This document shows positions 1 through 64,000 of a stretch of DNA of 64,000 nucleotides, piece after piece. The notes beneath the pieces were generated by a model that saw only the letters and a list, made by a program, of their open reading frames with translations, ran no database searches and was not told where the DNA came from. A program made the position numbers and the translations under genes. Numbering within the stretch: position 1 is the first letter of the stretch; each line of letters opens with the position of its first letter. The stretch is from a virus: positions 372,001-436,000 of the IMG/VR virus record IMGVR_UViG_3300028920_000022; one strand, 5' to 3'.

Positions 1-1386
1 CACCTTGGCGTGACCGGAAAATTGGGTGTGTACGATGGGTCATGGAGAGGATTGGGATCTGCGATTACCGGTGAGCAGTCAGTGGAATTTCACTGCAACG
101 ACACAGCCAACACGATCGAGGCTTACCGAACCGGCACCCTAGTTGGACAGGCTACTTACGGCGCATCCGTGGCGATGGGCGGAACCACTGCGCTGTTATC
201 GCACAATGGGCAAGCGGCTGGGTTTATTGATGGTTCCATCCAAGAACTCTGGGGCCGCGATTCCCTCATGTCGACCACCGAAATCTTCGAGTCCCGCGCC
301 GCCCGTGCAGCAAAGTATCCTACTCGGTGGGCTGATACTTTACCATTAGTTGTACCAGTGGGACCGGAAGGATGTTGGTTCGATACTAGTTCAGCTGATA
401 ATTTTGTATTGGATGGCACGGACATCATCGTCGCCAAGGACTGCAGCCGGCAGATTGACGATCCGCTGGTGGACGGTGACATGGAAGCGGTGGGGACCGC
501 TAACTGGGCGTCACTGTCCGGCGCCACGATCACGAAACAGGGCGGCGCATATCAGGGCGCACAATGCCTGCGTGCCGCTCTCGCCGTCGCTGACACGTTC
601 GGGGCCGCCCGTCAGGTGGCGTTGACGGTCGGCGAGCGGTATTTGGTCGAAGGTGTTGCTCAGGGTGACGGCACCAACGGTTTCCCGCGTCTATATTTTG
701 GCGGTTCTCAGAACCTGTGGAACGGCACAACGGCCAACGCTTGGCAGGAGTGCGTAGCGGTCGAAACGGCTGGGTTCACTCAACTGGACTTGGGCGTCGG
801 TGGTGTCAATGGCACGGCTGACTATGCTGAGTGGGATGCAGTCACCATCACCCCCGGAAACCACGGCTACCAGGCTACGAGCGCGAACCGGCCGACGTAT
901 GACGTAGCCAACAAATGCATGACATTCACGGCGGCGAACAGTGAACTTCTAGACTGGGTGGTCCCGAACGCAAGCGCGGGAACATTGTTGGGGTGGGTTA
1001 AGTTCGGGGGTGTGCAACAAACACTGGCTGGATCATGGGATACCAGCGACTATTGCTTGCTCGAATTGGACGGCGCACAAAAGGTTCGGGCATATGTCGG
1101 AACACACGTTATCGTTAGTACAAACACACTGTCTACTGGTGTGTGGCACCTTCTGGCTATAACGTGGGACGGATCATCTGAAACGTTATACATTGACAAC
1201 TTGCCCCCGCAGTCTAAATCAGACGGGGACTCTGCCAGCACCCGTGCCTTGACCGTTGGGGCGCGTGATTTCAACGGTGCGATCGATTGGTATTTGAACG
1301 GATCGATCAGCGACGTACAGCTTCGTCCCTACGCAATCACGGCGGCTGAGTACGCCTACCTCTACGGCATCGGGCGCAACCCATGA
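1..1386 (+). CDS. LamG/concanavalin A-like virion protein, 5' partial
   Basis: The frame is open to the window edge, so the N-terminus is missing; the first in-frame start is a GTG at 10. About the last 150 residues form a LamG-like (concanavalin A fold) domain, seen in motifs such as GTLLGWVKF, WHLLAITWDG, ETLYIDN and a terminal ISDVQLRPYAIT segment. The first 100 residues look like the end of another LamG unit. Such domains occur in phage tail-fibre, tail-tip or decoration proteins that bind glycans. The gene is clearly GC-rich, unlike everything downstream, which suggests recombination from another phage lineage. The virion role is inferred from the family. Confidence 0.75.
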   Translation, partial: HLGVTGKLGVYDGSWRGLGSAITGEQSVEFHCNDTANTIEAYRTGTLVGQATYGASVAMGGTTALLSHNGQAAGFIDGSIQELWGRDSLMSTTEIFESRAARAAKYPTRWADTLPLVVPVGPEGCWFDTSSADNFVLDGTDIIVAKDCSRQIDDPLVDGDMEAVGTANWASLSGATITKQGGAYQGAQCLRAALAVADTFGAARQVALTVGERYLVEGVAQGDGTNGFPRLYFGGSQNLWNGTTANAWQECVAVETAGFTQLDLGVGGVNGTADYAEWDAVTITPGNHGYQATSANRPTYDVANKCMTFTAANSELLDWVVPNASAGTLLGWVKFGGVQQTLAGSWDTSDYCLLELDGAQKVRAYVGTHVIVSTNTLSTGVWHLLAITWDGSSETLYIDNLPPQSKSDGDSASTRALTVGARDFNGAIDWYLNGSISDVQLRPYAITAAEYAYLYGIGRNP

Positions 1387-1451
1387 CCCGTCTCGCCGCG
1401 GTCGCCCCGTTCGTTGCGGAGCCGACCAACAAAGGTTATCGCAAAACATGA
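1383..1451 (+). CDS. 22-codon stub ORF at the GC-rich/AT-rich junction
   Basis: ATG at 1383 overlaps the LamG stop as ATGA, and the TGA at 1449-1451 overlaps the ATG of the next gene as ATGA. The 22-residue product begins MTRLAAVAPF. The first part keeps the GC-rich composition of the LamG gene and the last bases are AT-rich. It is either a small translationally coupled peptide or, more likely, the 5' stub of a gene cut at a recombination junction near 1425-1440. No function can be assigned. Confidence 0.35.
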   Translation: MTRLAAVAPFVAEPTNKGYRKT

Positions 1452-2131
1452 AAGAGGAAATGGAGAAACTGCTGATACGAATTATACTTCTTATTACCGC
1501 TTGCACCCCGCCAATACAACAACCAAATCCCGAACAATCGGCAGCAGTCCTGCTACGTCTTAATCACCCATATTGTGGCGCCGTGGCGGTTAGTCCACAC
1601 CACCTCGTAACCACCGAACATTGTATGATGGGAGCTACTATAGTAGAATACCTGGATCAAGATGGTTGGCGATTCTGGAACCCACATTCGGCAACATTAA
1701 TACGTACCGATAAACCACGAGACCTAGCCCTGCTCGAAACCGAATACCCGCTTACTTCATGGAGTAAACCTCGCACCGAAGAATTAGTTGCGGGTGAACC
1801 GGTATGCACCAGTGCTCGATTTACTTGGATCTGCGGCAAGGTAATACATCCACTCACGCTTGCATGTGTGGATCGTGGAAATGGTAAACTATGTTCGAAA
1901 AAATCCATCGAAGCCCAAGAATGGTTGACTGAAACAGATTTGCCCACTTGGGTTGGATTGAGCGGATCGGGTGTGTGGGATGCACAAGGTAGAATTGTGG
2001 GAATTACAGTTGCAGCCACAAACAATAGAGGATTGCACGTCCGACCCCGGGCAATACTGTTTTTTTTAACAATACCCACAAAAGGAAGACCGCTTCCCCT
2101 CATTTTAGGTGAGGGACAGTCACAGCAATAG
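1448..2131 (+). CDS. Trypsin-like serine protease lipoprotein
   Basis: The 227-residue product starts with a short hydrophobic signal ending in LLITAC, a plausible lipobox with the lipidated Cys at residue 19. The chymotrypsin-fold triad is visible: His58 in VTTEHC (usual TAAHC), Asp92 in RDLALLE and Ser172 in VGLSGSGVWD (usual GDSGGP). The Asp before the catalytic Ser is replaced by Leu, so specificity may be unusual. The cysteine pairs are compatible with disulphides. Predicted to act outside the cytoplasm, anchored to a membrane. Overlaps the upstream stub by 4 bases. Confidence 0.72.
   Translation: MKEEMEKLLIRIILLITACTPPIQQPNPEQSAAVLLRLNHPYCGAVAVSPHHLVTTEHCMMGATIVEYLDQDGWRFWNPHSATLIRTDKPRDLALLETEYPLTSWSKPRTEELVAGEPVCTSARFTWICGKVIHPLTLACVDRGNGKLCSKKSIEAQEWLTETDLPTWVGLSGSGVWDAQGRIVGITVAATNNRGLHVRPRAILFFLTIPTKGRPLPLILGEGQSQQ
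2096..2115. repeat. Hairpin CCCTCA-TTTTAGG-TGAGGG
   Basis: A perfect 6-bp stem (2097-2102 with 2110-2115) with loop TTTTAGG lies in the last codons of the protease gene. Read on the minus strand it continues into GTGACTGTCCCTCAC, which closely matches the hairpin block at 18746-18773. The loop also resembles the TnpB left-end hairpin at 55599. It may be a relic or target of an IS200/IS605-type element, or a weak terminator. Confidence 0.35.
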
Positions 2132-2163
2132 GCATATTTGACTATATTCCATAGGAGATAGAT

Positions 2164-2487
2164 ATGGCAGCTGGTGGTATTAATAAAATTACTCAAGGCA
2201 TAGATCATAATACTTTCAAACGGGTAAATGTAAACTATGACTCTTTTGATACACTGTCTGATGTGGTTTTTAAATATCGTCATAGAAATCTAAGTTTTTC
2301 TATGGTATTTGAGGGCACAGGAACAATTCAATACTCTTTCAATGGTAATACCGTACATGGCGATATGCAGTCCGGAACAGCTACAGCCTCCATATTCTTT
2401 GATAATAGAAATGTCTCCGGGATATGGTTTAGACGTAGCGCTGGCGATGGCGGCAATGTTAGAGTAGAAGGTTGGGCTAATCCCTAA
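2164..2487 (+). CDS. Hypothetical 107-residue beta-rich protein
   Basis: Well-placed Shine-Dalgarno AGGAG at 2152-2156. The product is soluble and rich in Thr, Ser, Gly and Asn with alternating hydrophobics (GTIQYSFNGNTVHG, VRVEGWANP), which suggests a small beta-sandwich such as a minor virion or fibre-associated protein. No family recognised. It sits between a secreted protease and a glycosyltransferase. Confidence 0.6.
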   Translation: MAAGGINKITQGIDHNTFKRVNVNYDSFDTLSDVVFKYRHRNLSFSMVFEGTGTIQYSFNGNTVHGDMQSGTATASIFFDNRNVSGIWFRRSAGDGGNVRVEGWANP

Positions 2488-2488
2488 T

Positions 2489-3166
2489 ATGTTATGGGAA
2501 GACCTTGAAGCTGTTGTTCCTGCCGTCATGTCCATTCCAGAACGTGCCGATTCTGTAAAAGAACTATTATCCCAACTAGGTAAACAATGCCATGGAATAG
2601 TCACACATATTATTCCACAATGGCATAATGGACCCAATAGTCGAGATGCTTTTGAATCCTTAGAGAGGGGTTTACAAAGTATACATAAACCTTGGATTTT
2701 ATATTTTGAAGATGATGCAGAATTGGCGCCAGATTTTGGGGAAAAAGCTCTTCCAATAATTGAATCTATAGATAAGCAATGTGGAGTAATTTCCTTTTTT
2801 TCCTGTTGGAACCAGGATGTTCGTATGCATAAAGAGGGGGTATGTTTATATGAGCCTTTTCATGAGCCATTTACTTTTTCTCAAGGGGTGGCAATTCGTT
2901 TAGAGATAGCAAAACGTTGGCGAGAACAAATGTTACCTTGGTGGGATAATGCTAAAATGCCTTACCATCATGAGGCACAGGATCAGTTGCTAGGCGAATG
3001 CTGTTATGAAATGGGATATAAAATATTAACTTGTTTGCCCAATTTGGTCGAGCATAGATTTACACCTTCTGCATATGGTCATGATCATAATGTTCGATCC
3101 AAGACTTTTGGGGTTGTTTTGAAAGAAAAATATCAAAAAGCCCCCAAAAAGATTCTTTGGAAATAA
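2489..3166 (+). CDS. GT-A type glycosyltransferase (GT25/GT2-like)
   Basis: The 225-residue product begins one base after the previous stop. An early MSIPERADSVKELLSQL segment resembles the nucleotide-sugar strand/helix of family 25 and 2 enzymes. WILYFEDDAELAPDF carries the acidic metal-binding cluster (EDDAEL) typical of LPS-type GT25 enzymes. The C-terminal half has conserved-looking aromatic/His segments (MPYHHEAQDQLLGECCYEMG, LVEHRFTPS). It probably moves a sugar from a nucleotide-sugar to phage or host surface glycans, or to modified DNA. Fold confidence is good; substrate unknown. Confidence 0.68.
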   Translation: MLWEDLEAVVPAVMSIPERADSVKELLSQLGKQCHGIVTHIIPQWHNGPNSRDAFESLERGLQSIHKPWILYFEDDAELAPDFGEKALPIIESIDKQCGVISFFSCWNQDVRMHKEGVCLYEPFHEPFTFSQGVAIRLEIAKRWREQMLPWWDNAKMPYHHEAQDQLLGECCYEMGYKILTCLPNLVEHRFTPSAYGHDHNVRSKTFGVVLKEKYQKAPKKILWK

Positions 3167-3167
3167 T

Positions 3168-3196
3168 TTGACATTTGAAACATCTCGTTATATGAT
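3168..3196 (+). promoter_or_regulatory. Sigma70-type promoter, probably leaderless
   Basis: A perfect -35 TTGACA (3168-3173), a 17-base spacer and -10 TATGAT (3191-3196). Only five bases separate the -10 from the ATG at 3202, so transcription should start at or next to the start codon and give a leaderless mRNA. Confidence 0.75.
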
Positions 3197-3201
3197 AAGT
3201 A

Positions 3202-3537
3202 ATGTTATTGGAAGCAGTACGTTTAGCCGCCACCGATTGTCATACCAATAAGAATTTCTTCATTGGTTGCATAGCTTTACGTAGAGATGGAGTATATGTT
3301 CGTTCTAAAAATTCCCGAGTAAAAGATCCAAATCTTAACGGACATGCCGAAGCAAAAGCCCTTAAGAAAGCCGGAAGAGGATCTATATTATGGGTAGCTA
3401 GGGTCCTGAAAGATGGAAAAACCTGGGCTATAGCGAAACCCTGCAAAAAATGTCAAGCCTTGATTAAAAACAAGGGTGTAAAAAGAGTCTATTATACCAT
3501 AGGTCCTGGTGAATATGGTATATGGGATCCGGCATAA
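3202..3537 (+). CDS. Cytidine/deoxycytidylate deaminase-like protein
   Basis: The 111-residue product has the deaminase zinc signature: His48 and Glu50 in NGHAEAKAL, and Cys81 and Cys84 in KPCKKCQAL. The length suits a minimal cytidine-deaminase fold. Family members deaminate cytidine, dCMP, tRNA bases or other bases; the substrate cannot be read here. The consensus promoter immediately upstream predicts translation from a leaderless transcript. The 3' end overlaps the next ORF by 16 bases. Confidence 0.72.
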   Translation: MLLEAVRLAATDCHTNKNFFIGCIALRRDGVYVRSKNSRVKDPNLNGHAEAKALKKAGRGSILWVARVLKDGKTWAIAKPCKKCQALIKNKGVKRVYYTIGPGEYGIWDPA

Positions 3538-4070
3538 CAACACATATTGATATGGATTATAAGCAATTATCTAAAGCAACTCACAATTTTCAAAAACTTG
3601 CCCTGCAGTCTTCGCAATTCAATAACTCAACTATCGCTGATGCGTTGGTATCAGCAAAACTGGTAAAATATGCGGATGACTCTATGCAAGAGCCTACACT
3701 GGTTAACCCATATTATAATCTATTAATGGGGATTAATAAGCAATTTATTAAAATGGTTGAGCAATATAACCGTTTGGTTAAACAACCTTATTCTAAAGCC
3801 GTAGAAAGACAAATAAACCAATTAGAGGCGAAAATTAAATCTATGCTTGGGGATTATGGTGTAGCTGTAATTGCAACATCAAAAGGAAATGTACAAGTAG
3901 AGATAGGAAACATTCGTTATATTTCTAGGAATCCAAAATTAAACCTGGCATTTTCCGGGTTATCCAAGAAGATTCAATCTATAGTATCGCAGTATATAAG
4001 ATCTCAAAATTTTGCGGTAAATTCCAAGGCTGTATTAAATCTGATGCCACGGTTTAGTTTAGATTGGTAG
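3522..4070 (+). CDS. Hypothetical helical protein
   Basis: 182 residues from the ATG at 3522, or 172 from an internal ATG at 3552; neither has a clear ribosome-binding site. The sequence is mostly helical, Gln/Lys/Asn-rich, with a Tyr-rich middle (NPYYNLLMGINKQF) and a stretch of regular polar/hydrophobic spacing around residues 70-110. No enzyme motif, signal or membrane segment. It is convergent with, and overlaps by 17 bases, the cysteine-rich gene on the other strand. Confidence 0.55.
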   Translation: MGSGITTHIDMDYKQLSKATHNFQKLALQSSQFNNSTIADALVSAKLVKYADDSMQEPTLVNPYYNLLMGINKQFIKMVEQYNRLVKQPYSKAVERQINQLEAKIKSMLGDYGVAVIATSKGNVQVEIGNIRYISRNPKLNLAFSGLSKKIQSIVSQYIRSQNFAVNSKAVLNLMPRFSLDW

Positions 4071-4449
4071 GACAGCACCATTTATTGGTGGCTAAATTTT
4101 TATTATTTTCGTCAGGAATCATATTACAATTATCCTGGGGCGGATCATATATTCTTGAGCAAACCATTGCTACTCCTTTATCACAGGAGAAGGCGATAGT
4201 AGTTTTACAACCGCCCCCACATTTGCCCACGGGACCGAAGCGGAAGTTTCCGTTATCTGCTGGGAAATCTGCGCCACACATTTGGTGTCCGGAGCATTCT
4301 CCACAGGATATTAATTCTGTTGGGTTTTCAGACCGAGGATCCTGATAAAAACCACATTCAGCTCTTACTTGAGTTTCGCAATACATTTCTTCAAACGTAC
4401 CACTTTGGTTCATTGTTAGCCAGAAAAGAATTAGTAGAATATTTTCCAT
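4054..4449 (-). CDS. Small secreted cysteine-rich protein
   Basis: A lone leftward gene among rightward ones. The 131-residue product has a hydrophobic N-terminus (MENILLILFWLT) consistent with a signal peptide, followed by 12 cysteines spread over about 110 residues, including GKCGGGCK and a terminal CC. This suggests a disulphide-rich exported domain. No family recognised. It has its own consensus promoter and is probably leaderless. Confidence 0.65.
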   Translation of the reverse strand: MENILLILFWLTMNQSGTFEEMYCETQVRAECGFYQDPRSENPTELISCGECSGHQMCGADFPADNGNFRFGPVGKCGGGCKTTIAFSCDKGVAMVCSRIYDPPQDNCNMIPDENNKNLATNKWCCPTNLN

Positions 4450-4455
4450 GACCTA

Positions 4456-4484
4456 GTTATAACCTAAAAGAAAACTCCTGTCAA
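4456..4484 (-). promoter_or_regulatory. Sigma70-type promoter (minus strand), probably leaderless
   Basis: On the minus strand TTGACA (4484-4479), 17 bases, TATAAC (4461-4456), then six bases to the ATG at 4449. The predicted start of transcription coincides with the start codon of the cysteine-rich gene. Same geometry as the promoter at 3168. Confidence 0.72.
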
Positions 4485-4499
4485 CTAGAATATTTCAGC

Positions 4500-5174
4500 A
4501 TGCCTATTATGAGCAAGGCAACCAGATTTTTAAACATATTGTCCTACAAATCTTCCGTAGATATTAAAGTAAAATTCAAAAACGAATCTACATTAATGAA
4601 AATTCTGTCGTATTTATTATTCTTCAACCGACAGTTCATGACAAAATATATAACTACAATTTCTGATACAATTTATTTTCCCACAAGTGAAATGTTTGAA
4701 TCCGATGATCACAGTAGTATTTCAATTGTAGCGCATGAATACGTACATATAATGGATTCTCATCAAGATAAATTATTTAAGGTCAAGTATTTATTGCCAC
4801 AAATTTTGGCGCCATTAATGTTATTGTGGGCATTTTTATCATGGTGGGTAGCGATTCCATTATTTGTATTATTTTTGTTACCATTGCCGGCATATTGGCG
4901 AAAAGAGTATGAAGTGCGTGGTTATAAGATGTCTTTATTTGTGGAGGGGGAATGGTCTAAGAATTGGGCAAAAGAAGATCGGGTCAGATATTTAACAGCT
5001 TTAGCCGATCATTATAATTCACAATTTACGAGTAGTGCGTATTATTTTATGTGGCCATTTGGAGTAAGTAAGCAATTGAATCAGATGGTAGAAAATATTG
5101 TTTCTGATGATATATTAGGAGATAGGACTTTATACGAACAAGTACGAAGTGCTTTAGAAGAATCTGAAGAGTAA
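4500..5174 (+). CDS. Membrane-associated zinc metalloprotease (HExxH)
   Basis: The 224-residue product carries the zincin motif AHEYVHIMDSH (His79, Glu80, His83). Two adjacent hydrophobic segments (about 97-117 and 118-131) follow, then YEVRG, whose Glu138 is a plausible third zinc ligand. The order HExxH, hairpin of membrane helices, acidic ligand recalls membrane M48-like peptidases, though the protein is short. An alternative start is the ATG at 4509. Substrate unknown. Confidence 0.65.
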   Translation: MPIMSKATRFLNILSYKSSVDIKVKFKNESTLMKILSYLLFFNRQFMTKYITTISDTIYFPTSEMFESDDHSSISIVAHEYVHIMDSHQDKLFKVKYLLPQILAPLMLLWAFLSWWVAIPLFVLFLLPLPAYWRKEYEVRGYKMSLFVEGEWSKNWAKEDRVRYLTALADHYNSQFTSSAYYFMWPFGVSKQLNQMVENIVSDDILGDRTLYEQVRSALEESEE

Positions 5175-5182
5175 GGCTCAGA

Positions 5183-6391
5183 ATGAAAAGATATGATATT
5201 GGCATTATTGGTGCTGGGATCTCAGGCGCTTTTGCTGCCCTTAGAGCAGCTGAACAGTTTCCAAGTTCAAAAACCATAATATTTGATTTAGGCAGACCAC
5301 CAGGAAAACGGCGAAGACAACTGGAAGGATGGTTGGGTTGTTTTCCAACCGGAGATGGTAAAATTAGACCAAATGATACCGAATATATAAAAGAAATTAC
5401 TGATGGTCGTAAAGTGCGTCATGCCAATAATTGGGTTACAAACCATCTTAAAGAAGCAGGTCCCTTTAAACCAATTAAAGATAGACACTTACCTGCTTCA
5501 AAACAAAAGCAAATAATAGAGGCTGGATTTAAGGTAGTACAAAATGATTATGTGCAATGGTTTCCCAAAAGTGTCCATAAATTATCTAGAATCATTTCTG
5601 ATAAATTAGAAGAAGTTGGAAATATCGAATTTAGTTTTGATAATGAAGTTTATGTTATTTTTAAACAAAAACGTCATTTTGTGGTAAACACATCAGATGG
5701 GGATTTTTGGTGTAAGAAGATTCTTTTATGTGTGGGCAGAAGTGGTTGGCGTTGGGCAACCAAATTATATAAAGATTTAGGATTAAATGTTAATGATGAT
5801 GTGGCAAAATTTGGGATACGAGTAGAAATGCCAGCCCAATATTTAAAAGAATATAATCGATCACATTGTTCATTAGTTAGACCAGATTTAACTGTGGGAC
5901 CGTTTTGTTGGAATGGCACTATTATTCCGGAAGATCATGCTGATTTAGCCATCAGTGCTTTTCGGTCCAATGAAAACCGTTGGAAAACCGATAAAACATC
6001 TTTTAAAATAATTGGAAACCGAGTCTTTAAAAACGAAGGGGTGGCACAAACGGATAGGTTAGGGAAATTAGCCTTTTTGCAATTTAATGATCGTATTGGT
6101 CGAGAAAGAGTTAAAAACGTTGTTAAAAATAAAAGTATGTTATCTTTGCTCCCCGAATATGAGTGGTTAATAGAAAGTCTTAAAGAATTAGATTCTATTA
6201 TTCCAAATTTAATTGAACGGGGATATTTTCATGCTCCTACGATTAGTCCAATGGCGGCGCCAATTCGTATAGGATCAAATTTTGAAACGGAATTGGATGG
6301 GTTTTTTGTGGCAGGAGAAAGCGCAGGATTGCCGGGAATTTTATCTGCTGCCGTTTCTGGCTCTATTGCGCTGGATGGGGCATTGACATGA
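5183..6391 (+). CDS. FAD-dependent oxidoreductase (HI0933/COG2509-like)
   Basis: The 402-residue product opens with a Rossmann FAD site GIIGAGISGAFAALRAA. A second nucleotide-contact strand is at KILLCVGRSGWRW, and the C-terminal FAD segment GFFVAGESAGLPGILSAAVS is typical of this flavoprotein class. AAGG in front of the ATG serves as ribosome-binding site. Relatives are poorly characterised dehydrogenases, some acting on cofactors or tRNA. The next gene starts within its stop codon (ATGA). Confidence 0.75.
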   Translation: MKRYDIGIIGAGISGAFAALRAAEQFPSSKTIIFDLGRPPGKRRRQLEGWLGCFPTGDGKIRPNDTEYIKEITDGRKVRHANNWVTNHLKEAGPFKPIKDRHLPASKQKQIIEAGFKVVQNDYVQWFPKSVHKLSRIISDKLEEVGNIEFSFDNEVYVIFKQKRHFVVNTSDGDFWCKKILLCVGRSGWRWATKLYKDLGLNVNDDVAKFGIRVEMPAQYLKEYNRSHCSLVRPDLTVGPFCWNGTIIPEDHADLAISAFRSNENRWKTDKTSFKIIGNRVFKNEGVAQTDRLGKLAFLQFNDRIGRERVKNVVKNKSMLSLLPEYEWLIESLKELDSIIPNLIERGYFHAPTISPMAAPIRIGSNFETELDGFFVAGESAGLPGILSAAVSGSIALDGALT

Positions 6392-6729
6392 TACAAGAAA
6401 AGTTTTGTGCTGAGGAAGAATATAGTGAAGGAGAACATGCCGAACCGCTATCCCAAACACTTAGAATAGATACAGAATTATTTAAAGAAGAAGACGATAT
6501 TGCTCAGAATGTCATTAGTGTAAAACGTGTTGATCTCCCTAAAGGTGGAGAAGATTGGGAAATAATAGATAACAACTTAGCTGTTCTTACTTTAAAAGGT
6601 ATGCGATTTTCTAAGAAAGAAAAATTGTTCTTGCGTACTCCTAAAGGTTTTTTGTTTCTTATGGATGGTTATAAAAATGGTTGGAAAACTATAACCAAAT
6701 TTAAAAAAGAAATCAAGAGATATATATGA
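6388..6729 (+). CDS. Hypothetical acidic protein
   Basis: 113 residues, coupled by ATGA overlaps on both sides. The first 45 residues are strongly acidic; the rest has KGMRFSKKEKLFLRTPKGFLFL and a basic C-terminus. No recognised domain or membrane segment. Probably co-translated with the flavoprotein. Confidence 0.55.
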   Translation: MIQEKFCAEEEYSEGEHAEPLSQTLRIDTELFKEEDDIAQNVISVKRVDLPKGGEDWEIIDNNLAVLTLKGMRFSKKEKLFLRTPKGFLFLMDGYKNGWKTITKFKKEIKRYI

Positions 6730-6917
6730 TTATATTTAAAGGAGCACATGTAGCTGCAAAGGGGACCAAATTTCTTCGGTTTGCCAATGAAGATCAGGTA
6801 GAAATCGACATTCCCGTAGAAGATGCGATTGCTGATCATATTGTTAGAAACCTGGAATTGTTGGTCAAAAAAGCCAAATCGCCTGTCGAGAGAGGAAACG
6901 ACGAGCCCTCGGAATAA
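6726..6917 (+). CDS. Hypothetical 63-residue protein
   Basis: Small acidic protein with a beta-like start (MIIFKGAHVAAKGTKFLRF) and a helical middle. No known family. Its stop codon lies in the loop of the hairpin at 6907-6923, which holds the ribosome-binding site of the next gene, so its translation may control that gene. Confidence 0.5.
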   Translation: MIIFKGAHVAAKGTKFLRFANEDQVEIDIPVEDAIADHIVRNLELLVKKAKSPVERGNDEPSE

Positions 6918-6923
6918 CCGAGG
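6907..6923 (+). promoter_or_regulatory. RNA hairpin sequestering the exonuclease ribosome-binding site
   Basis: CCTCGG (6907-6912), loop AATAA, CCGAGG (6918-6923) make a perfect 6-bp stem. The 3' arm contains the GAGG Shine-Dalgarno for the ATG at 6932, and the loop contains the stop codon of the upstream gene. A ribosome terminating upstream would melt the stem, which would couple translation of the two genes. Confidence 0.6.
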
Positions 6924-6931
6924 TAAAAAAA

Positions 6932-7573
6932 ATGAGCGATAGTTATATTCTCTATGTTTGCGATACCGAAACTACTGGAATCGAAGTTGGCAAACATGAA
7001 ATAATAGAATTGTCTTTAATTCGTTTGGTTTTGGATGATTCCGAAAAATGTGAGCAGAAAACCTGGAAACTGCGGGCATTAAAACCTGAAACCATCTCCG
7101 AAGAAGCTCTGCTTAAAAACGGACATAAAAGAGAAGATATTCTTTGCCTTTCCAAATATGGTAGGGAAAATTATCATCATCCAAATGAAATATTGCCGGA
7201 AATAGAAAATTGGATTGCCGAGGATAATATGTCTGCTCATGATAGGGTTCTTGGTGGTCAAAATATAGAATTCGATTATGAACATATGTTTGAATTATGG
7301 AAAGAACAGCAGGCAGAAGATACGTTTCCGTTTACTGTCGGTCATAACAAATTGGTGGTGGATACGAAACATTTGGCTATAATTATTGATTTATGTGTGG
7401 GAAGGAAAAGAGAGTTGTATAACCTTAGTGCCTTGGTTAAAGCTTTTGGAGTCAAGAAACAAAAGGCTCACAGGGCTGAAACTGATACTATTATGACTAA
7501 AGATCTATTGGTTTCTCAGCTTAATGGCATCAAAGCTGCCGCCAAAGAGGCTTTTGAATCGTGCTATAAGTGA
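6932..7573 (+). CDS. DnaQ-like 3'-5' exonuclease (DEDDh)
   Basis: The 213-residue product has ExoI at residues 11-16 (DTETTG), ExoII around GGQNIEFDYEH and ExoIII HRAETDT near the C-terminus, giving a complete DEDDh set. It fits a stand-alone proofreading or RNase T/oligoribonuclease-like domain acting on 3' ends of DNA or RNA. Ribosome binding is gated by the hairpin just upstream. A second, divergent member is encoded at 19068. Confidence 0.82.
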   Translation: MSDSYILYVCDTETTGIEVGKHEIIELSLIRLVLDDSEKCEQKTWKLRALKPETISEEALLKNGHKREDILCLSKYGRENYHHPNEILPEIENWIAEDNMSAHDRVLGGQNIEFDYEHMFELWKEQQAEDTFPFTVGHNKLVVDTKHLAIIIDLCVGRKRELYNLSALVKAFGVKKQKAHRAETDTIMTKDLLVSQLNGIKAAAKEAFESCYK

Positions 7574-8598
7574 TGCGAATTCTTTATGCTGCAGGTAATC
7601 GAATTGGCGCCAATAGCCAACTTTGTCGTTTTGTAGACGCCGCAGCTCCTCAACATGAAATTAAAAAAGCTGCCTACCTCCAGGCTAGTGGCTCCATCCC
7701 TCATATCGATTGGACCCTTGACGCGCTGCATCATAATATAATTACGAACAAGTGCAGCAAGGAGTTATTGAATTTATTTGGGCATTCCGGGGTGCCCATG
7801 GTAAACATTTACAGTGTCACTACATTTTTCAAAGAAGTGGAGGAATTCGAGCCAGAGGTAGTGATAAGTGATGGGGAACCGATAGCGGCGCACATAGCCA
7901 AGAGTTTAAATATAAAATTATGGTATTGCAGCCCCATACATTTACTTGACGGGGTCAGGTGGGATAAAGGTCAATTAAGGTACACAACCTTCTTAAATAA
8001 AATGAGACAAAACTTAATAAGGTTTCCTGAGCCTGACCGTGCTTTCGTATATTCCCCCTTCGGAGATATCAAATTCCGTCCGTTCCTAAATTCTGGGTTT
8101 GAATGGATTACCCCATATTATTTAAAATCTGAACTTGGAAATAATAATTGCCTTGCCGTTATCAACGATTATAATAGATTTTCAGAGTTATCGAAAATAT
8201 TAAATGGTGCTGCAAATGATATTACATTATATTCTCCGTATAAGGAAGAGTTTTCGAACATGAAAACTGGGTTAATAGGGGATCTTAAGAAACATTTGGA
8301 AAAAAATAGTTATCAATCTATATTTACTACGGGGGAAACTAGTTATATTGCGGATGCATTTTACTCTGGTTGTAATATATGTGTTAGTCCTACATTGGGG
8401 GATGTGGAGACATTATTAAATGCGATTTTGGTAAAGGAATATAAATTAGGAACTGACATACATCAGGTAGAATTTATGGAAAGTTATGCTTTAGACGAAG
8501 TAGAAAAGGCATTAAACAAGGAACCGGAAACAAATTATTGGAGTTTACAAAATCGTCCATTTTTACACGAAGCATTAGTCGAGCTGAAAAAGCAATGA
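7573..8598 (+). CDS. GT-B fold glycosyltransferase-like protein
   Basis: Starts at the ATG sharing its A with the previous TGA (TGATG), giving 341 residues. The N-terminus MRILYAAGNRIGANSQLCR resembles the first Rossmann strand/loop of MurG-like GT-B enzymes, VVISDGEPIAAHIAK is a typical second element, and the C-terminal TTGETSYIADAFYSGCNI resembles the family's sugar-nucleotide loop followed by a regulatory glycine loop. Predicted to transfer a sugar; donor and acceptor are unknown. Confidence 0.6.
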   Translation: MRILYAAGNRIGANSQLCRFVDAAAPQHEIKKAAYLQASGSIPHIDWTLDALHHNIITNKCSKELLNLFGHSGVPMVNIYSVTTFFKEVEEFEPEVVISDGEPIAAHIAKSLNIKLWYCSPIHLLDGVRWDKGQLRYTTFLNKMRQNLIRFPEPDRAFVYSPFGDIKFRPFLNSGFEWITPYYLKSELGNNNCLAVINDYNRFSELSKILNGAANDITLYSPYKEEFSNMKTGLIGDLKKHLEKNSYQSIFTTGETSYIADAFYSGCNICVSPTLGDVETLLNAILVKEYKLGTDIHQVEFMESYALDEVEKALNKEPETNYWSLQNRPFLHEALVELKKQ

Positions 8599-8615
8599 TC
8601 TCAACTAATTGAGTT

Positions 8616-8786
8616 ATGTTACTTATACGTAGATTTAAAAAAGATGAAGTTCTTAAAATTGTAGCGGAATATGCATCTCGGTCATTACCCGAGGAGAAGC
8701 AGGGGGTTATAGAATCTCGGGAAACCAAGGATGGAGGGGTAGAGGTATATTTTATTGAAGAAGACAGAGAAAAATCGATTAATTGA
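8616..8786 (+). CDS. Small hypothetical protein (56 residues)
   Basis: ATG at 8616 opens a 56-codon frame ending in TGA at 8784-8786, one base before the ATG of the zinc-ribbon gene. The product starts MLLIRRFKKDEVLKIVAEY and ends with an acidic stretch. It fills an otherwise empty 190-base interval in a tightly packed operon. No function known. Confidence 0.5.
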   Translation: MLLIRRFKKDEVLKIVAEYASRSLPEEKQGVIESRETKDGGVEVYFIEEDREKSIN

Positions 8787-8787
8787 T

Positions 8788-8979
8788 ATGAAACCAGAAG
8801 AAGACATTTTAAATGTAGAGCTTGACAAATTGGTAAAGGACGGGTATGTATGGGCTACCTGCCCTCGGTGTGGGCTTTTTTTAGACTCAGCAGAAGCGAA
8901 TCATTGTGATATTTGCAAAACAGATTTTGTCAAAGAAGATATCGTTTTCGTGAAAGTGGATAAAGAAAAGACATGTTAG
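8788..8979 (+). CDS. Small zinc-ribbon protein
   Basis: 63 residues from the ATG at 8788; an in-frame TTG at 8755 is possible but would overlap the previous gene. It has CPRCG and CDICK, two CxxC knuckles 17 residues apart, which should bind one zinc ion as a rubredoxin-like ribbon. Probably an adaptor or nucleic-acid/protein binder; partner unknown. Confidence 0.6.
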   Translation: MKPEEDILNVELDKLVKDGYVWATCPRCGLFLDSAEANHCDICKTDFVKEDIVFVKVDKEKTC

Positions 8980-9191
8980 AAACATTAACTGATTCTGAAG
9001 GAACTCTTTGGGAAATTGATCAGAAAGAGTTGACGGATCCTGAAGAAACTTGGTATTATTTGCGCAGGGCGGTAGATCGTCCAGAGTGGGCAGCGAGGAT
9101 TTCTAGCATTACCTTAAAACTTACAACGCGAGAGTCTATACATGTAGCTATAATAGAATGGTTTTTAGAAACTGTATCCAAGAAAATTTAG
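8973..9191 (+). CDS. Hypothetical 72-residue protein
   Basis: Overlaps the zinc-ribbon stop by seven bases. Small, acidic, soluble, with Trp-rich motifs (TLWEIDQ, ETWYYLRRAV, RPEWAARI). No recognised family. Confidence 0.5.
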   Translation: MLETLTDSEGTLWEIDQKELTDPEETWYYLRRAVDRPEWAARISSITLKLTTRESIHVAIIEWFLETVSKKI

Positions 9192-9210
9192 ATCAAAACG
9201 GTGATCGTTC

Positions 9211-9579
9211 ATGGACAAAAGGGCTAAAAAACTAGAAAAAGATATAATTTCGATGATGCAATTTGCTGATATGCAACAGATTAGTACTGGTAGTATTGTG
9301 TGTGACAAAAAATTCAAACCATTCAATTATAATAATATTTATCTCTCATATGTTTTACCCCACAAAAAGATAATTCTTCATGGATATTATGGAAATGATG
9401 TAAAACTTATTATTGTCACTAAAAATAACAAAGTTATTCCTAAGAACTCAAAATATTATTACCAAGCTTTGCAATTTATTCATCAAGTATTGCGTCCAAA
9501 ATATTTAAAAGTTGCCGAACGAAAAATGAAAGAAGAACAAACCTTGGCATTCTTAAAAGAAAAGGGTTTGCCAATATGA
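9211..9579 (+). CDS. Hypothetical basic protein
   Basis: 122 residues, strongly basic at both ends (MDKRAKKLEKD; YLKVAERKMKEEQ), with a beta-like Tyr/Ile-rich middle. It could bind nucleic acid, but no motif proves it. Overlaps the next gene by ATGA. A small GATCA/TGATC inverted repeat precedes the start (9192-9206). Confidence 0.5.
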   Translation: MDKRAKKLEKDIISMMQFADMQQISTGSIVCDKKFKPFNYNNIYLSYVLPHKKIILHGYYGNDVKLIIVTKNNKVIPKNSKYYYQALQFIHQVLRPKYLKVAERKMKEEQTLAFLKEKGLPI

Positions 9580-10214
9580 ACAAAGTAACTACTAAAAAGA
9601 TTAGCACATATGAGTGTTTTGAAAAAACAATCAAACACCCCAAACATGGTACTATTATTTGTTCTGAAGGGTTTGTAAACGGCATAAAAACAGACCAAAG
9701 TTTTCGTTTAAAAAAGCCAAACCATGAAGGGTACGAGCCTGAAAGGATGACATTTATTTATTATGGTGGACCAATAGATACCCACAAAGTTAGCGAAACA
9801 CATTTTGATGATGATTGTAACTACGGTTTGACACAGGTTTTTGTTGAGGATTTAGAGAAGTTTTCAGATTTCAAAAACCTATATTGTCTCTGGATGAGCA
9901 TGGATAATAACATTTTTCGTTTAACTGATCCACGACCACTTCCTGTTGTAATGCGGTGTGAATTATGGCAAACCAAATATGATCTAGATGCCGCAGCTAA
10001 AAAACTTTCTTCTCGCAAAGACGTGAGGAATATTATACGTACCAACAACTGTGTACAGAATTGGGACATTTGCGGAAAACATAATTTGGTTTTTGATTAT
10101 TATTCTTCACAAAAAACTGTGTGTGATCTTAATGGTGTTATTTGTGAGCGCGACCGTATGATCGCAGACATAGTTGGTGTTGGAAAGTTTCGATATGAAG
10201 AAAAAGAAGACTAA
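9576..10214 (+). CDS. Hypothetical 212-residue protein
   Basis: Soluble protein with scattered Cys and His (YECFEK, HFDDDCNYG, NNCVQNWDICGKH, CDLNGVICERDRM). The Cys residues could form a metal site but are not in a standard ribbon pattern. No family recognised. It starts within the stop of the preceding gene and its 3' end overlaps a small basic ORF. Confidence 0.55.
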   Translation: MNKVTTKKISTYECFEKTIKHPKHGTIICSEGFVNGIKTDQSFRLKKPNHEGYEPERMTFIYYGGPIDTHKVSETHFDDDCNYGLTQVFVEDLEKFSDFKNLYCLWMSMDNNIFRLTDPRPLPVVMRCELWQTKYDLDAAAKKLSSRKDVRNIIRTNNCVQNWDICGKHNLVFDYYSSQKTVCDLNGVICERDRMIADIVGVGKFRYEEKED

Positions 10215-10338
10215 ACGTAGTAGCTCCTACGAAACACGCTTGTTAATATTCCCCAAACCAAAACGAAAACGCCCCATTAATCCTCCAGGTCCTGCGAGTG
10301 CATACGATTTAGCTACTAGACCAAAGTGGGATAATTGA
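10195..10338 (+). CDS. Small very basic protein (47 residues)
   Basis: ATG at 10195 opens a 47-codon frame overlapping the previous gene by 20 bases and ending at TGA 10336-10338. The product is Lys/Arg/Pro-rich (MKKKKTKRSSSYETR; PKPKRKRPINPPGP), probably disordered and nucleic-acid binding. It fills the only gap in this stretch. Confidence 0.42.
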   Translation: MKKKKTKRSSSYETRLLIFPKPKRKRPINPPGPASAYDLATRPKWDN

Positions 10339-10352
10339 AAGGGAAAACCCAT

Positions 10353-10616
10353 ATGACATTAAGACAATGGTTGGCTGGCAAATGGTTTCTATTATTGGGG
10401 CGTTGTCCTGCTTGCAAATCAAACCCTTTTGTAAAGAGATGTGGAATATGCGAAAAGAGTTTTCCATTATATGGATACCCTGTACAACAATATATATGGA
10501 GACAATATTCATGCTGGTTACAAAGCCATCAATACTATCTACTGTCTGTAAGAAAACAAACTGCGCATAAACGGTTTCAAGCTAAAGAATACGAAGAAAC
10601 ATATTCGTACAATTGA
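10353..10616 (+). CDS. Zinc-finger protein with hydrophobic N-terminus
   Basis: The ATG at 10353 gives 87 residues; an upstream TTG at 10335 is less likely. It has WLAGKWFLLLGRCPACKSNPF followed by CGICEKSF, i.e. two CxxC pairs 11 residues apart, and an aromatic, Gln-rich C-terminal half. It resembles small DUF983-like cysteine proteins only loosely. Directly upstream of the first PARP gene. Confidence 0.5.
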   Translation: MTLRQWLAGKWFLLLGRCPACKSNPFVKRCGICEKSFPLYGYPVQQYIWRQYSCWLQSHQYYLLSVRKQTAHKRFQAKEYEETYSYN

Positions 10617-10628
10617 AAGAAAAAAGAT

Positions 10629-12098
10629 ATGCCCGCAAAAGTTCAAAAAACTCCTTTGCTTAAGGAAGGCGAATATACCATAGCCGATGTTTCAGATTGG
10701 AACTTTTTTGATCTTTCAGGCGAAAACGCCCACACTTTTGGCACGTCCAACAAACAATATCACATAGAAATGCACATAGGTAAAAATGGTAAGTGTCAGA
10801 TCTTTACCATGTTTGGTCCAACCGGGGGTACCCAAACTAAAAATTGGCGCTACTTTGACTCTGAAGTTGCCGCCCGTAAAGAATTGGCGTCAATGAAGAA
10901 AAAAAGAGTCAAAAAGAATTATAAAGAAATTAAAGTTGCCATTCGTGCTTACGGTACCGAAGAGGCTAAAAAGATCACTCAAGCTGTTGAGTTCAACAAC
11001 TCAGATATAAAACCCTCCAGCAATCTCCATAAAGAAACCCAACGATTAATGCGGGTTCTCTTTGGTGCAACCGAACACTTCGTTGTTACCACTTTGCGCT
11101 GCCCTCTGGGTCAATTAACCAATGAACAAGTAGATGAGGGTTATAAACGCCTAAATGAAGCAAAAAAATTAATTTCTAATGGTTCACCAAATGCTAAACG
11201 GATTGAAACACTTACCAACGAATTTTATGCTATTATCCCCCACAATTTAGGAGCCGGTGCGAGAGGTAAAATGATGAACCTCTTGCTGGATACTCCACAA
11301 AAGATTGCTCAAAAAGAATATGATTTAGAAACATTATTGGACGCCAAATCGGTTGGAGCTGCCCTGGAAAAGGGCTCAACCGTTGATGATCAATATAATG
11401 AATTGAATACCGATTTTGATTTTATTGATCATAACGATCCTTTATTTCAATGGGTAAATAGGATTGTTTTGGATACTCGGGCACACAACCATAATACTTT
11501 GGGTAAGATTACAGTATTGAATGCTTGGAAATATAATCGTCATGGCGAGAGAAACGTTTTTGAAAAGAGGATGAAAGAGATTGCCAAGGAGTGTAAAAAG
11601 CCGTTTACGCCTAAAGTTTTGAGGAATGCTGTTGAAAATCGGTTAGATATTCCAGATGGACAGGGAGGATTATATAAAAAGGCTAATGTGTTGCCATTAT
11701 TTCATGGAACCCGGACTCAGAACATTGCTGGAATTACGAAGAAGGGATTGTTGATAAGACCTTCGGGTGTGATTTTAGAAGGTTCATGCTACGGTAGTGG
11801 TGTTTATTATGCAAACAACAGTAGCAAAACGATCAACTATAGTAGTGTTCGGGGGGCTTATTATACCCACGGCAAAGACGATCGTGGTTATATATTCATA
11901 GTAGATTGCGTTCTAGGCGACACTTATGTTCCAACTACTGCAGCAAACTACACCAAGGGTAATATTTCCCCCAACCATTCAGTGTGGGCAAAGGGAGGAT
12001 ACTCTGGCGTAATTAATGATGAGTATGTGTTGTTGGACATAAATCAGCATAATATTAGATACTTAGTGGAGTTTACTTGCGGGAAAAATGGAATATAG
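10629..12098 (+). CDS. Poly(ADP-ribose) polymerase 1 (WGR + regulatory + catalytic)
   Basis: The 489-residue product has the architecture of the conserved half of PARP1/2. A WGR domain covers about 20-105 (YHIEMHIGKNGKCQIFTMFG), a helical PARP regulatory domain about 130-265, and the ART catalytic domain about 350-485. The H-Y-E triad is present: His359 in PLFHGTR, Tyr393 in SGVYYAN and Glu465 in INDEYVLLD. It should use NAD+ to attach ADP-ribose, with the WGR sensing DNA ends. No BRCT or zinc fingers. The Glu implies elongation is chemically possible. Target unknown. Confidence 0.9.
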   Translation: MPAKVQKTPLLKEGEYTIADVSDWNFFDLSGENAHTFGTSNKQYHIEMHIGKNGKCQIFTMFGPTGGTQTKNWRYFDSEVAARKELASMKKKRVKKNYKEIKVAIRAYGTEEAKKITQAVEFNNSDIKPSSNLHKETQRLMRVLFGATEHFVVTTLRCPLGQLTNEQVDEGYKRLNEAKKLISNGSPNAKRIETLTNEFYAIIPHNLGAGARGKMMNLLLDTPQKIAQKEYDLETLLDAKSVGAALEKGSTVDDQYNELNTDFDFIDHNDPLFQWVNRIVLDTRAHNHNTLGKITVLNAWKYNRHGERNVFEKRMKEIAKECKKPFTPKVLRNAVENRLDIPDGQGGLYKKANVLPLFHGTRTQNIAGITKKGLLIRPSGVILEGSCYGSGVYYANNSSKTINYSSVRGAYYTHGKDDRGYIFIVDCVLGDTYVPTTAANYTKGNISPNHSVWAKGGYSGVINDEYVLLDINQHNIRYLVEFTCGKNGI

Positions 12099-13651
12099 AA
12101 AAAGTTAGAAAGCTTGTGGAAAAGCGTGGTGGAAAACTTTTAACGACCGAATATATTAATCAACACAAAAAGCTAGATGTTATTTGTGAAAAGGGACATT
12201 TATGGCACCCATCTGGAGAAGCATTACGAAAGGATCGTTGGTGTTCTTTTTGTCGTGGTAGCAGAATTAGCAAATCCAAAATAGATCCCAACAAAATATA
12301 CAAAATAAAGCAGGTAGCTAAGGAACGGGGAGGCGAATGTCTGTCGGATATTTATGTCAGTGCGTTGGCAAAATTAAAATTCAAGTGTAAAAATGGTCAC
12401 ATCTGGGAATCTAATTATAAATCTGTTTATAATAGAGGGTCTTGGTGTCCAATATGTTGTTTTAACCCCTCAATTTATCCCCAAAAGGGGGAAACATTTG
12501 TTCAGGCGTCACTAAAGCATGCAGCAAATATAGCCAAGAAAAGGGGTGGAAAATGTTTATCGATGGATGCTAAGACGTTGGGAAAATTAAGGTGGCGATG
12601 CGATCAGGGGCATGAGTGGAAAGCCACATATGCCAATGTTATTAATGGATCTTGGTGTCCCACATGTAAAATAACAATTTCCGAATACATTTGTAAGGGA
12701 TATTTGGAACACTTGTTTGGCGCTAAATTTTTAAAAATGAGACCACGATGGTTAAAAAACCCACACGGTGGATTATTAGAGTTGGATGGTTATTGTGAGG
12801 AGCTAGGTGTTGCCTTTGAGCATAACGGTAGGCAACATTATCATCAAGCGTGGTTTCAAACAGAATACGAATTTACCTCTCTTCAAAAACGCGATAAAGT
12901 AAAAAAAGAATTATGCGAACAAAACGGGGTTAAATTAATTATTATTCCAGCCATTGCTTATATGACTGAAATTGAGGATTTGCCCAAAGTAATAAAGGAA
13001 GAGTTTGTCAGGTTAAATATTAATAACATAAAAACATTTCCGCCGGTAAAAGAAGCAATAGACATTGATCAATATTATATGGTAAATTGGGATGATTATT
13101 TTGAGAAAATAAAGTCTATTATGGAATCGCATGGATGGGAGTGTTTATCCAAGGAATATAGGGGCGGTTTATATAAGTTAAAAATAAAATGCAATAAAGG
13201 ACATGTTTTTGACGAGTTTCCATGCAATATCAAAAAGTGGAAAGGGTGTCTAGAGTGTAAAAAAGAGAGAAACAGAGAGTCCATGCTTGTCAAAGCTTAC
13301 GCATTAGCAAAGAATCGGGGCGGAGAATGTTTATCTTCTGAATACAAAAACAACCATTCAAAGATGTTGTGGAAATGTAGTTGTGGCAATATTTGGGAAG
13401 CCAGTTACAATTGTATTCAGCGAGGAACGTGGTGTCCTCCATGTTCTATTATAAGGCGGGCAAACAAAAAACGACTGGGTATAGATGTTTATCAAAAAGC
13501 GGCGAAGAAAAAGGGAGGAAAATGTCTTTCCAAGGAAGTAAGTAGTTGTTTTGACGAGATAGAATTCGAGTGTGGGCAAGGACATAGATGGTTTGCGCGA
13601 GCGGATCAAGTGAAAAATACGGACAGCTGGTGTCCGAAATGCAACTACTAA
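12077..13651 (+). CDS. Vsr/EDxHD-like nuclease flanked by six zinc-finger repeats
   Basis: TTG start overlapping the PARP stop; an alternative is GTG at 12116. The 524-residue protein has three repeats of the form RGGxCLS...CxxGHxW...WCPxC, then a PD-(D/E)xK/Vsr-like domain at about 205-320 (LLELDGYCEELGVAFEHNG, RQHYHQAWF, KLIIIP), then three more repeats. This arrangement resembles EDxHD homing endonucleases of phages and giant viruses, with repeats likely used for DNA recognition. The gene is probably mobile, inserted between the PARP and the small-protein array. Confidence 0.72.
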   Translation: MREKWNIEKVRKLVEKRGGKLLTTEYINQHKKLDVICEKGHLWHPSGEALRKDRWCSFCRGSRISKSKIDPNKIYKIKQVAKERGGECLSDIYVSALAKLKFKCKNGHIWESNYKSVYNRGSWCPICCFNPSIYPQKGETFVQASLKHAANIAKKRGGKCLSMDAKTLGKLRWRCDQGHEWKATYANVINGSWCPTCKITISEYICKGYLEHLFGAKFLKMRPRWLKNPHGGLLELDGYCEELGVAFEHNGRQHYHQAWFQTEYEFTSLQKRDKVKKELCEQNGVKLIIIPAIAYMTEIEDLPKVIKEEFVRLNINNIKTFPPVKEAIDIDQYYMVNWDDYFEKIKSIMESHGWECLSKEYRGGLYKLKIKCNKGHVFDEFPCNIKKWKGCLECKKERNRESMLVKAYALAKNRGGECLSSEYKNNHSKMLWKCSCGNIWEASYNCIQRGTWCPPCSIIRRANKKRLGIDVYQKAAKKKGGKCLSKEVSSCFDEIEFECGQGHRWFARADQVKNTDSWCPKCNY

Positions 13652-13860
13652 CTGATTTTTTAACCAAGCGCGGACACACAATAGACACACCATTACATGG
13701 GGTTTGGCGTATTTTTTGCGTCAATTGTGAACATTATTTCTATTACGATGAAGAGGGCATTTGGTATGGGGTGGATCTTGGCAAGTATTCAATATATTTG
13801 CGATACGATATTAACCCGATACCATGCAAAGAATTAATCATTCGGGATATCATCAAATGA
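13639..13860 (+). CDS. IIK-tail CxxC family protein, array copy 1
   Basis: 73 residues from the ATG at 13639, which overlaps the nuclease stop; an upstream in-frame ATG at 13588 is less likely. Features: KRGH, a CVNCEHYFYY knuckle, and tail PCKELIIRDIIK. His plus CxxC plus the Cys before the tail could form one zinc site. Function unknown. Confidence 0.7.
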   Translation: MQLLTDFLTKRGHTIDTPLHGVWRIFCVNCEHYFYYDEEGIWYGVDLGKYSIYLRYDINPIPCKELIIRDIIK

Positions 13861-14135
13861 TCAACGAACTTAAAAACTTCAAACAGTTTTTGTGTAATTT
13901 AGGTCACATACTGGTCGAGTTTGATATTGGTAGCGTACCTATAGACCCTGATGGATATTTTAAACCAGGAACATATCTTAGATGTGTTGAATGTGATTAT
14001 ATTTTTTGTTTATTGGACGGGGAAAATCACACTGATGTTTGGCATTGTTTACACAGTTGTTTACCGGAATCTTGGAATAAATATACTGAGCAACAAACCT
14101 GCAAAGAGTTGATTATCAAAAGCATAATCAAATGA
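13857..14135 (+). CDS. IIK-tail CxxC family protein, array copy 2
   Basis: 92 residues; ATGA overlap with copy 1. Contains NLGH, CVECDYIFCLLDG and tail TCKELIIKSIIK. The extra loop between the CxxC and the tail is His/Cys-rich (WHCLHSCLPESW). Function unknown. Confidence 0.7.
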   Translation: MINELKNFKQFLCNLGHILVEFDIGSVPIDPDGYFKPGTYLRCVECDYIFCLLDGENHTDVWHCLHSCLPESWNKYTEQQTCKELIIKSIIK

Positions 14136-14431
14136 CCCACGAAGTAAAACAATTCATAAAGTTTTTGTCAGATTTGGGACACAAACCGTACAAGTTTGAT
14201 GTTTCAGCTGGTCTAAAATATGGACATTATTTCAAATGTAGTGAATGCGACTATGTTTTTTGCTTGTTATTAGAGAATTATGACGATACACATTATCACT
14301 ACAACTATGGAAGATATTGGTTTAGTTATTACCCAAGTTTTCCAGAAAGCTGGCGGTATAATAATTATGTGAACCCAGAATTGGAGCCAACAAGCTGTGC
14401 GGATATAATAATCAAAAACATAATAACATGA
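14132..14431 (+). CDS. IIK-tail CxxC family protein, array copy 3
   Basis: 99 residues, the longest copy; ATGA overlap. DLGHKPYKFDVS, CSECDYVFCLL, a His/Tyr-rich insert, and tail SCADIIIKNIIT ending in Thr instead of Lys/Glu. Function unknown. Confidence 0.7.
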   Translation: MTHEVKQFIKFLSDLGHKPYKFDVSAGLKYGHYFKCSECDYVFCLLLENYDDTHYHYNYGRYWFSYYPSFPESWRYNNYVNPELEPTSCADIIIKNIIT

Positions 14432-14697
14432 TTTCTTTCCAAAACCTATACAAACTAGGACACAAACTAAATACGTTTGATATTTCTAGTATAGTTTTAA
14501 CGGGTGTTCGGTTTAAACCTGGAATATATCTAAAATGCAGTGAGTGTGGACATATTTTCTATTTACTGAACAAAGCTAATTGTGATACAGATATTTGGTT
14601 TTGTGCGAGTAATGATATGCTTGATGGGTGGGATCTGTATAATCGCGGGAAACCGCCGACTTGCGATGAGTTAGTGATCAAAGAAATTATTAAATGA
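14428..14697 (+). CDS. IIK-tail CxxC family protein, array copy 4
   Basis: 89 residues; ATGA overlap. KLGHKLNTFDIS, CSECGHIFYLL, WFC..DGWDLYNRG and tail TCDELVIKEIIK. The motif WFxxxxxxxGWxxY recurs in copies 2, 4, 5 and 6. Confidence 0.7.
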   Translation: MISFQNLYKLGHKLNTFDISSIVLTGVRFKPGIYLKCSECGHIFYLLNKANCDTDIWFCASNDMLDGWDLYNRGKPPTCDELVIKEIIK

Positions 14698-14939
14698 CAG
14701 CTTTAGAAAAACTCCATATCGATGGGCACGACGTAGTAGAAACGGATCTTTCACACATACCACATTTAAATATAGGTTTTAATATTGGCAAGTATGTTTT
14801 GTGCAATAAGTGTGATCATATTTTTTGTGTTATAAATAATGATGTATGGTTTTGTGTTAGTCGCGAATTAATATATGGTTGGCGAAAATATAAAAAACAT
14901 ACGTGCAAAGAGCTTATTATTCAGGAAATTATCAAATGA
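14694..14939 (+). CDS. IIK-tail CxxC family protein, array copy 5
   Basis: 81 residues; ATGA overlap. DGHDVVETDLS, CNKCDHIFCVI, WFC...YGWRKY and tail TCKELIIQEIIK. Close relative of copies 4 and 6. Confidence 0.7.
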   Translation: MTALEKLHIDGHDVVETDLSHIPHLNIGFNIGKYVLCNKCDHIFCVINNDVWFCVSRELIYGWRKYKKHTCKELIIQEIIK

Positions 14940-15184
14940 TAACATTAGAAAGCCTGTCCACATTTGGTCATGAATTAACCGAGATAGACGTTTCTTCGCT
15001 AGAGTGGCTAAACTCCGGCACATATCTAAAATGTCAAAAATGCGATTATATTTTTTGTTTGTTGGATGGTGCAGAACAGAGTAGCGAGATTTGGTTTGGT
15101 AATGATTTAACTTACGGCTGGAAATTATACAACAATTTTCTGTACACTTGCGATGAATTAATAATCAAAGATGTTATCAAATGA
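14936..15184 (+). CDS. IIK-tail CxxC family protein, array copy 6
   Basis: 82 residues from the ATG overlapping the previous TGA (an earlier ATG at 14903 lies inside copy 5's tail). FGHELTEIDVS, CQKCDYIFCLLDG, tail TCDELIIKDVIK. Confidence 0.7.
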   Translation: MITLESLSTFGHELTEIDVSSLEWLNSGTYLKCQKCDYIFCLLDGAEQSSEIWFGNDLTYGWKLYNNFLYTCDELIIKDVIK

Positions 15185-15414
15185 GCCCAGAAGACGAAGT
15201 TAAGGAGATTCTTTCTGAGAAGGGACATAATATAATATTTGTGGAAGAATCAGTAAACGGAACTTGGTTTAAGTGTGTTAACTGTGGTTATTTTTTCCAC
15301 ATTTCTAAAAATAACATTACAATTTGGGTTTACGGAGAAAACATATATCCTTTTTTGTATGACCGTGATACAAATACCTGCAATGATTTTATCATCAAAA
15401 GCATAATTAAGTAA
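15181..15414 (+). CDS. IIK-tail CxxC family protein, array copy 7
   Basis: 77 residues; ATGA overlap. EKGHNIIFVEES, CVNCGYFFHIS, tail TCNDFIIKSIIK. Ends in TAA that overlaps the next ATG (TAATG), unlike the TGA used by most copies. Confidence 0.68.
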   Translation: MSPEDEVKEILSEKGHNIIFVEESVNGTWFKCVNCGYFFHISKNNITIWVYGENIYPFLYDRDTNTCNDFIIKSIIK

Positions 15415-15659
15415 TGGATTTTCATAATTTTCTGAAGGAAAGAAATCATACAGTTTCTTTTTATTGCGCCAAATACGATCAACAGTTTTTTGTTTGTTCA
15501 AAATGTGGATATTATTTTTATCAAAACGTGACTTTTAGGGATATAAATCAAATTTGGTTTTGCGATGACATTGACGGATGGTTTACGTTGTACAACGCCA
15601 CCGATGATAGGTTTAAACTAACTTGTGATGAGTTTATAATTATGGGTATTATAAAGTGA
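15414..15659 (+). CDS. IIK-tail CxxC family protein, array copy 8
   Basis: 81 residues. ERNHTVSFY replaces the GH, keeping His. CSKCGYYFYQN, tail TCDEFIIMGIIK with Met in the usual Lys position. Confidence 0.68.
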   Translation: MDFHNFLKERNHTVSFYCAKYDQQFFVCSKCGYYFYQNVTFRDINQIWFCDDIDGWFTLYNATDDRFKLTCDEFIIMGIIK

Positions 15660-15877
15660 TCAGTCAAGATTTTTATTCCACACTTTCTGCTTTGGGACAT
15701 AGTGTCACATTTGATTCTTCAATTATAAACGGGTTTTGGGTACGGTGTTTGAAATGCGATTGTTTATTCTATTGTGGGCAGGCGGAACAGAAAATTTTGA
15801 TAATTTTTGCTGATGGTTTTCAAGTATATAATGGAGAAACATGTTTAGAGTTGACTATTAAGGAAATCATCGAGTGA
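15656..15877 (+). CDS. IIK-tail CxxC family protein, array copy 9
   Basis: 73 residues from a GTG that overlaps the previous TGA. ALGHSVTFDSS, CLKCDCLFYCG, tail TCLELTIKEIIE. From here the terminal residue is mainly Glu. Confidence 0.66.
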   Translation: MISQDFYSTLSALGHSVTFDSSIINGFWVRCLKCDCLFYCGQAEQKILIIFADGFQVYNGETCLELTIKEIIE

Positions 15878-16122
15878 AAAATAGTTTAGAAGCGTTTCTT
15901 TCTGAACGTGGTCACAAAGTTATGGCGTGGGAATCAGAATCTCTTAAACACCTATCTCGTGGTGTATATGTAAAGTGTGTCAAATGTGAGTGCGTATTTG
16001 CTAAATTATTTAATAGTATAGAGTTTAATCGAATTTGGTTAAAGCCGGCAAAATTTTTCGGGTGGCAGGTATACGAGGCTGAGACTTGTGATGATATGAT
16101 TATTAAGGAAATAATTGAATGA
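15874..16122 (+). CDS. IIK-tail CxxC family protein, array copy 10
   Basis: 82 residues from a GTG start overlapping the previous TGA. ERGHKVMAWESE, CVKCECVFAKL, FFGWQVYEAE, tail TCDDMIIKEIIE. Confidence 0.66.
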   Translation: MKNSLEAFLSERGHKVMAWESESLKHLSRGVYVKCVKCECVFAKLFNSIEFNRIWLKPAKFFGWQVYEAETCDDMIIKEIIE

Positions 16123-16334
16123 TTACTAAACAGGAATTTTTGACCACGATTGCTCCGGCGGGACATTCTATCGAATGGTTTTCTGAAAATGTTTGTCACT
16201 GTGTAGTTTGTGGTTGTAGCTTTTTGGTCTCAAATAGTGGCTGGATGTTGATATCGATTGATGGTGGGCGAAATTATATTAACCACACCAACTTAACTTG
16301 CAGCCAATTAATAATACGAGCAATAATCGAATGA
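16119..16334 (+). CDS. IIK-tail CxxC family protein, array copy 11
   Basis: 71 residues, the shortest copy; ATGA overlap. PAGHSIEWFSE, CVVCGCSFLVS and tail TCSQLIIRAIIE. Confidence 0.66.
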   Translation: MITKQEFLTTIAPAGHSIEWFSENVCHCVVCGCSFLVSNSGWMLISIDGGRNYINHTNLTCSQLIIRAIIE

Positions 16335-16561
16335 AGAATTATCTGAAAACATATTTGCAAAGAAAAGGGCATAAAGATTTAGAATGTCGTTTCGAGAATG
16401 CAGACGGTGTTGTTTTTCTTTGTCGAGACTGTAGTTGGTTGTTTCTTTATGATGGTTCCAACATAGCTATACACGGGTTTACAAATATTGTCATGGTTGA
16501 TGATTATGATGACAATTCCCCCTCTTGCCAGGAACTAATAATCAGAGACATTGTCACCTAA
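16331..16561 (+). CDS. IIK-tail CxxC family protein, array copy 12
   Basis: 76 residues from the ATGA overlap at 16331. RKGHKDLECR, and CRDCSWLFLYDG for the CxxC strand. Tail SCQELIIRDIVT ends in Thr. Stop is TAA. Confidence 0.66.
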   Translation: MKNYLKTYLQRKGHKDLECRFENADGVVFLCRDCSWLFLYDGSNIAIHGFTNIVMVDDYDDNSPSCQELIIRDIVT

Positions 16562-16826
16562 AATATTAACTCACAATGGACACGTAGGTGTCTTTTTGGA
16601 ACACTCTAGTTTGAGTGGTTTGGGAACAACTATTCCCATTGATGTGTACAAATGTCACAAATGCGAGCTTTGTTTCATAAAGGATGTTGAACATTTTTTC
16701 GCAGTGGTAAAGAGATTTTGGAGTCACAACAAATATGATTATTTTTGGGCACAATACGATTATCCAAAACCTGGAGTGTTATGGGCATGTGACGAAAAAG
16801 ATCGAATAATCCAAGAAATCATTTGA
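16551..16826 (+). CDS. IIK-tail CxxC family protein, array copy 13 (divergent)
   Basis: 91 residues from a TTG start that overlaps copy 12 by 11 bases. NGHVGVFLEHS and CHKCELCFIKD are kept, but the end is ACDEKDRIIQEII, with a shifted tail lacking the final charged residue. It closes the array and may be decaying. Confidence 0.55.
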   Translation: MSPKILTHNGHVGVFLEHSSLSGLGTTIPIDVYKCHKCELCFIKDVEHFFAVVKRFWSHNKYDYFWAQYDYPKPGVLWACDEKDRIIQEII

Positions 16827-16899
16827 AATAATTCGTGCTTGCTTGTCGAGCGCAAGTAACCGTTGGAAGTATTGCTTGGCAGTTTTCGAAGGATAAAAC

Positions 16900-17904
16900 A
16901 TGGACGTAATACCAGGATATACGTTTGACGATGTTCTTTTAATTCCTAAAAAATCTAATATAGAAAGCCGAGAAGATATCGATCTTTCGGTAAAATTTAG
17001 AAAAGGAATAGAGCTTAAGATTCCTATTATTTCCGCCAACATGAAAAATGTTACCGGACCTAAAATGGCACAAAAGATTGCCAAGCTTGGCGGGATGGCT
17101 ATACTGCATAGGTTTGTAGATGGCTTATATGATTTTGTAAAACAATATACCGATTCTTTGGTTATGCCAGAAGATGTTAATCATATTGGTGTTTCGGTTG
17201 GTATCCATGATTATGACAAGAAGTTGGTTGAACATGCCGTTGGGGCAGGGTGCAAAATAATTTGTGTAGACGTTGCACATGGACATCATGATAATTGTTT
17301 GAGAATGTGTGAGTATATTGCGGGTAACTTTCCTGATGTTTTGTTAATTGCCGGCAACATTTCTACTGCGGAGGGTGCATTAGATTTAGTCAATGTTGGA
17401 GCAGATGTAATTAAGGGTGGAGTCGGATCCGGATCGTTATGTTCTACACGTATTGAAACAGGAAATGGAGTTCCACAACTAACAGCTTTGGACAATATAT
17501 ATCAAGTTTTAAAAAATACCGATGTTGTGATTGTCTCAGATGGGGGTGTCAAAGTTGCCGGAGATCTAACTAAATGTTTAGTGTTTTCTCATGCTGTAAT
17601 GTTGGGTAATCTTCTAGCAGGAACCGATGAAGCTCCTGGTGAAATTATTCAAGTTGATGGCTTGGAATTTAAACAATATGCCGGAAGTTCTACTCATAAA
17701 TCAAAACACATTGAAGGTGTAATTGGATTAGTTCCTTATCGAGGTCCAGTAGAAAAAGTAATTACTAAACTAATGGAAGGTCTCCAAAGTGGTTGTTCTT
17801 ATCAAGGAGCAAAAAATTTAATTGAACTTAGAAAAGATCCAAAATTTGTTTCTATTTCTAATGCTGGTTTGATAGAAAGTAAACCACACGACGTAAGATA
17901 TTAA
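16900..17904 (+). CDS. IMP dehydrogenase / GMP reductase family enzyme
   Basis: 334 residues with AAGGA in front of the ATG. A TIM-barrel start (YTFDDVLLIPKKS), the active-site loop GVGSGSLCSTRIETG with catalytic Cys181, and VPYRGPVEKVI near the end are family hallmarks. The C-terminus SKPHDVRY resembles IMPDH more than GMPR. The regulatory CBS pair of IMPDH is absent and the flap is short (FKQYAGSSTHK). It acts in guanine nucleotide supply, either IMP to XMP with NAD+ or GMP to IMP with NADPH. Confidence 0.82.
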   Translation: MDVIPGYTFDDVLLIPKKSNIESREDIDLSVKFRKGIELKIPIISANMKNVTGPKMAQKIAKLGGMAILHRFVDGLYDFVKQYTDSLVMPEDVNHIGVSVGIHDYDKKLVEHAVGAGCKIICVDVAHGHHDNCLRMCEYIAGNFPDVLLIAGNISTAEGALDLVNVGADVIKGGVGSGSLCSTRIETGNGVPQLTALDNIYQVLKNTDVVIVSDGGVKVAGDLTKCLVFSHAVMLGNLLAGTDEAPGEIIQVDGLEFKQYAGSSTHKSKHIEGVIGLVPYRGPVEKVITKLMEGLQSGCSYQGAKNLIELRKDPKFVSISNAGLIESKPHDVRY

Positions 17905-17914
17905 AGAGGATGAC

Positions 17915-18397
17915 ATGAATTCAGTTAAAATAACAAACATGAACGAATTAGAAATGATTAGCGATGAAGTCAAAGAAATTTTTAATGATAAAGATTTGAA
18001 TATTTCTTCTATAATTAAAAAGTTAGCTGAAGAATTCGGTTCTGCGGCTACTTTAGAACAGATTTATAATATCTATACTTCGTATAAATTGCCATCAAGG
18101 GTTATTAATGGAAAAACTTATGTTGCCGGTTATAAAGGACAAGAACGTATCGGTGACGGTTGGTATAGTAATGCCACATTGCTTGATGTAAAACAAAGCG
18201 GCAAATCTTGTAAATTAATGTTTGGTTTAGACGGCAAGTTTATATATCAAACGTTAGATGAGTTTACATTAAATGAAGTTGTGGACTATGCTAAGGATAT
18301 AGGAAAGACATTTAAGATATTTGTTTTGTCAGAAACTATTCCTGCGACTGGTGATTTGCATGCAGTAATAGATAAGTCGGAGAAAGAAACTGGGTAA
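17915..18397 (+). CDS. Hypothetical 160-residue protein
   Basis: Good ribosome-binding site (AGAGGA). A helical N-terminal third (ISSIIKKLAEEFGSAATLEQI) that could be a helix-turn-helix-like unit is followed by a beta-rich part (KTYVAGYKGQERIGDGW, KLMFGLDGKFIYQ). No family recognised. Follows the IMPDH-like gene. Confidence 0.55.
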   Translation: MNSVKITNMNELEMISDEVKEIFNDKDLNISSIIKKLAEEFGSAATLEQIYNIYTSYKLPSRVINGKTYVAGYKGQERIGDGWYSNATLLDVKQSGKSCKLMFGLDGKFIYQTLDEFTLNEVVDYAKDIGKTFKIFVLSETIPATGDLHAVIDKSEKETG

Positions 18398-18398
18398 A

Positions 18399-18749
18399 AT
18401 GTCGATATTAGTTTTAAAACATTCAGACGACAATGAAGAACGCAAAGTAGTTGCAAAGTGTGATTGTGCGTGGCCAGAACATTACGCCGAATTTTGTTGG
18501 ATAGAAACAGATTCAGTTTCTACCGATTGGTCAGAAATGCACATTCACATTGGAATGGCAAAACAAACGTTTTGGCGTAGAGTCTGGTTTGCGATTAAAT
18601 ATGTTTTTGGATATCAAAGCAGGTTTGGCGCATATGAGGAAGCGGCTTTGAGTGCCGAAGATGTAAAAGTTTTAGCAGAATATCTAACGGATGCCTCTAA
18701 AGTTTTGGCTAAACAAAACCAAGCGTTTGCAGATTCGTTATTGAAGTGA
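18399..18749 (+). CDS. Phage hypothetical protein of a recurrent small family
   Basis: 116 residues. The segment FWRRVWFAIKYVFGYQSRFG is of a type I have often seen in short phage proteins of unknown function: a beta-hairpin domain followed by an amphipathic or membrane-touching helix. No catalytic residues. Starts one base after the previous stop. Confidence 0.55.
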   Translation: MSILVLKHSDDNEERKVVAKCDCAWPEHYAEFCWIETDSVSTDWSEMHIHIGMAKQTFWRRVWFAIKYVFGYQSRFGAYEEAALSAEDVKVLAEYLTDASKVLAKQNQAFADSLLK

Positions 18750-18755
18750 CTGCTC

Positions 18756-18773
18756 CCTCACTTTTAGGTGAGG
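18756..18773. repeat. Hairpin CCTCAC-TTTTAG-GTGAGG
   Basis: Perfect 6-bp stem with loop TTTTAG, between two genes. Its neighbourhood GTGACTGCTCCCTCAC matches, in inverted orientation, the block around 2096-2125, and the hairpin resembles the left-end hairpin of the TnpB element at 55599. Possibly an IS200/IS605-type end relic or a short regulatory hairpin. Confidence 0.4.
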
Positions 18774-18793
18774 CATTGGTTATATACAGTATT

Positions 18794-19033
18794 ATGGACA
18801 TAAAACCACCAAAGATTCCCGAGAAACGTTATTACACCATTGAACTTGAGGCGATGGTGCCGGCAACAATTAGATACCGTGTTTTAGCGGAAAGTCCGGA
18901 AAAAGCCCTAGAGCAGCTCGACAGAACTCCACCACTAGAACGCCCAAAAACTAAAATTGTGGGAATGCGTAAACAGGTGGCAAAAGTATATTTGTGGGGT
19001 ACAAATATGTTGCAGTATTTAAAGAGATTTTAG
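18794..19033 (+). CDS. Hypothetical 79-residue protein
   Basis: The ATG at 18794 is chosen because the upstream in-frame GTG (18746) would put a hairpin element inside the gene; the GTG start would add 16 residues. The product has an ubiquitin-like or ferredoxin-like beta pattern (YYTIELEAMVPATIRYRVLAES) and a basic end. Unknown function. Confidence 0.5.
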   Translation: MDIKPPKIPEKRYYTIELEAMVPATIRYRVLAESPEKALEQLDRTPPLERPKTKIVGMRKQVAKVYLWGTNMLQYLKRF

Positions 19034-19067
19034 GTCGAGTATCGTTGGTTCATTTTATCTAATATGA

Positions 19068-19655
19068 ATGATTCATTATTATATAATTGACGTAGAAACG
19101 AATGGTCTAAAAGCTGGATATCATGAGGTAACACAGATTTCGATCATACGTTGTTCAGACAGAAACCAACTAAATAGATACATCAAACCTGAACATCCCA
19201 ATCGTACAACGCCAAAAGCATTAGAAGTGACGGGTAGAACTTACGCCGATCTTTCTAAAGGGGATGATAAAGAAACGGTTGTGGAGTTTTGTGATGCTTT
19301 TTTTCAAGAGGATTCAGCTACTCCAGAAGAACGATGTATTGTGGGGCATAATATCCACCGTTTTGATAAGAAGTTTTTGCATGCTTTGTGGAAATCGGTT
19401 GGTAAGAAATTTCCTGCCAATTTGTGGTTAGACACATTACCTTCCACCAAAAAGTTTGCTACCAACCAGGGAATATATTCGGAGAATTTTAAGTTAGATT
19501 CTTGTTTGAAAGTGTTTGGTGTCAAGCCCAGACCTGGCGGACACAATGCTGTGGTGGATACTCAAAACACGTATATTTTGCTCAAGAGATTAGAAAAGAG
19601 CGGAATAGACCTACTTCCGTTTACCCAAAGATCTGTACATATGGTCGATGCCTGA
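19068..19655 (+). CDS. DnaQ-like 3'-5' exonuclease, second copy
   Basis: The 195-residue product has ExoI DVETNG at 8-13, ExoII VGHNIHRFDKKF and ExoIII HNAVVDT, a complete DEDDh set. It is divergent from the enzyme at 6932 and more like RNase T/DNA polymerase III epsilon-type domains. It could trim RNA or DNA ends. It lies just upstream of the APS kinase and Ro60 genes, so a role in RNA processing is possible but unproven. Confidence 0.8.
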   Translation: MIHYYIIDVETNGLKAGYHEVTQISIIRCSDRNQLNRYIKPEHPNRTTPKALEVTGRTYADLSKGDDKETVVEFCDAFFQEDSATPEERCIVGHNIHRFDKKFLHALWKSVGKKFPANLWLDTLPSTKKFATNQGIYSENFKLDSCLKVFGVKPRPGGHNAVVDTQNTYILLKRLEKSGIDLLPFTQRSVHMVDA

Positions 19656-19875
19656 GGAAATCATGGGAAGCATAACTAAAAAAATACGCAAGAAGGCTGA
19701 AAAATATCAAAAAGCCCTAGAAATTGTTGAGAGCAGTTTAGATAACATAGAGATGCCTGAAAGTTTTGAAACGTATGATTTGGCTGATTCTGTTAAATCA
19801 GAAATTGAAAAAGCCAAAATCGATCGTCGTCAAGCAAGAAACAGGCGAAAGGCGGTGAAGCGTGGTCGTAGATAG
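19648..19875 (+). CDS. Small basic coiled-coil protein
   Basis: 75 residues (60 from the ATG at 19663). Helical, Lys/Glu-rich, ending in a strongly basic tail ([17 protein letters not shown]) that suggests nucleic-acid binding. Overlaps both neighbours. Confidence 0.5.
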
Positions 19876-20410
19876 AACAAAGGGAGTTACTTTGTGGTTG
19901 ACCGGGTTATCTGGCGCAGGTAAAACTACTGTTGCCCAAGCGCTAGAAACTCGCTTGATTAATTATGATATCAATTGCTATCGGCTGGATGGTGACGAAC
20001 TACGTACAGGGCTGTGTTCTGGGCTGGGTTTTAGTAAAGAAGATCGCTCAGAAAATATAAGAAGAGTTGCGGAGGTTTCTAAATTATTCGCAAATGCAGG
20101 TTTAGTTTCTATAGTAAGTTTAATCAGTCCATATATTGAAGACAGGGACAATTGTCGAAAAATTCATGAAAACGCAAATTTACCATTTGTTGAGGTTTAT
20201 GTTGATGCCCCATTAAATGTATGCGAAAGTAGAGATCCGAAAGGATTATATAAAAAAGCCAGAGCTGGAGAAATAAAAAAGTTCACCGGAGTAAGTGATC
20301 CATACGAGGGACCATTGAATCCTGAAATAATATTACGAACAGCTGAAAATTCAATTAATGACTGTGTAGAATTATGTTTGAAATATTTGCAAGAAAATCG
20401 CTTGACATAG
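19862..20410 (+). CDS. cysC: Adenylylsulfate (APS) kinase
   Basis: GTG start. The 182-residue product matches CysC over its length: P-loop GLSGAGKT at 15-22, [43 protein letters not shown], and the lid segment [19 protein letters not shown]. It phosphorylates APS to PAPS with ATP. In a phage, PAPS could serve sulfation or alter sulfur assimilation; no sulfotransferase is visible in this window. Confidence 0.9.
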
Positions 20411-20430
20411 GCGGGTAGTTCGGCTATCGT
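20402..20430 (+). promoter_or_regulatory. Promoter of the Ro60/TROVE gene
   Basis: TTGACA (20402-20407), 17 bases, TATCGT (20425-20430). The block from the end of the spacer through the -10 (GTTCGGCTATCGTGG) is nearly identical to that of the promoter at 23604, which drives the candidate Y RNA. Confidence 0.7.
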
Positions 20431-20447
20431 GGCGCGGAGGAAAAAAA

Positions 20448-22064
20448 ATGACTACATCATCTGATTTTGTGAAAAGTTTAATTGGGGACCAGGAAAAGGC
20501 AGAGGTTTTAGAGCCTTACCTGAAAAAGAACGAAGATTGGCGGTTCAGTGTTGCTCGTGTAATGCTAACCGGAATTCTCAAGAACCAGTTTTACCGATCC
20601 GCAGAAGATGCAGCCAAAGAAGCGTTGCCATTAATGCTTATGGCTGCAAAGAAGGATCCCGAATTCCTATTAAAGGCTGCCGCTTTTGCACGTGAAGCTA
20701 ATATGAAGGGAATGGTCAAACTGGGTCTGGCAGCTTTAGCAACTCAGGCTCCAGCCCAATTTTTAAATGATAATCGGGCTACTATTGTTGGTTTGTTAGG
20801 AACTTTTCACCCAGGACAATTACTTCAATTTGTTGAACTAATGAAGTCAAAAGTTTTGGGCAGGGGTTTTGGTGCCCGCTCTCAGAAATGGGTACAGTCT
20901 GTAATGCAGTCTTGGCGCCCAGAAAAGGTAGAAGAATATACCCTAAAATATCCAACTGCATACAAGGTTCTTCTGCGTCTTGTTCACCCATCATATAGTG
21001 ATGTGCGAAGTGGGTTGGTTCGATATTTATTGGACCCCTCAGAAAAATACCCAGAATATGGCACACCAGCGGGCAAGATTCAAAAAGCGGTTGAGCGCAT
21101 CAAAACCTCTAACGATGATGCGTATATTGCCAAAACCATGTTGGAATATGAAATTCCTTGGGATGTTGTCAAAGGATTCCATTCTATTAATGGAGATGTT
21201 GGTTTAGCAATGTTAACCCAGATGGGGCTTTCTGCTTTACTGTTAAACACACGCAGTTTAGAGAAAAATGGTGTTTTAAACACCCCGGATGGAGTCCAAG
21301 CGTTTGCTCTAAAGTTAAATGAGGTTAAAAACGGCAGATCTATTCCCATTGATTTTGCCAAACCATATATTTATTCTGAGAACCATCAGGTCAAGGAGTT
21401 ATTAGTAAAGGCGATTGTTGACACCTTGGGCAAAGAAATGCCTCATATTGAGGGAAGAAGCATTGGTGTCAGCGTTGATATTTCTGGTTCGATGAGCAAC
21501 GAACCATTACAAACTGCTGGGCTGTTAGCAATTCCATTTTTGAAAGCACGCAATTTGTGGTTTACCACGTTTGATACGCAGTGCTATGAAGAAGGAACCC
21601 AGGTACGCGGTCGAAGTTGGTATGGCGCTTTATCTGAGGGAAAATATATTTGTCCACCACTGAAGGGTTTGGAGCCGGAACAGCAGGTAAAGAATCTGTT
21701 AAGTTTGCGGGTAAATGGTGGAACTAATGTTTCTTCGTCTTTGGACAGAGCGTTGCAAAACAATATTAATTTGGATTTGCATGTTCTAATTACCGATGAG
21801 CAGCAAAATGCCGGAACTCCGTTGATGAGTGTTTGGCGTGAATATAAGCGTCGAATTAATCCACGAGCCGAGTTGTGGATAATCAATGCTACAAACTATG
21901 TGTGGCATTCTGCGGATTTCGATGATCCGAGCGTTACCGTTTATCAGACCATGACGCCTGCAATTTTTAAGAATCTACGATTTTTTGGTCAGGATTTAGT
22001 TTCTGCTATTAAATCGTATGATTTGAATAAGGTTCGTAGGTTGGGTAAGTTTAAGCCGGATTGA
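20448..22064 (+). CDS. Ro60-type TROVE domain protein with vWA domain
   Basis: Strong ribosome-binding site GGAGG. The 538-residue product has an N-terminal TROVE HEAT-repeat ring (about 1-330) with ANMKGMVKLGLAALATQAP and the DDAYIAKTMLEYEIPWDVVKG region, followed by a von Willebrand A domain with the MIDAS motif DISGSMS (Asp344) and later metal residues. Ro60 proteins bind misfolded RNAs and Y RNAs and work with exoribonucleases such as PNPase. A non-coding RNA locus with Y-RNA features lies 1.5 kb downstream under a near-identical promoter. Confidence 0.92.
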   Translation: MTTSSDFVKSLIGDQEKAEVLEPYLKKNEDWRFSVARVMLTGILKNQFYRSAEDAAKEALPLMLMAAKKDPEFLLKAAAFAREANMKGMVKLGLAALATQAPAQFLNDNRATIVGLLGTFHPGQLLQFVELMKSKVLGRGFGARSQKWVQSVMQSWRPEKVEEYTLKYPTAYKVLLRLVHPSYSDVRSGLVRYLLDPSEKYPEYGTPAGKIQKAVERIKTSNDDAYIAKTMLEYEIPWDVVKGFHSINGDVGLAMLTQMGLSALLLNTRSLEKNGVLNTPDGVQAFALKLNEVKNGRSIPIDFAKPYIYSENHQVKELLVKAIVDTLGKEMPHIEGRSIGVSVDISGSMSNEPLQTAGLLAIPFLKARNLWFTTFDTQCYEEGTQVRGRSWYGALSEGKYICPPLKGLEPEQQVKNLLSLRVNGGTNVSSSLDRALQNNINLDLHVLITDEQQNAGTPLMSVWREYKRRINPRAELWIINATNYVWHSADFDDPSVTVYQTMTPAIFKNLRFFGQDLVSAIKSYDLNKVRRLGKFKPD

Positions 22065-22065
22065 T

Positions 22066-22326
22066 GTGAAATATACACTTTTTATTCGCTACAGTGGTTG
22101 TGATATGGCATACGATCGTAAACTACAGAAAGTGGTTGGTCGTAAAGCCTGTAATACATCTTTCAATGGGCAGACTAACTGTAGCTTGCTTACTTTTGTT
22201 TTCAAGCAAAAATCTGCCTTGAAAATAGCTTTATCTAAGACAGCACGTTTGCGCAAACCGGGCATTGCTGTAAACGTTTGTGAAGAAACGGCTAATGGTT
22301 GTAGTTATAATTGTGAAAGCCTATGA
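22066..22326 (+). CDS. Hypothetical 86-residue Cys-containing protein
   Basis: GTG start at 22066 directly after the TROVE stop. Five Cys, several near the C-terminus (NVCEETANGCSYNCESL); basic middle. Possibly metal binding. No family recognised. ATGA overlap with the next gene suggests co-translation in the Ro60 operon. Confidence 0.5.
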   Translation: MKYTLFIRYSGCDMAYDRKLQKVVGRKACNTSFNGQTNCSLLTFVFKQKSALKIALSKTARLRKPGIAVNVCEETANGCSYNCESL

Positions 22327-22574
22327 GAGACTGGTCAAAACCTATTAGCAAGGGTAAGTTCTGCGATTACTGTCCATGTACTGCTTGTCAAACCGGCGAT
22401 GAAGAATGGGTCAGGACCGCAGGTAGAAATTACGAATGTGCGGATGGAACCCACATTTGCGGGGTTTGTCTTACCGAGGAACCATGCGGAGAAAACGGAT
22501 ATTTTTGTGATAGGTTTCCGTTATGCGAACACAAACCAAAACTAGCAGAATCTGAACTGAAAAAGTTTCGATAG
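22323..22574 (+). CDS. Cysteine-rich zinc-binding protein
   Basis: 83 residues with 11 Cys (FCDYCPCTACQTG, ECADGTHICGVC, EPCGENGYFCDRFPLCEH), enough for two zinc sites. Last gene of the Ro60 operon, ending just before a strong hairpin terminator. Function unknown. Confidence 0.6.
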   Translation: MRDWSKPISKGKFCDYCPCTACQTGDEEWVRTAGRNYECADGTHICGVCLTEEPCGENGYFCDRFPLCEHKPKLAESELKKFR

Positions 22575-22592
22575 AAAACGTATTTTTATTTC

Positions 22593-22619
22593 GAAAGCCG
22601 GGGCTATGCTCCGGCTTTC
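22593..22619 (+). terminator. Hairpin terminator after the Ro60 operon
   Basis: GAAAGCCGG pairs with CCGGCTTTC around a GGCTATGCT-type loop. The stem is long and GC-rich; the U tract is short, so termination may be partial. Confidence 0.65.
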
Positions 22620-22640
22620 TGCATATTATCGAATATTATT

Positions 22641-23144
22641 ATGGAACTTAAGAAAGCTGTATTTTTCGGCACCATATTACTAGTTGCATTATTTTGTTTA
22701 GACCTAATGATTAACATTAGTGCCTTGGCAATTTTATATATTTGTTTTATATTGTTTGCGTTATGGACAGATAATGAAAAATTTATATTTGGTACGTTAG
22801 TTATTAGTACGATATTAATAATGATAGCGTGGATATTTCACGGGGGTGGCACGGGATATGATAATGTCGCCAGATTGTTAGCGGGAGTAGTGATTTGGGT
22901 AACTGGGCTATTGTCAATTCAAAGAAAGCAGGTGGAAAACCGACTAAAGATGTTAAACGAAACATTAGAGCTTAGAGTAATGGCTAGAACCGCGGCATCA
23001 GAAGAAAAGTCTCGCCGATTAGAATTGCAGATTAAAGCCCTACAAGGTATTCGACATGCTGGGACAAAGAATTCATTATCTCAATTAGATGAAATTATCC
23101 ACAATTTGCAGGAAATTAGCAAACTTGAGGCTTTTGATGAGTAA
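22641..23144 (+). CDS. Membrane protein with C-terminal coiled coil
   Basis: 167 residues. Three or four hydrophobic helices occupy residues 5-95 and a charged coiled coil about 97-160 (RKQVENRLKMLNETLELRVM). The layout recalls the sensory/membrane half of histidine kinases without the kinase. It overlaps the next gene, with which it may form a membrane complex. Confidence 0.55.
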   Translation: MELKKAVFFGTILLVALFCLDLMINISALAILYICFILFALWTDNEKFIFGTLVISTILIMIAWIFHGGGTGYDNVARLLAGVVIWVTGLLSIQRKQVENRLKMLNETLELRVMARTAASEEKSRRLELQIKALQGIRHAGTKNSLSQLDEIIHNLQEISKLEAFDE

Positions 23145-23544
23145 TAGTAGTACACCACCATATAGTAATGGAATTACTTTGAGATTTCTTGCTGATCAAT
23201 TTGCGCGCGGTTTTCAAGAATTACGTGATGCTGTAAATAATATACAAACCCAGGTTCAAGCTGGTGCTATAGATATGGCAGGAGTAAAAGCTGAGATATC
23301 TAACATGCAAGACAAAGTTGATGAATTACAGGTTTTAGTGCGTGGTTCTAATGATAGCTCGCTTACTTCAAAACTTCATACAATTGAAAAAGAATTGAAA
23401 CTTATTAATGAATGGGTAATCAATCAGAAAGCAATAAAATCTGAAAGTAGTAAAAATAAATTAGCTATCAAGGTTGCGGTAATAACTGGTAGTTTTGCTT
23501 TGTTGGCACAAATAGTAATGCAAATTATTCATTGGTTTAATTGA
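23137..23544 (+). CDS. Coiled-coil protein with C-terminal membrane anchor (XhlA-like layout)
   Basis: ATG at 23137 overlaps the previous stop; an upstream in-frame ATG at 23089 is unlikely. 135 residues: a disordered start, a long coiled coil (about 30-95) and one C-terminal transmembrane helix (KVAVITGSFALLAQIVMQII). This resembles small phage holin-accessory proteins of the XhlA type in shape only. Confidence 0.55.
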   Translation: MSNSSTPPYSNGITLRFLADQFARGFQELRDAVNNIQTQVQAGAIDMAGVKAEISNMQDKVDELQVLVRGSNDSSLTSKLHTIEKELKLINEWVINQKAIKSESSKNKLAIKVAVITGSFALLAQIVMQIIHWFN

Positions 23545-23603
23545 TTGGTGTTGTCGAGTGGCGTAAAAATGATTAACCATTAATAGTGGATGGGCGTTTT
23601 TCC

Positions 23604-23632
23604 TTGACATGGGAGCTTCGTTCGGCTAGCGT
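23604..23632 (+). promoter_or_regulatory. Promoter of candidate Y RNA A
   Basis: TTGACA (23604-23609), 17 bases, TAGCGT (23627-23632). The predicted start falls at about 23639-23640, exactly where hairpin A begins. The sequence GTTCGGCTAGCGTAG mirrors the Ro60 promoter at 20402. Confidence 0.72.
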
Positions 23633-23639
23633 AGGTGGT

Positions 23640-23696
23640 GTAACGCGAGGTTGATCTTTCATCTGCATTTTGTGGGTCTTCCGATTATTTCGTTAC
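23640..23696 (+). ncRNA. Candidate Y RNA-type hairpin A
   Basis: The outer stem is GTAACG (23640-23645) with CGTTAC (23691-23696). Conserved elements are CGCGAGG after the 5' stem, GATCTTTCATC in the apical part and GGGTC on the descending strand. A T-rich stretch (ATTTTCTTTTTG) follows, as expected for a short transcript end. CGA opposite TTTCG recalls the conserved Ro60-binding helix of bacterial Y RNAs. The inner helix has two mismatches relative to copies B and C. Confidence 0.6.
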
Positions 23697-23707
23697 ATTT
23701 TCTTTTT

Positions 23708-23782
23708 GTGCATGGTGAGACTTGAACTTACAAATCCTCGGAAGATAGCGGTTTTTTAGACCGCCGTGTTTTCGCCATGTAC
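23708..23782 (-). tRNA. tRNA-Leu-like element with deleted D-loop (probably pseudo)
   Basis: On the minus strand: acceptor GTACATG/CATGCAC (one mismatch), an 11-base D region lacking GG, anticodon arm GCGGT-CTAAAAA-ACCGC, a class II-like 16-base variable arm and T arm GTAAG-TTCAAGT-CTCAC. The class II arm points to a Leu origin but the loop reads AAA as anticodon. No CCA is encoded. It is antisense to the neighbouring RNAs; it could be a decayed tRNA or a tRNA-mimic module. Confidence 0.45.
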
Positions 23783-23796
23783 ACATTTCCAAACAC

Positions 23797-23970
23797 ATGA
23801 TTTCTCAACACATGATTTCTCAACTAAAACACTGGGGTTATTTTTCACTAGGAACAACGTTATTTTTGATACCATTTATTTTAATGCTAAGACCACCGTG
23901 GTATCTTAATGCGATGATGATGGTTGGTTTGGTAATGGTAATCCAAAGTACTAAGGTTGGAGAGAAGTAA
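23797..23970 (+). CDS. Small membrane protein (57 residues) inside the RNA locus
   Basis: ATG at 23797, TAA at 23968-23970. The first codons overlap two tandem 15-bp repeats AACACATGATTTCTC (23792-23806 and 23807-23821), so residues MISQH and MISQL repeat. The product has two hydrophobic segments (TTLFLIPFILML and AMMMVGLVMVI). No Shine-Dalgarno. Could be a real micro-membrane protein or a chance frame. Confidence 0.45.
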   Translation: MISQHMISQLKHWGYFSLGTTLFLIPFILMLRPPWYLNAMMMVGLVMVIQSTKVGEK

Positions 23971-23999
23971 TTTCTACGCATATTTAGGATTCAGATTTG

Positions 24000-24060
24000 G
24001 GACGCGAGATTAGATCTTTCATCATTCATAGATATTTCGGGTCTAGTCGTTTTTTCGTCC
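24000..24060 (+). ncRNA. Candidate Y RNA-type hairpin B
   Basis: Outer stem GGACG (24000-24004) with CGTCC (24056-24060): compensatory changes relative to GTAACG/CGTTAC of A and C. The inner stem TAGATC pairs with GGTCTA. It shares CGCGA, GATCTTTCATC and TTTTTTCGT with C. A TAGGAT (23985-23990) at -10 distance may be its promoter element; no good -35 is seen. Confidence 0.6.
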
Positions 24061-24065
24061 ATTTT

Positions 24066-24149
24066 GCGTTGTTCGTCTAAGTTAAGACATCCTTGTTAGA
24101 GCTTCTAAGCTATTACACAGGAAGATAGAGTATCGAATCTCTGCGACGC
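24066..24149 (+). ncRNA. tRNA-like fold between hairpins B and C
   Basis: Acceptor-like 7-bp stem GCGTTGT/GCGACGC, a 4-bp D-like arm GTCT-AAGTTA-AGAC, a long central arm closed by ATC-CTTGT with ACAGG-AA-GAT, and a T-like arm AGAG-TATCGAAT-CTCT. The anticodon arm is not tRNA-like and no CCA follows. This fits a tRNA-mimicking Y RNA module better than a working tRNA; a degenerate tRNA is the alternative. Confidence 0.5.
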
Positions 24150-24154
24150 GCTAG

Positions 24155-24218
24155 GTAACGCGAAGTTAGATCTTTCATCATTTTCCAAGGTAAACGGGTC
24201 TAACTGTTTTTTCGTTAC
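24155..24218 (+). ncRNA. Candidate Y RNA-type hairpin C
   Basis: Outer stem GTAACG (24155-24160) with CGTTAC (24213-24218); inner stem TTAGATC with GGGTCTAA. CGAAG on the 5' strand faces TTTTTTCG. The apical loop contains the shared TTTCATCATT. It starts five bases after the tRNA-like fold, so the two may be one RNA. Confidence 0.6.
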
Positions 24219-24288
24219 ACTAATTTGACCCCTTTAAGACCATAAAAGGTTTGTTTTCGAAATACATTTAGACACAACATATCTTTTT

Positions 24289-24321
24289 AAAAGGCATGCC
24301 CTTTAAGGGTGTGCTTTTTTT
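24289..24321 (+). terminator. Rho-independent terminator of the RNA locus
   Basis: AAAAGGCATGCCC pairs with GGGTGTGCTTTTTT (with G-U pairs) around TTTAA, followed by a U tract. It closes the transcript that starts near 23640 and separates it from tRNA-Met. Confidence 0.75.
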
Positions 24322-24325
24322 GTAT

Positions 24326-24411
24326 TGCGGGAATGTAGCAAAGGCGGCTAGCCAGTCTCATAAGCTGGCGTCCATTGATCGCGAAGGGTTCGATTCCCTC
24401 TCCCGCAACCA
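24326..24411 (+). tRNA. tRNA-Met (CAT), CCA encoded, long variable region
   Basis: Acceptor TGCGGGA/TCCCGCA with discriminator A and encoded CCA; D stem TAGC/GCTA; anticodon arm CCAGT-CTCATAA-GCTGG (anticodon CAT); T loop TTCGATT. The variable region is about 15 bases, long for a Met isoacceptor, and there is one extra base between acceptor and D stem. A lysidine-type Ile tRNA cannot be excluded. Confidence 0.85.
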
Positions 24412-24413
24412 GC

Positions 24414-24442
24414 TTGACATCGGGCATTATTTTTAGTATCAT
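24414..24442 (+). promoter_or_regulatory. Promoter of the second PARP gene
   Basis: TTGACA (24414-24419), 17 bases, TATCAT (24437-24442), starting three bases after the tRNA-Met 3' end. AAGGTGG lies ahead of the ATG at 24469. Confidence 0.72.
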
Positions 24443-24468
24443 GGACCATCTTCTAAGGTGGTTATTTT

Positions 24469-25875
24469 ATGGGAAAATTGAAGGTGTGGAAAGTTGGCGC
24501 AGCTGGAGAACCCAGTTTTCCTGCCAATTTTGAGGTGGCTAAAAAAGCCGTTCTCCAAGTTACAGATATTAAAACAAATCGTAATAAGTATTATGCCATA
24601 GAACTACACTCTGCTGGCAATAAATATAGAGTGTTTACTCATTATGGTCGAACAGATGATCTGGACACGAATCCTAATGCTGGGGTGCGCGAGGTTCGTT
24701 ACGGCAACTTGTCTGAATGTGAAGCAACCTATCATCAGATATATAGTCAAAAAACTAGCGCAAGAAAAGGATATAAGGAACTTAGCTTAGCATCTTCGCG
24801 TATTGGTTCGTCTCAATCGGTTGGTAAATCTAGCGGACATGTTGATGACAAAACGCTTGAAAAACTAAACAACGGTAACAAGAAAGTGATAAAAAACAAA
24901 GTTTCTACACTTTCTCCCGTTGTACAAGATTTTGTTTCTTATATTTATGCTGAAGCCACTAATGCCCTAACTAGCACAATTAATGCCAGCATTACCGCTA
25001 ATGGTATCGAAACGCCTCTTGGTGTTTTGACACTGGGTCAGATTGATAAGGGGCAAAAGATTTTGGATGAGCTTTATGATTTATTCAATTCAAAAAAGAG
25101 CCAATCAATACGTGACCATATGGTAGAACTGAGTGGTGAGTTTTATACAGTAATTCCTCACAGAATAGGCAGAACTAGGGCTGCTGTAGAAGCTGCTGTT
25201 ATTGATAGTTTAGTAGATTTTAATGCTAAGCAAGACACATTACAACTTATGCGAGACATGTTAAGTGTTTCGGGTAAAGACTCCCAGGTACTTATTAACC
25301 CTGAAATTGATAAGAAATATAATGCTTTGGGTTGCGAAATTAAAACTGTAGATAATAAAAAGTATCAAGAATTGAAGGATTATGTAGAGAAATCACAAAT
25401 AAAAACCAGAAATATTAAAGTAAAGAATATATATTCATTATGCAGACCAGAAGAACAAAAGGTTTTTGCTGATAATATTTCAAATAAACGATTACTTTTT
25501 CACGGTTCTAGGGCAAAAAACTGGGTAGGTATTCTTTCCCGTGGTTTGTTGCTTCCTAAGATTGTGGTTAGCTTGGGTGTAAACCGAACTGACGCAGGTT
25601 GGCTTGGAAATGGTATTTATTTCGGAGATGCTGTTTGCACTACATTATACTACACGTCTCCTGGAAGGCAGAGAAACACCCGGATGATGGCGATAGCGAA
25701 TGTAGCATTAGGAAAGATGAAGGATTTTAATAGAATTACGTATGGATTAAAAGGACCACCCGCTGGATATCATAGTTGTCATGGTGTACGTGGAACCTCA
25801 TTTGCAGATGATGAATATGTAATTTATGACCAGAAACAGCAGAAACTTGAGTATTTAGTGGAGTATGTGTCATGA
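24469..25875 (+). CDS. Poly(ADP-ribose) polymerase 2 (WGR + regulatory + catalytic)
   Basis: The 468-residue product has a WGR domain at about 25-105 (YYAIELHSAGNKYRVFTHYG), a linker, a PARP regulatory helical domain about 148-270 (GVLTLGQIDKGQKILDEL, EFYTVIPHRIG) and a canonical catalytic domain with His345 (LLFHGSR), Tyr384 (GNGIYFGD) and Glu449 (DDEYVIYD). It is closer to eukaryotic PARP1/2 than the copy at 10629 and should be a DNA-damage-type ADP-ribosyltransferase. It has its own promoter. Confidence 0.93.
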   Translation: MGKLKVWKVGAAGEPSFPANFEVAKKAVLQVTDIKTNRNKYYAIELHSAGNKYRVFTHYGRTDDLDTNPNAGVREVRYGNLSECEATYHQIYSQKTSARKGYKELSLASSRIGSSQSVGKSSGHVDDKTLEKLNNGNKKVIKNKVSTLSPVVQDFVSYIYAEATNALTSTINASITANGIETPLGVLTLGQIDKGQKILDELYDLFNSKKSQSIRDHMVELSGEFYTVIPHRIGRTRAAVEAAVIDSLVDFNAKQDTLQLMRDMLSVSGKDSQVLINPEIDKKYNALGCEIKTVDNKKYQELKDYVEKSQIKTRNIKVKNIYSLCRPEEQKVFADNISNKRLLFHGSRAKNWVGILSRGLLLPKIVVSLGVNRTDAGWLGNGIYFGDAVCTTLYYTSPGRQRNTRMMAIANVALGKMKDFNRITYGLKGPPAGYHSCHGVRGTSFADDEYVIYDQKQQKLEYLVEYVS

Positions 25876-26102
25876 GAACATCAGAACGTTTTAAAAATGC
25901 CCTTGTTGATTTTCCGGATATAGACGGTATTCCCATCACATTTACACGTGACGAGCTGCGCATAATGCTGATGTTATGCCAGTCTGTAGAACAATTGTGT
26001 AACGAGGCGGAATCGTACATAGACATTGGGTTTGATACGGACAATGAATCGGTTCGTTTACGGGAAGCTGTGCGTATTGTTCGAGAAACATTGTATGAAT
26101 AA
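25872..26102 (+). CDS. Hypothetical 76-residue protein
   Basis: ATGA overlap with the PARP gene. Helical, acidic, with TRDELRIMLMLCQSVEQL. Probably co-translated with the PARP; function unknown. Confidence 0.55.
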   Translation: MRTSERFKNALVDFPDIDGIPITFTRDELRIMLMLCQSVEQLCNEAESYIDIGFDTDNESVRLREAVRIVRETLYE

Positions 26103-26126
26103 TTGATTCAAAGGGGAAGAGCTGCT

Positions 26127-26399
26127 ATGATTAAGTTCACACAATATTTGCGACCGAACGGAATTAAACAAGCGGTAGAAATCAAAAGACCCAAAGCTGT
26201 TGAAGAAATGGCGGATAAGATTATAGAAGCCGGAGGAGAGTTTGAGGTAGAGGTTTTAAGCACCGGTACAATTTCGTTGGAGGTGGTGCGGGAAAAAGAT
26301 GGAGATATGGAAACGTTGTCTGCAGAAATTTGTGACAATGGTCCTGCTGTTTTGATTGCCGTAGACAAACTGGTAAAAGCGGCTTTTGATGCTTGTTAA
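26127..26399 (+). CDS. Hypothetical 90-residue protein
   Basis: The ATG at 26127 follows an AGGGGA ribosome-binding site; the upstream TTG at 26103 is not used. Predicted alpha/beta protein (AVEEMADKIIEAGGEFEVEVL, VSLEVVR-like strand, ending VDKLVKAAFDAC). Its last codons resemble a short remnant near 27035-27061. Confidence 0.55.
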   Translation: MIKFTQYLRPNGIKQAVEIKRPKAVEEMADKIIEAGGEFEVEVLSTGTISLEVVREKDGDMETLSAEICDNGPAVLIAVDKLVKAAFDAC

Positions 26400-26426
26400 G
26401 TTAGACGGGTTGTGGAGGAGTACATC

Positions 26427-27038
26427 ATGAGTGCTGATTTTTCAAAATGCTGGTTCAATACTTGGGAAATAGAAGGATACATTAAATCACGCCCATGGCG
26501 TGATTGTTGGGGAAACCACCAACCAAACTTCAATTGTTTCTTTAGAAATAGTTGTGGCAAATTATTTCCAATGAACGATGCTGTTAAAGATGTCATGTCG
26601 TCCCACGCTCGTGAAATATTGAGCAGGCATCCACAGGTTCAGTTGTCAGAGTTTTTGGCAAGATTAGAAGATTCAAACAATTACATCTCTTTGCGGGATG
26701 GAATACTAGAATGGAAACGTCAATGTTTTGAGGAATATAAAAAATCTTTGGAACAAGAAGAATGTTACATCAAACATGCCCTGAAATATGGATATGATAA
26801 AGTTTTAGAATTGCCCATAGAAGATCAGGAATCGATAGATTTTACAGAAGGATCTGTGTTGTTGGAAGATGGCAAATTCTCTACCACCTTTCGCGATCAT
26901 AATGGTGATATTTTTATCATAAGTGGCGACACTGAGTTACCTCTTTCGATTAAAGAAGAATTTTTGAGCACCTATAATGGGCTAGGATCTGCCCAATATT
27001 CAGAAAACAGCGAGAAGCCCGAAGATGATCAAAGATGA
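26427..27038 (+). CDS. Hypothetical 203-residue protein
   Basis: GGAGG precedes the ATG at 26427. The N-terminus is rich in Trp, Cys and Asn (CWFNTWEIEGY, WGNHQPNFNCFFRNSCG), the middle is helical, the C-terminus acidic. No family recognised. Confidence 0.55.
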   Translation: MSADFSKCWFNTWEIEGYIKSRPWRDCWGNHQPNFNCFFRNSCGKLFPMNDAVKDVMSSHAREILSRHPQVQLSEFLARLEDSNNYISLRDGILEWKRQCFEEYKKSLEQEECYIKHALKYGYDKVLELPIEDQESIDFTEGSVLLEDGKFSTTFRDHNGDIFIISGDTELPLSIKEEFLSTYNGLGSAQYSENSEKPEDDQR

Positions 27039-27060
27039 TCAAAGCAGCTTTTGATGCGAT

Positions 27061-27303
27061 ATGAGAAATCACAGTTTCATTCGGGTGGAAACACCACAAA
27101 GTTACTCCGCTCACAAAACAGCACAGTATTATAGATGTCAAAGATGTAATTTATTAATGTATGACACTGGCATTTCTCGTTACGTTTCTTGTCTGCATGA
27201 TACTGGCATTATGCCAACGCCGCTTATGTCGCCAGACACAATAGACTGTGAAATGCAAGAAATAATATGGAAAGAAGAAATTATTAAGGACATAATAGAA
27301 TGA
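27061..27303 (+). CDS. IIK-tail CxxC family protein, second subfamily (a)
   Basis: 80 residues with NHSFIRV, YYRCQRCNLLMYD and terminal EEIIKDIIE. The early His, CxxC strand and tail match the 13-gene array, but the knuckle is YYRCxRCNLL. It ends in ATGA with the following sister gene. Confidence 0.65.
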   Translation: MRNHSFIRVETPQSYSAHKTAQYYRCQRCNLLMYDTGISRYVSCLHDTGIMPTPLMSPDTIDCEMQEIIWKEEIIKDIIE

Positions 27304-27548
27304 AACTTGGCACCCACGATTTTGTTGAAATATGCGAACCTATAAATAGTCCAATTTTTAACGCAGAATGTCAATATTATCGATGTATACGATGTAATCT
27401 TTTGATTTATAAAAGTAAGCTTTATCATCCGGGAGAGTGTGTTACATCATTGGTAGAGAGTAGTAGAACAGTCTCACCAGATAGTATCAACTGTGCCGAA
27501 CAAGAGAAAAAGTTTCGGTTACAATCGATTAAGGACATAATAGAATGA
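27300..27548 (+). CDS. IIK-tail CxxC family protein, second subfamily (b)
   Basis: 82 residues: LGTHDFVEI, YYRCIRCNLLIYKS, PDSINCAEQ and tail LQSIKDIIE. A tandem sister of the preceding gene; PDTIDC/PDSINC recurs in both and in the gene at 50000. Confidence 0.65.
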   Translation: MKLGTHDFVEICEPINSPIFNAECQYYRCIRCNLLIYKSKLYHPGECVTSLVESSRTVSPDSINCAEQEKKFRLQSIKDIIE

Positions 27549-27742
27549 ATCGAATGCACACCTGTGCTGAATGTGGAAATCTGTTATTAATTAGCAAAGG
27601 CCCAGACAGAACAAGAACAAACCGAGGAAAAACCATAATTTTACCTAACGATTTTGAATACGAATATTGCCCCAACTGCAAGGCTGAATGGATGACAGCA
27701 ACACAAATTAACGATCTAAGCGATTTGTTTGATGGTAAATAA
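27545..27742 (+). CDS. Small zinc-ribbon protein
   Basis: 65 residues with CAECGN and CPNCKAEW, a four-Cys ribbon; ends in a helix and lacks the IIK tail. ATGA overlap with the upstream family member. Confidence 0.58.
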   Translation: MNRMHTCAECGNLLLISKGPDRTRTNRGKTIILPNDFEYEYCPNCKAEWMTATQINDLSDLFDGK

Positions 27743-28199
27743 TAATACAACCCGCGAGTTCGGAACCATTGTTGGGACTTTGTTTGGTAAGGAACCAGAA
27801 CGTGGGTTTCTGGTGTGTTCAATAGATATTGAATTCGACAGCGGAGGAAGACAAACATTTTGTTTTGGCGTGCCAGATCTGAAATTTATTCCTATTCTGC
27901 GTAGAGAAATATGTGGTATGTTTGGGGTTACGAAAGAGAAAGCGCTGCTAAATCAAAAATGTTATGCTTTGAGATGTTTCCCTGGTAGAACTGAAATAAT
28001 AGAAGGTATCGCCACAGAATCTGGCGCAAAGTTTACACGTGTAGGTTGGGCTAAGAGAATGGGGCTGGAACAGGAAACAGTAATACAAGAAAAGTATACT
28101 GAGTACCAAAAATTAAAACAGTACCATCGTAAATGCCTAGATGAAATTGAAGACAAGATGACCAAAATAATGTTTGAATACGTAGATTGGGAAAAATAA
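27732..28199 (+). CDS. Hypothetical 155-residue protein
   Basis: ATG at 27732, inside the end of the zinc-ribbon gene. A beta-rich first 90 residues (FLVCSIDIEFDSGGRQTFCFG) and a coiled-coil-like C-terminal helix (EYQKLKQYHRKCLDEIEDKM). Unknown function. Confidence 0.55.
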   Translation: MVNNNTTREFGTIVGTLFGKEPERGFLVCSIDIEFDSGGRQTFCFGVPDLKFIPILRREICGMFGVTKEKALLNQKCYALRCFPGRTEIIEGIATESGAKFTRVGWAKRMGLEQETVIQEKYTEYQKLKQYHRKCLDEIEDKMTKIMFEYVDWEK

Positions 28200-28861
28200 T
28201 GGGCGGAGAACTGTTTTTAGGAATCAAACGCGCAGACGGCAGAGAACAATGTTCTTTGCGTTGGACGAATATTATTCCTTATTTTTTTGCACATCCCGAA
28301 ATGTATGAGGAAGGAGCTATGTTTGAGGAGTTGTGGGATAGACCTAGCCCCAATAATAGTTGGCCACAATCTGTTTTAGTTACAAAAATAGTGCCGTCTG
28401 AATATGGTGCAATTTTCTATGATGGTGTCAACAAAAAGATTTTATCACTACAAGATTATTGCTCGATTGGATTATATTCGGTATCATTGCTGACGGAAGA
28501 TAGTTACGATTTGTTTGGTGTTCTACTAAAAGAAGGTAGAATTAATGGCTCAAAAGTTTTGGGAAACCATAGTTTCGAAGATGTTGACAAGAATACCACC
28601 ATTTCTGAGGTTCAACGGTGGATTAAGGAACGTCTTGATTATCCTGTTCAGTATTGCCAATTGGAAATTGACACCAGACCGTTTGATGTGGTACATAGGG
28701 GAGTATCTGCAGCACACAAATGGGGATATGTTCTAAACTGGCTGAAAGAAAATAATTGGAAAAGTTCGGCTTTGTCTCTAGACGAAGTGTGGGATCAGAA
28801 AGATATGCTTGAACATTATGACGACAAACAGTCATATACAAAACAATCTATGGAGTTGTAA
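28199..28861 (+). CDS. Hypothetical 220-residue protein upstream of pncB
   Basis: The ATG at 28199 overlaps the previous TAA. Mixed alpha/beta with Trp-rich segments (SLRWTNIIPYFFAHPEMY, NWLKENNWKSS). No known motif. Two bases separate its stop from the pncB start context, so a shared transcript with NAD salvage is likely. Confidence 0.55.
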   Translation: MGGELFLGIKRADGREQCSLRWTNIIPYFFAHPEMYEEGAMFEELWDRPSPNNSWPQSVLVTKIVPSEYGAIFYDGVNKKILSLQDYCSIGLYSVSLLTEDSYDLFGVLLKEGRINGSKVLGNHSFEDVDKNTTISEVQRWIKERLDYPVQYCQLEIDTRPFDVVHRGVSAAHKWGYVLNWLKENNWKSSALSLDEVWDQKDMLEHYDDKQSYTKQSMEL

Positions 28862-28863
28862 AA

Positions 28864-30006
28864 ATGATTAAATCTATGTTTGATGATGATCTTTACAAGT
28901 TCACAATGCAACAGATTATTTTGCATTTCTATGGAGACAAGAAAGCCGAATATAGATTTAAAAATCGTGGGAACACCAAGTTTAATGACAAGTTTGCTGA
29001 TAGACTTCAGGATGAGATAGAGAACCTTTCTCTGTTGGTTCCCGACAAATATGAACTAGAAGAGTTTGCGAAGATTCCGTTTATTAGAGGAGATTATGTA
29101 GAGTACTTATCAAGGTATCGTTATGATCCACGGCAGGTACAGTTTTCTTTGCGAGATGGAGATTTAGATCTTCGTATAAAGGGTCCATGGCATTCCGCTA
29201 TATTGTGGGAAGTCAAACTGATGGCGCTAATTAGTGAGATTTATTTTGCCCAACATAAAGCTACCTGGACAATGGATGGTCAAAAAGAAAAGCTTGATCG
29301 AAAAGCTCTTCTTTTAGAGGCGGTAGATGCTAAGTATGCCGATTTTGGTACTCGTCGCAGGCGTAGTTTTGAGGTTCAAGATTTGGTGGTAAGAAACCTT
29401 GTCAACAAACATGGGTTCCTGGGTACATCAAATGTACATTTAGCCATTAAACATGGTGTTTCCGCCGTGGGCACTATGGCTCACGAATGGGTTCAGGGTG
29501 TATCGGTAGCTGAGGATTTATTGCATGCTAATGGTATTATGATGGACAGATGGAATTCTTTTTATCAGGGACAGTTGGGTGTTGCTTTAACTGATACATT
29601 TACCACTCCGCACTTTTTATACAACAGTTTTGATGCCAAGCGCGCTGCTGCATTTTCTGGAGTTAGACAAGATTCGGGCGATCCGTTTTGGTTTGCGAAT
29701 CAGGTGATAAATCGATACCTACAACTAGGAATTAACCCCAAAACCAAAACCATTATTTTTAGCGATAGTTTAGATGCCAAAACTGCCGCCAAACTACAGA
29801 TCCATTGTGATGGAAAGATTAACTGTGCTTTTGGCATTGGCACCAATCTAACTAATGATTTTGACAATTTGAAACCAATTAATATGGTGATCAAGTTGTG
29901 GTCAATTGACGGAATTCCGGTAGTAAAGTTGTCAGATAATGCTGGCAAAAACAATGGCGATCTATGGATGCTTGGGGTTGCGAAGAGGGTGTTTGGGGTA
30001 TCATGA
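28864..30006 (+). CDS. pncB: Nicotinate phosphoribosyltransferase
   Basis: The 380-residue product aligns by eye with E. coli PncB over its whole length: DDDLYKFTMQQ, GPWHSAILWEVKLMALISE, FGTRRRRSFEVQ (161-172), GTSNVHLA, GTMAHEW with His207 at the autophosphorylated histidine, ALTDTFTT, RQDSGDP and FGIGTNLTND. It makes nicotinate mononucleotide from nicotinate and PRPP with ATP, the first step of Preiss-Handler NAD synthesis. No adenylyltransferase or NAD synthetase is in the window, so host NadD/NadE would complete the route. It may supply NAD to the PARPs. Confidence 0.92.
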   Translation: MIKSMFDDDLYKFTMQQIILHFYGDKKAEYRFKNRGNTKFNDKFADRLQDEIENLSLLVPDKYELEEFAKIPFIRGDYVEYLSRYRYDPRQVQFSLRDGDLDLRIKGPWHSAILWEVKLMALISEIYFAQHKATWTMDGQKEKLDRKALLLEAVDAKYADFGTRRRRSFEVQDLVVRNLVNKHGFLGTSNVHLAIKHGVSAVGTMAHEWVQGVSVAEDLLHANGIMMDRWNSFYQGQLGVALTDTFTTPHFLYNSFDAKRAAAFSGVRQDSGDPFWFANQVINRYLQLGINPKTKTIIFSDSLDAKTAAKLQIHCDGKINCAFGIGTNLTNDFDNLKPINMVIKLWSIDGIPVVKLSDNAGKNNGDLWMLGVAKRVFGVS

Positions 30007-30254
30007 GTACAGAAAAAAAGATACGTAAGGTGCTCCGAAAAATCAAAACTGCTGATAATGTTTTGCAATCTGAAACCGATTGGGAGTTCAAATATAACAT
30101 AATTTTTGGAATGGGCATCGTTGATGATTTGAACAATATAGGAATTCAACTTAATTATTACGATCCTGACACAACCTACGAGGAAGATGTGAGAGCATTT
30201 GTAGAAGCGTTGAATTGCATTAGTGGCGATCTTGAAAAAGCGTTAATGTTATGA
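30003..30254 (+). CDS. Hypothetical 83-residue protein
   Basis: The ATG at 30003 overlaps the pncB stop (ATGA). Basic N-terminus, acidic helical C-terminus. No family recognised. Confidence 0.52.
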   Translation: MSTEKKIRKVLRKIKTADNVLQSETDWEFKYNIIFGMGIVDDLNNIGIQLNYYDPDTTYEEDVRAFVEALNCISGDLEKALML

Positions 30255-30508
30255 TTACCATATTTGAAGCAATCATGTTATTAATAATGTTCCTGATTAT
30301 TATAGGGGTGTATTTCGAAAAAAATATTCCTCGTTTAACGCAAGGTTCTACAATATTGATTGCGTTTAGTGTTTATGGCATTCTATGTGTTTTGGATTGG
30401 GTCGTATATGGTAGGAGTTCTTTAGTTTCATATGTTGCTGTTTGTATTGGAATAATAATTTCCATAAAGCGAATGAGGTTTGAAAAGAAATGGCAAAAAA
30501 CGAAATAG
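30251..30508 (+). CDS. Small membrane protein
   Basis: 85 residues with three hydrophobic segments (LLIMFLIIIGVYF, ILIAFSVYGILCVLDWVVY, YVAVCIGIIISI) and a basic C-terminal tail. ATGA overlap upstream. Unknown role. Confidence 0.55.
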   Translation: MITIFEAIMLLIMFLIIIGVYFEKNIPRLTQGSTILIAFSVYGILCVLDWVVYGRSSLVSYVAVCIGIIISIKRMRFEKKWQKTK

Positions 30509-31020
30509 ACAATATGACCTCCGCCCAGCTATATGAGTTGGCAGAAAAAAAGAAAAAGGAAGAAGAATCCAGTTTTCTAATTGAACTGATGCGTAGTGAA
30601 TCAAAATTCAAGAAAAGCATAGAAGACAAGGTTCCAGCAAACACCTTATCATCGTTAGTCAAAACGTATAATACTGTTGTGGAAGGAGTTTCGTGGGATC
30701 AAGACGTTGTACTTAGAGTTACCGTTTCTACTAGTTTCTGGGCGGCTGTTAATGTTTCGTTAGAAAATAATTTATATTTTGAGTGGGAATGGTACAACTT
30801 AGAAGAAGTTGTCAATAAACAGTTAAATGAATGCGGAAAAAATAACAAAAAATTTCGTGATCTTACTAAGCGCATAGATGGTTTGAAAACAAAAATAAAA
30901 GAATGTGCCAAAAAGTACAAAGTGAAAGAAAAAGATTTGAAAAAATATTTAGAAAACTGTCGCAAAAAACCGCCTCCAACTTTCGAGTTAAATCAGCTTC
31001 CTCCAGGTACAACACTTTAG
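30490..31020 (+). CDS. Hypothetical helical protein
   Basis: 176 residues, Lys/Glu-rich helices at both ends around a hydrophobic/Trp-rich middle (FWAAVNVSLENNLYFEWEW), ending in a Pro-rich tail. No family recognised. Overlaps the membrane protein by 19 bases. Confidence 0.52.
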   Translation: MAKNEIDNMTSAQLYELAEKKKKEEESSFLIELMRSESKFKKSIEDKVPANTLSSLVKTYNTVVEGVSWDQDVVLRVTVSTSFWAAVNVSLENNLYFEWEWYNLEEVVNKQLNECGKNNKKFRDLTKRIDGLKTKIKECAKKYKVKEKDLKKYLENCRKKPPPTFELNQLPPGTTL

Positions 31021-31033
31021 GAAAAAAAATACT

Positions 31034-32050
31034 ATGTCAAAGCGAAATCTGGTTAAGTCTCGTGTTCGTGGAGCTATTTTGGGAACCGCAATTGGAGACG
31101 CCCTAGGTGCTCCATTTGAAATGATGGAAAAAGAACAAATACATAACCTATTGCCGGTTCCGTGGACATGGGGACAACAGCAGAAGGGTATAGTGTTTTC
31201 CGAAAACTTTGCTCATCCAAATCTAGGAATCGGTCAATGGACCGATGATACTCAATTAATGCGCACTATTTTGTGGTCGATTATTGACGATCATGCCATT
31301 GATCCATATGGTATTGCTAAATATACCAGTGAGGTTTTTGAGAAAGAACAGCTTCGAGGATGGAGCAAATCCGTAATTTCTGCAGCAAAACGACTTTCTC
31401 GTGGGGTTCCGTGGTACGATTCTGCCAACGAATCCATCGGTATTGGCAACGGTATCGCCATGAAAGCTGCTCCTTTGGGTATTTACCTGGCTAAATACCT
31501 GAAAAACGATTACAACTATTCTACCCATGAGTTTGGCGCCAACCTTAGACATGCCATTGTGTCTATTGTTGGTGTAGGACAAATTACCCACCATGAGCTG
31601 GGAATCATGGGTGGCGTAATGCAAAGTGTCTTAGTTGGTCTTTCGTTCAATAATGTCAAGAACAAGAAGTTGATTCTTAAGGTTCTGGGCAATATTGAAA
31701 AGGAATTTTCTGGTGCCACACGGTTTACAGATAAGCTAAGAATTGCGCTAAAATACAATAGTATTGCGGATGTGGCTGATAATATTGGAACAGACAGCAA
31801 GGCAGACAAATCCTGGGTAACTGCAGCTGCTGTTTTTCTCAACACCAAGAGGCGCAGTGATGCTGCAAAACGCATGATGGAGCTAATCTGCCAGGGCGGC
31901 GATTGTGATACTACCGGAGCAATGTTCGGAGCCTTAGCTGGAGCCCGTTGGGGAATTTCTGCTTTTCCCACGAATCTCAGGAAAGAAGTCGAGGCAAGCA
32001 AGGAACTGTTAAAGTTAGCAGATGGTTTGTATGGAGTGGTTTCTACTTGA
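31034..32050 (+). CDS. ADP-ribosylglycohydrolase (DraG/ARH family)
   Basis: The 338-residue product has the ARH signatures: GAILGTAIGDALGAPFE near the start, GQWTDDTQLM (TDDTQ at 70-74, Mg ligands) and GGDCDTTGAMFGALAGARWG near residues 288-307. These coordinate the two Mg ions that hydrolyse ADP-ribosyl bonds on proteins or O-acetyl-ADP-ribose. With two PARPs and an ART-like protein in the same window it is the likely eraser. AGGA ribosome-binding site. Confidence 0.9.
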   Translation: MSKRNLVKSRVRGAILGTAIGDALGAPFEMMEKEQIHNLLPVPWTWGQQQKGIVFSENFAHPNLGIGQWTDDTQLMRTILWSIIDDHAIDPYGIAKYTSEVFEKEQLRGWSKSVISAAKRLSRGVPWYDSANESIGIGNGIAMKAAPLGIYLAKYLKNDYNYSTHEFGANLRHAIVSIVGVGQITHHELGIMGGVMQSVLVGLSFNNVKNKKLILKVLGNIEKEFSGATRFTDKLRIALKYNSIADVADNIGTDSKADKSWVTAAAVFLNTKRRSDAAKRMMELICQGGDCDTTGAMFGALAGARWGISAFPTNLRKEVEASKELLKLADGLYGVVST

Positions 32051-32226
32051 AAACCGGTGATTTTGTTGTTGTGGGGAAGGGGAATGAGGTCGAATTGCTG
32101 CGAATTTCGGGTGGAAAAATATACGTTTTAGGCAAACTGGTTAATACCCAAAAACAACAAACTGAGGCATTGGCATTTATGTTGGCGTCGCCTATGTTTC
32201 AACCCAACGAATATGAACCAAGTTGA
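32047..32226 (+). CDS. Small hypothetical protein (59 residues)
   Basis: TTG start overlapping the ADP-ribosylglycohydrolase stop (TTGA). The product is a small beta-barrel-like sequence (GDFVVVGKGNEVELLRISGG). The frame is also open upstream inside the previous gene, but no better start exists. Overlaps the next ATG. Confidence 0.48.
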   Translation: MKTGDFVVVGKGNEVELLRISGGKIYVLGKLVNTQKQQTEALAFMLASPMFQPNEYEPS

Positions 32227-32920
32227 GACCCTTAAAAGAATTCACCAAAGCAGGGGAGCCAATGGGTTTCTGGTAGATCTATATGGCGATTCTACGCCGG
32301 TTCCGTATGGGTGTGAAGCAAAACACCCATTAAATGCCACTTTGGCAGTTCACATGTTGGCACAAACAAGAATACCCGTATATGTGGTTTCTTATGAAGG
32401 ACAATTGCCCCACAAGAAAAAGAATTTTCTTGTACGATACGGGTCTTCGAGGATTAACGGATCTTTATCGCCAGAATCCTGGGAATCATTAATAACGTGC
32501 GCTAATTCGTATAATCTAGTTGTTGCAGGAGTATTGGACAAATGTGAGCTTGAACTTTTAAGGAACTGGGATCATTTTACCTTGATTGCCGATGCGTTTC
32601 TATTTCAGGACTATATGAAGTCAGAAATAGAGGCTATGTATCAGGAAAACATGGACCTTACCCAATCTTATGAAAAAGAGGTATGGGAAGGTCGTCCTAA
32701 ACAGGATGACACAATAAAAGACTTAGATATTACTTACAAAGAATTGGAGTGGGCATATACCAACAACCAGCGCACGCATATTTTAGACGGTGGTGATCCT
32801 GCAAAAAATGACAAGTGGTTTAAGTACACTGGAAGGCAGAAAAAGGTGCTGTCTAAGGTGTACAATATAGAAAGATCTACACGTTATAAAAAGCCATATT
32901 TGTATGACCAAAAAGTATGA
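32213..32920 (+). CDS. Hypothetical 235-residue protein upstream of helicase
   Basis: The first 130 residues look like an alpha/beta Rossmann-type or ParB/sulfiredoxin-like fold (LYGDSTPVPYGCEAKHPLNA, IPVYVVSYEGQL); the rest is helical and basic. It overlaps the helicase start by 17 bases and may be its partner. No firm family. Confidence 0.5.
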   Translation: MNQVETLKRIHQSRGANGFLVDLYGDSTPVPYGCEAKHPLNATLAVHMLAQTRIPVYVVSYEGQLPHKKKNFLVRYGSSRINGSLSPESWESLITCANSYNLVVAGVLDKCELELLRNWDHFTLIADAFLFQDYMKSEIEAMYQENMDLTQSYEKEVWEGRPKQDDTIKDLDITYKELEWAYTNNQRTHILDGGDPAKNDKWFKYTGRQKKVLSKVYNIERSTRYKKPYLYDQKV

Positions 32921-34898
32921 AAAACGCCGTTATCAAGAGAGAACGGTTGAAGCGTTTAAACAGTGGTTTCCCAGTGATGAGAAGCTGGCTACTATTATAT
33001 TACCCACAGGCGCAGGAAAAAGTTTTGTTACAGCGTTGTGTTTGTCCAACGTCCCAGATAAAAAAATTCTTTGGGTAGCACACAGAGAAGAATTAATCAG
33101 TCAAGCACAGGACACGTTAGAAGAGGTTATTGAAAATCGTATTATAGACCGGGAAATGGCGGAGTATAAAGCTTCGTATCAAGCGGATATTATTGTAGGT
33201 TCTGTACAAACGCTTGCCAGAAAGCGTAAACATTTGGATAAATTTATTCCAGACATTATCGTTGTAGATGAATACCATCATCGTTCGGAAAAAAACGTTA
33301 CATACCAGGGTTTATTAGAAAGATTCCCGGAAGCTAAAGTTGTAGGACTTACAGCCACCCCATGGAGATTTTCTGGGGACCCACTTCCTTTAGGTGAAGT
33401 CCTATTTGATATGGACATTGGTACCGCCGTTGCTCATGGCTATTTAGTACCACCAAAACCAGAAGTTCTTAAATCAAACACTAGCCTAGCAAACGTTAAA
33501 ACTAGAATGGGCGATTTTGCTATTAAGGATTTATCTAACGCTGTAAATAATGAGAAAAGAAACCTTTTAATTGCTAAAAAAGTTTTAGAATACATTAAAG
33601 ATGATAAAAGGCAAGGTATATTGTTTGGCGTTGATGTTGCCCACGCCCATACGATGTATGAGCTTTTAAAGAATGATTGTAGGGCAATTGAAATATACGG
33701 AGACACTGATAAAGATGAACGTCGTTACAACATGGAAAAGTTACGTAATGGTGATGTTGACATCCTGATCAATAATCTTTGCGGGACCGAGGGGTTTGAT
33801 GTTCCTCATCTTTCCTTTGCTGCAATTGCAAGACCAACCAGATCTCTAGGTTTATATATTCAAATGGCTGGTCGTGTATTAAGAACCTCTCCAAACAAAA
33901 CTGATGCTATAATACTAGACATCTTTGATAAAATTAAGGTAAAACAGTCGCGAGCAACGTTTGTTGATATGGCAGCAGAGGGAGATTTATATGGGGAAAG
34001 AAAACGTGCCACTAGCTTGCTAGATGCAGAACTGGATGTTAAAAAGGTATCAAAAGGTTCTAGACCCGGCAAAGATGATGGCAAATATGCTAAAACGCTT
34101 GAACACTTTCCCGTGTTTATGCTTAAAAATGAAAACGATCGTTGGACGGCAGATGATGATTTTTTGCCCGTGACTTCTTGGGCTATTGCTACAGATCAGA
34201 GAATTGTTACTTGGACCGAAGAAGAGTTTGACCAAGATCTCCTAACCAAAGAAAAATATTCAGCATTCCTACGAAAACCCACACCATCCCAATGTAGGGA
34301 AAGAACGATAATAGTAAAACATGATAGGTTCGGAAAAGGTACAATTATAGACGACGGTATTGGAATTGAAGTAAGAGTTGAATTTCCTGCCACCGGTTGG
34401 AGACCAGAAAGACGCCTTTACATTCCTATTCATGACCTAAAACAACACGGTATAGTAAAGGAAATCAATCCTAATCCTAAAAAACGAAAAGTAGATAAGC
34501 TGTTCTATTTCTGTTTTCCTTCCGGAGCAGCACAGGGAAGAGTTATCGAAATGACCCGGGATAAATGGGAACTTATTGTTGACTCGGATCAAAAAATGAC
34601 CCTGGATGAAGCAAAATTCTTTATTGTCAAAAAAGCCAAAGACGCCGGAGTATTACCGCTGGTACGTTCTGATGCTTATTGGAAAAAAGCTACCGCCAGC
34701 GATAAACAAAAGGATTTATTAAAGAATTGGATAAAAGGCGGCAAGGTTGGTTTTGACCTTGATACCTCTGATGTAAGTAAAGGTGAGGCATCTGCAGTAA
34801 TTGATCAGTTAAAGTGGCAAACATTGATTAATAGAAAGTTTGGAACCAAATCTAAAGAGAAACTGTTAGGTTACGACAGATCTGCTGAAGATGTATAG
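32904..34898 (+). CDS. Superfamily 2 helicase (type III restriction/RecQ-like DEAD/H)
   Basis: The 664-residue product has Walker A LPTGAGKS (33-40), Walker B VVDEYHH (121-126), motif III GLTATPWR (148-155), and a C-terminal helicase domain with INNLCGTEGFDVP and motif VI QMAGRVLR. An extra 250-residue C-terminal part includes a possible SH3-like strand region (RFGKGTIIDDGIG). It should unwind or translocate on nucleic acid; the motif set resembles DEAH-box phage and UvsW/RadD-type helicases. Confidence 0.87.
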   Translation: MTKKYEKRRYQERTVEAFKQWFPSDEKLATIILPTGAGKSFVTALCLSNVPDKKILWVAHREELISQAQDTLEEVIENRIIDREMAEYKASYQADIIVGSVQTLARKRKHLDKFIPDIIVVDEYHHRSEKNVTYQGLLERFPEAKVVGLTATPWRFSGDPLPLGEVLFDMDIGTAVAHGYLVPPKPEVLKSNTSLANVKTRMGDFAIKDLSNAVNNEKRNLLIAKKVLEYIKDDKRQGILFGVDVAHAHTMYELLKNDCRAIEIYGDTDKDERRYNMEKLRNGDVDILINNLCGTEGFDVPHLSFAAIARPTRSLGLYIQMAGRVLRTSPNKTDAIILDIFDKIKVKQSRATFVDMAAEGDLYGERKRATSLLDAELDVKKVSKGSRPGKDDGKYAKTLEHFPVFMLKNENDRWTADDDFLPVTSWAIATDQRIVTWTEEEFDQDLLTKEKYSAFLRKPTPSQCRERTIIVKHDRFGKGTIIDDGIGIEVRVEFPATGWRPERRLYIPIHDLKQHGIVKEINPNPKKRKVDKLFYFCFPSGAAQGRVIEMTRDKWELIVDSDQKMTLDEAKFFIVKKAKDAGVLPLVRSDAYWKKATASDKQKDLLKNWIKGGKVGFDLDTSDVSKGEASAVIDQLKWQTLINRKFGTKSKEKLLGYDRSAEDV

Positions 34899-34899
34899 T
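34871..34899 (+). promoter_or_regulatory. Possible promoter of the thioredoxin-like lipoprotein
   Basis: TTACGA (34871-34876), 17 bases, TATAGT (34894-34899), inside the end of the helicase gene. The -10 is good and the -35 matches TTGACA at 4 of 6 positions. Followed by the palindrome at 34908. Confidence 0.4.
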
Positions 34900-34907
34900 A
34901 TTATCTT

Positions 34908-34923
34908 CCCATATTAATATGGG
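34908..34923 (+). promoter_or_regulatory. Perfect 16-bp palindrome enclosing a start codon
   Basis: CCCATATTAATATGGG spans the ATG at 34919. As DNA it may be an operator; as RNA it folds CCCATA/TATGGG with loop TTAA and hides the start codon. Confidence 0.55.
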
Positions 34924-35500
34924 ACTAAAAAATCTGTTTTTGTTAGCAGGTTTGCTTGTATGTTGTTCCTCAAAACCATCTTTACCGGTAAAAGATACTA
35001 CATCGCCGGTAGTTGTAGAAAAAACTTCTTTTGCCAAAACTGATACTCTTGAGGAATCGGTTACTGGTGCAGTTTCTTCTATAAACTCAGCACAGTCGGT
35101 AATAGATTCATTATCTGCACAGTCAGCGGGGATAAACTGGAATGCGTTCGATTTAAACGAAGTAATGGATGTTATACATTCTGGCGGAATGGTGTTTGCA
35201 TATTTCTATATGAAAGACTGTCAGGCATGTAATAAAACAGAGAAAGAGATTTTTTCCGATGAAGAAATAATTTCTCTGATAAACGATCATACTTATCCAG
35301 TAAAAGCCGATGTTATTGAACGAACGGATTTGATACCGATTTATTCTGAAAAAGGAAGAGTTGTAACTCCAACTTTTATTATCATTCTTCCTAACGGAGT
35401 AGCAGTTAAAATAATGGGTTATGTCGAGCCAGAAAAGTTCAAATACCTTCTTCAGAAAATCATCAGCGTGAAAGAAGGATGGATCGTAGTAAAGCGCTAA
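34919..35500 (+). CDS. Thioredoxin-fold lipoprotein
   Basis: 193 residues. A signal peptide ends in LLVCCS, a lipobox. After a Ser/Thr-rich linker (about 20-75) comes a thioredoxin-like domain with DCQACNKTE, a CxxC active site, and a cis-Pro loop VVTPTFIIILPNG. It resembles DsbD-gamma/thioredoxin_7 proteins and may reduce or form disulphides outside the cytoplasm. The start codon lies within a palindrome. Confidence 0.72.
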   Translation: MGLKNLFLLAGLLVCCSSKPSLPVKDTTSPVVVEKTSFAKTDTLEESVTGAVSSINSAQSVIDSLSAQSAGINWNAFDLNEVMDVIHSGGMVFAYFYMKDCQACNKTEKEIFSDEEIISLINDHTYPVKADVIERTDLIPIYSEKGRVVTPTFIIILPNGVAVKIMGYVEPEKFKYLLQKIISVKEGWIVVKR

Positions 35501-36099
35501 CCAACGTTCAAGCATATCTGCCTAATGACTCCGAAATCAATGACATAATAGAATTGTGTGATTTGGAGCCGGTTGGAGATTCTTGGCGTTTGTGGACCGA
35601 TAATGGCGGCTATACGCTTATTATTAAAAACGACAAAAATGTTATTGCTAAAAAAGATAACCCTACAGATAGACAGAATATTAAAATAAAAGATATTCAC
35701 TTCAAGTCTACCGCAAAACAAATTTCAAATAATAGCAAATGGGCAATGCTGTCTGTTGCTAAAAATACAGAAGATCCCAATGTAAATATGTGTTATATTT
35801 GGTTTTTGGGAAAAGATAACAAGTTGAGATTATTATGTTTTTTAAGAAATGAATGGGTCGAGAATCAAATGCCACTCAGTTCAGGTATTGGTTCTTTGAG
35901 AACTGTGGTACAAAATATCGAAATTGACGATTATAAAGTAATTTCAGGATCTCGATATATAAAAGGTACGTACTCAGGAAATGTGCTAAAATCCTGGGCA
36001 ACTAGGTGGCCACCCTCAAACCGTGTGACGTTAGATATGCTGTTGACAAATAGGACGCTTTTGCATAGAATCCTGACTGACTGTGGGGTACTCTCCTAA
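35479..36099 (+). CDS. Hypothetical 206-residue protein
   Basis: Overlaps the lipoprotein gene by 22 bases. Beta-rich with Trp motifs (DSWRLWTDNGGYTLIIKN, LKSWATRWPPS). No family recognised. Its TAA overlaps the ATG of the IF-1-like gene, so they are probably translated together. Confidence 0.52.
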   Translation: MDRSKALTNVQAYLPNDSEINDIIELCDLEPVGDSWRLWTDNGGYTLIIKNDKNVIAKKDNPTDRQNIKIKDIHFKSTAKQISNNSKWAMLSVAKNTEDPNVNMCYIWFLGKDNKLRLLCFLRNEWVENQMPLSSGIGSLRTVVQNIEIDDYKVISGSRYIKGTYSGNVLKSWATRWPPSNRVTLDMLLTNRTLLHRILTDCGVLS

Positions 36100-36326
36100 T
36101 GGCTGGCGACAAGATGGAATTCGTAGGGGTGGTAGAAAAAGCCCTGGGAAATGGCAACTTTCGGGTCAATGCCGAAGGTGTGTCCGTACCATTAAAATGT
36201 ACGCTATCTGGTAAAATTCGTAAAAATACAATTCGAATTATCGAAGGTGATAGCGTTAGAATAGAAGTTTCTCCATATGATATTTCTCGTGGAGTAATAG
36301 TTTACCGACTGAAATCGAAAGGTTGA
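36099..36326 (+). CDS. infA: Translation initiation factor IF-1 homologue
   Basis: The 75-residue product matches bacterial IF-1 (about 72 residues) from end to end: MEFVGVVEKALGNGNFRV, SGKIRKNTIRIIEGDSV (bacterial GKMRKNYIRILTGDKV) and SPYDISRGVIVYR (TPYDLSKGRIVFR). It is an OB-fold protein that binds the ribosomal A site during initiation. A phage copy could bias initiation, including on the many mRNAs here that lack Shine-Dalgarno sequences. Confidence 0.85.
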   Translation: MAGDKMEFVGVVEKALGNGNFRVNAEGVSVPLKCTLSGKIRKNTIRIIEGDSVRIEVSPYDISRGVIVYRLKSKG

Positions 36327-36808
36327 TCATGGAATATAATAATCCATTCATGTTAGGCAAAATTAAAGAGGTAAAAGGTTGTGCATCTTTACCTCACACT
36401 TCAGATAGCCGCACTATTATAACAATAAACAATATGTCCGGCGAATATGAAAGTGTCGCTGGAAACGTTCCTATAGCAAAAGTATATCCCAGAGCCAAGG
36501 ATGAATATCGTAAATGGTGGAGAAACCAACAGGGATTTAAGTTGGGAGAAATTTTAACCACCCAGGTTCAAAGTGATACAGAAATTGCAAACGTCTTAAT
36601 TTGTGTCACAGATGAAGACGGTGACGATAGCTTAGAAGAAACAGCAGTAAAAGCTGCATTAAATAAATTAGGACAACATTGTTCTTATAATAAGCTAAAC
36701 GCACATATCAACAAGTTGCCAAACGATGATGCATGGAAAATTGTTGAAGACGGACTCAAAGAATACTTGGTAAAACGTGGAGTAAATGTAACCGTATATT
36801 CGGAGTGA
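36323..36808 (+). CDS. Degenerate macro-domain-like protein (Poa1p/TARG1-like)
   Basis: 161 residues. VYPRAKDEYRKWWRNQ, GFKLGEILTTQV, EETAVKAALNKLGQ and the end WKIVEDGLKEYLVKRGVNVTVY follow the order of Poa1p/TARG1-type macro domains that bind or cleave ADP-ribose. The usual glycine-rich loops (GGGVA early; GxGLAGG before the last helix) are missing, so binding may be altered or lost. Placed among ADP-ribose genes, but it could be an unrelated fold. Confidence 0.5.
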   Translation: MIMEYNNPFMLGKIKEVKGCASLPHTSDSRTIITINNMSGEYESVAGNVPIAKVYPRAKDEYRKWWRNQQGFKLGEILTTQVQSDTEIANVLICVTDEDGDDSLEETAVKAALNKLGQHCSYNKLNAHINKLPNDDAWKIVEDGLKEYLVKRGVNVTVYSE

Positions 36809-36813
36809 TTTAG

Positions 36814-37182
36814 ATGCTATCTGAAATTCGTACCATGACCGGTGTTTATTCCGGTTCAATTAAGCCGCAATCTGGAATGGCGGTTTCTGTTGGTGTTGTT
36901 AGCCACAAGATGCACTTTATACCGAAAGACAAAGCGCATCCTTTGGTGGGATACGTTGACAGAACGTGGTCAAATGGTAAGGAAATTTGGATAGTGGTGG
37001 TGTTAGCTTATCATACGTTTGTAACCACCGCTTATGATAAAAAAGCAAAATACCCACTAAACGCTAATTTGTTTATCAACGATGAGTGTTTGTTGACAAC
37101 CGCTCGTCCAAGTGAAGATTCTGAGCCATATGGTGTGGTTATTAATTACGACAGTGGCGATCTAACATTTGTGCAAACATGA
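36814..37182 (+). CDS. Hypothetical beta-barrel protein (decoration-like)
   Basis: 122 residues rich in short strands and Gly/Val (TGVYSGSIKPQSGMAVSVGVV, EIWIVVVLAYHTFVTT, GVVINYDSGDLTFVQT). The pattern resembles capsid decoration or head-fibre barrels, but the assignment is tentative. Confidence 0.48.
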   Translation: MLSEIRTMTGVYSGSIKPQSGMAVSVGVVSHKMHFIPKDKAHPLVGYVDRTWSNGKEIWIVVVLAYHTFVTTAYDKKAKYPLNANLFINDECLLTTARPSEDSEPYGVVINYDSGDLTFVQT

Positions 37183-37210
37183 CTCAATTAAGAAGTTTTA
37201 GTGAGGATCC

Positions 37211-37720
37211 GTGATCTATTGCATTCTCACTACTGGCGGATATGTTGAGTCTGCCCAGATAGCCACAATTATGTGGTGTACGGATCCTAGTTTGGTTATT
37301 CCGGCTCAGGCTGAAACAGCCGAAGATGCCTTAAAAAGCCTTGCAAACGATCTTCTAATGGAATATTTGGAAGAATGGATGAGAGATCATTTTGAGCCGG
37401 AAGAGTTTAGTGCCTGGGTTTATGACTTGGTTAAGATGGATTCTTGTAACGATGGTTTTCGTAGGTATGGAAAAGCAGCTGCTCCGGGACCGGACCATTG
37501 GTGGCCATATGTAAATTTGTCGACTTTTAGATCTTTTGATGTTGACCAAATATTGAATATACCTGAGAATTTTGAGATACTAGCAACGATGGCAATAGAC
37601 CCATTACTTATCAAGGACAAAGAGGGAAGAAAACATCTTATTCAATATCAAAAAGAATATGACGTAACCTATAAACAGGACGAGGACGGATATTGGGTGG
37701 CGGAGTTGGAGTATAAATAA
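37211..37720 (+). CDS. Hypothetical 169-residue protein
   Basis: GTG start with GAGG seven bases upstream. Helical middle (LLMEYLEEWMRDHFEPEEF), possible HxWxP segment (DHWWPYVN). Ends GYWVAELEYK, like HicB-type antitoxin termini, but no clear HicB domain. Unknown. Confidence 0.52.
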   Translation: MIYCILTTGGYVESAQIATIMWCTDPSLVIPAQAETAEDALKSLANDLLMEYLEEWMRDHFEPEEFSAWVYDLVKMDSCNDGFRRYGKAAAPGPDHWWPYVNLSTFRSFDVDQILNIPENFEILATMAIDPLLIKDKEGRKHLIQYQKEYDVTYKQDEDGYWVAELEYK

Positions 37721-38034
37721 TGTCAGGCAACAAATTTGTACGCAAAATTTATGTGGATATTTGCAGAAATGATCCGGTAGATATCAGGTGTGGTGGTGCT
37801 CCGGTTTTGGGTTTTGACTATACTGTAGACGCAGCATTACACAAAGAAGCGCTGAAAACCATTAAAGAAGAATTAGAACGCCAAGGTGTTAAGCCTATGG
37901 GAATACACTCTACTGGTAGGTATAAAGTTTTGGCTAGCAAAAAAACTTGGACTTTGTTGGGAATTAAACGCAATATAAGAAAAGAGTTCAAAGATTGGCT
38001 TTTAAGCGAATATAAAAGAGGCTCTTATGTTTGA
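37720..38034 (+). CDS. Hypothetical 104-residue protein
   Basis: TAATG overlap with the previous stop. Alpha/beta, with a basic C-terminus (RNIRKEFKDWLLSEYKRGSYV). No family recognised. Confidence 0.5.
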   Translation: MSGNKFVRKIYVDICRNDPVDIRCGGAPVLGFDYTVDAALHKEALKTIKEELERQGVKPMGIHSTGRYKVLASKKTWTLLGIKRNIRKEFKDWLLSEYKRGSYV

Positions 38035-38272
38035 TTGGCTAAAACGTTTGCGCCATAAACACAAATGGGTAGCCACTCATCCAGGAATTCGGTGTGAGTT
38101 TTGTGATTTAGATTTATCTAAATCTTTGTTTCCCACTGGTCCGCATGGAATGGATACGCAAATTACCAATTATCATATTGAAAAAGGTTTATTTACACAC
38201 AGGGTACGGTTTGGGATTTTTATTGTAAATTACATGTTTCCCAAATGTCCCGGAAAAAAAGAAAAACTATGA
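38027..38272 (+). CDS. Small zinc-binding-like protein
   Basis: 81 residues. WLKRLRHKHKWVATHPGIRC and CEFCD give His/Cys residues that could bind zinc; hydrophobic segment FGIFIVNYMFP. Unknown function. Confidence 0.5.
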   Translation: MFDWLKRLRHKHKWVATHPGIRCEFCDLDLSKSLFPTGPHGMDTQITNYHIEKGLFTHRVRFGIFIVNYMFPKCPGKKEKL

Positions 38273-38565
38273 GCACCCAGGGTATTGACGCATATACTAT
38301 AGGTTGTGCTGAAAGTTATAGCCAAGGTTTGTGTCAAGAAAAAACTTTACGCAAATTGGGTAGAACTGATAATTATGATGGTGGCGCAGTTTTTAGGAGC
38401 AAAGAAAGTGCCCAGAAATTCATTGACGACAACAACTACAAATGGTATGCTGTTTTTGGACTAACGCTTCCAAATGGTTGGGAAACAGATGTAGACGAAT
38501 CTAAAGAAAAAGAAGAGGGTTTTTGTCGTCTGCTGAATAATGCTAAAATTGTGAGTTTAAAATGA
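38269..38565 (+). CDS. Hypothetical 98-residue protein
   Basis: ATGA overlap at 38269 is preferred over the upstream in-frame ATG at 38245. Contains VFRSKESAQKFIDDN, typical of small phage alpha/beta proteins. Unknown function. Confidence 0.5.
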   Translation: MSTQGIDAYTIGCAESYSQGLCQEKTLRKLGRTDNYDGGAVFRSKESAQKFIDDNNYKWYAVFGLTLPNGWETDVDESKEKEEGFCRLLNNAKIVSLK

Positions 38566-39011
38566 TAGTCAAACTAGGAATGGGACCAACCTCTATATTG
38601 CTTGATCAGTATCCGGAACAGCTAGTGGTTTCCATCTGTATCCGAGCCGACTGGGAACGTGAAGAAAAGGTCGGAGATGCTACGGACTGTGGAGAAGAGG
38701 GCATCTGGTATCGAGATCCTGACTTCTCCGAGGCGGGCAGTACAATCATTAAGCTAAAGCCTTTCCTGACAGAAGACGATCAGCATTTCTACGACATACA
38801 ACTTCCGTCCTTGGCTAAGCTGCATACTCTTAGCCAACACCGTTTTTTGGTCAAGTACTGGGATATGGACGTGTACCTTCCGGCGCTTAGGACTGCGAGG
38901 TTTTCAGTAGTAGAAGGTGTTGATGAAGATAACCAATCTTTTTGGGAACTTAGAGAGATCGGTATAACACTGACGGGATTTTCTTTGCAAACGAAGAACG
39001 CTGCGGAGTAA
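38562..39011 (+). CDS. Hypothetical 149-residue protein
   Basis: ATGA overlap. Less AT-rich than its neighbours. Acidic beta-rich protein (VVSICIRADWEREE, GSTIIKLKPFLTEDDQHFYD). No family recognised. Confidence 0.5.
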   Translation: MIVKLGMGPTSILLDQYPEQLVVSICIRADWEREEKVGDATDCGEEGIWYRDPDFSEAGSTIIKLKPFLTEDDQHFYDIQLPSLAKLHTLSQHRFLVKYWDMDVYLPALRTARFSVVEGVDEDNQSFWELREIGITLTGFSLQTKNAAE

Positions 39012-39013
39012 AA

Positions 39014-39124
39014 TTGACTCAAACACTTTTGATCTGTCTTTTCTGTGGGTTGCACAACTACTGTGTGGATAACCCAGGATGTACAATAGTTGGCGAAACT
39101 GACGAATTAAGCGAGGACGAATAA
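39014..39124 (+). CDS. Micro zinc-finger-like peptide (36 residues)
   Basis: TTG start, TAA overlapping the deoC ATG (TAATG). The product contains CLFCGLHNYCVDNPGC, four Cys and a His in a compact knuckle, followed by an acidic tail. It fills a 112-base gap. Start codon is weak, so moderate support. Confidence 0.38.
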   Translation: MTQTLLICLFCGLHNYCVDNPGCTIVGETDELSEDE

Positions 39125-39801
39125 TGACTAAAATAGAACTAGCTCAAACTATAGAACATACCATATTGAAAGCTGGCGCTACAGAAAGAGAAGTGCGCAA
39201 GGTTCTCAATGAGGTAGAAGAGTTTGGTTTTTGGGGCGCCTGTGTAAACCCTATTTATGTAAAATTAGCTAGAAAAGTACTATCAGAACATTTTCATGTT
39301 ATTACTGTGGTGAATTTCCCACTCGGAGCGTCTACTCTTTTTTCAGTTTGTGAGGATATGGCAAAAGCCTTTGATCATGGGGCTGACGAAATAGATATTG
39401 TAGCGCCACTTAATTTAGCTAAAGAACATAAATGGGATGCGCTTGGTGGATTTTTTGATTTAATACGAGATAAATTTATATTATCTAATAACTTAAAAGT
39501 TATTTTAGAAACAGGATTATTCACTCACAACGAACTATATGATTTAGTGGATGCTGTTTCTCCCATAGGTTTTTTAAAAACTTCTACAGGTTTTGGTCCA
39601 AGAGGAGCGTCGGTCACTGACATACAGTTTTTGTCAAATGTACTGAAAAGAAGAGAAAACTACACAAATACTAAAATTAAAGCATCTGGTGGTATAAAGA
39701 ACACCGAACAAGCCATTTCAATGATAGAAGCCGGAGCTTCTAGAATTGGAACATCTAGCGGAGTAGAGATTATTCGAGGTTTAGATGACAAAAATACTTA
39801 A
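39124..39801 (+). CDS. deoC: Deoxyribose-phosphate aldolase
   Basis: The 225-residue product is a complete DERA: TIEHTILKAGAT, GACVNPIYV, DEIDIVAPL (Asp91), FLKTSTGFGP with Schiff-base Lys152, and KASGGIK with Lys186. It cleaves deoxyribose-5-phosphate to acetaldehyde and glyceraldehyde-3-phosphate, recycling deoxynucleosides from host DNA. Overlaps a small zinc-ribbon gene. Confidence 0.9.
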   Translation: MTKIELAQTIEHTILKAGATEREVRKVLNEVEEFGFWGACVNPIYVKLARKVLSEHFHVITVVNFPLGASTLFSVCEDMAKAFDHGADEIDIVAPLNLAKEHKWDALGGFFDLIRDKFILSNNLKVILETGLFTHNELYDLVDAVSPIGFLKTSTGFGPRGASVTDIQFLSNVLKRRENYTNTKIKASGGIKNTEQAISMIEAGASRIGTSSGVEIIRGLDDKNT

Positions 39802-40015
39802 AAACATGGCGCAATGCAAACTGTGTGGTGATATAATAGAATCTACACATGTGTACGATTTTAAGTTTTGCAAATGTGGCGCTATTTTTGTAGATGGTGG
39901 TAAAGAATATTTGCGTCGAGGTGGTAAAGATTTGAACTTAATTATAGAATTGAGCGTTAAAGAAGGTGAAAACAATATCATAACCGTAGGAGAACACAAA
40001 TGTCTGATTCAGTAG
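39785..40015 (+). CDS. Phage zinc-ribbon protein
   Basis: 76 residues (69 from the ATG at 39806). MAQCKLCGDIIESTH and FKFCKCGAIFVDGG form a four-Cys ribbon of a type recurrent in phages. Overlaps deoC at the 5' end and the release factor start at the 3' end. Confidence 0.6.
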   Translation: MTKILKNMAQCKLCGDIIESTHVYDFKFCKCGAIFVDGGKEYLRRGGKDLNLIIELSVKEGENNIITVGEHKCLIQ

Positions 40016-40672
40016 TAATAGAAATTAGAGCTGCCGAAGGTGGCAAAGATGCACAACTTCTAGTAGAAGATCAGCTTAGGGCTTATACCAAAGCTGCGGA
40101 GCGGGAGTGTCTTTGACGCTACTCTGTTAGAACATAGACAGGCATTTGTTTCTGTATTATTTGAGGGAAAAGGGGCAAATAATTTATTCAAAAATGAGGC
40201 GGGAGGACATCGGTTTCAACGAGTCTCTCCCACCGAAAAACGAGGGCGTGTCCATACCTCTACCATTACCGTAGCAGTATTGGACGCCGATACCAAGCCT
40301 CAGTTCGAGCTTGACGAACGTGATGTAGAAATCATTACATCACGTGGCAGCGGACCGGGCGGTCAACACAGAAATATGACAGATAGCTGTGTTGTAGCTA
40401 AACACATACCAACTGGTATATCTGCTAAGATCGATTATAGATCTCAGTCACAAAGTAAACAGCTGGCGCTCAAAATTCTTGCCTCTCGTGTGGAGAATAT
40501 ACAGCAAGAACAATGGGCAAATGACCGAGATAAAAAGAGGAAACGACAGGTGGGTCGTGGACAACGTGGAGATAAGCGGAGAACGTATCGGGAACGGGAC
40601 GATCAAATTGTTGATCATGTAACCGGCAAGAAATGGAAGTTTAGTCGTTGGATGCGAGGGATTTGGTCCTAA
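40000..40672 (+). CDS. Class I peptide chain release factor, programmed +1 frameshift
   Basis: The zero frame starts at the ATG at 40000 (VIEIRAAEGGKDAQLLVEDQ, typical of RF domain 2) and meets TGA at 40114-40116 after 38 codons. The +1 frame continues in register with the family (FKNEAGGHRFQRVSPTEKRG, RVHTSTITVAVL) to the catalytic SRGSGPGGQH motif and a basic tail, stop 40670-40672. The product is about 223 residues. It lacks RF domain 1. The recognition tripeptide position reads SPT, between RF2 SPF and RF1 PxT. It releases nascent chains; feedback at UGA is likely. Confidence 0.85.
40102..40117 (+). other. prfB-type +1 frameshift site
   Basis: GGGAG, three bases TGT, then CTTTGAC. This copies the prfB arrangement in E. 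coli: Shine-Dalgarno-like AGGGGG, three bases, CTTTGAC. The slip from CTT to TTT at the UGA stop restores the GGQ-containing frame. Confidence 0.85.
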
Positions 40673-41367
40673 ACCCCAGGTTGTCTAAGAAAGTTTAGCT
40701 TTCCTTCGTGGGAAACAATTTTTGCCAAATCTTTGTCCTGCAATATGTTGGATAAATCAACCATTTCCCATGTGCCACTATCATGAAGCCTTAAAGTACA
40801 TTTGGGATTGACTAACCTTAATACCTGACTGGCGTCCCGGTGTACATCGTTATGTGCAAAACCGGGAGATTGCCAACATTTTAACCCACGGGTAACGGCA
40901 TTGTATCTGGCTGTGGGATGAACCCAGCCATAGTTACAAGCTGTGTGGATGCCGTATTTTCCTTGCCCCAAACGGTTGCTGAGAACCCAGCTTTTTCCAA
41001 TAGTAGAAATTAGTTTTCCGGCACTATCTTTATCTAATTTTTTATCAATAGCAGCGCTGTAATCTTCAGAAGACGCTAATGCGGTTATTTTTCCGTTTAT
41101 TTGGGTTATTGGAGAAATACTAACCTCAGCATCAATAGAAATTAGATCCTCTATTTTTGGAGTGGTCATCATTAAACCAAGAGCATCAGCTAATTCTTGG
41201 GTTTCAATTGCTGTAACCATAAATCTGATCCCATCGATTTTGGCGGCATCAGAAAATACCTCAAAACATAACTCATCTCCATCTTCACCTACAGCCGTGA
41301 TTGACGAAAATGTGTATTTTATCTTGCCGTTATCCAGAGCGTTTTTGATATAGTCTCTCATTTTCAA
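40669..41367 (-). CDS. Hypothetical protein linked to the amidase gene
   Basis: 232 residues. The central segment SWVLSNRLGQGKYGIHTACN, YGWVHPTARY and HNDVHRDASQVLRLV looks like a conserved domain I associate with peptidoglycan-related proteins, but I cannot name it. Starts with ATGA overlap on the amidase stop, so it is co-translated with it. Convergent with the release factor gene (4-base overlap). Confidence 0.58.
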   Translation of the reverse strand: MKMRDYIKNALDNGKIKYTFSSITAVGEDGDELCFEVFSDAAKIDGIRFMVTAIETQELADALGLMMTTPKIEDLISIDAEVSISPITQINGKITALASSEDYSAAIDKKLDKDSAGKLISTIGKSWVLSNRLGQGKYGIHTACNYGWVHPTARYNAVTRGLKCWQSPGFAHNDVHRDASQVLRLVNPKCTLRLHDSGTWEMVDLSNILQDKDLAKIVSHEGKLNFLRQPGV

Positions 41368-42092
41368 TACCCCAATCTGTGCATGGAATCTACGATTTCT
41401 TCGATTTCTTTCATATCGATTCCAGCTGTATCTATTTTACCACGCTTTAAGTGGTAATGGTTAACCAATCCTGTGTATTTTTCTGGTTCACTTAACACTG
41501 TAGTTATATAATTACCGTTTTTATCTCTAGGAAATTTTGAAGGTATTTTGGGGAACAGTTCTGTATATCCCCAAATCAAAGCCTTCAGCGAATTCATTTG
41601 AGCTTTTGTAGGCAAAAATACCTTCAGTTTGGTGCCATGTATTGGGGCTGTTACTGTATCATGGTCTGGTACATCATATTTTTTGCGATTAGTTTTCGAG
41701 TATAAATTTGGGTGTGACCATTTCTGTGGCATGTAGGAAATTTCTACACCAGCACCTAAAGCATTAAATTTTCCACCTTGACTCCACCCACCGTGTTGTA
41801 TGGGCAAACACTGGTAAATTGTAGCATATCCGCTTTCATCTTTATCGTCATCGATCATGAAGTTGCAGGACAACCCTCGGGCAATTAGTCCGCTTTCCAT
41901 ATGTTTGGCACGATACGTTACAGACCAATGGACAGTAAACTGGGTCAATATATTAGATAGTTGATCAAAGCTTATGTCTCTTTTTGTATAACGATTATGT
42001 GGAAGGAAATTTATTCCTTCTTTTTCATCCCACAGGATTACACGGCAGCCAATATTGAAAGTTTTGTCGCAGGCAACTATACTAGTGTTCAT
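41364..42092 (-). CDS. N-acetylmuramoyl-L-alanine amidase (Amidase_2)
   Basis: 242 residues. FTVHWSVT gives the first zinc His, ALGAGVEISY the central strand, and VNHYHLKRGKIDTAGID the second His and the Lys-x-Asp signature (usual K-x-DPG). Cleaves the amide between MurNAc and the stem peptide; a lysis or entry enzyme. No signal peptide seen, so a holin or virion delivery is needed. Confidence 0.82.
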   Translation of the reverse strand: MNTSIVACDKTFNIGCRVILWDEKEGINFLPHNRYTKRDISFDQLSNILTQFTVHWSVTYRAKHMESGLIARGLSCNFMIDDDKDESGYATIYQCLPIQHGGWSQGGKFNALGAGVEISYMPQKWSHPNLYSKTNRKKYDVPDHDTVTAPIHGTKLKVFLPTKAQMNSLKALIWGYTELFPKIPSKFPRDKNGNYITTVLSEPEKYTGLVNHYHLKRGKIDTAGIDMKEIEEIVDSMHRLGY

Positions 42093-42424
42093 TGCGCTTT
42101 CCTCATCACTATGGACTTAAATTCTGGCGGACCACCAATCACAACAACATCTTCAGCATTATACTGGCATGGAACTTTTTCAAACCATAAGTTATCAAAA
42201 ACTGTATCTGTACTTGGGCTTCCTATAATATATGAGTTGAATACACGTATCGTTATTGGGTTAATTTGTGAGTAAGGAAACGCAAAGTTAGCCTTAAAGA
42301 CATGTTTAAGTCTGCATATATCAAAACGAATAATATCGCTAAAGAACAGATTATTGTCTCTCCACAGATTTCTGGCGGTACCGACAATCACCCCTTCACA
42401 TTCAATTAGAATGTTTGTTGACAT
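42089..42424 (-). CDS. Hypothetical 111-residue protein
   Basis: ATGA overlap with the amidase gene. Beta-rich (NILIECEGVIVGTARNLW, NPITIRVFNSYIIG). No family recognised; lacks the IIK tail of its upstream neighbour. Confidence 0.52.
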   Translation of the reverse strand: MSTNILIECEGVIVGTARNLWRDNNLFFSDIIRFDICRLKHVFKANFAFPYSQINPITIRVFNSYIIGSPSTDTVFDNLWFEKVPCQYNAEDVVVIGGPPEFKSIVMRKAQ

Positions 42425-42690
42425 TATTGTATTATGTTTTTTATAACGTATTCGTCACAAGAATACAAATCACCAACACAAGAATATAAATCACCAACAT
42501 ATATAATGTTATTTTCTGTTTTTAAACTGCACGCGAAAAACCCACACTTTTTACATTGATATTGTATAGCAACCTCAAACACATTATTATCTATAACCTC
42601 AAAATCATGTGTGCTTAATTTTTCATTATTTATGGGATAATGATTCCACCGTCTTTTTATGATTTCGGAAATATTAATTTTGTGCATCAC
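42424..42690 (-). CDS. IIK-tail CxxC family protein with internal duplication
   Basis: 88 residues: STHDFEVI, IQYQCKKCGFFACSL and terminal SCDEYVIKNIIQ. A 21-bp tandem duplication (42456-42476 and 42477-42497) repeats GDLYSCV just before the tail. It belongs to the THDF/YYRC-type subfamily. Confidence 0.62.
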   Translation of the reverse strand: MMHKINISEIIKRRWNHYPINNEKLSTHDFEVIDNNVFEVAIQYQCKKCGFFACSLKTENNIIYVGDLYSCVGDLYSCDEYVIKNIIQ

Positions 42691-43511
42691 CAGCAGCCTT
42701 CAAATAGCGTAGATAACCAAGCCAAAATTCCACCAAAGAGTAGAATAACTGCTGCTGTGGATCCTTTATGTGATTTTGGGTCATCGTAGTAGTCTGATTC
42801 TTCGTCATTTTCCACCGTGCGGTCTGCGTTTACAAAGTATTCGTATATTGAATTTAACTGTAGTTCGGCTGCTTGTACTCTAACTTCCTTCAACTCTTCT
42901 TCAGTAAAGGTTTCTTCTGATTCTATTTCTACTGGCTTTGTTGGCTTCCAGGATAATAGTTTTTTGGCTTTTTTGTTAAATTCATTAGTTAGTCTTACTA
43001 CACCCTTTGTGTATAGAGACACCGAAGCAGTGTAATATCCGGCCAGGCTTAGCTCTTTTGAATATGCTTCTGGATTCCCCTTTATTACTTCTTGCCACGC
43101 TTTAGCGTAACGGCTTTTTTTAGATACAAAACGTATGTAATCTTCTGCTCCGTCAGTTGAGGTTTTGTACGCCCTAAAATGGGTTTGAATGTGGGGCGGA
43201 TCAAACATTACCTGCTTTTTATTTATAATTTCTCCACACCTGAACATTGTAAATAATTGTCCGTCATCAGTAATTTTATATTTAGGATTTGCATGACGCT
43301 TTTTTATATTACCAAAATTATAATTTCTAATTATTGACCATCTTCCTGTTTCCAATGCACTCTGAGCCCACAACAAAGCAAGGGATTTATTACTAGGATA
43401 AGACTTATATATACGTTTCCAGGCATTTCTGAGAGCAACAGCTGCCTCTCCTTCGCTGAGTTCTGTAATCTGTAACGGAATGTATTGTTTATCTTTGTAA
43501 TAATTAACCAT
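42687..43511 (-). CDS. Glucosaminidase (GH73-like) with C-terminal membrane helix
   Basis: 274 residues with an AAGGAG ribosome-binding site. LALLWAQSALETGRWSI, NYNFGNIKKRH and the FRAYKTSTDGAEDYIRFV region are typical of FlgJ/Bax-type N-acetylglucosaminidases; Glu in ALETG is the likely catalytic acid. An acidic linker and a transmembrane helix (TAAVILLFGGILAWLSTLF) follow, which would anchor the enzyme in a membrane. Confidence 0.8.
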   Translation of the reverse strand: MVNYYKDKQYIPLQITELSEGEAAVALRNAWKRIYKSYPSNKSLALLWAQSALETGRWSIIRNYNFGNIKKRHANPKYKITDDGQLFTMFRCGEIINKKQVMFDPPHIQTHFRAYKTSTDGAEDYIRFVSKKSRYAKAWQEVIKGNPEAYSKELSLAGYYTASVSLYTKGVVRLTNEFNKKAKKLLSWKPTKPVEIESEETFTEEELKEVRVQAAELQLNSIYEYFVNADRTVENDEESDYYDDPKSHKGSTAAVILLFGGILAWLSTLFEGCW

Positions 43512-43548
43512 TGTATTCTCCTTACTTTAGAAGAATACTGTACTATTG

Positions 43549-43980
43549 CTACACAATTATATCCTCAATAACCACATCATCGTCGGTGTACGAACAAGGA
43601 ATTGTCCACCACTCTAGTGCTTCATTTAGAACTGCATTTCCGCTGGGATGATAACAAGAACCACCAGCAATACTTTTCAAATATGGAACTACTATTTGCT
43701 CACCTTGGATGGCGCTAGCATGCAAATGTTTACCGGGGTTAGTTGAAGCCAATATTCTACATTTTTTGCATATACAACTATATTCTCCAAAATTCCATAT
43801 TGTTGTTGCACTAACCGACCTGCCTTTTACAATAATCTGTGCCAAATCGTGTTTTTCGTCAAACTCACCGTAACGCAAACTTGTTACACATCCTTTTGAA
43901 TCACGTGCATACCAACGAACCCCACACTTCACACAGAAATCATAAGTCATTCCGTTATAACTAAATTGATGCGGTTTCAT
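43549..43980 (-). CDS. IIK-tail protein, long member
   Basis: The ATG at 43980 shares its A with the preceding TAA; 143 residues. FCVKCGVRWYA, CICKKCRI, HPSG and the terminal DDDVVIEDIIV. It has two CxxC units and the hydrophobic tail, so it looks like an extended relative of the small-protein family. Confidence 0.58.
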   Translation of the reverse strand: MKPHQFSYNGMTYDFCVKCGVRWYARDSKGCVTSLRYGEFDEKHDLAQIIVKGRSVSATTIWNFGEYSCICKKCRILASTNPGKHLHASAIQGEQIVVPYLKSIAGGSCYHPSGNAVLNEALEWWTIPCSYTDDDVVIEDIIV

Positions 43981-44639
43981 TATTTTAGGAATTCGTAATC
44001 CCAATTTTCCGTATCATCGTATAGTTTTTCGTATAATCCACGCAATTCCATTTTTATATTTCTTTCCGCTTTGTTATAATACTTTTCTTGAAAATACATC
44101 GTATAGAAAATTGGTCCTTTCAATATGCGCTCCAACAACGCCGCTCTTCCTAAAGCAAAATCCCGTGGCGATACATTGGTTCTGGAATACTCTTTGATAA
44201 TTCCTTTGCGGTACTGTTCATATTCCTCTTCCCCCGCCCCTAAAATTGACATATCTACATCGGCAACAATCTTTGCTTCTGCCCTTTCTGGCTCTAAATC
44301 GTGCTTTGTTGCAATAATGAATTCGGCAGTGTCGTTTATTAATTTCTGATCAGATTTTCCTGCCATCAAACACACTCTAGCGATTGCTGCACTTTTCTCT
44401 TCGTTTTCCGTACCAAGAGGATCCAAAATGATATCGTGGAACCAAATAGCCATCAGTGTGTTTTTTAAATCTAGTTTTTCCGCAATACCACTTAATTCCT
44501 GTCGGCATCGTAATATATGGTTTAGGTTGTGATAAGCTCTTCCTTCGTACATCAGTTCAATCGAACGCCATATACTTAAAACACAATTAACGTCAAGTCC
44601 CAGCGTATTCCAATCTTCTTTGAAAATATCCTCTTCCAT
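43980..44639 (-). CDS. HD superfamily phosphohydrolase (COG4339-like)
   Basis: 219 residues. YEGRAYHNLNHILRC, AIWFHDIILDP (HD pair), NEEKSAAIA and VADVDMSILG are the hallmarks of the predicted metal-dependent HD hydrolases. Likely hydrolyses a nucleotide or similar phosphoester; substrate not known. Confidence 0.8.
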   Translation of the reverse strand: MEEDIFKEDWNTLGLDVNCVLSIWRSIELMYEGRAYHNLNHILRCRQELSGIAEKLDLKNTLMAIWFHDIILDPLGTENEEKSAAIARVCLMAGKSDQKLINDTAEFIIATKHDLEPERAEAKIVADVDMSILGAGEEEYEQYRKGIIKEYSRTNVSPRDFALGRAALLERILKGPIFYTMYFQEKYYNKAERNIKMELRGLYEKLYDDTENWDYEFLK

Positions 44640-45193
44640 TACAGCTCCAAATAACAGGTAATCAGACCCCAGTGCAATATTATGTTGTCCTCACCAAATC
44701 GTTTATTCAAATCATTAATAAGTTGGCTATATTTTTGTTTGGCTTCGTTTATTTCTTGCTGGATATCTTCTGGTGCCCAGTTTGTTGCCATCGAATTACG
44801 ATCTATAGAAAACGTCCTATACATTAGCGGCAAATAGTAAGCTACTTGTTCATCTTCTTCTTCGGGGAAATTGTCGCCGAAATGTAATGGTTCTATATGG
44901 TGTTTTTCGCATATATCATCTACTTTAATAGGTGGTAATAGTTTTGGGTCGGATTGTTCAATGTTAGCCTTAATTTTACCACCGCAACATGAACAAAACT
45001 TCTCTACCGGTTCACCATCTATGGAAAACCATTTAGGATAAAATTGGCGATTGCATTTGTTGCATTTATAGATAGTTATTGGCTCCGTTAATAGTTGTAA
45101 TTTGCCATAAACACACTCCAAATATGGACCAATATAAAACCCTGTAGTTGGAGCGTAATGTAAGTTTGACTTAATTGGTTGGCTTTTAAACAT
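44639..45193 (-). CDS. Zinc-ribbon protein with C-terminal helical domain
   Basis: 184 residues. YKCNKCNRQF and FCSCCGGKI form a ribbon; the C-terminal third is helical (EINEAKQKYSQLINDLNKRF). Overlaps neighbours on both sides. Unknown function. Confidence 0.55.
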   Translation of the reverse strand: MFKSQPIKSNLHYAPTTGFYIGPYLECVYGKLQLLTEPITIYKCNKCNRQFYPKWFSIDGEPVEKFCSCCGGKIKANIEQSDPKLLPPIKVDDICEKHHIEPLHFGDNFPEEEDEQVAYYLPLMYRTFSIDRNSMATNWAPEDIQQEINEAKQKYSQLINDLNKRFGEDNIILHWGLITCYLEL

Positions 45194-45443
45194 CTGTTTC
45201 CTTTCTAGGATCGCGAAATGGTCTCAACCACTTATCATCTTCAGGATCGTTTGCTCCATGCCGGCACGAATGACAAAACCCCTCTTTTGCTACTATTCCA
45301 CCACACCCAGGACAGTTTAAATCCCTAGCCCTTCTCCTTGGATATGGAGACCACGCTTTTTCGGCTCTTAATTGGCGTAGCTCCTTGAGCCACTCAATCA
45401 ACTGCTCGTCTTTATAATGATCTATTGCTTCGTCTAATGTCAT
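45186..45443 (-). CDS. Small zinc-ribbon protein
   Basis: 85 residues: helical N-terminus (IDHYKDEQLIEWLKELRQLR), then CPGCGG and CHSCRHG. ATGA overlap with the upstream gene. Possibly nucleic-acid binding. Confidence 0.58.
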   Translation of the reverse strand: MTLDEAIDHYKDEQLIEWLKELRQLRAEKAWSPYPRRRARDLNCPGCGGIVAKEGFCHSCRHGANDPEDDKWLRPFRDPRKETDV

Positions 45444-45847
45444 TTGTTTTCCAAATATTCCGGAGGAAACGTTCCCTTGACCGCCATCTTATATGCTTCA
45501 CTCTTATTCCTTGGAGGTTTTTTACCTCGCTTCCAGGGAATCGATACAACAAATAAATGATTTGGCCAAATCCTGCCAATGGGCTCGGCACTAACTAAAT
45601 TAGGCTCTCCGACCAGTATTTGATACCCACATCCCCAACCCCGCTCAGCAAACCCACAATCCGCACAAATCCTATACGGAGGAGTATGATTGTATCCGTA
45701 TGGGTCGTGTTTGTACTCTATTTCTGTAGTGTTCTTATGCTCACAGTTAAGCTGCATTTCAATGCGAGCTTCTTCAAGTGTCGCCGAAGCTACCTGAAGT
45801 GCTTGTTTTGCGCGATTGTACTTATTCCTCAGATTTAGCTTCTTCAT
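45440..45847 (-). CDS. Zinc-finger protein
   Basis: 135 residues: a helical start (NRAKQALQVASATLEEARIE), then CEHKNTTE and ICADCGFAERGWGCG, giving Cys/His residues for one or two zinc ions. Less AT-rich than neighbours. Unknown function. Confidence 0.55.
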   Translation of the reverse strand: MKKLNLRNKYNRAKQALQVASATLEEARIEMQLNCEHKNTTEIEYKHDPYGYNHTPPYRICADCGFAERGWGCGYQILVGEPNLVSAEPIGRIWPNHLFVVSIPWKRGKKPPRNKSEAYKMAVKGTFPPEYLENK

Positions 45848-45873
45848 ATCAAGATTCGAAATTGTTTATGGTT

Positions 45874-46371
45874 TTAATACCAACTTTTTTCAGGAGTTTC
45901 CCAATCGAAAAATACCGTGTCGCAAATTAATGAAAAGATTCTATCCTGTGGAGGAAGGGTGTCGACTTCATATTTTACGTCTAATCGTGCACATTTATTT
46001 TCCAATCGTTTAATATCACGATTGAAAACGTTTAGCTTCGTTTGCGTTTTCTTTGCAACCGCCTTTAGAACTTCAGAACCGATGTGAACATCCGCATCTT
46101 CCTGATCCATATCCAACCTAGCAGTCATTCCATCATCCCAAACCAGATAAGTCGTTATATCGACACTAGTTTTAACGTTTACTTGACAAGATATTTTTTG
46201 CGGTTCAGATAAACGTAAACATTCCCGAATAAGCGGATATAACTCGGTTTTCGTTGGCGCCTTTAAATCTTCTTTTTCTAGTTTTTCTATTACTGCATCA
46301 TAAACAGCTCTAGGTCTCTGGTTTTTGTTTAGGTATTTGATTCCTTTGCCAAACGAAAAATCCATGCTCAT
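45874..46371 (-). CDS. Hypothetical partner of the AAA ATPase
   Basis: 165 residues; ATGA overlap with the ATPase gene. Helical N-terminus, beta-rich middle (ISCQVNVKTSVDITTYLVWDD). No family recognised. Its strict coupling suggests a substrate adaptor or cofactor of the ATPase. Confidence 0.52.
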   Translation of the reverse strand: MSMDFSFGKGIKYLNKNQRPRAVYDAVIEKLEKEDLKAPTKTELYPLIRECLRLSEPQKISCQVNVKTSVDITTYLVWDDGMTARLDMDQEDADVHIGSEVLKAVAKKTQTKLNVFNRDIKRLENKCARLDVKYEVDTLPPQDRIFSLICDTVFFDWETPEKSWY

Positions 46372-47189
46372 TCCTCTCCCTCAATCTCATCACCCATGTT
46401 CTGTAACCGTACTATCGCTTCCCGATAGTCCGTATCAAAAAACGCCACAGATATGAATAACTCCTTCAAATGAGCTAAACTTAATCCCTCGGAATCTTTT
46501 GACCACACATCAATGGGAAGTTGACTAAAATCCTCAGATTGATTTATTAAATGCTGTAAATAAGCAAATCTCACCTTTTCACTAGGATACCCAATCTCTA
46601 CACACCGATCAAATCTGCTCGGTCTGTCCTTTATTCGCCCAGCTAATGCCCCAATGTTGTTCGTTGTAGCTAAAAACACTACCTTGTCATATCCACCAAT
46701 TCCATCCAACATGTTGAGAATGTCAGATTCGTCATAATACTCCAGCAAATGATCTATATCTTCCATCACTACTACTATGGGAGTCTCCGGTTGAACATTC
46801 CTAAATGACCCCATGTTGGCGGTAAAAACATTATAATTTTTGCAAAGAACCCCTATTCCTCCAGCCGCCACTACATCATTTAATATCATCTTGATCGCAC
46901 AGCTTTTGCCAGTCCCGTGCGGTCCATAAAATAAAATCCCCCGCCTAAATGTAAAATTGTTTCGCCTGAATAATTCTTCTTTTTTCCAAAATGACGATAT
47001 TTCTTTTACTATTTCATCGATTATTGAATCTTCAAATTTAACTAAATCTGTGTTTTCTTCAATTTTAGATAGATAAGCCTCTCCCATCCCGTTGGCAGAC
47101 GGTAAGTATATCCCAGATGGCAGATTCTCAAATTTAGTGTGCTCTTGCCTGGGAAAAAAATCTATGTTGTTCTTGGTCTGCCAGTGCAT
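46368..47189 (-). CDS. AAA+ ATPase (BCS1/CDC48-like module)
   Basis: 273 residues. Walker A GPHGTGKS (89-96), Walker B VVVMEDID (139-146), sensor LATTNN, and arginine-finger region RPSRFDR. A single AAA module with an 80-residue N-terminal region, like BCS1-type or FtsH-like remodelling ATPases. A TTGACT with a TAGGAT-like -10 lies 35-60 bases upstream of the ATG. Confidence 0.82.
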   Translation of the reverse strand: MHWQTKNNIDFFPRQEHTKFENLPSGIYLPSANGMGEAYLSKIEENTDLVKFEDSIIDEIVKEISSFWKKEELFRRNNFTFRRGILFYGPHGTGKSCAIKMILNDVVAAGGIGVLCKNYNVFTANMGSFRNVQPETPIVVVMEDIDHLLEYYDESDILNMLDGIGGYDKVVFLATTNNIGALAGRIKDRPSRFDRCVEIGYPSEKVRFAYLQHLINQSEDFSQLPIDVWSKDSEGLSLAHLKELFISVAFFDTDYREAIVRLQNMGDEIEGEE

Positions 47190-47236
47190 CCTAGTCCCAG
47201 CCGAAACGCAATCCTACCACCCACTTCGCCTTAAAG

Positions 47237-47377
47237 TCAAGCACAAATTAATACTCTTTTTCTTAGCTTCCATTTCCATAATACATTAGATGTGTCAACC
47301 GTTTTTATATGGGATGTGTCAATCGTTCCTATTACTTTCCCATTAACTATAATGTCTACTTTGTCGGAGATTTCCAT
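47237..47377 (-). CDS. Small hypothetical protein (46 residues)
   Basis: The ATG at 47377 overlaps the transglycosylase stop region by 22 bases; TGA at 47239-47237. Product starts MEISDKVDIIVNGKVIGT and has an internal IDTS/VDTS repeat, encoded by two TTGACACATC direct repeats. It fills a 166-base gap. Confidence 0.42.
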   Translation of the reverse strand: MEISDKVDIIVNGKVIGTIDTSHIKTVDTSNVLWKWKLRKRVLICA

Positions 47378-48060
47378 GTTCTGCAACTCCAATTTTCCGG
47401 AACTATAAATTCAGGATCCTGCTCCGCTATCTTCTTTACAAAATTGTCCACATGCCGACATCGACGAATTGCTTTCTTGCCTACCCAATATTTGCCGTTC
47501 CGCCGTGGTGAACATTTTCCCCTGCCATAAGAATCTATCCATACCGCAGGAGGTCCCCCACAATCCCTCTTGTATTTCTCCAATAAAGCATAAGCAAATG
47601 CTACATTCGTTGCTGGATCCCTTAGTTTCTTTAATGTTAAGCCCGCCCAAGGTCTCCCAATCTGTGGATCCATCTCTTCCCATGTTTTAACCCAGCTAGG
47701 AGCCATTCTACTAATCTGCATCGGTCCAATGCTCTGCCCTACACTTTTGGGTTTTAAACTTATATTACAGGGTCCTGGACGGGTACATGATAAATATCCT
47801 CCCACTACCCTCGGATCCCCGTCCCTCCCATGCCGACGATACCTCGATTCCTCAAATGACATCGCCGCCAATATCGTCGGATCTATGTACTCGTTTACTA
47901 ATTTCCCACGAGATCCAGTCTCACTGAAATATTCCCCCAACGCTTGAACATCTTCTCGGTGTTGGATATGAATCTTTTTCTGAGAATGTTCAATTGTGGG
48001 AGCTTCTTTGTACAATAAAGAAAACATGCATAAAATTAATAGTTTAGTGTAGGTTATCAT
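47356..48060 (-). CDS. Secreted lytic transglycosylase (SLT-like)
   Basis: 234 residues. N-terminal signal peptide (YTKLLILCMFSLLY). ILAAMSFEESRY carries the catalytic Glu, SIGPMQISRMAP is the GxMQI-type motif, and VAFAYALLEKYK the third SLT element. The extra Cys pairs fit an exported protein. Cleaves glycan strands of peptidoglycan. Overlaps the HNH-type gene upstream by four bases. Confidence 0.82.
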   Translation of the reverse strand: MITYTKLLILCMFSLLYKEAPTIEHSQKKIHIQHREDVQALGEYFSETGSRGKLVNEYIDPTILAAMSFEESRYRRHGRDGDPRVVGGYLSCTRPGPCNISLKPKSVGQSIGPMQISRMAPSWVKTWEEMDPQIGRPWAGLTLKKLRDPATNVAFAYALLEKYKRDCGGPPAVWIDSYGRGKCSPRRNGKYWVGKKAIRRCRHVDNFVKKIAEQDPEFIVPENWSCRTWKSPTK

Positions 48061-48833
48061 TCGTTGTCCTCCAATAGTTGTTTTTGCTCTTCAAGACATA
48101 ATCTGGTTATTACTGTCCTCGATACACCTAAGTTTTTTGCCATGTCCCGCCTGGATACTTTGGCTCGTCTCCATTCCCTAATCTTCGTTAATAACTCAGG
48201 TGTACTCTCTAAATATACATTCTGCTTTCGATTCTCTATCTTGGCATGCTTTATCCCAGTAACAGAAGATCGGTTCCTGCCACTTAGAATTGCTTGAACC
48301 GTTGCCATCGAAATATCAAATATTCCCGCTAATTCGTCCTGAGTCTTGTCCGTTTCCTTGGACATTCTTACCAACTCTAATACCTCTTTGTCGTCTAATT
48401 GTTTGCGAGGTGGCGTTATTATGGCGGTCACTGGGTCCCATCCATTTCTAATTCTTAAGTATAAAGCATTAGGGCTTAACCCCTTTACTTCCGCCCACTC
48501 TGGAATTGTTTTTGTTACGCTTCCAATAGTTATTTTAACCGTATCTTCGCGATTTAGGTTTTGCTCCTGATTTGTTGCCCAACGGCAATTACCGGGTTCA
48601 TAGTTTCCATTATTATCTATACGTTCAATAGATTGTTCTGATGAGCGTTCTCCCATATCTTCTTTAAATGCTTCAAAAGAATTCCTCCACCTTTCACAAA
48701 TTTGAACCCCTCTACCCCCGTATCGGTGGTAACTTTTATGTTTGGGGTTTGTGCATCTTTGAATCATTGCCATCCAGGTGATGTAAGTTGGGGTTCTAAA
48801 ACCGGGTGCTGCGTGTCCGTGATGTTTTGACAT
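48057..48833 (-). CDS. HNH-type homing endonuclease-like protein with HTH domains
   Basis: 258 residues. ITWMAMIQRCTNPKHKSY, RYGGRGVQICERWRNSF, SIERIDNNGNYEPGNCRWAT is the conserved domain of phage HNH-like and AP2-associated nucleases. Two helix-turn-helix-like segments follow (TQDELAGIFDISMATVQAI; SRRDMAKNLGVSRTVITRL). A promoter with an inverted repeat lies in front, so autoregulation is possible. Probably a selfish nuclease. Confidence 0.68.
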   Translation of the reverse strand: MSKHHGHAAPGFRTPTYITWMAMIQRCTNPKHKSYHRYGGRGVQICERWRNSFEAFKEDMGERSSEQSIERIDNNGNYEPGNCRWATNQEQNLNREDTVKITIGSVTKTIPEWAEVKGLSPNALYLRIRNGWDPVTAIITPPRKQLDDKEVLELVRMSKETDKTQDELAGIFDISMATVQAILSGRNRSSVTGIKHAKIENRKQNVYLESTPELLTKIREWRRAKVSRRDMAKNLGVSRTVITRLCLEEQKQLLEDNE

Positions 48834-48859
48834 TTTTTATTCCTTATGTTAGGGGGAAC

Positions 48860-48870
48860 GGAACTGTTCC
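48860..48870 (-). promoter_or_regulatory. Operator-like palindrome GGAACTGTTCC
   Basis: A perfect 11-bp inverted repeat, flanked by a further GGGAAC half-site, covering the predicted transcription start of the HNH-type gene. Confidence 0.5.
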
Positions 48871-48872
48871 CT

Positions 48873-48900
48873 ACTCTAACATATATCACGGCAACGTCAA
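48873..48900 (-). promoter_or_regulatory. Promoter of the HNH-type gene
   Basis: Minus strand TTGACG (48900-48895), 16 bases, TAGAGT (48878-48873). The predicted start lies in the palindrome at 48860-48870. Confidence 0.5.
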
Positions 48901-48907
48901 GGCTGCA

Positions 48908-49588
48908 TCATAATTTTTTTTCGTTTTTTTCGGTAAAGCAACATCTTCCCGATGTGTCATAGTAATGCCAATATGGGGAATGAGAAGTAATCAAAGCAGC
49001 GCAACTTCTCGGTTCAGCCCAAAATCTAGAAGCCAAGCACCAACCTTCTTGCCCCTGGTTACACCGCACCCACTCTTCGGCATTTCCCATCATATCCCAA
49101 GCGCCACTTTGGGAAACGCAGGATTTACGATTACCAGCAGGTTCGCTTTGATCCAGGTATTCCATTTCTTTTTCATCGCGAATAAAGACTTTATATTCAT
49201 CAGCTCCGCGATATCTTTTATCATAATTGCACAAACCGGTATTATCGCCAGGAACGAATTTAGGCAATTCATCGCCGAAGGGATATTTTTTACCTTGAGG
49301 ACCTTCGCAGGCAGCGATCCATTCTTCTGCGGTACAGGGTCTTTTTCCTACGGATTTACAAAGTTCATCAATATTCATTATTTTATCGTCATCGTAAGGT
49401 TCTGGCAGGGCACTCAGACCTAGGAGAGGTTTATGACCTTTAATATTTGGCCATTCGTATTTATCTATACAGGCGGTTGGGGTAGCTGGGACCATACCTT
49501 CTGGGCAAGGATTTTTAGGAGTAAAAGTGCCACCTAAACTACTAAATAGTAAAACGGCGGTCAGAGTTGTGTAAGCAATTCGTTTCAT
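48908..49588 (-). CDS. Secreted formylglycine-generating-enzyme (FGE/SUMF1) domain protein
   Basis: 226 residues with AAGGAG and a signal peptide (LTAVLLFSSLGGTF). PCPEGMVPATPTACIDKYEWPN, LCKSVGKRPCTAEEWIAACEG, KYPFGDELP, GAWDMMGNAEEWV and GRCCF follow the FGE-sulfatase fold. Catalytic copper/Cys residues of true FGE are not clearly placed, so it may be a binding variant, like C-type-lectin-fold tropism proteins. Exported; partner unknown. Confidence 0.78.
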   Translation of the reverse strand: MKRIAYTTLTAVLLFSSLGGTFTPKNPCPEGMVPATPTACIDKYEWPNIKGHKPLLGLSALPEPYDDDKIMNIDELCKSVGKRPCTAEEWIAACEGPQGKKYPFGDELPKFVPGDNTGLCNYDKRYRGADEYKVFIRDEKEMEYLDQSEPAGNRKSCVSQSGAWDMMGNAEEWVRCNQGQEGWCLASRFWAEPRSCAALITSHSPYWHYYDTSGRCCFTEKNEKKL

Positions 49589-49596
49589 GGTCTCCT

Positions 49597-49700
49597 TTTG
49601 AGGTGTAAAACGGACCGTACTTCTCTTTCGAAAAGGTCTCTCCTGGACAGTCGCACCGGCAGAATTCCTCGCCTAAGCGGACCTAGTGCTTTCTATGTTA
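49597..49700 (-). promoter_or_regulatory. Possible structured leader of the FGE-domain gene
   Basis: The 100 bases upstream of the FGE gene are GC-richer than surroundings and contain several short inverted repeats (CTTT-TC-GAAAG near 49632-49642; GGCxxGxxxxTTCTGCC-type pairing near 49656-49675) and two GGTCCG copies. No known riboswitch consensus is recognised. It could regulate the gene or be a decayed tRNA-like element. Confidence 0.3.
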
Positions 49701-49742
49701 TTTATGATTAATAATTAGCATATTTGAGGTAGGGAAATGTAA

Positions 49743-49988
49743 TTATTTGTAGTTTTTCCAATCTGCGGTAGATTTGAAGATTGGTGGATTTTGTTTTTCT
49801 TTTTTGACTCTTTGTTCGCTTTCTTGTTTAAGGCGGGCGATTTCTTTTGCTGCGATTTGATCCAGATATCCGCACATATCGCATGCATACCCTGGAGTAT
49901 ATATTCCCAGATATTGTCCTTTAGTTGGGTAGCCACATTTGGGACAATCTTCGTTACTAGCGGTGTGATATTTTTTGAACCAAGACAT
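49743..49988 (-). CDS. Small zinc-ribbon protein
   Basis: 81 residues: CPKCGYPT and CDMCGYLD 22 residues apart, then a charged helix (KEIARLKQESEQRVKKEK). AAGG ahead of the ATG. Unknown function. Confidence 0.58.
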   Translation of the reverse strand: MSWFKKYHTASNEDCPKCGYPTKGQYLGIYTPGYACDMCGYLDQIAAKEIARLKQESEQRVKKEKQNPPIFKSTADWKNYK

Positions 49989-49999
49989 TTTGACCTTTG

Positions 50000-50254
50000 T
50001 TATGTAATTATGTTCTGAATTATAAAATCATTACAATTTATTTGTTCAGGATTCAATGCCGTAGCAATACTTATCTGAGAAATATAAAAATTTATTTCAT
50101 TTTGAAATATTCCTTTAAATATTATTAATCCGCAATTCTGGCATTGCCAATATTTTGGACGAATATCGTTAATCAAATTAATACCATCATTAAGTTTTGC
50201 AACCTCTTCTGCTGTTAACTCCTTCAGTTCGTGTGTACCTATTTTGAGACTCAT
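50000..50254 (-). CDS. IIK-tail CxxC family protein, second subfamily (c)
   Basis: 84 residues: IGTHELKEL, YWQCQNCGLIIFKG, NPEQINCND and tail FIIQNIIT. The layout matches the pair at 27061-27548. ATGA overlap with the upstream gene, which carries the same tail on an unrelated body. Confidence 0.65.
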   Translation of the reverse strand: MSLKIGTHELKELTAEEVAKLNDGINLINDIRPKYWQCQNCGLIIFKGIFQNEINFYISQISIATALNPEQINCNDFIIQNIIT

Positions 50255-50658
50255 TCTATTATATCTTTGATTATTTTTTCATTTTCGGTTAAAAATTCTT
50301 CTCTATACACGTTATCTGCTACCCACGATACTCTTAAAGAATTGCTATGAGAATATCCAGTTAAGATAGCGTTACAAACATGGGTAATATATTTTTTATG
50401 ATTTTCTTTCCAACCGAACATAAAATGAAATTTATTATCCACACTGGTTCCACGAAAACGTTCTTTTACAAAATGTTCGATATCAAAGTTTTCGTCAAAT
50501 AAAATCAAACCTTCTAATTCACCATGAACATCTTCATATCTTCCGCAATATTCGACGGTCATGGTGAGGCTATAAGCCCAACCGATAATTTCTTCGTTGT
50601 ACAGTACTTGAACACTATTCGATAATGTAGCGAATGTCGATATTAGTTCTACAGGCAT
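50251..50658 (-). CDS. Hypothetical protein carrying the IIK tail
   Basis: 135 residues. The body is a beta-rich domain without CxxC (LTMTVEYCGRYEDVHGELEG, KFHFMFGWKENHKKYI) and the protein ends NEKIIKDIIE. The tail is thus attached to a different fold. Start overlaps the upstream gene by 44 bases; a shorter start is possible. Confidence 0.58.
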   Translation of the reverse strand: MPVELISTFATLSNSVQVLYNEEIIGWAYSLTMTVEYCGRYEDVHGELEGLILFDENFDIEHFVKERFRGTSVDNKFHFMFGWKENHKKYITHVCNAILTGYSHSNSLRVSWVADNVYREEFLTENEKIIKDIIE

Positions 50659-51001
50659 CGCACAGAGTACGATGCCAGCTTAATTCGTCTCGAAGTTTTC
50701 CTGGTTTACCACAATCTTCGCAAACGTGGTCGCTTTTATTTTCGGCTTCCATAACCAAATCTTGAACTATTTTAATTTCTTGTTCCGTTACATTTGGGTA
50801 ACTTAAATATCTATAACCAAATCTCAAACCTCCCAACTTTTCTTTAATGTAGGTAGCTTCAATTTTAATATCTGTTTTTTGAATTTCTATACATAATTCA
50901 CGCAGGAGTTCGTACCAACCATCTCCGCACCCTATGTAGACGTGGGATACAAAGATTTTGGGGAATTCTTGACGCAATTTGTCGGTTAATTCTGGGCTCA
51001 T
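50615..51001 (-). CDS. Phage zinc-binding protein with IIE tail
   Basis: 128 residues. DGWYELLRELCIEIQ, EKLGGLRFGYRYL and CEDCGKPGKLR...TLCDACR define a recurrent phage protein of unknown function. In this copy the C-terminus continues NIDIRYIIE, the same type of hydrophobic end as its neighbours. ATGA overlap upstream. Confidence 0.62.
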   Translation of the reverse strand: MSPELTDKLRQEFPKIFVSHVYIGCGDGWYELLRELCIEIQKTDIKIEATYIKEKLGGLRFGYRYLSYPNVTEQEIKIVQDLVMEAENKSDHVCEDCGKPGKLRDELSWHRTLCDACRTNIDIRYIIE

Positions 51002-51432
51002 TCTATTATATCCTTAATGATACGTTCGTTTTCGTTTTTTTCTACGTCTTGTGGAAGGAACTTGTAAATTATAAACATGCATGGTTCGGTCAAAATATTC
51101 TTTGCATTACACTTTTCTAAAATGTCAAAAATAATAATTATAATAATAGGCAGTAAAACTATTGGATATGCCCACAAAAGTAAAAACAGAATTATCGGCG
51201 GGTATTCTTTGAAAAAACCATTAATACCAGCCTGGACATCTGTTTTGTATATTTTGTCGCCTGCGTGTAATTCTATTTTGTATATCATTTCTGTAAGTAT
51301 AAATGCCAAACAAAAAGGGAATCCCATAAGATACATAGTCAGCAATCCCCACGGCATAGGGGACAATTTAGCAACTCCCATGCCGGCGAGGAAGAAAATG
51401 ATGCTACCTATTAGAAAGTTTCTTATTTTCAT
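50998..51432 (-). CDS. Membrane protein carrying the IIK tail
   Basis: 144 residues with four hydrophobic segments (LIGSIIFFLAGMGVA, LLTMYLMGFPFCLAFILTEM, PPIILFLLLWAYPIVLLPII and following) and a soluble C-terminal tail ending NERIIKDIIE. The tail is identical in pattern to that of soluble zinc proteins, here presumably on the cytoplasmic side. Confidence 0.62.
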   Translation of the reverse strand: MKIRNFLIGSIIFFLAGMGVAKLSPMPWGLLTMYLMGFPFCLAFILTEMIYKIELHAGDKIYKTDVQAGINGFFKEYPPIILFLLLWAYPIVLLPIIIIIIFDILEKCNAKNILTEPCMFIIYKFLPQDVEKNENERIIKDIIE

Positions 51433-51616
51433 TTCTAGCTTTTTCGCTAATGCCCGTCCCCAAACAGCCTGGACATGTCTTCATTTTTCCTGTAAAAACG
51501 CATTCTATAAACTCTGAGCCAAATGTAGAGCGGTATATTACTTCGCATACCGTTTTGTTCCCCTCACAAATTCCGCAATAAATCATTCCACATAAGGCGC
51601 CGCTATTTTCAAACAT
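51404..51616 (-). CDS. DnaJ-type zinc-finger-like small protein
   Basis: 70 residues with CGICEGNKTVC and CPGCLGTG, like the CxxCxGxG repeats of DnaJ/HSP40, enough for one zinc site. Overlaps both neighbours. Unknown function. Confidence 0.52.
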   Translation of the reverse strand: MFENSGALCGMIYCGICEGNKTVCEVIYRSTFGSEFIECVFTGKMKTCPGCLGTGISEKARNENKKLSNR

Positions 51617-52329
51617 GCCTCAACCTTTTCTAAATCAAATTGGAGATCGTTATCACTTCTGACATTGGTTTCCATATCGATCCATATAGGATGATCACCT
51701 ACCAATGCCGATATTTTCTCCAATTGTTGCTGTAAGTTGTTTGGTCCAAGCCCACCAGCGTATCCGCACATTACGTTTGGAAAAGGTTTTGGCCAATCTT
51801 CTGGCAAAACACCACCCCCATGAGATAAATCAAAGAGAGGTACAGCATCAACATTTCTTCGGAGCATCCCCCAGAATAGGGTTTCGTTTACTCCATCTGC
51901 TTGGAAGATGTATTGTTTCCCAGAGTTCTTTAGCTGAGTTGGCAGATCTTGGTAGAATTCTGGTGTTGGGGTTTGAGGAATTCCGTGGAAATTGATTTGG
52001 ATCCTTTGGAACATATCAAAAATCCATGGTTCCATTTCCGACTCATCAGGCAGTTTTCCTCTCACAAAATTGCTTACAAGTTTACCACAGAAATGTCCGG
52101 AAAGTTCCAGTTTAGTGGAGAGAGGTGGCGGGATTCTAGAGGGTGGATATTTAATTATTGAGTTTAGATCGTGTAGCCAACCACCAGAGGGGAATCTTGG
52201 AAAACCTTGAGATTTTGAGGACAGCAACAGAGCCCATTCAACGAATGGGTATTTTTGTTTTAGAACGAAGAGTTCTACGGGTTGGATACTATCATCTGCA
52301 CCAGTAATGGTTACTTTACGGAGTCTCAT
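51583..52329 (-). CDS. TrpF-like TIM-barrel (phosphoribosylanthranilate isomerase fold)
   Basis: 248 residues. FDLSHGGGVLPEDWPKPF, CGYAGGLGPNNLQQQLEKI and WIDMETNVRSDN correspond to the late strands and phosphate-binding loops of TrpF. The N-terminal catalytic Cys loop of TrpF is not evident, so the substrate may differ. No other tryptophan genes are near. Confidence 0.65.
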   Translation of the reverse strand: MRLRKVTITGADDSIQPVELFVLKQKYPFVEWALLLSSKSQGFPRFPSGGWLHDLNSIIKYPPSRIPPPLSTKLELSGHFCGKLVSNFVRGKLPDESEMEPWIFDMFQRIQINFHGIPQTPTPEFYQDLPTQLKNSGKQYIFQADGVNETLFWGMLRRNVDAVPLFDLSHGGGVLPEDWPKPFPNVMCGYAGGLGPNNLQQQLEKISALVGDHPIWIDMETNVRSDNDLQFDLEKVEACLKIAAPYVE

Positions 52330-52717
52330 TTATACCTTTTAGTTTCTTTTCTGCCGTTACAACAATGGGCTTAGATTCTAGTGACTCAACACATTTGCCG
52401 CATTCTGCGCATTCAATAATTTCTTTTTCATTCAAACTATCAAGCGTTTTAGTTGTGCCAGAAATGGTAACATCCTTTTTTGATTTGTCACATACATCTC
52501 GCACAAATCGGAGTGCCATAGCGGCTACTTGAATAGCTTCCTCTCGCATGCGTTTATTGCGGTTTTCACATTCTTGCATGCGAACAGCTTCCCACAGCTC
52601 ATCAACTTCTTCTAGAAGAACAGCATATCCTTCATGCCCATTATGAAAAGAGCCGAATTTCTTTTCAGCTCTTTGTAATTCTGCGGCAATTTCTTTTAGT
52701 TGAGGTATTTTTCTCAT
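52316..52717 (-). CDS. MazG-like NTP pyrophosphohydrolase with zinc tail
   Basis: 133 residues. GHEGYAVLLEEVDELWEAV carries the EExxE metal motif, and MREEAIQVAAMALRFVRD the second helix of the all-alpha pyrophosphatase fold. A C-terminal extension with CAECGKC adds a possible zinc knuckle. It may cleave dNTPs or alarmones. Confidence 0.75.
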   Translation of the reverse strand: MRKIPQLKEIAAELQRAEKKFGSFHNGHEGYAVLLEEVDELWEAVRMQECENRNKRMREEAIQVAAMALRFVRDVCDKSKKDVTISGTTKTLDSLNEKEIIECAECGKCVESLESKPIVVTAEKKLKGINETP

Positions 52718-53070
52718 TTGATATTTCCTCTGCGGCGCGATCGTTCTACAACGAGTCTGTCTCTATATTTGCGCCATTCGTCTTCTTTTACTCTTTGCAA
52801 AGCAGGACGCCAAGGCTCGATTTCTTCTCCTCCAATATAATCTCTTACCTCAACTGGTATTTGGAATTTTTCAAATAACCAGTCTAGGCAAAATTCGCAT
52901 AAAGAAAACCTATATTCAACGGTATCATCTAAGGCGCCATATCCGTTTCCGGCGGTAGAATCATAACCGCCACACACATATGCGTCTATGAGACCCATAT
53001 CATTGTTGAGAGAGGATTCTTCCGGCGGAGAACAAGGAAAACCGCACAAATTACAGATATGCTTACCCAT
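52714..53070 (-). CDS. Zinc-binding phage protein
   Basis: 118 residues: ICNLCGFPC, CGGYDSTAGNGYGALDD and SLCEFCLDWLF, typical of small phage zinc proteins, with a basic C-terminus (RLVVERSRRRGNIK). ATGA overlap with the MazG-like gene. Confidence 0.6.
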   Translation of the reverse strand: MGKHICNLCGFPCSPPEESSLNNDMGLIDAYVCGGYDSTAGNGYGALDDTVEYRFSLCEFCLDWLFEKFQIPVEVRDYIGGEEIEPWRPALQRVKEDEWRKYRDRLVVERSRRRGNIK

Positions 53071-53074
53071 CAGG

Positions 53075-53149
53075 TCCCCCAGATAGGATTCGAACCTATA
53101 TTATTCACAGATTAGAAATCTGGTGCCATGTCCATTAGGCGACTGGGGG
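53075..53149 (-). tRNA. tRNA-Arg (TCT)
   Basis: Acceptor CCCCCAG/CTGGGGG, discriminator A, no encoded CCA. D stem GCC/GGC, anticodon loop TTTCTAA (TCT), T arm ATAGG-TTCGAAT-CCTAT. One C-U mismatch in the anticodon stem. AGA is a frequent codon in AT-rich phages, which explains its retention. Confidence 0.9.
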
Positions 53150-53656
53150 CTACGTTATATACTGTCGGAAACTCTTATAGTCCCCAAACTCTTGCCTAAT
53201 TTCTTTCAAAACTTTTTCTTGGTTGCCGCCAACATATTTCTTTAACAAATAGGCAACCAAATCATCCTGAGCAATTTCTTTTAGTTGACACAGTGGACAC
53301 CGTTCGCTGGGAAGATCATATCCACTACTTTCTGGCTCATACAGATCATTAATAGCATCTTCGTGATCTTTATATAGCTCTTCGATTACATCGTCTCCTG
53401 CTGATTCGAGCATTTTTAATTTGACGTCATCGTGGCGAAATATTTGATTTAGATCTGCACGTTTTCCCTCAAGTGACAGATCTCTTTCTATTTCCTCGCC
53501 GGGGAGCAAATATTCTGCCAAAAACTCATGTCCGCAAACACATTCGGCAGTAGGTTCCTCATATTCTCCATCCCAGCCCGCAAGTGTAATTCCGCTTACT
53601 TGGCATGTGAAGCTGCTAGAACTGCTGTTAGAAACGAATCCTGTTCTTATTTTCAC
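53150..53656 (-). CDS. SNSSSSSF-tag family protein 1
   Basis: 168 residues starting MKIRTGFVSNSSSSSF. A CVCGHEFL unit, an acidic helical middle and CPLCQLKEI follow. The closest relatives are the two genes at 54023 and 54544, which share the CGH/CNGH and CPxC spacing. Function unknown; the N-terminal tag recurs in prokaryotic proteins but I know no role for it. Confidence 0.65.
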   Translation of the reverse strand: MKIRTGFVSNSSSSSFTCQVSGITLAGWDGEYEEPTAECVCGHEFLAEYLLPGEEIERDLSLEGKRADLNQIFRHDDVKLKMLESAGDDVIEELYKDHEDAINDLYEPESSGYDLPSERCPLCQLKEIAQDDLVAYLLKKYVGGNQEKVLKEIRQEFGDYKSFRQYIT

Positions 53657-53657
53657 G

Positions 53658-54026
53658 CTAATATCCTCCTTCGTGTTCCATTATGAAATCTTCGGTACGT
53701 ATGTTCAAATCGGTATTACACAGTAACGATTCTACTTCTTCTCCACCATTACCACAATCATCAAAACTTCCGATATAAACGAATTTGCCCTTTTTCTTTA
53801 ATTCTTCTTGGTATTCTGGCTCGTAATAATTCCAGTCTTCAGAATCTTGACACAATTTTGCTTTAGTAAAAATGGTATCAATTATTTCTGAAATCACCTC
53901 ACGTAGTGGGTGTCGTTTAGTGACACCGAAAGATTTGATTAGCATCTGTTTTGTAAGTTTTCGTTTTGTAACAATAACGAAAGATGAGGAAGATGAATTA
54001 GAAACGAATCCTGTACGTATTTTCAC
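53658..54026 (-). CDS. SNSSSSSF-tag family protein 2
   Basis: 122 residues starting with the same 16-residue tag MKIRTGFVSNSSSSSF, but the body is different (VIVTKRKLTKQMLIKSF, FVYIGSFDDCGNGGEEV) and lacks the zinc knuckles. The tag is therefore shared across unrelated bodies. ATGA overlap upstream. Confidence 0.65.
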   Translation of the reverse strand: MKIRTGFVSNSSSSSFVIVTKRKLTKQMLIKSFGVTKRHPLREVISEIIDTIFTKAKLCQDSEDWNYYEPEYQEELKKKGKFVYIGSFDDCGNGGEEVESLLCNTDLNIRTEDFIMEHEGGY

Positions 54027-54547
54027 AGCTCTACCTTTTCCACATATTTTGCAAACTCTTTATACGAAGAAAAACGGGAGAATATTTCCTTATCAACAGC
54101 TTCTAAAGTGCCCTTGTCTCCCAGTAATTCTTTTACTAGAAAGCGTATTCTGTCATTTATAGCGATTTTTTCAAAATGACAAATGGGACAACAAGTAGAC
54201 GGCAGCTCATAAAATCTATATTCTCCCCAGGAATCACTTAATGCGTCGTTTAGCGAACCGATAGAATTATCGAAAATTCTATTTATAGCAGCATCATCAA
54301 GTTCGTCGCCATAATCGCAAAAATACCGACTCAACTCTTCAGAGGTTAGAAATTCTTTCTTTTCATCGGTGGTTAGATTTTTATCCAGCTTTCTCACAAA
54401 GTTGGGAGCAAAGGCGTGACCACAAAGACATTCCATTGGATAAAAGTCTTCATATTCGCCGTCACGTCCGGAAGTAACATCCCCACTTATCTGACATACG
54501 AAACTACTGGAACTACTATTTGAAACAAAACTGGTACGTATTTTCAT
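54023..54547 (-). CDS. SNSSSSSF-tag family protein 3
   Basis: 174 residues; tag MKIRTSFVSNSSSSSF, then CQISG, CLCGHAFAPN and CCPICHFEKIA. Paralogue of proteins 1 and 4. ATGA overlaps on both sides. Confidence 0.65.
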   Translation of the reverse strand: MKIRTSFVSNSSSSSFVCQISGDVTSGRDGEYEDFYPMECLCGHAFAPNFVRKLDKNLTTDEKKEFLTSEELSRYFCDYGDELDDAAINRIFDNSIGSLNDALSDSWGEYRFYELPSTCCPICHFEKIAINDRIRFLVKELLGDKGTLEAVDKEIFSRFSSYKEFAKYVEKVEL

Positions 54548-55113
54548 TTTTTATTGTCCATTGCTTTTTTGAAGGCACTATACGTGCCGAATTTATTTCG
54601 TAGTTCTTTTATGACAGTTTTTCTGGCACGTCTTCCCAACAGGTATTTCAGCAACTCATCATCTGGCACATCATCAAAAGCACAAACTGGGCACATGAAC
54701 CCAGGAAGTTCGCCAATGTATGAATCGTACTTATCTTTTTGAGCATTTATGTGGCTCAAGAAAGATTTTGTATTTAGGTGCGTAAATGCCTCATCTATTT
54801 TAGCATCGGCTCGTTTTTTGTTATATCCCCACATTTTGTTTACGAGGTTATGTCCGTCTTCTGACAGTATTTCGGTATCGAAATCGCCGTCAACTTCAAA
54901 AGCCAAGGAAATCATCTGCCACTTATCTTCCGAGGACATATTACGTGGTATTTCACACTTAATATATTCGTAAAGAAAGTTGTGTCCATTACAGCAACTT
55001 GCCATCGGTGGACCATCCCAACATCCATGGGAATTCACGCTAGTGGTACCGCTAATATCGCAAGTGTAACTTGAGGAGCTAGAATTTGAAACAAAACCCA
55101 ATCTAATCTTCAT
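54544..55113 (-). CDS. SNSSSSSF-tag family protein 4
   Basis: 189 residues; tag MKIRLGFVSNSSSSSY with Tyr at the end, then CDISG, CCNGHNFLYEY and MCPVCAFDD. Paralogue of 1 and 3. First of the four in transcription order. Confidence 0.65.
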   Translation of the reverse strand: MKIRLGFVSNSSSSSYTCDISGTTSVNSHGCWDGPPMASCCNGHNFLYEYIKCEIPRNMSSEDKWQMISLAFEVDGDFDTEILSEDGHNLVNKMWGYNKKRADAKIDEAFTHLNTKSFLSHINAQKDKYDSYIGELPGFMCPVCAFDDVPDDELLKYLLGRRARKTVIKELRNKFGTYSAFKKAMDNKK

Positions 55114-55279
55114 TCTTTTGATCTCCGCACTTTTTGATCATTTTCCAAAACGATTTTTTGCTGAGAATTAAAACAGCATCGGCAAGATAGGGAGCTTCTA
55201 GATCCTCAATGTGAACTGAGTCAGAATATTGAGTAATTTTAATGTGTTTGTCTTCAAATAGTGTTTTAAATTTTGGCAT
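55103..55279 (-). CDS. Small hypothetical protein (58 residues)
   Basis: The ATG at 55279 opens a 58-codon frame overlapping the next gene's start by 11 bases. Product starts MPKFKTLFEDKHIKITQY and ends in a Lys-rich helix (LILSKKSFWKMIKKCG). Fills an otherwise empty interval. Confidence 0.45.
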   Translation of the reverse strand: MPKFKTLFEDKHIKITQYSDSVHIEDLEAPYLADAVLILSKKSFWKMIKKCGDQKNED

Positions 55280-55303
55280 ACTTATTGCCCTTCAAAAGAT
55301 TTT

Positions 55304-55576
55304 CTACCGTTTCACGTCAATTACATGAAAGGCGTATGCATTATTTAATACAAGTTCAGCTACGCTTTCAATTTTACGACATTTGGCAATATCGTCCCAA
55401 ACTCCATTTTCAGACATGTTGCGGCAGCATGCGTATACACCATCAGGCAACTTTGGAACGGCAACTTCCGCAATTGACTCATATCCGCCAGAAGCATCCA
55501 TTTCCACAAGACGTTTTCTGTTTTTAAACAACCATTTGGTTATTTGCTTTACCCAAGGCTGTACCACAAATCTCAT
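55304..55576 (-). CDS. Hypothetical 90-residue protein
   Basis: Strongly basic N-terminus (VKQITKWLFKNRKRLVEM) followed by an alpha/beta part with ACCRNMSENG. The plus-strand frames here are shadows. It lies next to the left end of the TnpB element. Confidence 0.48.
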   Translation of the reverse strand: MRFVVQPWVKQITKWLFKNRKRLVEMDASGGYESIAEVAVPKLPDGVYACCRNMSENGVWDDIAKCRKIESVAELVLNNAYAFHVIDVKR

Positions 55577-55596
55577 TTAACCTAATCAAAAAAGAA

Positions 55597-56813
55597 GTCC
55601 TCTACTTTTAAGTGGAGGATGAATTTTTTCTTCCGTATCTACGCATAATTATTCATATTTTTGAAGATATGTTGGTTTACAAATACAGACTCTATCCCAG
55701 TAAAAAGCAGCAAGAAAAACTGTGGATACATGCGAATAAATTGAATTGGATCTATAACCAGTTTCTAGATCAGAAAATTAACACATATAAGAATACAAAA
55801 AAGAATCTCTCCAGATACGATCTACAAGCGCAATTACCGAAACTTAAACAACGAGATCCAGTAATTAAAGAAATACATTCGCAAGTTTTGCAACAGGTGC
55901 CCAAGCGTTTAAACCAAGCATTTAAAGATTTTTACAAAAGAGGAAACAAAGGATTTCCAAACTTCAGATCTAGTTTGAACTTCTTCGGTATTTGTTATCC
56001 TCAGAGCGGATACTCTATATCAGGAAATGTCTTTAGAACGAAAATATACGGTAAAATGTCGTTTCTCAAATATCGCCCTATTCGTGGGAATATTCGACAA
56101 GTGTATATTACTAGTGAGAAAAATGGCTGGTTCATTTGTATAACAACTGACTATGAAAAAGATATTCCGAAAGCAACGGATAAGATCGGTATTGATGTAG
56201 GATTAAAGGATTTGGTTGTAACATCCGAAGGAAAACATATTAAAAACTGTAGTCATGCGAAATATTTTGACAAACAGATAGCGAAGATATCGTCAAGAAT
56301 AGATAAGAAAAAGAATAAGAAATCCAGATCTCGAAAGTTTCTGTGTAAAGTTCGGCGCAGATTGTATGATGTGAAAAAACGTAAGATTAACGATTTTCAA
56401 CATAAAGTCTCGAAGAGACTTAGTTCCGAATGCGATACAATATTTGCTGAGAATTTGAGTGTAAAGAAGATGAGTGAAGGAGAATTGCGGAACTTAAACA
56501 AGAGCATTCGAAATGCCAAATTAGCTAATTTCATTTCGTATCTATCATACAAGACCAACACATTGGTGTTGGTCAATCCGAAGAACACAAGCAAGACATG
56601 TAATCATTGTGGGAATATTCGAGAGAATTTGAAGTTATCCGAGAGGACGATTACATGTGACAAATGTGGTGAAGTATATGATAGGGACGAAAATGCCGCT
56701 AAGAACGTTTATTGCCTGGGACAGGCTATTCAGGATCTACAGTTAGAACCTGAGTATGCTGAATTATTTACGATTCAGGAAGCTCTTGCCTTAAGGCAAG
56801 AGTAGTTCACTCC
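55597..56813 (+). mobile_element. IS200/IS605-family element with solo tnpB
   Basis: The left end has a hairpin CCTCTAC-TTTTAA-GTGGAGG (55599-55618) just before tnpB. The right end has CTCTTGCC-TT-AAGGCAAGAG-type palindrome (56784-56803) followed by GTTCAC. There is no tnpA transposase, so it is an IS1341-like, TnpB-only unit. It sits against the stop codon of the flanking leftward gene. Exact ends are estimated. Confidence 0.65.
55669..56805 (+). CDS. tnpB: TnpB RNA-guided nuclease (OrfB_IS605)
   Basis: The ATG at 55669 gives 378 residues starting MLVYKYRLYPSKKQ, the usual TnpB start; an in-frame upstream ATG exists at 55612. RuvC residues are intact: Asp176 (GIDVGLKD), Glu261 (FAENLSV) and Asp340 (YDRDENAAKN). 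The zinc finger CNHCG...CDKCG is complete. TnpB is guided by an RNA derived from the element's right end and cuts DNA next to a TAM. Confidence 0.9.
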   Translation: MLVYKYRLYPSKKQQEKLWIHANKLNWIYNQFLDQKINTYKNTKKNLSRYDLQAQLPKLKQRDPVIKEIHSQVLQQVPKRLNQAFKDFYKRGNKGFPNFRSSLNFFGICYPQSGYSISGNVFRTKIYGKMSFLKYRPIRGNIRQVYITSEKNGWFICITTDYEKDIPKATDKIGIDVGLKDLVVTSEGKHIKNCSHAKYFDKQIAKISSRIDKKKNKKSRSRKFLCKVRRRLYDVKKRKINDFQHKVSKRLSSECDTIFAENLSVKKMSEGELRNLNKSIRNAKLANFISYLSYKTNTLVLVNPKNTSKTCNHCGNIRENLKLSERTITCDKCGEVYDRDENAAKNVYCLGQAIQDLQLEPEYAELFTIQEALALRQE

Positions 56814-57160
56814 TCCGCCAGGGTTTGGATTACTTTAGGTTCAGTTACTACGCCATTTTTTATGCGTAAACCGCTAGCAGATCCGTCTTCCCAGGTTAAG
56901 ATTACTTCTAAATGCCCCTGAATTTTTGGCGCAATGTTCTTAACAAAATTATCCCAAAAGTGTCCAGAACATGTACCACCCCACATAAAGTCTTTTAGAA
57001 CAAACTTGCCTTCTTGTGCTATTTTGAACGGCTTTGCTTCGTACAAGAAGTGTGTTTCTGGCAAAAGGTCTTCTTCGTTATCTAAAATCCACTCCACGTC
57101 CGTGGCTGAAATCCAGGCATCACACTTTAGTGTGTGGCAATGATTTATGTTACAACTCAT
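56807..57160 (-). CDS. Hypothetical 117-residue protein
   Basis: Cys/His-rich start (MSCNINHCHTLKCDAW), then EWILDNEEDLLPETHFLYEA and a beta part (HLEVILTWEDGSASGLRI). Its TGA lies against the TnpB element's right end, so the final codons may have been set by the insertion. Two bases from the radical SAM gene. Confidence 0.5.
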   Translation of the reverse strand: MSCNINHCHTLKCDAWISATDVEWILDNEEDLLPETHFLYEAKPFKIAQEGKFVLKDFMWGGTCSGHFWDNFVKNIAPKIQGHLEVILTWEDGSASGLRIKNGVVTEPKVIQTLAEE

Positions 57161-57162
57161 TT

Positions 57163-58212
57163 TTATACCTCAAACAACGGACATGTTCTACAAGAAAACG
57201 AATTGCTTTCCCTGGTTTTTAATAAACTATTACGGAATGCAACCATTCTTTCGTGGTTCCACACATCTTCAATAAATGAATTGCAGGAGACTACGTCCAT
57301 TCCCCGCGCCCACTCTACACAACCCTCGGCAAAAGAGCAAGGAAAAGCTTCACCCTTCCAGTTGATAAATATGGAAAACAATGAACTCTCGCAAGGCTCC
57401 ACATACTCAGCTATCTTGTCAAAATCTTTATGGTTTTTAATTGTGTTCAAGAATTTGAAAGCGGAACAACTATCGAAACCAAGCCCAACATTATTTGAAG
57501 TAGCTTGGTAAACCAAGTAAGCAAACTTGTTTTGTGACAGTTTGTGATAATGTTTCCCTCGCCCCTTTTGCTTTAAAGATAGCATAACAATAGCTTTTAC
57601 AGGATCCAAACGAGAATCTTTTACCTTGTCTCTAATGGTTTCCCGAGTAAGATTAAATGTTTCCTCACTGATCATACAATGAATGTTAATTTGTTGCAAC
57701 CCATGTTTGTGCAATTTTTGAATAGAATCGTAGCAAATATTTTTATTTTCGTAACGGCTGACAGCAACAGCCCCACAAACTTCTGCTAGTTTTGCTGCAG
57801 TTTCGTCTGAAATATCGGCAACGGTGATGTTTGGTATAACCCCATTGTTTCGACAATACCACATCATATCGAAAAGTTCGGGGTTTGATGTGGCATTACT
57901 ATCCGCACCAAAAGCAATTTGCGTTAGTATTCGGTTTTCTGTAATTTTGTCGAAAACTTTTTTAAAGGTATCCAGGGACATGTTGTTGCCAACCGGAGTA
58001 TTAGATTTGTAGCAATGTTTACAAACCTTTCCACCTACACCTTTACATATGGTGGTTACTTCGATGTCAGCAATCTCGGGAGACGGCGACATCTCCGGGT
58101 CTTCTTTTTTAGAGCTGCCCCAACGAATAAAATATCCAGAACCTTTATGGAACCGGTAATTATAATTAGGAGAGCGAACTGTTTTATGGTGTTTGCTTTC
58201 AGTAATTTTCAT
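57163..58212 (-). CDS. Radical SAM protein with SPASM-like C-terminus
   Basis: 349 residues. TTICKGVGGKVCKHCYKSN gives Cys56, Cys64 and Cys67: an expanded CX7CX2C cluster motif, followed by a TIM-barrel-like part (NITVADISDETAAKLAEVCG). The C-terminus has CESSLF, CSFAEGC and CRTCPLF for an auxiliary cluster. Such enzymes modify peptides or proteins. ATGA overlap with the giant ART-domain gene suggests a functional link. Confidence 0.8.
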   Translation of the reverse strand: MKITESKHHKTVRSPNYNYRFHKGSGYFIRWGSSKKEDPEMSPSPEIADIEVTTICKGVGGKVCKHCYKSNTPVGNNMSLDTFKKVFDKITENRILTQIAFGADSNATSNPELFDMMWYCRNNGVIPNITVADISDETAAKLAEVCGAVAVSRYENKNICYDSIQKLHKHGLQQINIHCMISEETFNLTRETIRDKVKDSRLDPVKAIVMLSLKQKGRGKHYHKLSQNKFAYLVYQATSNNVGLGFDSCSAFKFLNTIKNHKDFDKIAEYVEPCESSLFSIFINWKGEAFPCSFAEGCVEWARGMDVVSCNSFIEDVWNHERMVAFRNSLLKTRESNSFSCRTCPLFEV

Positions 58213-61200
58213 CCATTGCGTACCCTTCGGAGATATTGCGCCAAGTTTTCATTAGGTTTCGGCGCGTAATCTCCAAGGTACTCTAGCTTTTCTTCCATGT
58301 CAACACCAATAATTTTTCCAAAATTTTCCAGCTCTTTCTTTGCGTTTCCCCACAAAGCATTCTTATTTTTGAGGAACCAAACCAGCGCTATTTCTTCAAT
58401 ATTTTTACCATTAAATCTGGCATCCGGATTCAGAATATAGGTAGAAAAGAATATTTCCATAGCCTCAGCAAATTCGTTTTCTCGTTCTTGGTAAGCTATA
58501 TTGCGTGCCATTCCTTTTGGAATATTGGCAACCATTTCTTTATATTCTTCTGGCAATTGGTATACATTTTTTGCAATCAGTCGTAAAGCGGTTCCTATAG
58601 GCATCCATTTTGTTTTATCTTGTTCGAAAAGTCCGCTCATTTCTGCTGGGTTAATTTGTCCTATTTCTTTTCCTTGCAGCTGAATTCCCTTAATATTTTT
58701 GATATTAATTGGTCTGTGAACAACGCCCTGATTTTCTCCCAAATCGTTCATTTCGCCTTTTTCGTTATGTCTGGTGTCGTCTGGGTCAATCTCTATCCAA
58801 TTGAGCGGAATTGCCATTTCCAGTACCACTGGATCTCCGCCATCTTCTTTCGCGGTGTGATTAGCATAGAGCCAGGCGCCTGTAAAGCCTTCCAGCTGAC
58901 GGGTGACGTAGATACCTGGGCTTACTGATTCCCAATTAACGTAATTTTCGGCAATAGAGGGGTCCAGGGAGCCATGTTGAACAATAAGTGCCAATTTCTT
59001 AGACGAGGTACCGTGGTAAACAATTACCTTGTGTTTTCCAGCAGCCTCTCTAAATTCGGGATCGTGTAAACTTCGGACTCTACCCAGCTCTAGTGGCAAA
59101 GCCCTCTTAGAAAAAGCCAGGGACTGTTTCAATAAATTATGTCGTATAAATGCCTTTATTGTTGTATCAGTTTCTTTTTTCAACATTTCTTTAAGGTTAT
59201 TATTATCAAGCTTTGTGGCAATTTTAATTCTTTCTTTTTTGTCTTTTTTAGATATTAATTTAACCAAAGGGTCTTTGGTGTCATTGGTATCTTCCTCGTC
59301 TTCATCTTCTCCGCAGCCACATTCTTCACAATGTTCAGTTTCGCATGGGCAATCTTCACAATGACATCCACAGTTTAGACAATCATCGAAGCCACATCCA
59401 CAATTTGGACATTCTTCAGTTTCGCAAGTGCAGTCTTCACAATGGCAGCCACAATTTTCACAGTTATCATAGCCACATCCACAATCTGGACACTGTTCTG
59501 TTTCGCAAGTACAATCTGGACAATGACATCCACAGTTAGGACATGGGTCTAATCCACAACCACACTCTTCACATTGCTCTTCATCGCAATTACAATCCTC
59601 ACAATGACATCCACAATTTTCACAGTTATCAAACCCACATCCACAATTTGGACATTCTTCAGTCTCGCAAGTGCAGTCTTCACAGTCACACTCGCAATGT
59701 GGACAAATGGCTTCAGGTTTTATTCTCATACGAACGGCTCTAAACTTAGCATAAAGCTTGGCATATTCATTGCCTACCATCTTGTCTTTTATGATATTTA
59801 ATACTGAATATTGAGCTTTATGGTTTAGAATTTCATTACCCAGCATTTTACGTAGATATTGGTAATCAATTCTTTTTGCAACAGCTCCGCGAACATCTAC
59901 TGAAGGATCATCCATGAGTAATGTTAAATATTTTTTATCTACTCTTTGGGCCACAGCATAACGCACCAGTTGGGTATCCCATATGGGGCTATCAATGAGA
60001 AGGTGTAAACTTTTCTCTGGCAAGCGTTGAGCCAGCTTTCCTAAAGCATCCAAGTTTTTAATATTTTTTGTCAAGATTTGTGGGAGATATTTTTCCAGCA
60101 GCTCGGGTTTTGTTTTCATAAACAACTGCCCCATTGCCATATATTCAATTGGTCCCAAGTCTTGCCTATTCAATAATTCTTCAAATACATTAGAAGTATC
60201 TTTCATTTTATGTAATGCAGCAGACACTGTGTCTAAATTATCACTTTTGACCATTGCTTCCAAATCTGATTCGTCAGCAACCTGTTGAACAAAAAGCTGT
60301 TGCACTCTAAAATTATTGTCATGCATCATAAAAGACTTAAGTACTTTATGATATTTTTTAGCTATATTTTTGTCGTAAACCAGTTTACTATATGCTGATA
60401 AACGTACATTTTCATCTTCCGATCTCACAAAATGGAAAGCTTCAAGTATTGGTAGGCGATTAATGGCTGCTTGTTGTGCGTTTGGTGTTGTGTTTTTTAA
60501 TAAATCTATATGATCTTGCAGATCCTGGTAGTTCATTGACGTAGCTGCATAATATTGATTTGACGGATCGTCAGAAGACAGATGTTCAACTCGCCTCATA
60601 CGCTCTCGTAACACCTCTAATACTCGTGGGTTTTTTTCCGTCTTCATCATTAAAGATATTTGGTTGTAAGGTATTCGTTGTGCTACGGAATCTCGTACAG
60701 TTTCGGACTGGTCTTTCACCATTAATATCAAACGATCTCTGGGTATTTTTTGTGCTACTATGTTGCGAACACCAACGCTGGGATCTTTCATCATTTCAGG
60801 TAGATATTTTTCATCTATAGTGTTAGCTATTTGAACTCGTATAGGCTCAAATTCATCATGAATAAATTTAGGCAAATATTTTTTATCCACTTGTTTGATG
60901 GCAGCGTATCTTGCGTTATCATTAGTGCTTTCAAGTAGTCTTACCCAAGGAATTTTACTATATATAACCTGTGTTACAGCAAGATCTATATCTCCATTTT
61001 TGCGATCAAGAATTTTGTTTAAATACTCTTCAGAATATTCCTCATAACGATGGTTATCTATATAAGCAACAACCACATCATCATCCGGGTCGTTTTTTAA
61101 TGTTGTTAGTTTTTCTTTCAACTCTTGTGTTTGAGCAGGAACGTTTTGTGCTATCCACATGCGGATTTTAGTGATTGGACTTGTGGATAGCTTTACTAAT

Positions 61201-63392
61201 ATATCTACGGTTTCTTCATTGTATCCATATACATTCGTAAGAGTTTTTAGGGCGTATATCCTGGTATCAACATTCATGTTTTCATCAGTGGATATTTGGT
61301 GTAGCTCTTCTTCTGAAGCATGAGAGAGAGCCTCTCCTTTAATATACAGATAACCTTCTGACAAACTATCATCGTGTAGTATTAATTTTAGAATTTCTGA
61401 ATCTATATCGCTACGCAACGCAATTGCTGCTTTTATTTTATCGGTACCATTTAGATACATTTCTTTAAGGTACTTTGCGTCTATTCTTTTTGCTACAATT
61501 CTTCGAACATCTTCATCTGGATGATCTTTGAAAGGAACCACCTTATCTTCTGGAACATATACCAAAGCCGTTAAAACCACAGAAACGCTTGGGTCATTAA
61601 GCAGTTTTACACATATTTCTGGAGGAGCCACACTTGCCAACTCTGCCCTTACACTTGGGTTTGGATCATTCAACATTCCTGCTAGAACTGCCACATCCCC
61701 GTTAGCAGCCAAAACTTTTACAGCTTCCTTGCGCACACGAGTGCTTTTCATAAATTTAGCTAATTGGTGAGGATATTTTCTTACAACATCACTTAAAAAC
61801 ACTTCAGATGAATAATTTTCTTCGTTAATATTTGTTTTATTATAAAGAGCCTCCATGTACGCTAGTATAGTGTTTTCATTGGCGTTTGCGTTCAAAAACT
61901 CTCTGAAGGGTATCAGGTTATAGGTGCGTGCAGCCGTCCACACTTCTTCCGGTACTGATTGTGATATTATTTTTTTACTTTGTTCTAATAGCGTATTTCT
62001 ATATGATTCATTTATATGTGGATTTTGGGCGGCAGCGATAACTACTGGATAATCTCTAATGTGTCGTTTTAAAACCCTATAAAACAAATCCCCATCATAT
62101 CGCTTGATAAGTTCGGCAAGAACAGATATACTGGAATCATTATACATGGTTTCGATAATGTCCATATCAGCTCGCTGTGCCACCTCTAGGCGTACTTTTT
62201 CCGATGGATCATCTACCAACAACCCCAGATCTCTGGATAAAAGACGTTTTGCTATAAATAACCGTTCAGCTGGAGTGGCTTCTTCTGTAATTAAATGAAT
62301 TAAATGTTCTTTTTTAGTTTTTTTATATTTACCTAAGTCTATAGGTCCAGTGGATTCTGTTAATAATTCTTTTAATTCATTTTCAACTTTATATACGGGT
62401 TTTTTTGTTTTAGGATTAATTCCTTCCCATTTTGGTTTTTCTCTATAAGGGTTTTTGATAATATCGATCACATCTATGGCATTTGTTCCAAAGTAGGCGC
62501 CCTGATAAGGTTCGTTGGTATGTATTGTTCCGGTTCCTGGATCATGTACCCCAGAATAGCCCAAACTGGTAAGAATACGTCTAAACAAAAACTTATTCTC
62601 AATATTCAATCCCAGCTTTCCAACCGAATTATGAACAAACCTTACAATATAAAATAATTGTGACGCAACCGTGGCTACATTTCTAGAACCTTCGCTTTTA
62701 TTATACAACTTGTCAACAATTTTATTTATTTGGTTGGGGACCTTAGAGGTATCATCTCCCAGATATTTTTGTTTTAATTGATGTAATTCGTTTTGAAGTT
62801 TGTATTCTGATTGATTAGCTTTTACTAACTCCAAAGACGCTTGGGACATACCTTCTTTATCGTCTTTTTCTTCAAAACTTCTGTAACGTTCAGCAAAACC
62901 AGCCTTCTCTTCTTGTATTTTTTGTAATCTAATTTCTGCTTCTTCTATTTCTTTCTTTCGTTTTTGTTGAGTGCCTAAAACATAAGGCACAAGTATGTTT
63001 TTTATTTTTTCTACATCTCTTTCTAGATCGCCCTCGTTATACTTGCCAACGTCTAAAACAGTTTCGGGATTTCTGGCTTTAAATATAATAACACCAGGGC
63101 TATCAGCTTTAAAACGAATAATTTTTCTAGTACCATTAATAAAGTCTTCAACGGTTTTTTCTATAATAGGAAAACCATAAATTCCTACAGGAGTATCATA
63201 ATGAGATTGTAGATATAATCCCCAAATGAGTTTTTTATCTTGATTTCGGTTTGCCCAAGGATTTACGGTTTCAGAAAAATGCAAATAATGATAGGGTTTA
63301 ACATAATTCTTGATAATTCCCACCGCAGGAGGAATGTGGATATCCTCTTTTATATGCCTACGTTTCGCTTGTTTATAACTCATTTGTCCCAT
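58209..63392 (-). CDS. Giant repeat protein with ADP-ribosyltransferase-like domain
   Basis: 1727 residues. About 1-365: alpha/beta region with a coiled coil (145-215) and a possible first ART-like or NAD-fold module (GYSGVHDPGTGTIH...). About 365-1190: tandem HEAT/LRV-like repeats of the form AxRIDxKYLxxLMxDPSxxVR. About 1226-1371: a Cys-rich block of CxxCGCxCxDCxC units. About 1450-1570: an ART-like domain with VIVYHGTSSKKLALI, SPGIYVTRQ and AWLYANH. The last 150 residues are helical. It may be an injected virion protein or toxin; catalysis is unproven. Confidence 0.75.
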   Translation of the reverse strand: MGQMSYKQAKRRHIKEDIHIPPAVGIIKNYVKPYHYLHFSETVNPWANRNQDKKLIWGLYLQSHYDTPVGIYGFPIIEKTVEDFINGTRKIIRFKADSPGVIIFKARNPETVLDVGKYNEGDLERDVEKIKNILVPYVLGTQQKRKKEIEEAEIRLQKIQEEKAGFAERYRSFEEKDDKEGMSQASLELVKANQSEYKLQNELHQLKQKYLGDDTSKVPNQINKIVDKLYNKSEGSRNVATVASQLFYIVRFVHNSVGKLGLNIENKFLFRRILTSLGYSGVHDPGTGTIHTNEPYQGAYFGTNAIDVIDIIKNPYREKPKWEGINPKTKKPVYKVENELKELLTESTGPIDLGKYKKTKKEHLIHLITEEATPAERLFIAKRLLSRDLGLLVDDPSEKVRLEVAQRADMDIIETMYNDSSISVLAELIKRYDGDLFYRVLKRHIRDYPVVIAAAQNPHINESYRNTLLEQSKKIISQSVPEEVWTAARTYNLIPFREFLNANANENTILAYMEALYNKTNINEENYSSEVFLSDVVRKYPHQLAKFMKSTRVRKEAVKVLAANGDVAVLAGMLNDPNPSVRAELASVAPPEICVKLLNDPSVSVVLTALVYVPEDKVVPFKDHPDEDVRRIVAKRIDAKYLKEMYLNGTDKIKAAIALRSDIDSEILKLILHDDSLSEGYLYIKGEALSHASEEELHQISTDENMNVDTRIYALKTLTNVYGYNEETVDILVKLSTSPITKIRMWIAQNVPAQTQELKEKLTTLKNDPDDDVVVAYIDNHRYEEYSEEYLNKILDRKNGDIDLAVTQVIYSKIPWVRLLESTNDNARYAAIKQVDKKYLPKFIHDEFEPIRVQIANTIDEKYLPEMMKDPSVGVRNIVAQKIPRDRLILMVKDQSETVRDSVAQRIPYNQISLMMKTEKNPRVLEVLRERMRRVEHLSSDDPSNQYYAATSMNYQDLQDHIDLLKNTTPNAQQAAINRLPILEAFHFVRSEDENVRLSAYSKLVYDKNIAKKYHKVLKSFMMHDNNFRVQQLFVQQVADESDLEAMVKSDNLDTVSAALHKMKDTSNVFEELLNRQDLGPIEYMAMGQLFMKTKPELLEKYLPQILTKNIKNLDALGKLAQRLPEKSLHLLIDSPIWDTQLVRYAVAQRVDKKYLTLLMDDPSVDVRGAVAKRIDYQYLRKMLGNEILNHKAQYSVLNIIKDKMVGNEYAKLYAKFRAVRMRIKPEAICPHCECDCEDCTCETEECPNCGCGFDNCENCGCHCEDCNCDEEQCEECGCGLDPCPNCGCHCPDCTCETEQCPDCGCGYDNCENCGCHCEDCTCETEECPNCGCGFDDCLNCGCHCEDCPCETEHCEECGCGEDEDEEDTNDTKDPLVKLISKKDKKERIKIATKLDNNNLKEMLKKETDTTIKAFIRHNLLKQSLAFSKRALPLELGRVRSLHDPEFREAAGKHKVIVYHGTSSKKLALIVQHGSLDPSIAENYVNWESVSPGIYVTRQLEGFTGAWLYANHTAKEDGGDPVVLEMAIPLNWIEIDPDDTRHNEKGEMNDLGENQGVVHRPINIKNIKGIQLQGKEIGQINPAEMSGLFEQDKTKWMPIGTALRLIAKNVYQLPEEYKEMVANIPKGMARNIAYQERENEFAEAMEIFFSTYILNPDARFNGKNIEEIALVWFLKNKNALWGNAKKELENFGKIIGVDMEEKLEYLGDYAPKPNENLAQYLRRVRNG
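59276..59715 (-). repeat. In-frame cysteine-repeat block in the giant protein
   Basis: About seven tandem units with period near 19-21 codons, built from CGCxCxDCxCxxExCxxCGCGxDxC. Roughly one residue in three is Cys, which suggests multiple zinc or Fe-S sites. At the DNA level it appears as repeated CATCCACAATT/CAGTTTCGCA motifs. Confidence 0.8.
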
Positions 63393-64000
63393 AAATCTGG
63401 ATTGAATTCTGTAACCGTGATTTCTCCACCATATCTTCCACGCAACATTTTACCCACATATTTAGCATTCTGAGACGCTTCTTCGATTGTTGGATAGCCC
63501 GTTACACCTGCTAAAACCGGAACACTACCAATCAGTATCTTCTTAGCCGTAGCTCCGGCACGATGCACCTTTTTCTCATATATAACCCCATTATCGGTTA
63601 TATGGATCCTTCGCCGTGGTAATACTCTAGCTGCTACCCAGGCAGGGTAAATATACATCGAGACGCCGTCAGGATGGTTTTTTTTATATAGTGCATACAT
63701 CTTCTGCGCCTTTTCAAAAAGATCCAGAGAAAACTCCATATAGTTTTTGCCTGAAAATAATCTTTCTATTTGTTGGTCTACCGCTTGTTTTGCAGCTTTA
63801 ACCTGAGATAGCTTCATACCCTCCATAGGCTTTAGAGCAAACATCTGTACCCGGTTGTTGTTGTGTCCTTGTTTAATCCCAGAAATAGCCAAAACTGTAT
63901 CCGTATCTCGGTCAATCGTAATTACTACTTGGCTAATCTTACCCAACAGTTTGTGAAATAATTCGTCCGGAATAAACTTAAGAGCACCTAAAAATGGGAT
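63380..64000 (-). CDS. Hypothetical protein, 5' partial at window edge
   Basis: The frame is open through position 64000, so the true start lies outside; the first start inside is TTG at 63946. Alpha/beta sequence with QVVITIDRDTDTVLAISG, a basic middle (ARVLPRRRIHITDNG) and YPTIEEASQNAKYVGKML. Overlaps the giant gene by 13 bases and is probably in the same transcript. No family recognised. Confidence 0.6.
   Translation of the reverse strand: MPFLGALKFIPDELFHKLLGKISQVVITIDRDTDTVLAISGIKQGHNNNRVQMFALKPMEGMKLSQVKAAKQAVDQQIERLFSGKNYMEFSLDLFEKAQKMYALYKKNHPDGVSMYIYPAWVAARVLPRRRIHITDNGVIYEKKVHRAGATAKKILIGSVPVLAGVTGYPTIEEASQNAKYVGKMLRGRYGGEITVTEFNPDLWDK

Follow-up and report, generated by a model that had tools for sequence, protein, structure and literature searches.

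A peptide of approximately ten residues forms the extreme C-terminus of 150 proteins encoded by a single phage, where 0.96 would be expected from internal 7-mers. This tag is portable between protein bodies, fixed at the chain end, selected as a peptide and differs coherently between phages. It probably functions as a portable docking tag that connects many disposable bodies to one shared partner. The window analysed is a stretch of 64,000 nucleotides (positions 372,001 to 436,000 of IMG/VR record IMGVR_UViG_3300028920_000022), and the 458,729-bp phage record containing it is referred to as G000.

The tandem array and its zinc-ribbon family

Thirteen consecutive ORFs spanning positions 13639-16826 encode proteins of 71-99 amino acids (Table 1). 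None of the thirteen has an internal stop in frame. The genes overlap at all 12 joins, in most cases through ATGA or GTGA and once through TAATG, and an 11-bp overlap precedes ORF 13. The initiating methionine, a histidine, both cysteines of the CxxC motif, a late cysteine and one isoleucine are invariant in the alignment. The sequence-only reading had described thirteen tandem, coupled genes for small CxxC proteins, and all thirteen are present, each with the histidine, CxxC and late cysteine. An early GH, also attributed to every copy, is kept in 12 of 13. The common ending TCxELIIKxIIK/E holds as a terminal peptide; its TC, however, is part of the zinc ribbon, and the tail of ORF 13 is degenerate.

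Table 1. Tagged genes in the 64,000-nucleotide window (positions are those of the window).
Feature	Position	Strand	Length (aa)	Tail	Remarks
Array ORF 1	13639..13860	+	73	PCKELIIRDIIK	Overlaps end of DUF4379 gene
Array ORF 2	13857..14135	+	92	TCKELIIKSIIK	
Array ORF 3	14132..14431	+	99	SCADIIIKNIIT	
Array ORF 4	14428..14697	+	89	TCDELVIKEIIK	
Array ORF 5	14694..14939	+	81	TCKELIIQEIIK	
Array ORF 6	14936..15184	+	82	TCDELIIKDVIK	
Array ORF 7	15181..15414	+	77	TCNDFIIKSIIK	
Array ORF 8	15414..15659	+	81	TCDEFIIMGIIK	NH for GH
Array ORF 9	15656..15877	+	73	TCLELTIKEIIE	GTG start
Array ORF 10	15874..16122	+	82	TCDDMIIKEIIE	GTG start
Array ORF 11	16119..16334	+	71	TCSQLIIRAIIE	
Array ORF 12	16331..16561	+	76	SCQELIIRDIVT	
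Array ORF 13	16551..16826	+	91	CDEKDRIIQEII	Probable TTG start; degenerate tail
Solitary family member	27061..27303	+		EIIWKEEIIKDIIE	
Solitary family member	27300..27548	+		KFRLQSIKDIIE	
Zinc-ribbon family member	42424..42687	-		CDEYVIKNIIQ	
Protein with two CxxC	43549..43980	-	143	TDDDVVIEDIIV	
Zinc-ribbon family member	50000..50254	-		CNDFIIQNIIT	
Protein without CxxC	50251..50658	-	135	NEKIIKDIIE	No Pfam or PHROG match
Protein with two CxxC	50615..51001	-	128	NIDIRYIIE	Diverged tail
Protein with strongly hydrophobic segments	50998..51432	-	144	NERIIKDIIE	Membrane-type segments

The H-CxxC-C pattern of the array proteins probably supplies four zinc ligands. Among the 109 members of the wider family the histidine and first two cysteines are kept in every protein and the last cysteine in 102. 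An AF2 model comprises a beta core (pLDDT 83) that carries the four predicted ligands, as in a zinc ribbon, followed by a helix at residues 62-71. The cysteine of the tail T-C is probably the fourth ligand rather than part of a free tag; as the T-C belongs to the zinc ribbon, the tag proper is confined to the last 7-11 residues. Since the helix, predicted with fair confidence, begins at this zinc-ligand cysteine, it could partly serve the zinc-ribbon fold.

Small zinc ribbons of the form HxF/HxW...CxxCG...C occur in phages, and the main body family shares their ligand pattern; unlike them, it matches no Pfam or PHROG model. The tag is not known from the ends of ordinary phage zinc ribbons. No family above cut-off in Pfam or PHROGs matched either of two representative members or a related third protein, fold searches of PDB and BFVD gave no match at E ≤ 0.001, and a scan of viral sequences with the zinc-family alignment gave no match. 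Literature searches for the tail motif and for the phenomenon returned nothing, so that these searches bear out the initial impression that no described family was involved.

Reuse of the tag on other proteins

The array is a small part of a genome-wide set, most members of which are encoded on the minus strand between 1.6 and 48.6 kb of the genome. While 125 of the 150 tagged proteins contain CxxC, 25 do not. The consensus is (T/S/N)-x-(D/N)-E-hydrophobic-(I/M)-I-(K/R)-(D/E/N)-I-I-(E/K), with a core of about I-I-K-D-I-I-E. In all families the motif is anchored to the last 7-11 residues with no residues beyond; counted from the C-terminus of the 25 proteins without CxxC, E occupies position -9 in 21, I position -6 in all and D, E or N position -4 in all. 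Seven or eight further bearers are found in the window beyond the array. The 135-aa protein among them is, as judged from its sequence, a reuse of the tag on an unrelated body, and the 144-aa protein a reuse on a putative membrane protein. Tagged proteins with membrane segments include G000 17401, 113396, 155811 and 422998. A low-confidence helix at residues 84-92 is appended to a confident, unrelated fold in the AF2 model of another bearer. Apart from DUF4116 and minor repeat matches, no Pfam family was detected among the tag bearers, including any F-box or PRANC domain.

Distribution among related phages

Related jumbo phages (57-60% terminase identity) carry the tag too. A 435-kb genome (G001) encodes 120 tagged proteins against 0.33 expected, belonging to other families that include DUF4116 repeats; G006 encodes 26 (0.08 expected) and G002 22 (0.05 expected). 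Tag-bearing relatives were located by a viral pattern scan with IIK(D/E)IIE; a first scan with IIREIIE gave chance matches only, and NAMPT used as a marker revealed no IMG/VR relatives. After removal of the last 14 residues, the 268 bearers from six contigs fell into 116 body clusters by blastp, 61 of them without CxxC. G001 homologues exist for 242 proteins of G000, and only four of these proteins are tagged. The tag sits on accessory proteins, conserved core proteins almost never being tagged, and the tagged bodies turn over fast while the tag persists.

Each genome has its own flavour of the tag, common nonetheless to unrelated families within it. The divergence between CxxC and non-CxxC bearers of G001 is 0.25 bits, compared with 1.0-2.0 bits between genomes (0 of 2000 permutations). 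At position -4 the tags of G000, G001 and G006 carry E/D, D and N, respectively, and at position -7 I, M and I. Such a genome-specific flavour, common to unrelated families, is the signature expected of a shared partner.

The tag was not found in Bacillus phage G, whose MCP is 52% identical, nor in the huge phages LR756500, LR756501 and LR756511, which share the NAMPT gene. No tag-free homologues of one bearer were found in isolates. A cellular origin was rejected: bacterial and archaeal genomes totalling 257 Gb yielded 43 single, scattered matches, only 11 of them in open frames, of different proteins, and these matches are read as chance.

Selection on the peptide

Of the 150 tail-coding DNAs in G000, 148 are distinct. 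The ending IIREIIE is encoded by 11 DNAs in 12 genes and MIKDIIE by 23 DNAs in 38, and the basic residue at position -5 is specified by AAA, AAG, AGA, AGG and all four CGN codons. The stop directly follows the tail-coding DNA in 44 of 44 cases. Between G000 and G002 orthologues, identity is 71% in the tails and 51% in the bodies; of the identical tail residues, 43% are synonymously recoded. The diversity and synonymous recoding of the tail DNA confirm the earlier proposal that the peptide, and not the DNA, is selected. The broader claim of a fixed terminal tag separable from its body is strongly supported, and recurrence on the 25 proteins without CxxC and, among the related phages, on further families shows that the tail is not a mere part of one zinc-ribbon fold.

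Two readings would dispense with a binding function. The tail might be a translation element, its residues acting in the ribosome tunnel or its codons as Shine-Dalgarno sequence or promoter, that aids termination-reinitiation at the overlapping next gene. The stop does overlap a possible start in 115 of 150 tagged genes, compared with 87 of 240 longer untagged ORFs; Shine-Dalgarno-like cores accompany 63 of these 115 genes as opposed to 12 of the other 35; promoter-like matches are locally enriched (52 vs 32.2); and codon -3 prefers ATA. Uncoupled genes nevertheless end in the same peptide (35/150 in G000, 45/120 in G001 and 18/26 in G006), the tail DNA is different in almost every gene and K and R are exchanged across all codon boxes. 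In view of tail-DNA diversity, recoding and the uncoupled genes, a Shine-Dalgarno sequence, promoter or junction repeat was rejected as the main cause, and the translational reading as a whole is very improbable; the third-base preference shows an additional pressure at the DNA level, one that docking does not explain. It is more improbable still that the tail is the ordinary C-terminal helix of a zinc ribbon, spread by gene-junction recombination and devoid of separate function. The helix of the main family does directly follow the fourth zinc ligand, but tens of body clusters that lack a zinc site retain the tag, as do phages with otherwise different proteins, and its conservation exceeds that of the bodies, whereas a passively spread junction would decay.

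A putative docking helix

If the tail is a docking tag, it would form a short amphipathic helix whose isoleucine face engages a single common partner. The modules in front of it are small, change fast and look non-enzymatic: in G000 they are for the most part H-C-C-C zinc ribbons, and elsewhere DUF4116 repeats together with numerous small unclassified domains, each presumably binding a different target. An interchangeable set of adaptors could thereby bring many targets to one effector. We infer that the tag is helical in all bearers and binds a common partner, the bodies binding different targets. One receptor for the tail with zinc domains that read different targets and, alternatively, anti-defence diversification had been put forward as possible roles in the sequence-only reading. 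The most testable candidate partners are ClpP, encoded in all three tag-bearing genomes tested, and trigger factor, DnaJ and a CDC48-type AAA ATPase (459 aa), which are conserved in every tag-bearing genome examined; with any of these phage-encoded proteins as partner the bearers would act much as proteolytic or chaperone adaptors do. ClpP alone is not predictive of the tag, since genes for ClpP and ClpX-like proteins occur in phage G, which lacks it. A ClpX homologue of the phage G type was not found in G000 or G001. A more specific proposal, offered tentatively and open to considerable doubt, is that this jumbo-phage clade possesses a plug-in adaptor system. Some 100-150 disposable binding proteins per genome would share one docking helix for a phage-encoded machine, for example the phage's own ClpP-associated unfoldase, or trigger factor with DnaJ, and would gain new specificities by the tagging of new domains.

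Other roles for a terminal peptide were weighed against docking. A prohead-loading signal, by which small proteins would be packaged and later ejected into the next host, would explain one short terminal peptide common to many unrelated small proteins, as for cargo, and the phage-specific flavour would suit a phage structural protein as partner. In giant phages the proteins packaged for ejection number in the dozens, and the capsid-targeting sequence of T4 is likewise a short terminal peptide on several otherwise different phage proteins (PMC5694885). That sequence, however, is N-terminal, 10-20 residues long and cleaved by the prohead protease, whereas the tag is C-terminal, apparently uncleaved and present on far more proteins; 150 cargo types far exceed known counts, proteins with membrane segments would be poor capsid cargo, and packaging is accordingly unlikely. 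Distinctly unlikely, too, is a degron that makes early accessory proteins short-lived through phage ClpP and a host or phage unfoldase. The presence of ClpP and the C-terminal location, typical of ClpXP signals, are consistent with it, and a degron would serve for membrane proteins as well as soluble ones. Against it, an amphipathic helix with a charged last residue (E/K/T) does not resemble the C-terminal degrons that are known, the tag is missing from phage G although ClpP and ClpX are both encoded there, and Lon was not found in the tag-bearing genomes tested. Self-association, by which tags of different bearers would pair into mixed helical bundles, is improbable: the I-I-x-x-I-I face could pack on its own copies and mutual pairing would produce coherent drift within a genome, but about ten residues make a very short helix for stable bundling, and a second conserved partner face was not seen.

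Comparison with known systems

Short terminal peptides or amphipathic helices load unrelated proteins into the shells of encapsulins and bacterial microcompartments, and the tag resembles these in being a short, putatively helical terminus on unrelated proteins. A BMC shell gene (PF00936) was detected in none of three genomes, although positive controls were, and no dedicated shell was identified, though the host might encode one; we know of no resemblance between the tag motif and the encapsulin cargo peptide. In SspB a substrate-binding body is joined to an extreme C-terminal hydrophobic/basic ClpX-binding (XB) peptide that docks on the protease partner (PMC12373786). The tag is similarly an extreme C-terminal peptide separate from the body, in phages that encode ClpP, but it is found on 120-150 bearers rather than one bacterial adaptor and its motif is a putative E-x-I-I-K-D-I-I-E helix. 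The ANKR/F-box (PRANC) substrate adapters of poxviruses form a large repertoire in which variable N-terminal modules are combined with one conserved C-terminal recruiting part (PMC9414399). The 116 body clusters, including DUF4116 repeats, with their single tag may be likened to these by analogy; the tag, however, has about 10 residues as opposed to the 40-50 of an F-box, and occurs in phages, with a ubiquitin system playing no part.

Significance

One tag accounts for well over 100 genes of one phage genome that would otherwise be unexplained, and it provides a handle on their joint role; identification of the partner would give the function of the whole tagged set. Should its role lie instead in packaging or degradation, the tag would still be a new and very widely reused C-terminal phage signal. 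If the adaptor system is real, these phages would possess a modular recruitment repertoire comparable to the F-box adapters of eukaryotic viruses, and the tag would constitute a ready-made recruitment tool.

The array and its protein family

Thirteen overlapping ORFs encoding proteins of 71–99 aa, with no internal stops, make up the array. Alignment identified Met1, one His, both CxxC Cys, one later Cys and one Ile as invariant; the bodies are 23–48% identical to the first array ORF, and the tails read TC-x-E-L-I-I-K-x-I-I-K/E, that of the last ORF being degenerate. ORF reading and alignment thus bear out the sequence-only reading, which had described thirteen coupled small CxxC ORFs with a common tail. 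A protein of DUF4379 treble-clef zinc repeats lies immediately upstream and overlaps the array.

Among 109 aligned members of the zinc-type family, the His and the two CxxC Cys were present in all 109 and the late Cys in 102, a ligand pattern indicative of an H-C-C-C zinc ribbon. On this pattern, the T-C of the tail is probably the fourth ligand and would belong to the fold, so that of the TCxELIIKxIIK/E first proposed the common end peptide stands but the T-C does not. An AlphaFold2 model of one member (mean pLDDT 83) comprised a small beta structure and a helix at residues 62–71 (CSDWIIREVI). Searches of Pfam and PHROG yielded no family match, and fold searches of PDB and viral models nothing at E ≤ 0.001, in agreement with the earlier view that the array proteins belong to no described family. 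A profile built from 38 members matched 122 places in G000, the 458,729-bp phage record whose bases 372001-436000 form the window; three other huge phages gave 1 to 2 weak matches apiece.

Coordinates of the array, tag bearers, candidate partners and other features
Record	Position	Strand	Feature
Window	13639-16826	+	Thirteen-gene array
Window	12077-13651	+	DUF4379 protein, 524 aa
Window	50251-50658		135-aa tag bearer without CxxC
Window	50998-51432		Membrane-type tag bearer without CxxC
Window	53150-55113	-	Four tandem proteins, different bodies, common N-terminus
Window	10629-12098; 24469-25875	+	Related pair resembling WGR plus PARP-type ADP-ribosyltransferases (by eye)
Window	20448-22064	+	TROVE/Ro60 RNA-binding protein look (by eye); one annotated in phage G (gp540)
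Window	28864-30006		Nicotinate/nicotinamide phosphoribosyltransferase look (by eye, backed by a search)
Window	31034-32050		ADP-ribosylglycohydrolase look (by eye)
G000	207158-212322		DNA polymerase III alpha, apparently split by intein-like sequence at ~210-211 kb (by eye)
G000	160338-161009		ClpP protease
G001	410663-411316		ClpP protease
G006	73688-74242		ClpP protease
G000	204514-205746; 216461-217408; 192697-193260; 193421-193939; 194261-194593		Nascent-chain/folding set: trigger factor, full DnaJ, IF-3, peptide deformylase with SEC-C motif, thioredoxin
G001	118370-119728 and others		Tagged DUF4116 repeat proteins, 180-452 aa
Phage G (JN638751.1)	352533-371001		~28 tandem paralogous genes within gp444-gp474

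The tag on unrelated proteins

Scoring the last seven residues of all ORFs of at least 45 aa (starts partly inferred) in the portions of G000 read with a position weight matrix yielded 150 C-terminal tags, where 0.96 were predicted from the internal 7-mer rate. The tail DNA pattern occurred at 71 sites; the minus strand has 57 of these, most of which lie within 1.6–48 kb. The reversed pattern, as a control, gave none. No tag was found between 176 and 385 kb, where terminase, portal, capsid and polymerase are encoded.

The tag is portable between unrelated bodies. While 125 of the G000 bearers carry CxxC, 25 do not (two tabulated, 23 elsewhere in the genome), and these hold the motif at the chain end: Glu at −9 (21/25), Ile at −6 (25/25), Lys/Gln/Arg at −5 (24/25), Asp/Glu/Asn at −4 (25/25) and Ile at −2 (22/25). 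The related contig G001 (435,004 bp) carries 120 tags, of which 75 end non-CxxC proteins; DUF4116 repeat proteins are included, so the tag is not limited to tiny proteins. In a G001 array of Cys-poor small proteins the last six residues, IKDIIE, are invariant and the bodies 24–51% identical; AlphaFold2 modelled this family confidently as an unrelated fold, the tag forming a terminal helix of low confidence. With the last 14 residues removed, 268 bearers formed 116 blastp clusters, 61 without CxxC; because blastp over-splits, 116 is an upper bound and the true number of unrelated bodies is uncertain. The proposed separability of tail and zinc body is upheld by these non-CxxC bearers and clusters.

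At the other end of the chain, MKIR(T/L)(G/S)FVSNSSSSS(F/Y) begins seven proteins of G000, among them the four tandem window proteins tabulated, and none of G001.

Selection on the peptide

The tail DNAs of G000 differ in 148 of 150 cases; IIREIIE is encoded by 11 DNAs in 12 genes and, in G001, MIKDIIE by 23 DNAs in 38 genes. Position −5 stays basic across AAA, AAG, AGA, AGG and all CGN codons, and a stop directly follows the 21 tail-coding nt in 44/44 cases. In eight ortholog pairs between G000 and the related contig G002, 40/56 tail residues were identical and 17 of these 40 synonymously recoded (bodies, 410/800 and 205/410). The stop overlaps no start in 35/150 tagged genes of G000, 45/120 of G001 and 18/26 of a further relative, G006. 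The diversity of tail DNAs and the synonymous recoding support the earlier suggestion that selection acts on the peptide and not the DNA. In tagged genes of G000, G001 and G006, an excess of ATA at codon −3, a third-base preference, points to a secondary DNA-level pressure beyond what the peptide explains. Sigma-70-like matches were locally in excess (52 vs 32.2, window 10000-18500).

Distribution among phages

Relatives, several of them fragments, were located by scanning IMG/VR for IIK(D/E)IIE-stop. The portions read held 26 tags in G006, 22 in G002, 6 in G007 and 5 in G008; terminase identity to G000 was 60% for G006 and 57% for G001. Only 4 of 242 proteins common to G000 and G001 (1e-8) are tagged in G000, which means that tagged proteins turn over fast while the tag persists. 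In Bacillus phage G, the closest isolate by capsid protein (52%), the tag did not exceed control level, and matches in bacterial and archaeal genomes were scattered and read as chance; the tag therefore seems to have arisen in, or been retained by, a single clade of uncultured phages.

Tag flavour follows the genome. G000 carries E/D at position −4 and I at −7; G001 carries D at −4 and M or I at −7; in G006 the two are N and I. CxxC and non-CxxC bearers of G001 lie 0.25 bits apart over seven positions, different genomes 1.0–2.0 bits, and the genome effect was reached in 0/2000 permutations. DNA homogenisation could produce such genome-specific flavour, but the tail DNAs are not alike. Unrelated families shifting together would be expected of a common partner within each phage.

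Proposed mode of action

With an Ile face (i, i+1, i+4, i+5) that follows an N-cap residue (T/S/N/D) and E, the tag is consistent with a short docking helix. Many binding modules may plug through a C-terminal helix into one shared putative partner, a reading of partner and targets that we consider moderately probable. It is favoured by the lack of any known enzyme family match among the bearers scanned, the membrane segments of several bearers and the fast-changing bodies. Poxvirus ANKR/F-box adapters (PMC9414399) and SspB are closest in way of working, although by the features tested the tag system belongs to neither. A T4 capsid-targeting sequence was rejected, that signal being N-terminal and cleaved (PMC5694885) whereas the tag is C-terminal. 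A search of three genomes turned up no BMC shell gene, which makes a microcompartment cargo tag unlikely. The tandem genes of phage G make a second phage array with a conserved, but different, C-terminal helix: each of their proteins finishes close to YWKENDRYLAKIL.

The portion of G006 that was read shares 74 proteins with both G000 and G001; for 16 of them a phage G homologue is detectable. Candidate partners are ClpP, present in all three phages, trigger factor, DnaJ, IF-3, peptide deformylase, thioredoxin and a 459-aa AAA ATPase. Neither G000 nor G001 yielded a phage-G-type ClpX homologue; since phage G has ClpP and ClpX without the tag, ClpP by itself is no predictor of it. The folding set is conserved in G001 and G006 and is unusual for a phage. 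Bacterial trigger factor and ClpXP cooperate (PMC7804408), and SspB docks on ClpX via its C-terminal XB peptide (PMC12373786), which together suggest a concrete version of the shared-partner model, in which tag bearers would deliver targets to a protease or chaperone.

Follow-up and report, generated by a model that had tools for sequence, protein, structure and literature searches.

A tRNA-like cloverleaf that lacks an anticodon arm (24066-24149, plus strand) lies between two hairpins about 2 kb downstream of a Ro60 gene in a giant phage, whose record comprises 458,729 bases (458.7 kb); the window, i.e., the whole stretch of DNA that was analysed, is a 64-kb part of this record. Tentatively, we read the region 23640-24319 as a variant cluster of small, Y-RNA-like RNAs that associate with Ro60, one part of which is an unpermuted tRNA mimic. 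Speaking for this are a stable cloverleaf on the plus strand, a family of hairpins with compensatory changes, a full-length Ro60 neighbour and a terminator that closes the cluster.

The elements are found in a 0.9-kb gap that is devoid of long reading frames and extends from the end of a reading frame at 23544 to the start of a PARP gene at 24469. On the plus strand, the gap contains, in this order, hairpin A (23640-23696), hairpin B (24000-24060), the cloverleaf, hairpin C (24155-24218), a strong intrinsic terminator 3′ of hairpin C (24289-24319) and a tRNA-Met gene with the anticodon CAU (24326-24411). The preliminary description had noted a tight fit of the cloverleaf between hairpins B and C, and indeed it is separated from each of them by a spacer of only 5 nt. 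The tRNA-Met is unusual in its own right, in that it has a long, class-II-like variable region and is matched better by the tRNA-Sec model (26.8 bits) than by that for tRNA. The best tRNA score in the record belongs to a gene elsewhere (L007:89-163, minus strand, genome positions approximately 451588-451662), which carries the anticodon UUA and which ARAGORN takes for an ochre (stop-codon) tRNA. The wider surroundings of the Ro60 gene (10629-12098, 24469-25875, 28864-30006 and 31034-32050 of the window) encode two PARP-type ADP-ribosyltransferases, a nicotinate phosphoribosyltransferase and an ADP-ribosylglycohydrolase.

For 24066-24149, the cloverleaf is both the minimum-energy and the centroid fold (-23.5 kcal/mol, z -2.05), and 7 of 200 shuffled sequences folded equally well, such that the energy by itself is unusual only to a modest degree (z about -2). 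The minus strand folds more poorly (-17.0, z -0.59). The cloverleaf is unchanged when folded within a 233-nt region and within 781 nt of flanking RNA, and all of its 26 base pairs are standard. The fold that had originally been proposed for this segment, a 7-bp acceptor stem, a short D-like arm and a T-like arm around a long non-tRNA helix, was thus recovered and proved stable in a long context. Specifically, the 5′ strand of the acceptor-like stem (24066-24072) pairs at all seven positions, two of them G-U, with the 3′ strand (24143-24149), which is followed by GCUAG and not by CCA. The D-like arm (24075-24088) has four of four pairs and the 6-nt loop AAGUUA. In the place of the anticodon arm, there is a long helix of 7 + 4 pairs with a bulged C (24090-24122), which ends in a terminal loop of 4 nt. 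Since it thus has no 7-nt anticodon loop, the cloverleaf cannot decode. The T-like arm (24127-24142) is present as described, but it deviates from the canonical 5 + 7 form, having a stem of 4 bp (four of four pairs) and the 8-nt loop UAUCGAAU.

The likeness to tRNA (RF00005) extends from the 7-bp acceptor, the 2-nt linker and the D and T arms to core residues: U8, A14, R15, A21, R26 and U54/U55-C56-G57-A58 are kept, whereas one A is inserted in the T loop and a single G is left in the D loop. When the anticodon arm was allowed to be skipped, the Rfam tRNA model matched exactly 24066-24150 with 20.9 bits, which is below its gathering threshold of 29, and the absence of an anticodon arm and loop as well as the 8-nt T loop likewise set the cloverleaf apart from a tRNA. 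With a strict tRNA descriptor (acceptor 7/7, 2-nt linker, D arm, 1 nt, an arm, and a T-arm with its motif), the cloverleaf was the sole match on both strands of the 64-kb window.

Hairpins A, B and C are near-copies of one another, with a common layout of an outer stem, CGA, a 10-bp inner stem, an apical loop and a 7-nt U-rich strand. Hairpin B has an outer stem of 5 bp, CGA in the 5′ loop, the inner stem of 10 bp and the 3′ loop GUUUUUU; hairpin C shares this architecture and has an outer stem of 6 bp, and hairpin A is a more divergent copy whose inner stem is partly broken. At four base pairs, the three copies display compensatory changes on both sides of the stem, a number that was reached by 4 of 500 shuffled controls and by no slid register. 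The fold z-scores are -2.7 for hairpin B and -2.9 for hairpin C, and weaker for hairpin A. A model built from the three hairpins matched A, B and C alone in the whole 458.7-kb record. Similarly, a CGA-stem descriptor with a score of at least 33 (shuffle expectation approximately 0.1 per strand) returned, across the 64 kb, hairpins B and C and one further site, and nothing else. This site (53134-53200, plus strand), a CGA-type two-stem hairpin with a score level with those of B and C, overlaps a tRNA-Arg in antisense and is probably due to chance. A long-range stem between B and C was considered and ruled out, since the compensatory changes maintain pairing within B and within C. It follows that a single RNA would consist of three stems in a row, and not of one long stem. 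Hairpins B and C are genuine, self-paired RNA hairpins.

The protein encoded at 20448-22064 (plus strand) was identified by its similarity to phrog_850 (4e-16) and to Deinococcus Rsr (PDB 2nvo, 1.1e-9). It falls below the curated cut-offs of the family models (NF041674, 40.1 versus 900 bits; vWA_Ro60, 18.7 versus 27.7 bits). Its AlphaFold2 model (pLDDT 83) matches 2nvo in Foldseek over the whole chain (5.8e-14), and other Ro60 structures as well, including that of the Thermus phage phiLo Ro60, again over the whole chain. The vWA metal-site residues D344, S346, S348, T426 and D450 are invariant in 47 sequences. The protein is a divergent yet complete Ro60 homolog, with a HEAT-ring TROVE domain and a vWA domain with its metal site. 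Furthermore, H180 and P181 are conserved across Ro60s, and H180 aligns with H187 of human Ro60; the human H187S mutant is without Y RNA binding (PMC11277228). Ro60/TROVE proteins of jumbo phages as such are already known (PMC7824862, PMC7765460).

With respect to a possible partnership between this protein and the RNAs nearby, Ro60 commonly has tRNA-like Y RNAs as partners. According to reviews, the bacterial Y RNA consists of two parts, a stem of its 5′ and 3′ ends to which Ro60 binds, and a tRNA-like domain on which DusA and TruB act and to which PNPase binds (PMC8394870). In our comparison set of 27 phage and 49 bacterial Ro60 loci, many indeed have a tRNA-like module adjoining Ro60, in which T-arm, loop-closed acceptor hairpin and D-arm follow one another as a circular permutation of a tRNA. 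R1, a model of this permuted module, reaches 45-66 bits at the Ro60 loci of phages, but tandem tRNA genes can also match it, and the firm examples are therefore those enclosed by a stem. We extracted 16 RNAs with one uniform Ro60-type stem, 15 of which have a T-loop inside. At a Prosthecobacter locus (L052:4308), a Y-RNA-like stem without a T-loop inside stands beside module-bearing ones. Over the whole 458.7-kb record of our phage, R1 reached at most 18.6 bits, and this on pieces of tRNAs, such that the canonical permuted module is absent here.

The cloverleaf resembles the YrlA-type Y RNA in that a Ro60 gene is close by, that it has a T-arm and a D-arm resembling those of tRNA and no anticodon, and that a stem with an asymmetric internal loop is present (GYGA/CGA on the 5′ side, pyrimidine-rich on the 3′ side). 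However, the known modules are circular permutations with a capped acceptor hairpin and are enclosed by a single Ro60-binding stem, whereas the cloverleaf is unpermuted, is attached via its acceptor end and has a self-closed hairpin on either side. Because it does not have the order T-arm, capped acceptor hairpin, D-arm, we do not file it as a YrlA-type Y RNA. It may function like one all the same.

The flanking hairpins also have counterparts. In metazoan Y RNAs (RF00019), CGA faces a U-rich strand between two helices, and the hairpins have the same CGA/U-rich layout, though no Rfam match to RF00019. More closely, the covariance model R3, which represents known Ro60-binding stems, uncovered short hairpins adjoining Ro60 in a group of jumbo phages; these consist of an outer stem of 4 bp, UAGYGA, an inner stem of 10 bp and an 8-nt strand. 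Ten such sequences display six compensatory pairs. That such covarying hairpins adjoin Ro60 makes hairpin-only RNAs beside Ro60 a real class. Hairpins B and C resemble these RNAs (L016-L036) in their length of roughly 60-75 nt, the 10-bp inner stem, the pyrimidine-rich 3′ internal loop of 7-8 nt and the position next to Ro60, but the 5′ loop is UAGYGA in the jumbo phages and (ACG)CGA in A-C, and there is no match between them by sequence model. Within the jumbo-phage group, one such covarying hairpin RNA, some 65-75 nt in length, lies just upstream of Ro60 (L018:5510-5590, with homologs in L016-L033). The gap upstream of Ro60 in this group also contains a second conserved RNA of 221-285 nt (L018:5600-5856, L019:5540-5824, L031:5606-5831, L033:5000-5220, L002:4523-4807 and others). 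It is closed off by a stem of the Ro60 type, in which UAGCGA follows an outer helix of 7 bp and precedes an inner one of 9 bp, and it had no Rfam match in the loci scanned; it would be a large Y-RNA-like RNA with a module of an unrecognised kind.

Hairpins B and C thus have the architecture of Ro60-binding stems. R3 itself gave 3.9 bits for hairpin C and missed A and B, such that A-C were not retrieved by it, and a motif matrix from known Ro60 stems neither favoured A-C nor supported the CGA loop. Homology of A-C to known Ro60-binding stems is hence plausible, but not demonstrated. We have searched for relatives of the RNA in annotated phages, in IMG/VR by hairpin patterns, and via the neighbouring proteins Ro60, PARP, APS kinase, TerL and a phrog_7293 protein, and these searches yielded none. 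TerL relatives at 81% identity are found on short contigs alone, which do not carry the locus. Over 80 Ro60 loci, model R2 gave low-scoring, terminator-like matches alone; its single outside match (L099) was rejected as chance, as a reading frame of the opposite strand covers this site.

Could the cloverleaf have arisen by chance, in an AT-rich spacer that separates two functional hairpins? The z-score is just -2.05, and shuffles give about 0.1 matches to the strict descriptor per 64-kb strand, i.e., approximately 0.2 for both strands of the window. However, just some 0.0014 matches are expected in the 0.9-kb gap, the ends of the tRNA-model match coincide with those of the cloverleaf, the two hairpins are equally close to it, and the fold persists in long context, all of which makes such an accident very improbable. 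We consider it rather unlikely, too, that this is a phage tRNA gene of the ordinary kind in decay, its anticodon arm having been exchanged or having taken up an insertion. Other tRNA material at the locus would fit this, namely the odd tRNA-Met and a degenerate tRNA-Leu relic (23707-23784, minus strand, 20.9 bits) with a long variable region, as would the reduced GG of the D loop and the insertion in the T loop. The relic, however, shows what decay looks like at this locus, with a broken acceptor (5/7) and a lost D arm, whereas the acceptor, D and T stems of the cloverleaf are all intact, which argues against simple decay. That every stem is kept and the decoding arm alone exchanged favours a retained structure over a decay product. 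Moreover, the best similarity of the cloverleaf to any of the 15 phage tRNAs equals that of the best shuffle. An alignment revealing a decayed ordinary tRNA, which the preliminary description had named as the finding that would speak against it, therefore did not appear.

The nearest alternative to a role as a tRNA mimic is a processing signal. The cloverleaf would then be a tRNA-type punctuation, cut on its 5′ side by RNase P and on its 3′ side by RNase Z or another nuclease, such that hairpins B and C would be freed as short Ro60 RNAs and the cloverleaf would be a by-product. The acceptor and T stack of 11-12 bp, the retention of U8 and of the T-loop core, the 5-nt spacers on both sides and the one terminator downstream of all three elements are in keeping with this idea, as are the short hairpin-only RNAs beside Ro60 in other phages. 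On the other hand, no such spacer is present in the jumbo-phage Ro60 loci examined, and RNase P does not need a long structured central arm. We regard this alternative as unlikely, but the two roles are compatible and do not exclude each other.

A cluster of Ro60-associated RNAs is backed by the tRNA-like Y RNAs at other Ro60 loci and by the hairpins of the same layout next to jumbo-phage Ro60. Counted against it are the unpermuted module outside of a stem, the R3 misses, the motif matrix, the lack of a homolog and the modest z-score. The earlier proposal of a single tRNA-mimicking Y RNA of about 220 nt thus stands in part: Ro60 is close by, tRNA-like Y RNAs are usual partners of Ro60 proteins, and B and C are self-paired with the architecture of Ro60-binding stems, but the RNA is not of the known permuted type, R3 misses A-C, and relatives were not found. 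If our reading of the cluster is correct, hairpins A, B and C would be short Ro60-binding stems, perhaps co-transcribed with the cloverleaf as one RNA. The cloverleaf would be a non-decoding tRNA mimic, attached through its acceptor end. It may offer a partner that binds tRNAs, either tRNA-modifying enzymes or a nuclease like PNPase, an elbow and an acceptor/T stack of the tRNA type; hairpins B and C would meanwhile keep Ro60 nearby.

In this context, it is conceivable, though doubtful, that we are dealing with a second, independently arisen tRNA mimicry in the Ro60 RNP, in which an unpermuted cloverleaf with a replaced anticodon arm is suspended at its acceptor end, with a Ro60-binding hairpin on either side, in place of the permuted module. 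If true, tRNA mimicry by the partner RNAs of Ro60 would have arisen in two topologies, and it would be the tRNA elbow itself, and not one inherited module, that the Ro60 machine needs. The phage would then also provide a system in which the Ro60-binding and the tRNA-like parts are physically separate and can be removed singly.

Follow-up and report, generated by a model that had tools for sequence, protein, structure and literature searches.

About one gene in six or seven in each of two large giant-phage records ends in the same peptide, a strictly C-terminal, transferable and selected unit of approximately 13 residues that is carried by more than 100 different accessory proteins per large record. 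The window analysed here (the whole stretch of 64,000 nucleotides) spans positions 372001-436000 of a giant-phage record of 458,729 bp, in which scoring of the C-terminus of every open reading frame assigned the tag to approximately 150 of approximately 850 genes: 147 were recognized by a 12-residue profile, and 150 with a 7-residue core, which added the weaker tag of the gene at 50615. Because genes were called mechanically as the longest open reading frames, these counts are uncertain by a few per cent. At the score cut-off (11 or more), a complete scan of internal positions in the proteins of the tagged genome yielded 12 matches in 143,095 windows, compared with the approximately 150 C-termini, and a second internal scan at the tag score yielded 7 in 132,295; the rarity of internal matches indicates that the tag sequence belongs to the extreme C-terminus and is not due to chance. 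The tagged genes are accessory genes, and none were found among the structural genes. Scans of 84,980 bacterial and archaeal genomes returned isolated matches only, with no stretch bearing several tags, and a text search of open-licence papers found no report of such a tag.

The tag has the consensus L[ST]xx[ED]-Φ-[IM]-I-[KR]-[DE]-I-I-[EK]-COOH. Among the 147 tags of this genome, position -12 is T or S in 97, -9 is E or D in 136, -6 is I in 132, -5 is K or R in 112, -4 is E or D in 105, -3 is I in 121, -2 is I in 139, and -1 is E, K or T in 130. A cysteine at -11 is present in 101 of 124 proteins with a CxxC motif versus 2 of 23 without (p = 2e-11), and is assigned to the body because it tracks the CxxC proteins. 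The S/T-x-x-E/D start of the tag resembles a helix N-cap, and AlphaFold predicts a helix at the tag in two tagged families: residues 71-80 of 81 in the first (gene 14694..14939; mean pLDDT 84 for these residues) and residues 141-154 of 155 in the second.

Twenty tagged genes lie in the window (Table 1), including a rightward array of 12 that spans 13588-16561. The first-pass annotation had named four of the twenty, consecutive leftward genes ending in FIIQNIIT, KIIKDIIE, DIRYIIE and RIIKDIIE; all four endings are present where it placed them, and its description of four different bodies (one with CxxC, one without, a zinc protein with phage homologues, and one with three hydrophobic segments) matches the translations. 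The second of these proteins has no family match, and its gene has an ATGA overlap with the next gene. The ending of the zinc protein is the weakest of the four, matching at the last seven positions only (score 12.6); comparison with its homologues had been proposed as a check on whether the tail is an added extension, and those in other huge phages and in a related 435-kb phage end differently. Elsewhere in the window, four consecutive leftward genes (53150-55113) have different bodies behind a common N-terminus, MKIR.[GS]FVSNSSSSS[FY], which is found on six proteins of this genome and on none in the related phages examined. Of the AAA+ ATPases of this phage, at least three in number, one (PF00004) is encoded at window positions 46368-47189 on the leftward strand.

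Table 1. Tagged genes of the 64-kb window, in window coordinates.
Position	Strand	Length (aa)	C-terminal residues	Tag codons	Description
13588..13860	+				Array tagged gene (first of 12)
13824..14135	+				Array tagged gene
14132..14431	+				Array tagged gene
14428..14697	+				Array tagged gene
14694..14939	+				Array tagged gene; predicted (AlphaFold) tag helix 71-80 from last zinc-ligand-like Cys
14903..15184	+				Array tagged gene
15181..15414	+				Array tagged gene
15414..15659	+				Array tagged gene
15656..15877	+				Array tagged gene
15874..16122	+				Array tagged gene
16119..16334	+				Array tagged gene
16298..16561	+				Array tagged gene (last of 12)
27061..27303	+	80	WKEEIIKDIIE		Tagged gene
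27300..27548	+	82	FRLQSIKDIIE		Tagged gene
42424..42690	-	88	SCDEYVIKNIIQ		CxxC type; tagged relative in 435-kb phage
43549..44004	-	151	YTDDDVVIEDIIV		Relative in 435-kb phage ends LTEDEAMIKDLIL
50000..50254	-	84	NDFIIQNIIT	50003-50041	CxxC/HCCC zinc-type protein
50251..50658	-	135	LTENEKIIKDIIE	50254-50292	Protein without CxxC
50615..51001	-	128	RTNIDIRYIIE	50618-50656	Zinc protein; weaker, core-only tag
50998..51432	-	144	KNENERIIKDIIE	51001-51039	Putative three-segment membrane protein

Over all records, 343 tagged proteins were collected, of which an iterated profile of the bodies only placed 170 in a single small family of zinc type (H, CxxC, C). The other 173 form 122 clusters by phmmer; clustering at the BLAST level gave 202 groups and overcounts diverged families. 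Among the non-zinc bodies are repeat proteins of the DUF4116 type (10 with Pfam matches; one cluster has 21 members), one DUF7448 protein, several proteins with hydrophobic membrane-like segments and an HTH protein (phrog_1381); Pfam and PHROG scans gave matches for few body families only. Comparison of the zinc family fold with the PDB and BFVD gave no significant match, and the family is absent from the huge phages that have homologues of the zinc protein at 50615. The first-pass annotation had accepted that tails shown to be buried structural helices would refute it, and on this point the outcome is divided: in the zinc family the predicted domain is compact and its last helix is formed by the tag, which may also pack on that domain, but the same seven residues occur on unrelated folds, so packing alone is insufficient as an explanation.

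The related phages are metagenome records, mostly fragments, and were found by a looser degenerate DNA pattern of the tail and then a second pattern, earlier viral scans having found none. They comprise IMGVR_UViG_3300027740_000003 (435 kb, 112 tagged genes), IMGVR_UViG_3300031673_000209 (38 kb, 23 tagged genes), two fragments from metagenome 3300005577 (131 kb and 85 kb, with 25 and 19 tagged genes) and two from metagenome 3300020203 (29 kb and 43 kb, with 10 and 7); besides the 435-kb record, the tag is present in fragments of at least two more lineages. Core genes are common to the tagged phages at approximately 45% amino-acid identity, and 230 untagged genes of this genome match the 435-kb phage. 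Among proteins of at least 60 residues, a homologue of the body is present in the 435-kb phage for 2 of 145 tagged proteins versus 229 of 617 untagged ones (p = 7e-23). Tagged bodies are thus almost never shared between phages, which argues that the tag outlives the bodies. In the 131-kb relative, ten genes between 44331 and 131072 have a second common ending, [TAN][DN][EK]EWIIFQIIN, on an MTKVYSK-type paralogous group.

Among cultured phages, the closest relative detected is Bacillus phage G, with tail proteins that are 25-29% identical; the zinc family is absent from it. In the 400 kb of phage G examined, no four-residue C-terminal pattern occurs more than 8 times, versus 51 times for the commonest here and 94 in the 435-kb phage. 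Phage G resembles the tagged phages in that approximately 24 of its proteins have a common C-terminal motif, YWKENDRYLAKIL, but these form one paralogous cluster, often with further residues after the motif, and the sequence is not that of the tag. The YWKENDRYLAKIL proteins are encoded at 26123-33106 and 352560-371001 and have CxxC-bearing and other N-terminal parts; by analogy, their ending is perhaps a comparable tag.

Position -4 of the tag is specific to the phage. It is D in 102 of 112 tags of the 435-kb phage (34 of 42 on CxxC-bearing bodies and 68 of 70 on others), N in 32 of 44 tags of a third lineage (25 of 35 and 7 of 9, respectively), and E or D in the 458,729-bp phage (p = 3e-25 and 5e-16); the specificity is seen in zinc and non-zinc bodies alike. 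At this position, different bodies agree within one phage, whereas bodies of one kind differ from phage to phage. Most simply, each phage would have one reader, as yet unidentified, to which all its tags are matched, although duplication and recombination that spread one tag through each phage could account for part of the coherence.

The DUF7448 protein is, on sequence comparison, the clearest case in which the tag demonstrably lengthens a protein whose homologues lack it: in the 435-kb phage, this protein shares 53% identity with Pseudomonas phage proteins of 125 residues, which stop exactly before its last 13 residues, LSEAEKIAKDIIE. The tag is also absent from the DUF4116 homologues that were checked, those of Salicola phage SCTP-2 and Agrobacterium phage Atu_ph07. 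The DUF4116-type proteins of SCTP-2 have in common the N-terminus MK[VI]KHITQYLFES (for example, L119:14526-15932, 22423-23757 and 26733-27464), which is reminiscent of T4 capsid targeting peptides. Within this genome, 145 of 147 tags differ in their 21-base sequence. When homologous tagged proteins were compared in 63 disjoint pairs, the amino acid had changed at 22.7% of codons in the tag versus 50.3% in the body, and where it had not, a different codon was used at 37% of positions in the tag and 36% in the body; as judged from these substitutions, selection acts on the tag peptide and not on the DNA. The earlier proposal that the shared end is a transferable C-terminal tag is therefore supported by the unrelated bodies, the untagged homologues outside and conservation as peptide rather than DNA.

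Selection at the peptide level, together with the phage-specific residue at -4, points to a docking tag with one common partner per phage. On a narrow balance of probability, the tag is considered to be a C-terminal docking label for such a partner, with the bodies giving specificity; the partner is unidentified, and there are no data from cells. The tag would be a short helix, its C-terminus free, and would dock on one common phage or host protein. Specificity would be supplied by the bodies with fast turnover (zinc-type modules, DUF4116 repeats and membrane proteins), although the target of no body is known, and the constant tail would carry each body, with whatever that body binds, to the same place or machine. 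Since the bodies look like fast-evolving binding modules, adaptor logic is the preferred form of this proposal; only tentatively, and at less than even confidence, it can be extended to a phage-wide system in which more than 100 binders per genome would deliver targets to one phage-defined machine or compartment by means of lineage-matched pairs of tag and reader. The poxvirus ankyrin/F-box (PRANC) proteins are similar in being large viral families with a variable body, often of repeats, and a constant C-terminal docking part (PMC9414399). Their C-terminal part is a domain of 40-50 residues with a known partner, Skp1/Cul1, whereas the phage tag has approximately 13 residues, an unidentified partner and many folds in front of it, and no Pfam match to a PRANC or F-box domain was found in 216 tagged proteins. 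The phage-nucleus import (PicA) pathway also sorts many phage proteins selectively, but is reported to do so via surface recognition, without a terminal signal sequence (PMC11087766).

It is unlikely that the tag instead brings accessory proteins into the prohead (scaffold or core) for injection with the DNA, but this possibility stays open because giant phages load many proteins by terminal signals: tens of head proteins are packaged by giant phages, and T4 internal proteins are packaged by a terminal peptide of 10-20 residues (PMC5694885). The signal-like N-terminal peptide of the SCTP-2 DUF4116 proteins, where those of the present phages have the C-terminal tag, would also be consistent with head targeting. 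The T4 capsid targeting sequence and the giant-phage head propeptides are likewise short terminal peptides on otherwise different phage proteins; however, they are N-terminal and are removed by cleavage behind a Glu-ending motif (A-x-E in SPN3US; PMC5694885), whereas the tag forms the true, gene-encoded C-terminus, and its last residue is E, K, T or Q, to which no single cleavage rule applies. A search for a prohead protease, limited to the Peptidase_S78 family, found none, and the structural genes, as stated above, include no tagged gene.

Self-association, by which tags would bundle together and tagged proteins would co-assemble without a separate reader, is doubtful. It would account for both the spread of the tag onto unrelated bodies and its coherence within each phage, and isoleucines at -7, -6, -3 and -2 with charged residues between them would be compatible with it, but the hydrophobic moment is merely moderate (mean 0.41, versus 0.30 in random segments) and the tag is short for a stable bundle.

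A degron role, in which the free C-terminus would be recognized by an AAA+ protease of phage or host and the tagged proteins would be cleared at a set time, is disfavoured and carries little weight, without being excluded. The strict C-terminal position fits unfoldases, AAA+ ATPases are encoded by the 458,729-bp phage, and each of the three lineages for which enough sequence exists has a canonical ClpP (E = 1e-53 to 1e-61), but ClpP is as common in huge phages that lack the tag (6 of 7) and was rejected as the specific reader on that ground, and there is no ClpX/ClpA-type AAA_2 match in the 458,729-bp or the 435-kb genome. The ssrA/tmRNA tag and other C-terminal degrons are likewise short C-terminal peptides on many different proteins; the phage tag differs in being encoded by the genes themselves and in ending in IIE or IIK rather than the AA of ssrA-type endings. 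The tmRNA of the 435-kb phage (L096:312-649) encodes a tag peptide of the usual AA-ending type, ANDNADLTAAAA, which ends LTAAAA, unlike IKDIIE; a tmRNA tag was rejected as the explanation on this difference in sequence.

The canonical ClpP belongs to the core genome of this phage (160353-161009, +; L016:4353-5009) and adjoins a DksA/TraR-type zinc-finger protein (159929-160282), a pair that recurs in the 435-kb and 131-kb relatives. Possible stop-codon-reading tRNAs were also observed, with anticodon tta here and cta in the 435-kb phage (L029:4588-4662, L098:12187-12260). A link of the tag to suppressor tRNAs was rejected, the stop codons of tagged genes being not unusual once ATGA overlaps are removed.

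Common descent, with all tagged proteins forming one fast-diverging family of which the C-terminus is the best-conserved structural part, is very improbable: one zinc-type family does account for 170 of the 343 bodies, and the -11 cysteine does accompany CxxC bodies, but that family has no relationship to the DUF4116 proteins, the membrane proteins or the HTH protein (phrog_1381), DUF7448 proteins elsewhere end before the tag, and the single-family hypothesis was rejected on DUF7448, DUF4116 and the clustering. Hardly tenable is a DNA-level element (a TATAAT promoter-like sequence, a recombination site or ATGA translational coupling) that encodes IIE by chance, for although ATGA overlaps end 93 of 147 tagged versus 137 of 700 untagged genes of this genome, GATATAATAGAATGA occurs seven times in it, and the ATA codon is favoured at -3, some tags lack any overlapping gene, and all three forms were rejected by the codon analysis (the diversity of 21-base sequences and the equal silent changes in tag and bodies).

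In giant phages, most small genes are without known function, and the tag sorts a large block of them into one system. Retention of the tag while the bodies turn over provides a handle for finding the hub of that system, for the reader of the tag would be expected to bind more than 100 proteins per phage. If the reader proves to be a machine or a compartment, the tag would constitute a terminal sorting code in bacteriophages, whose best-studied compartment, the phage nucleus, is reported to use no such code. Another possible use of the tag is as a means of steering cargo within cells infected by phage.
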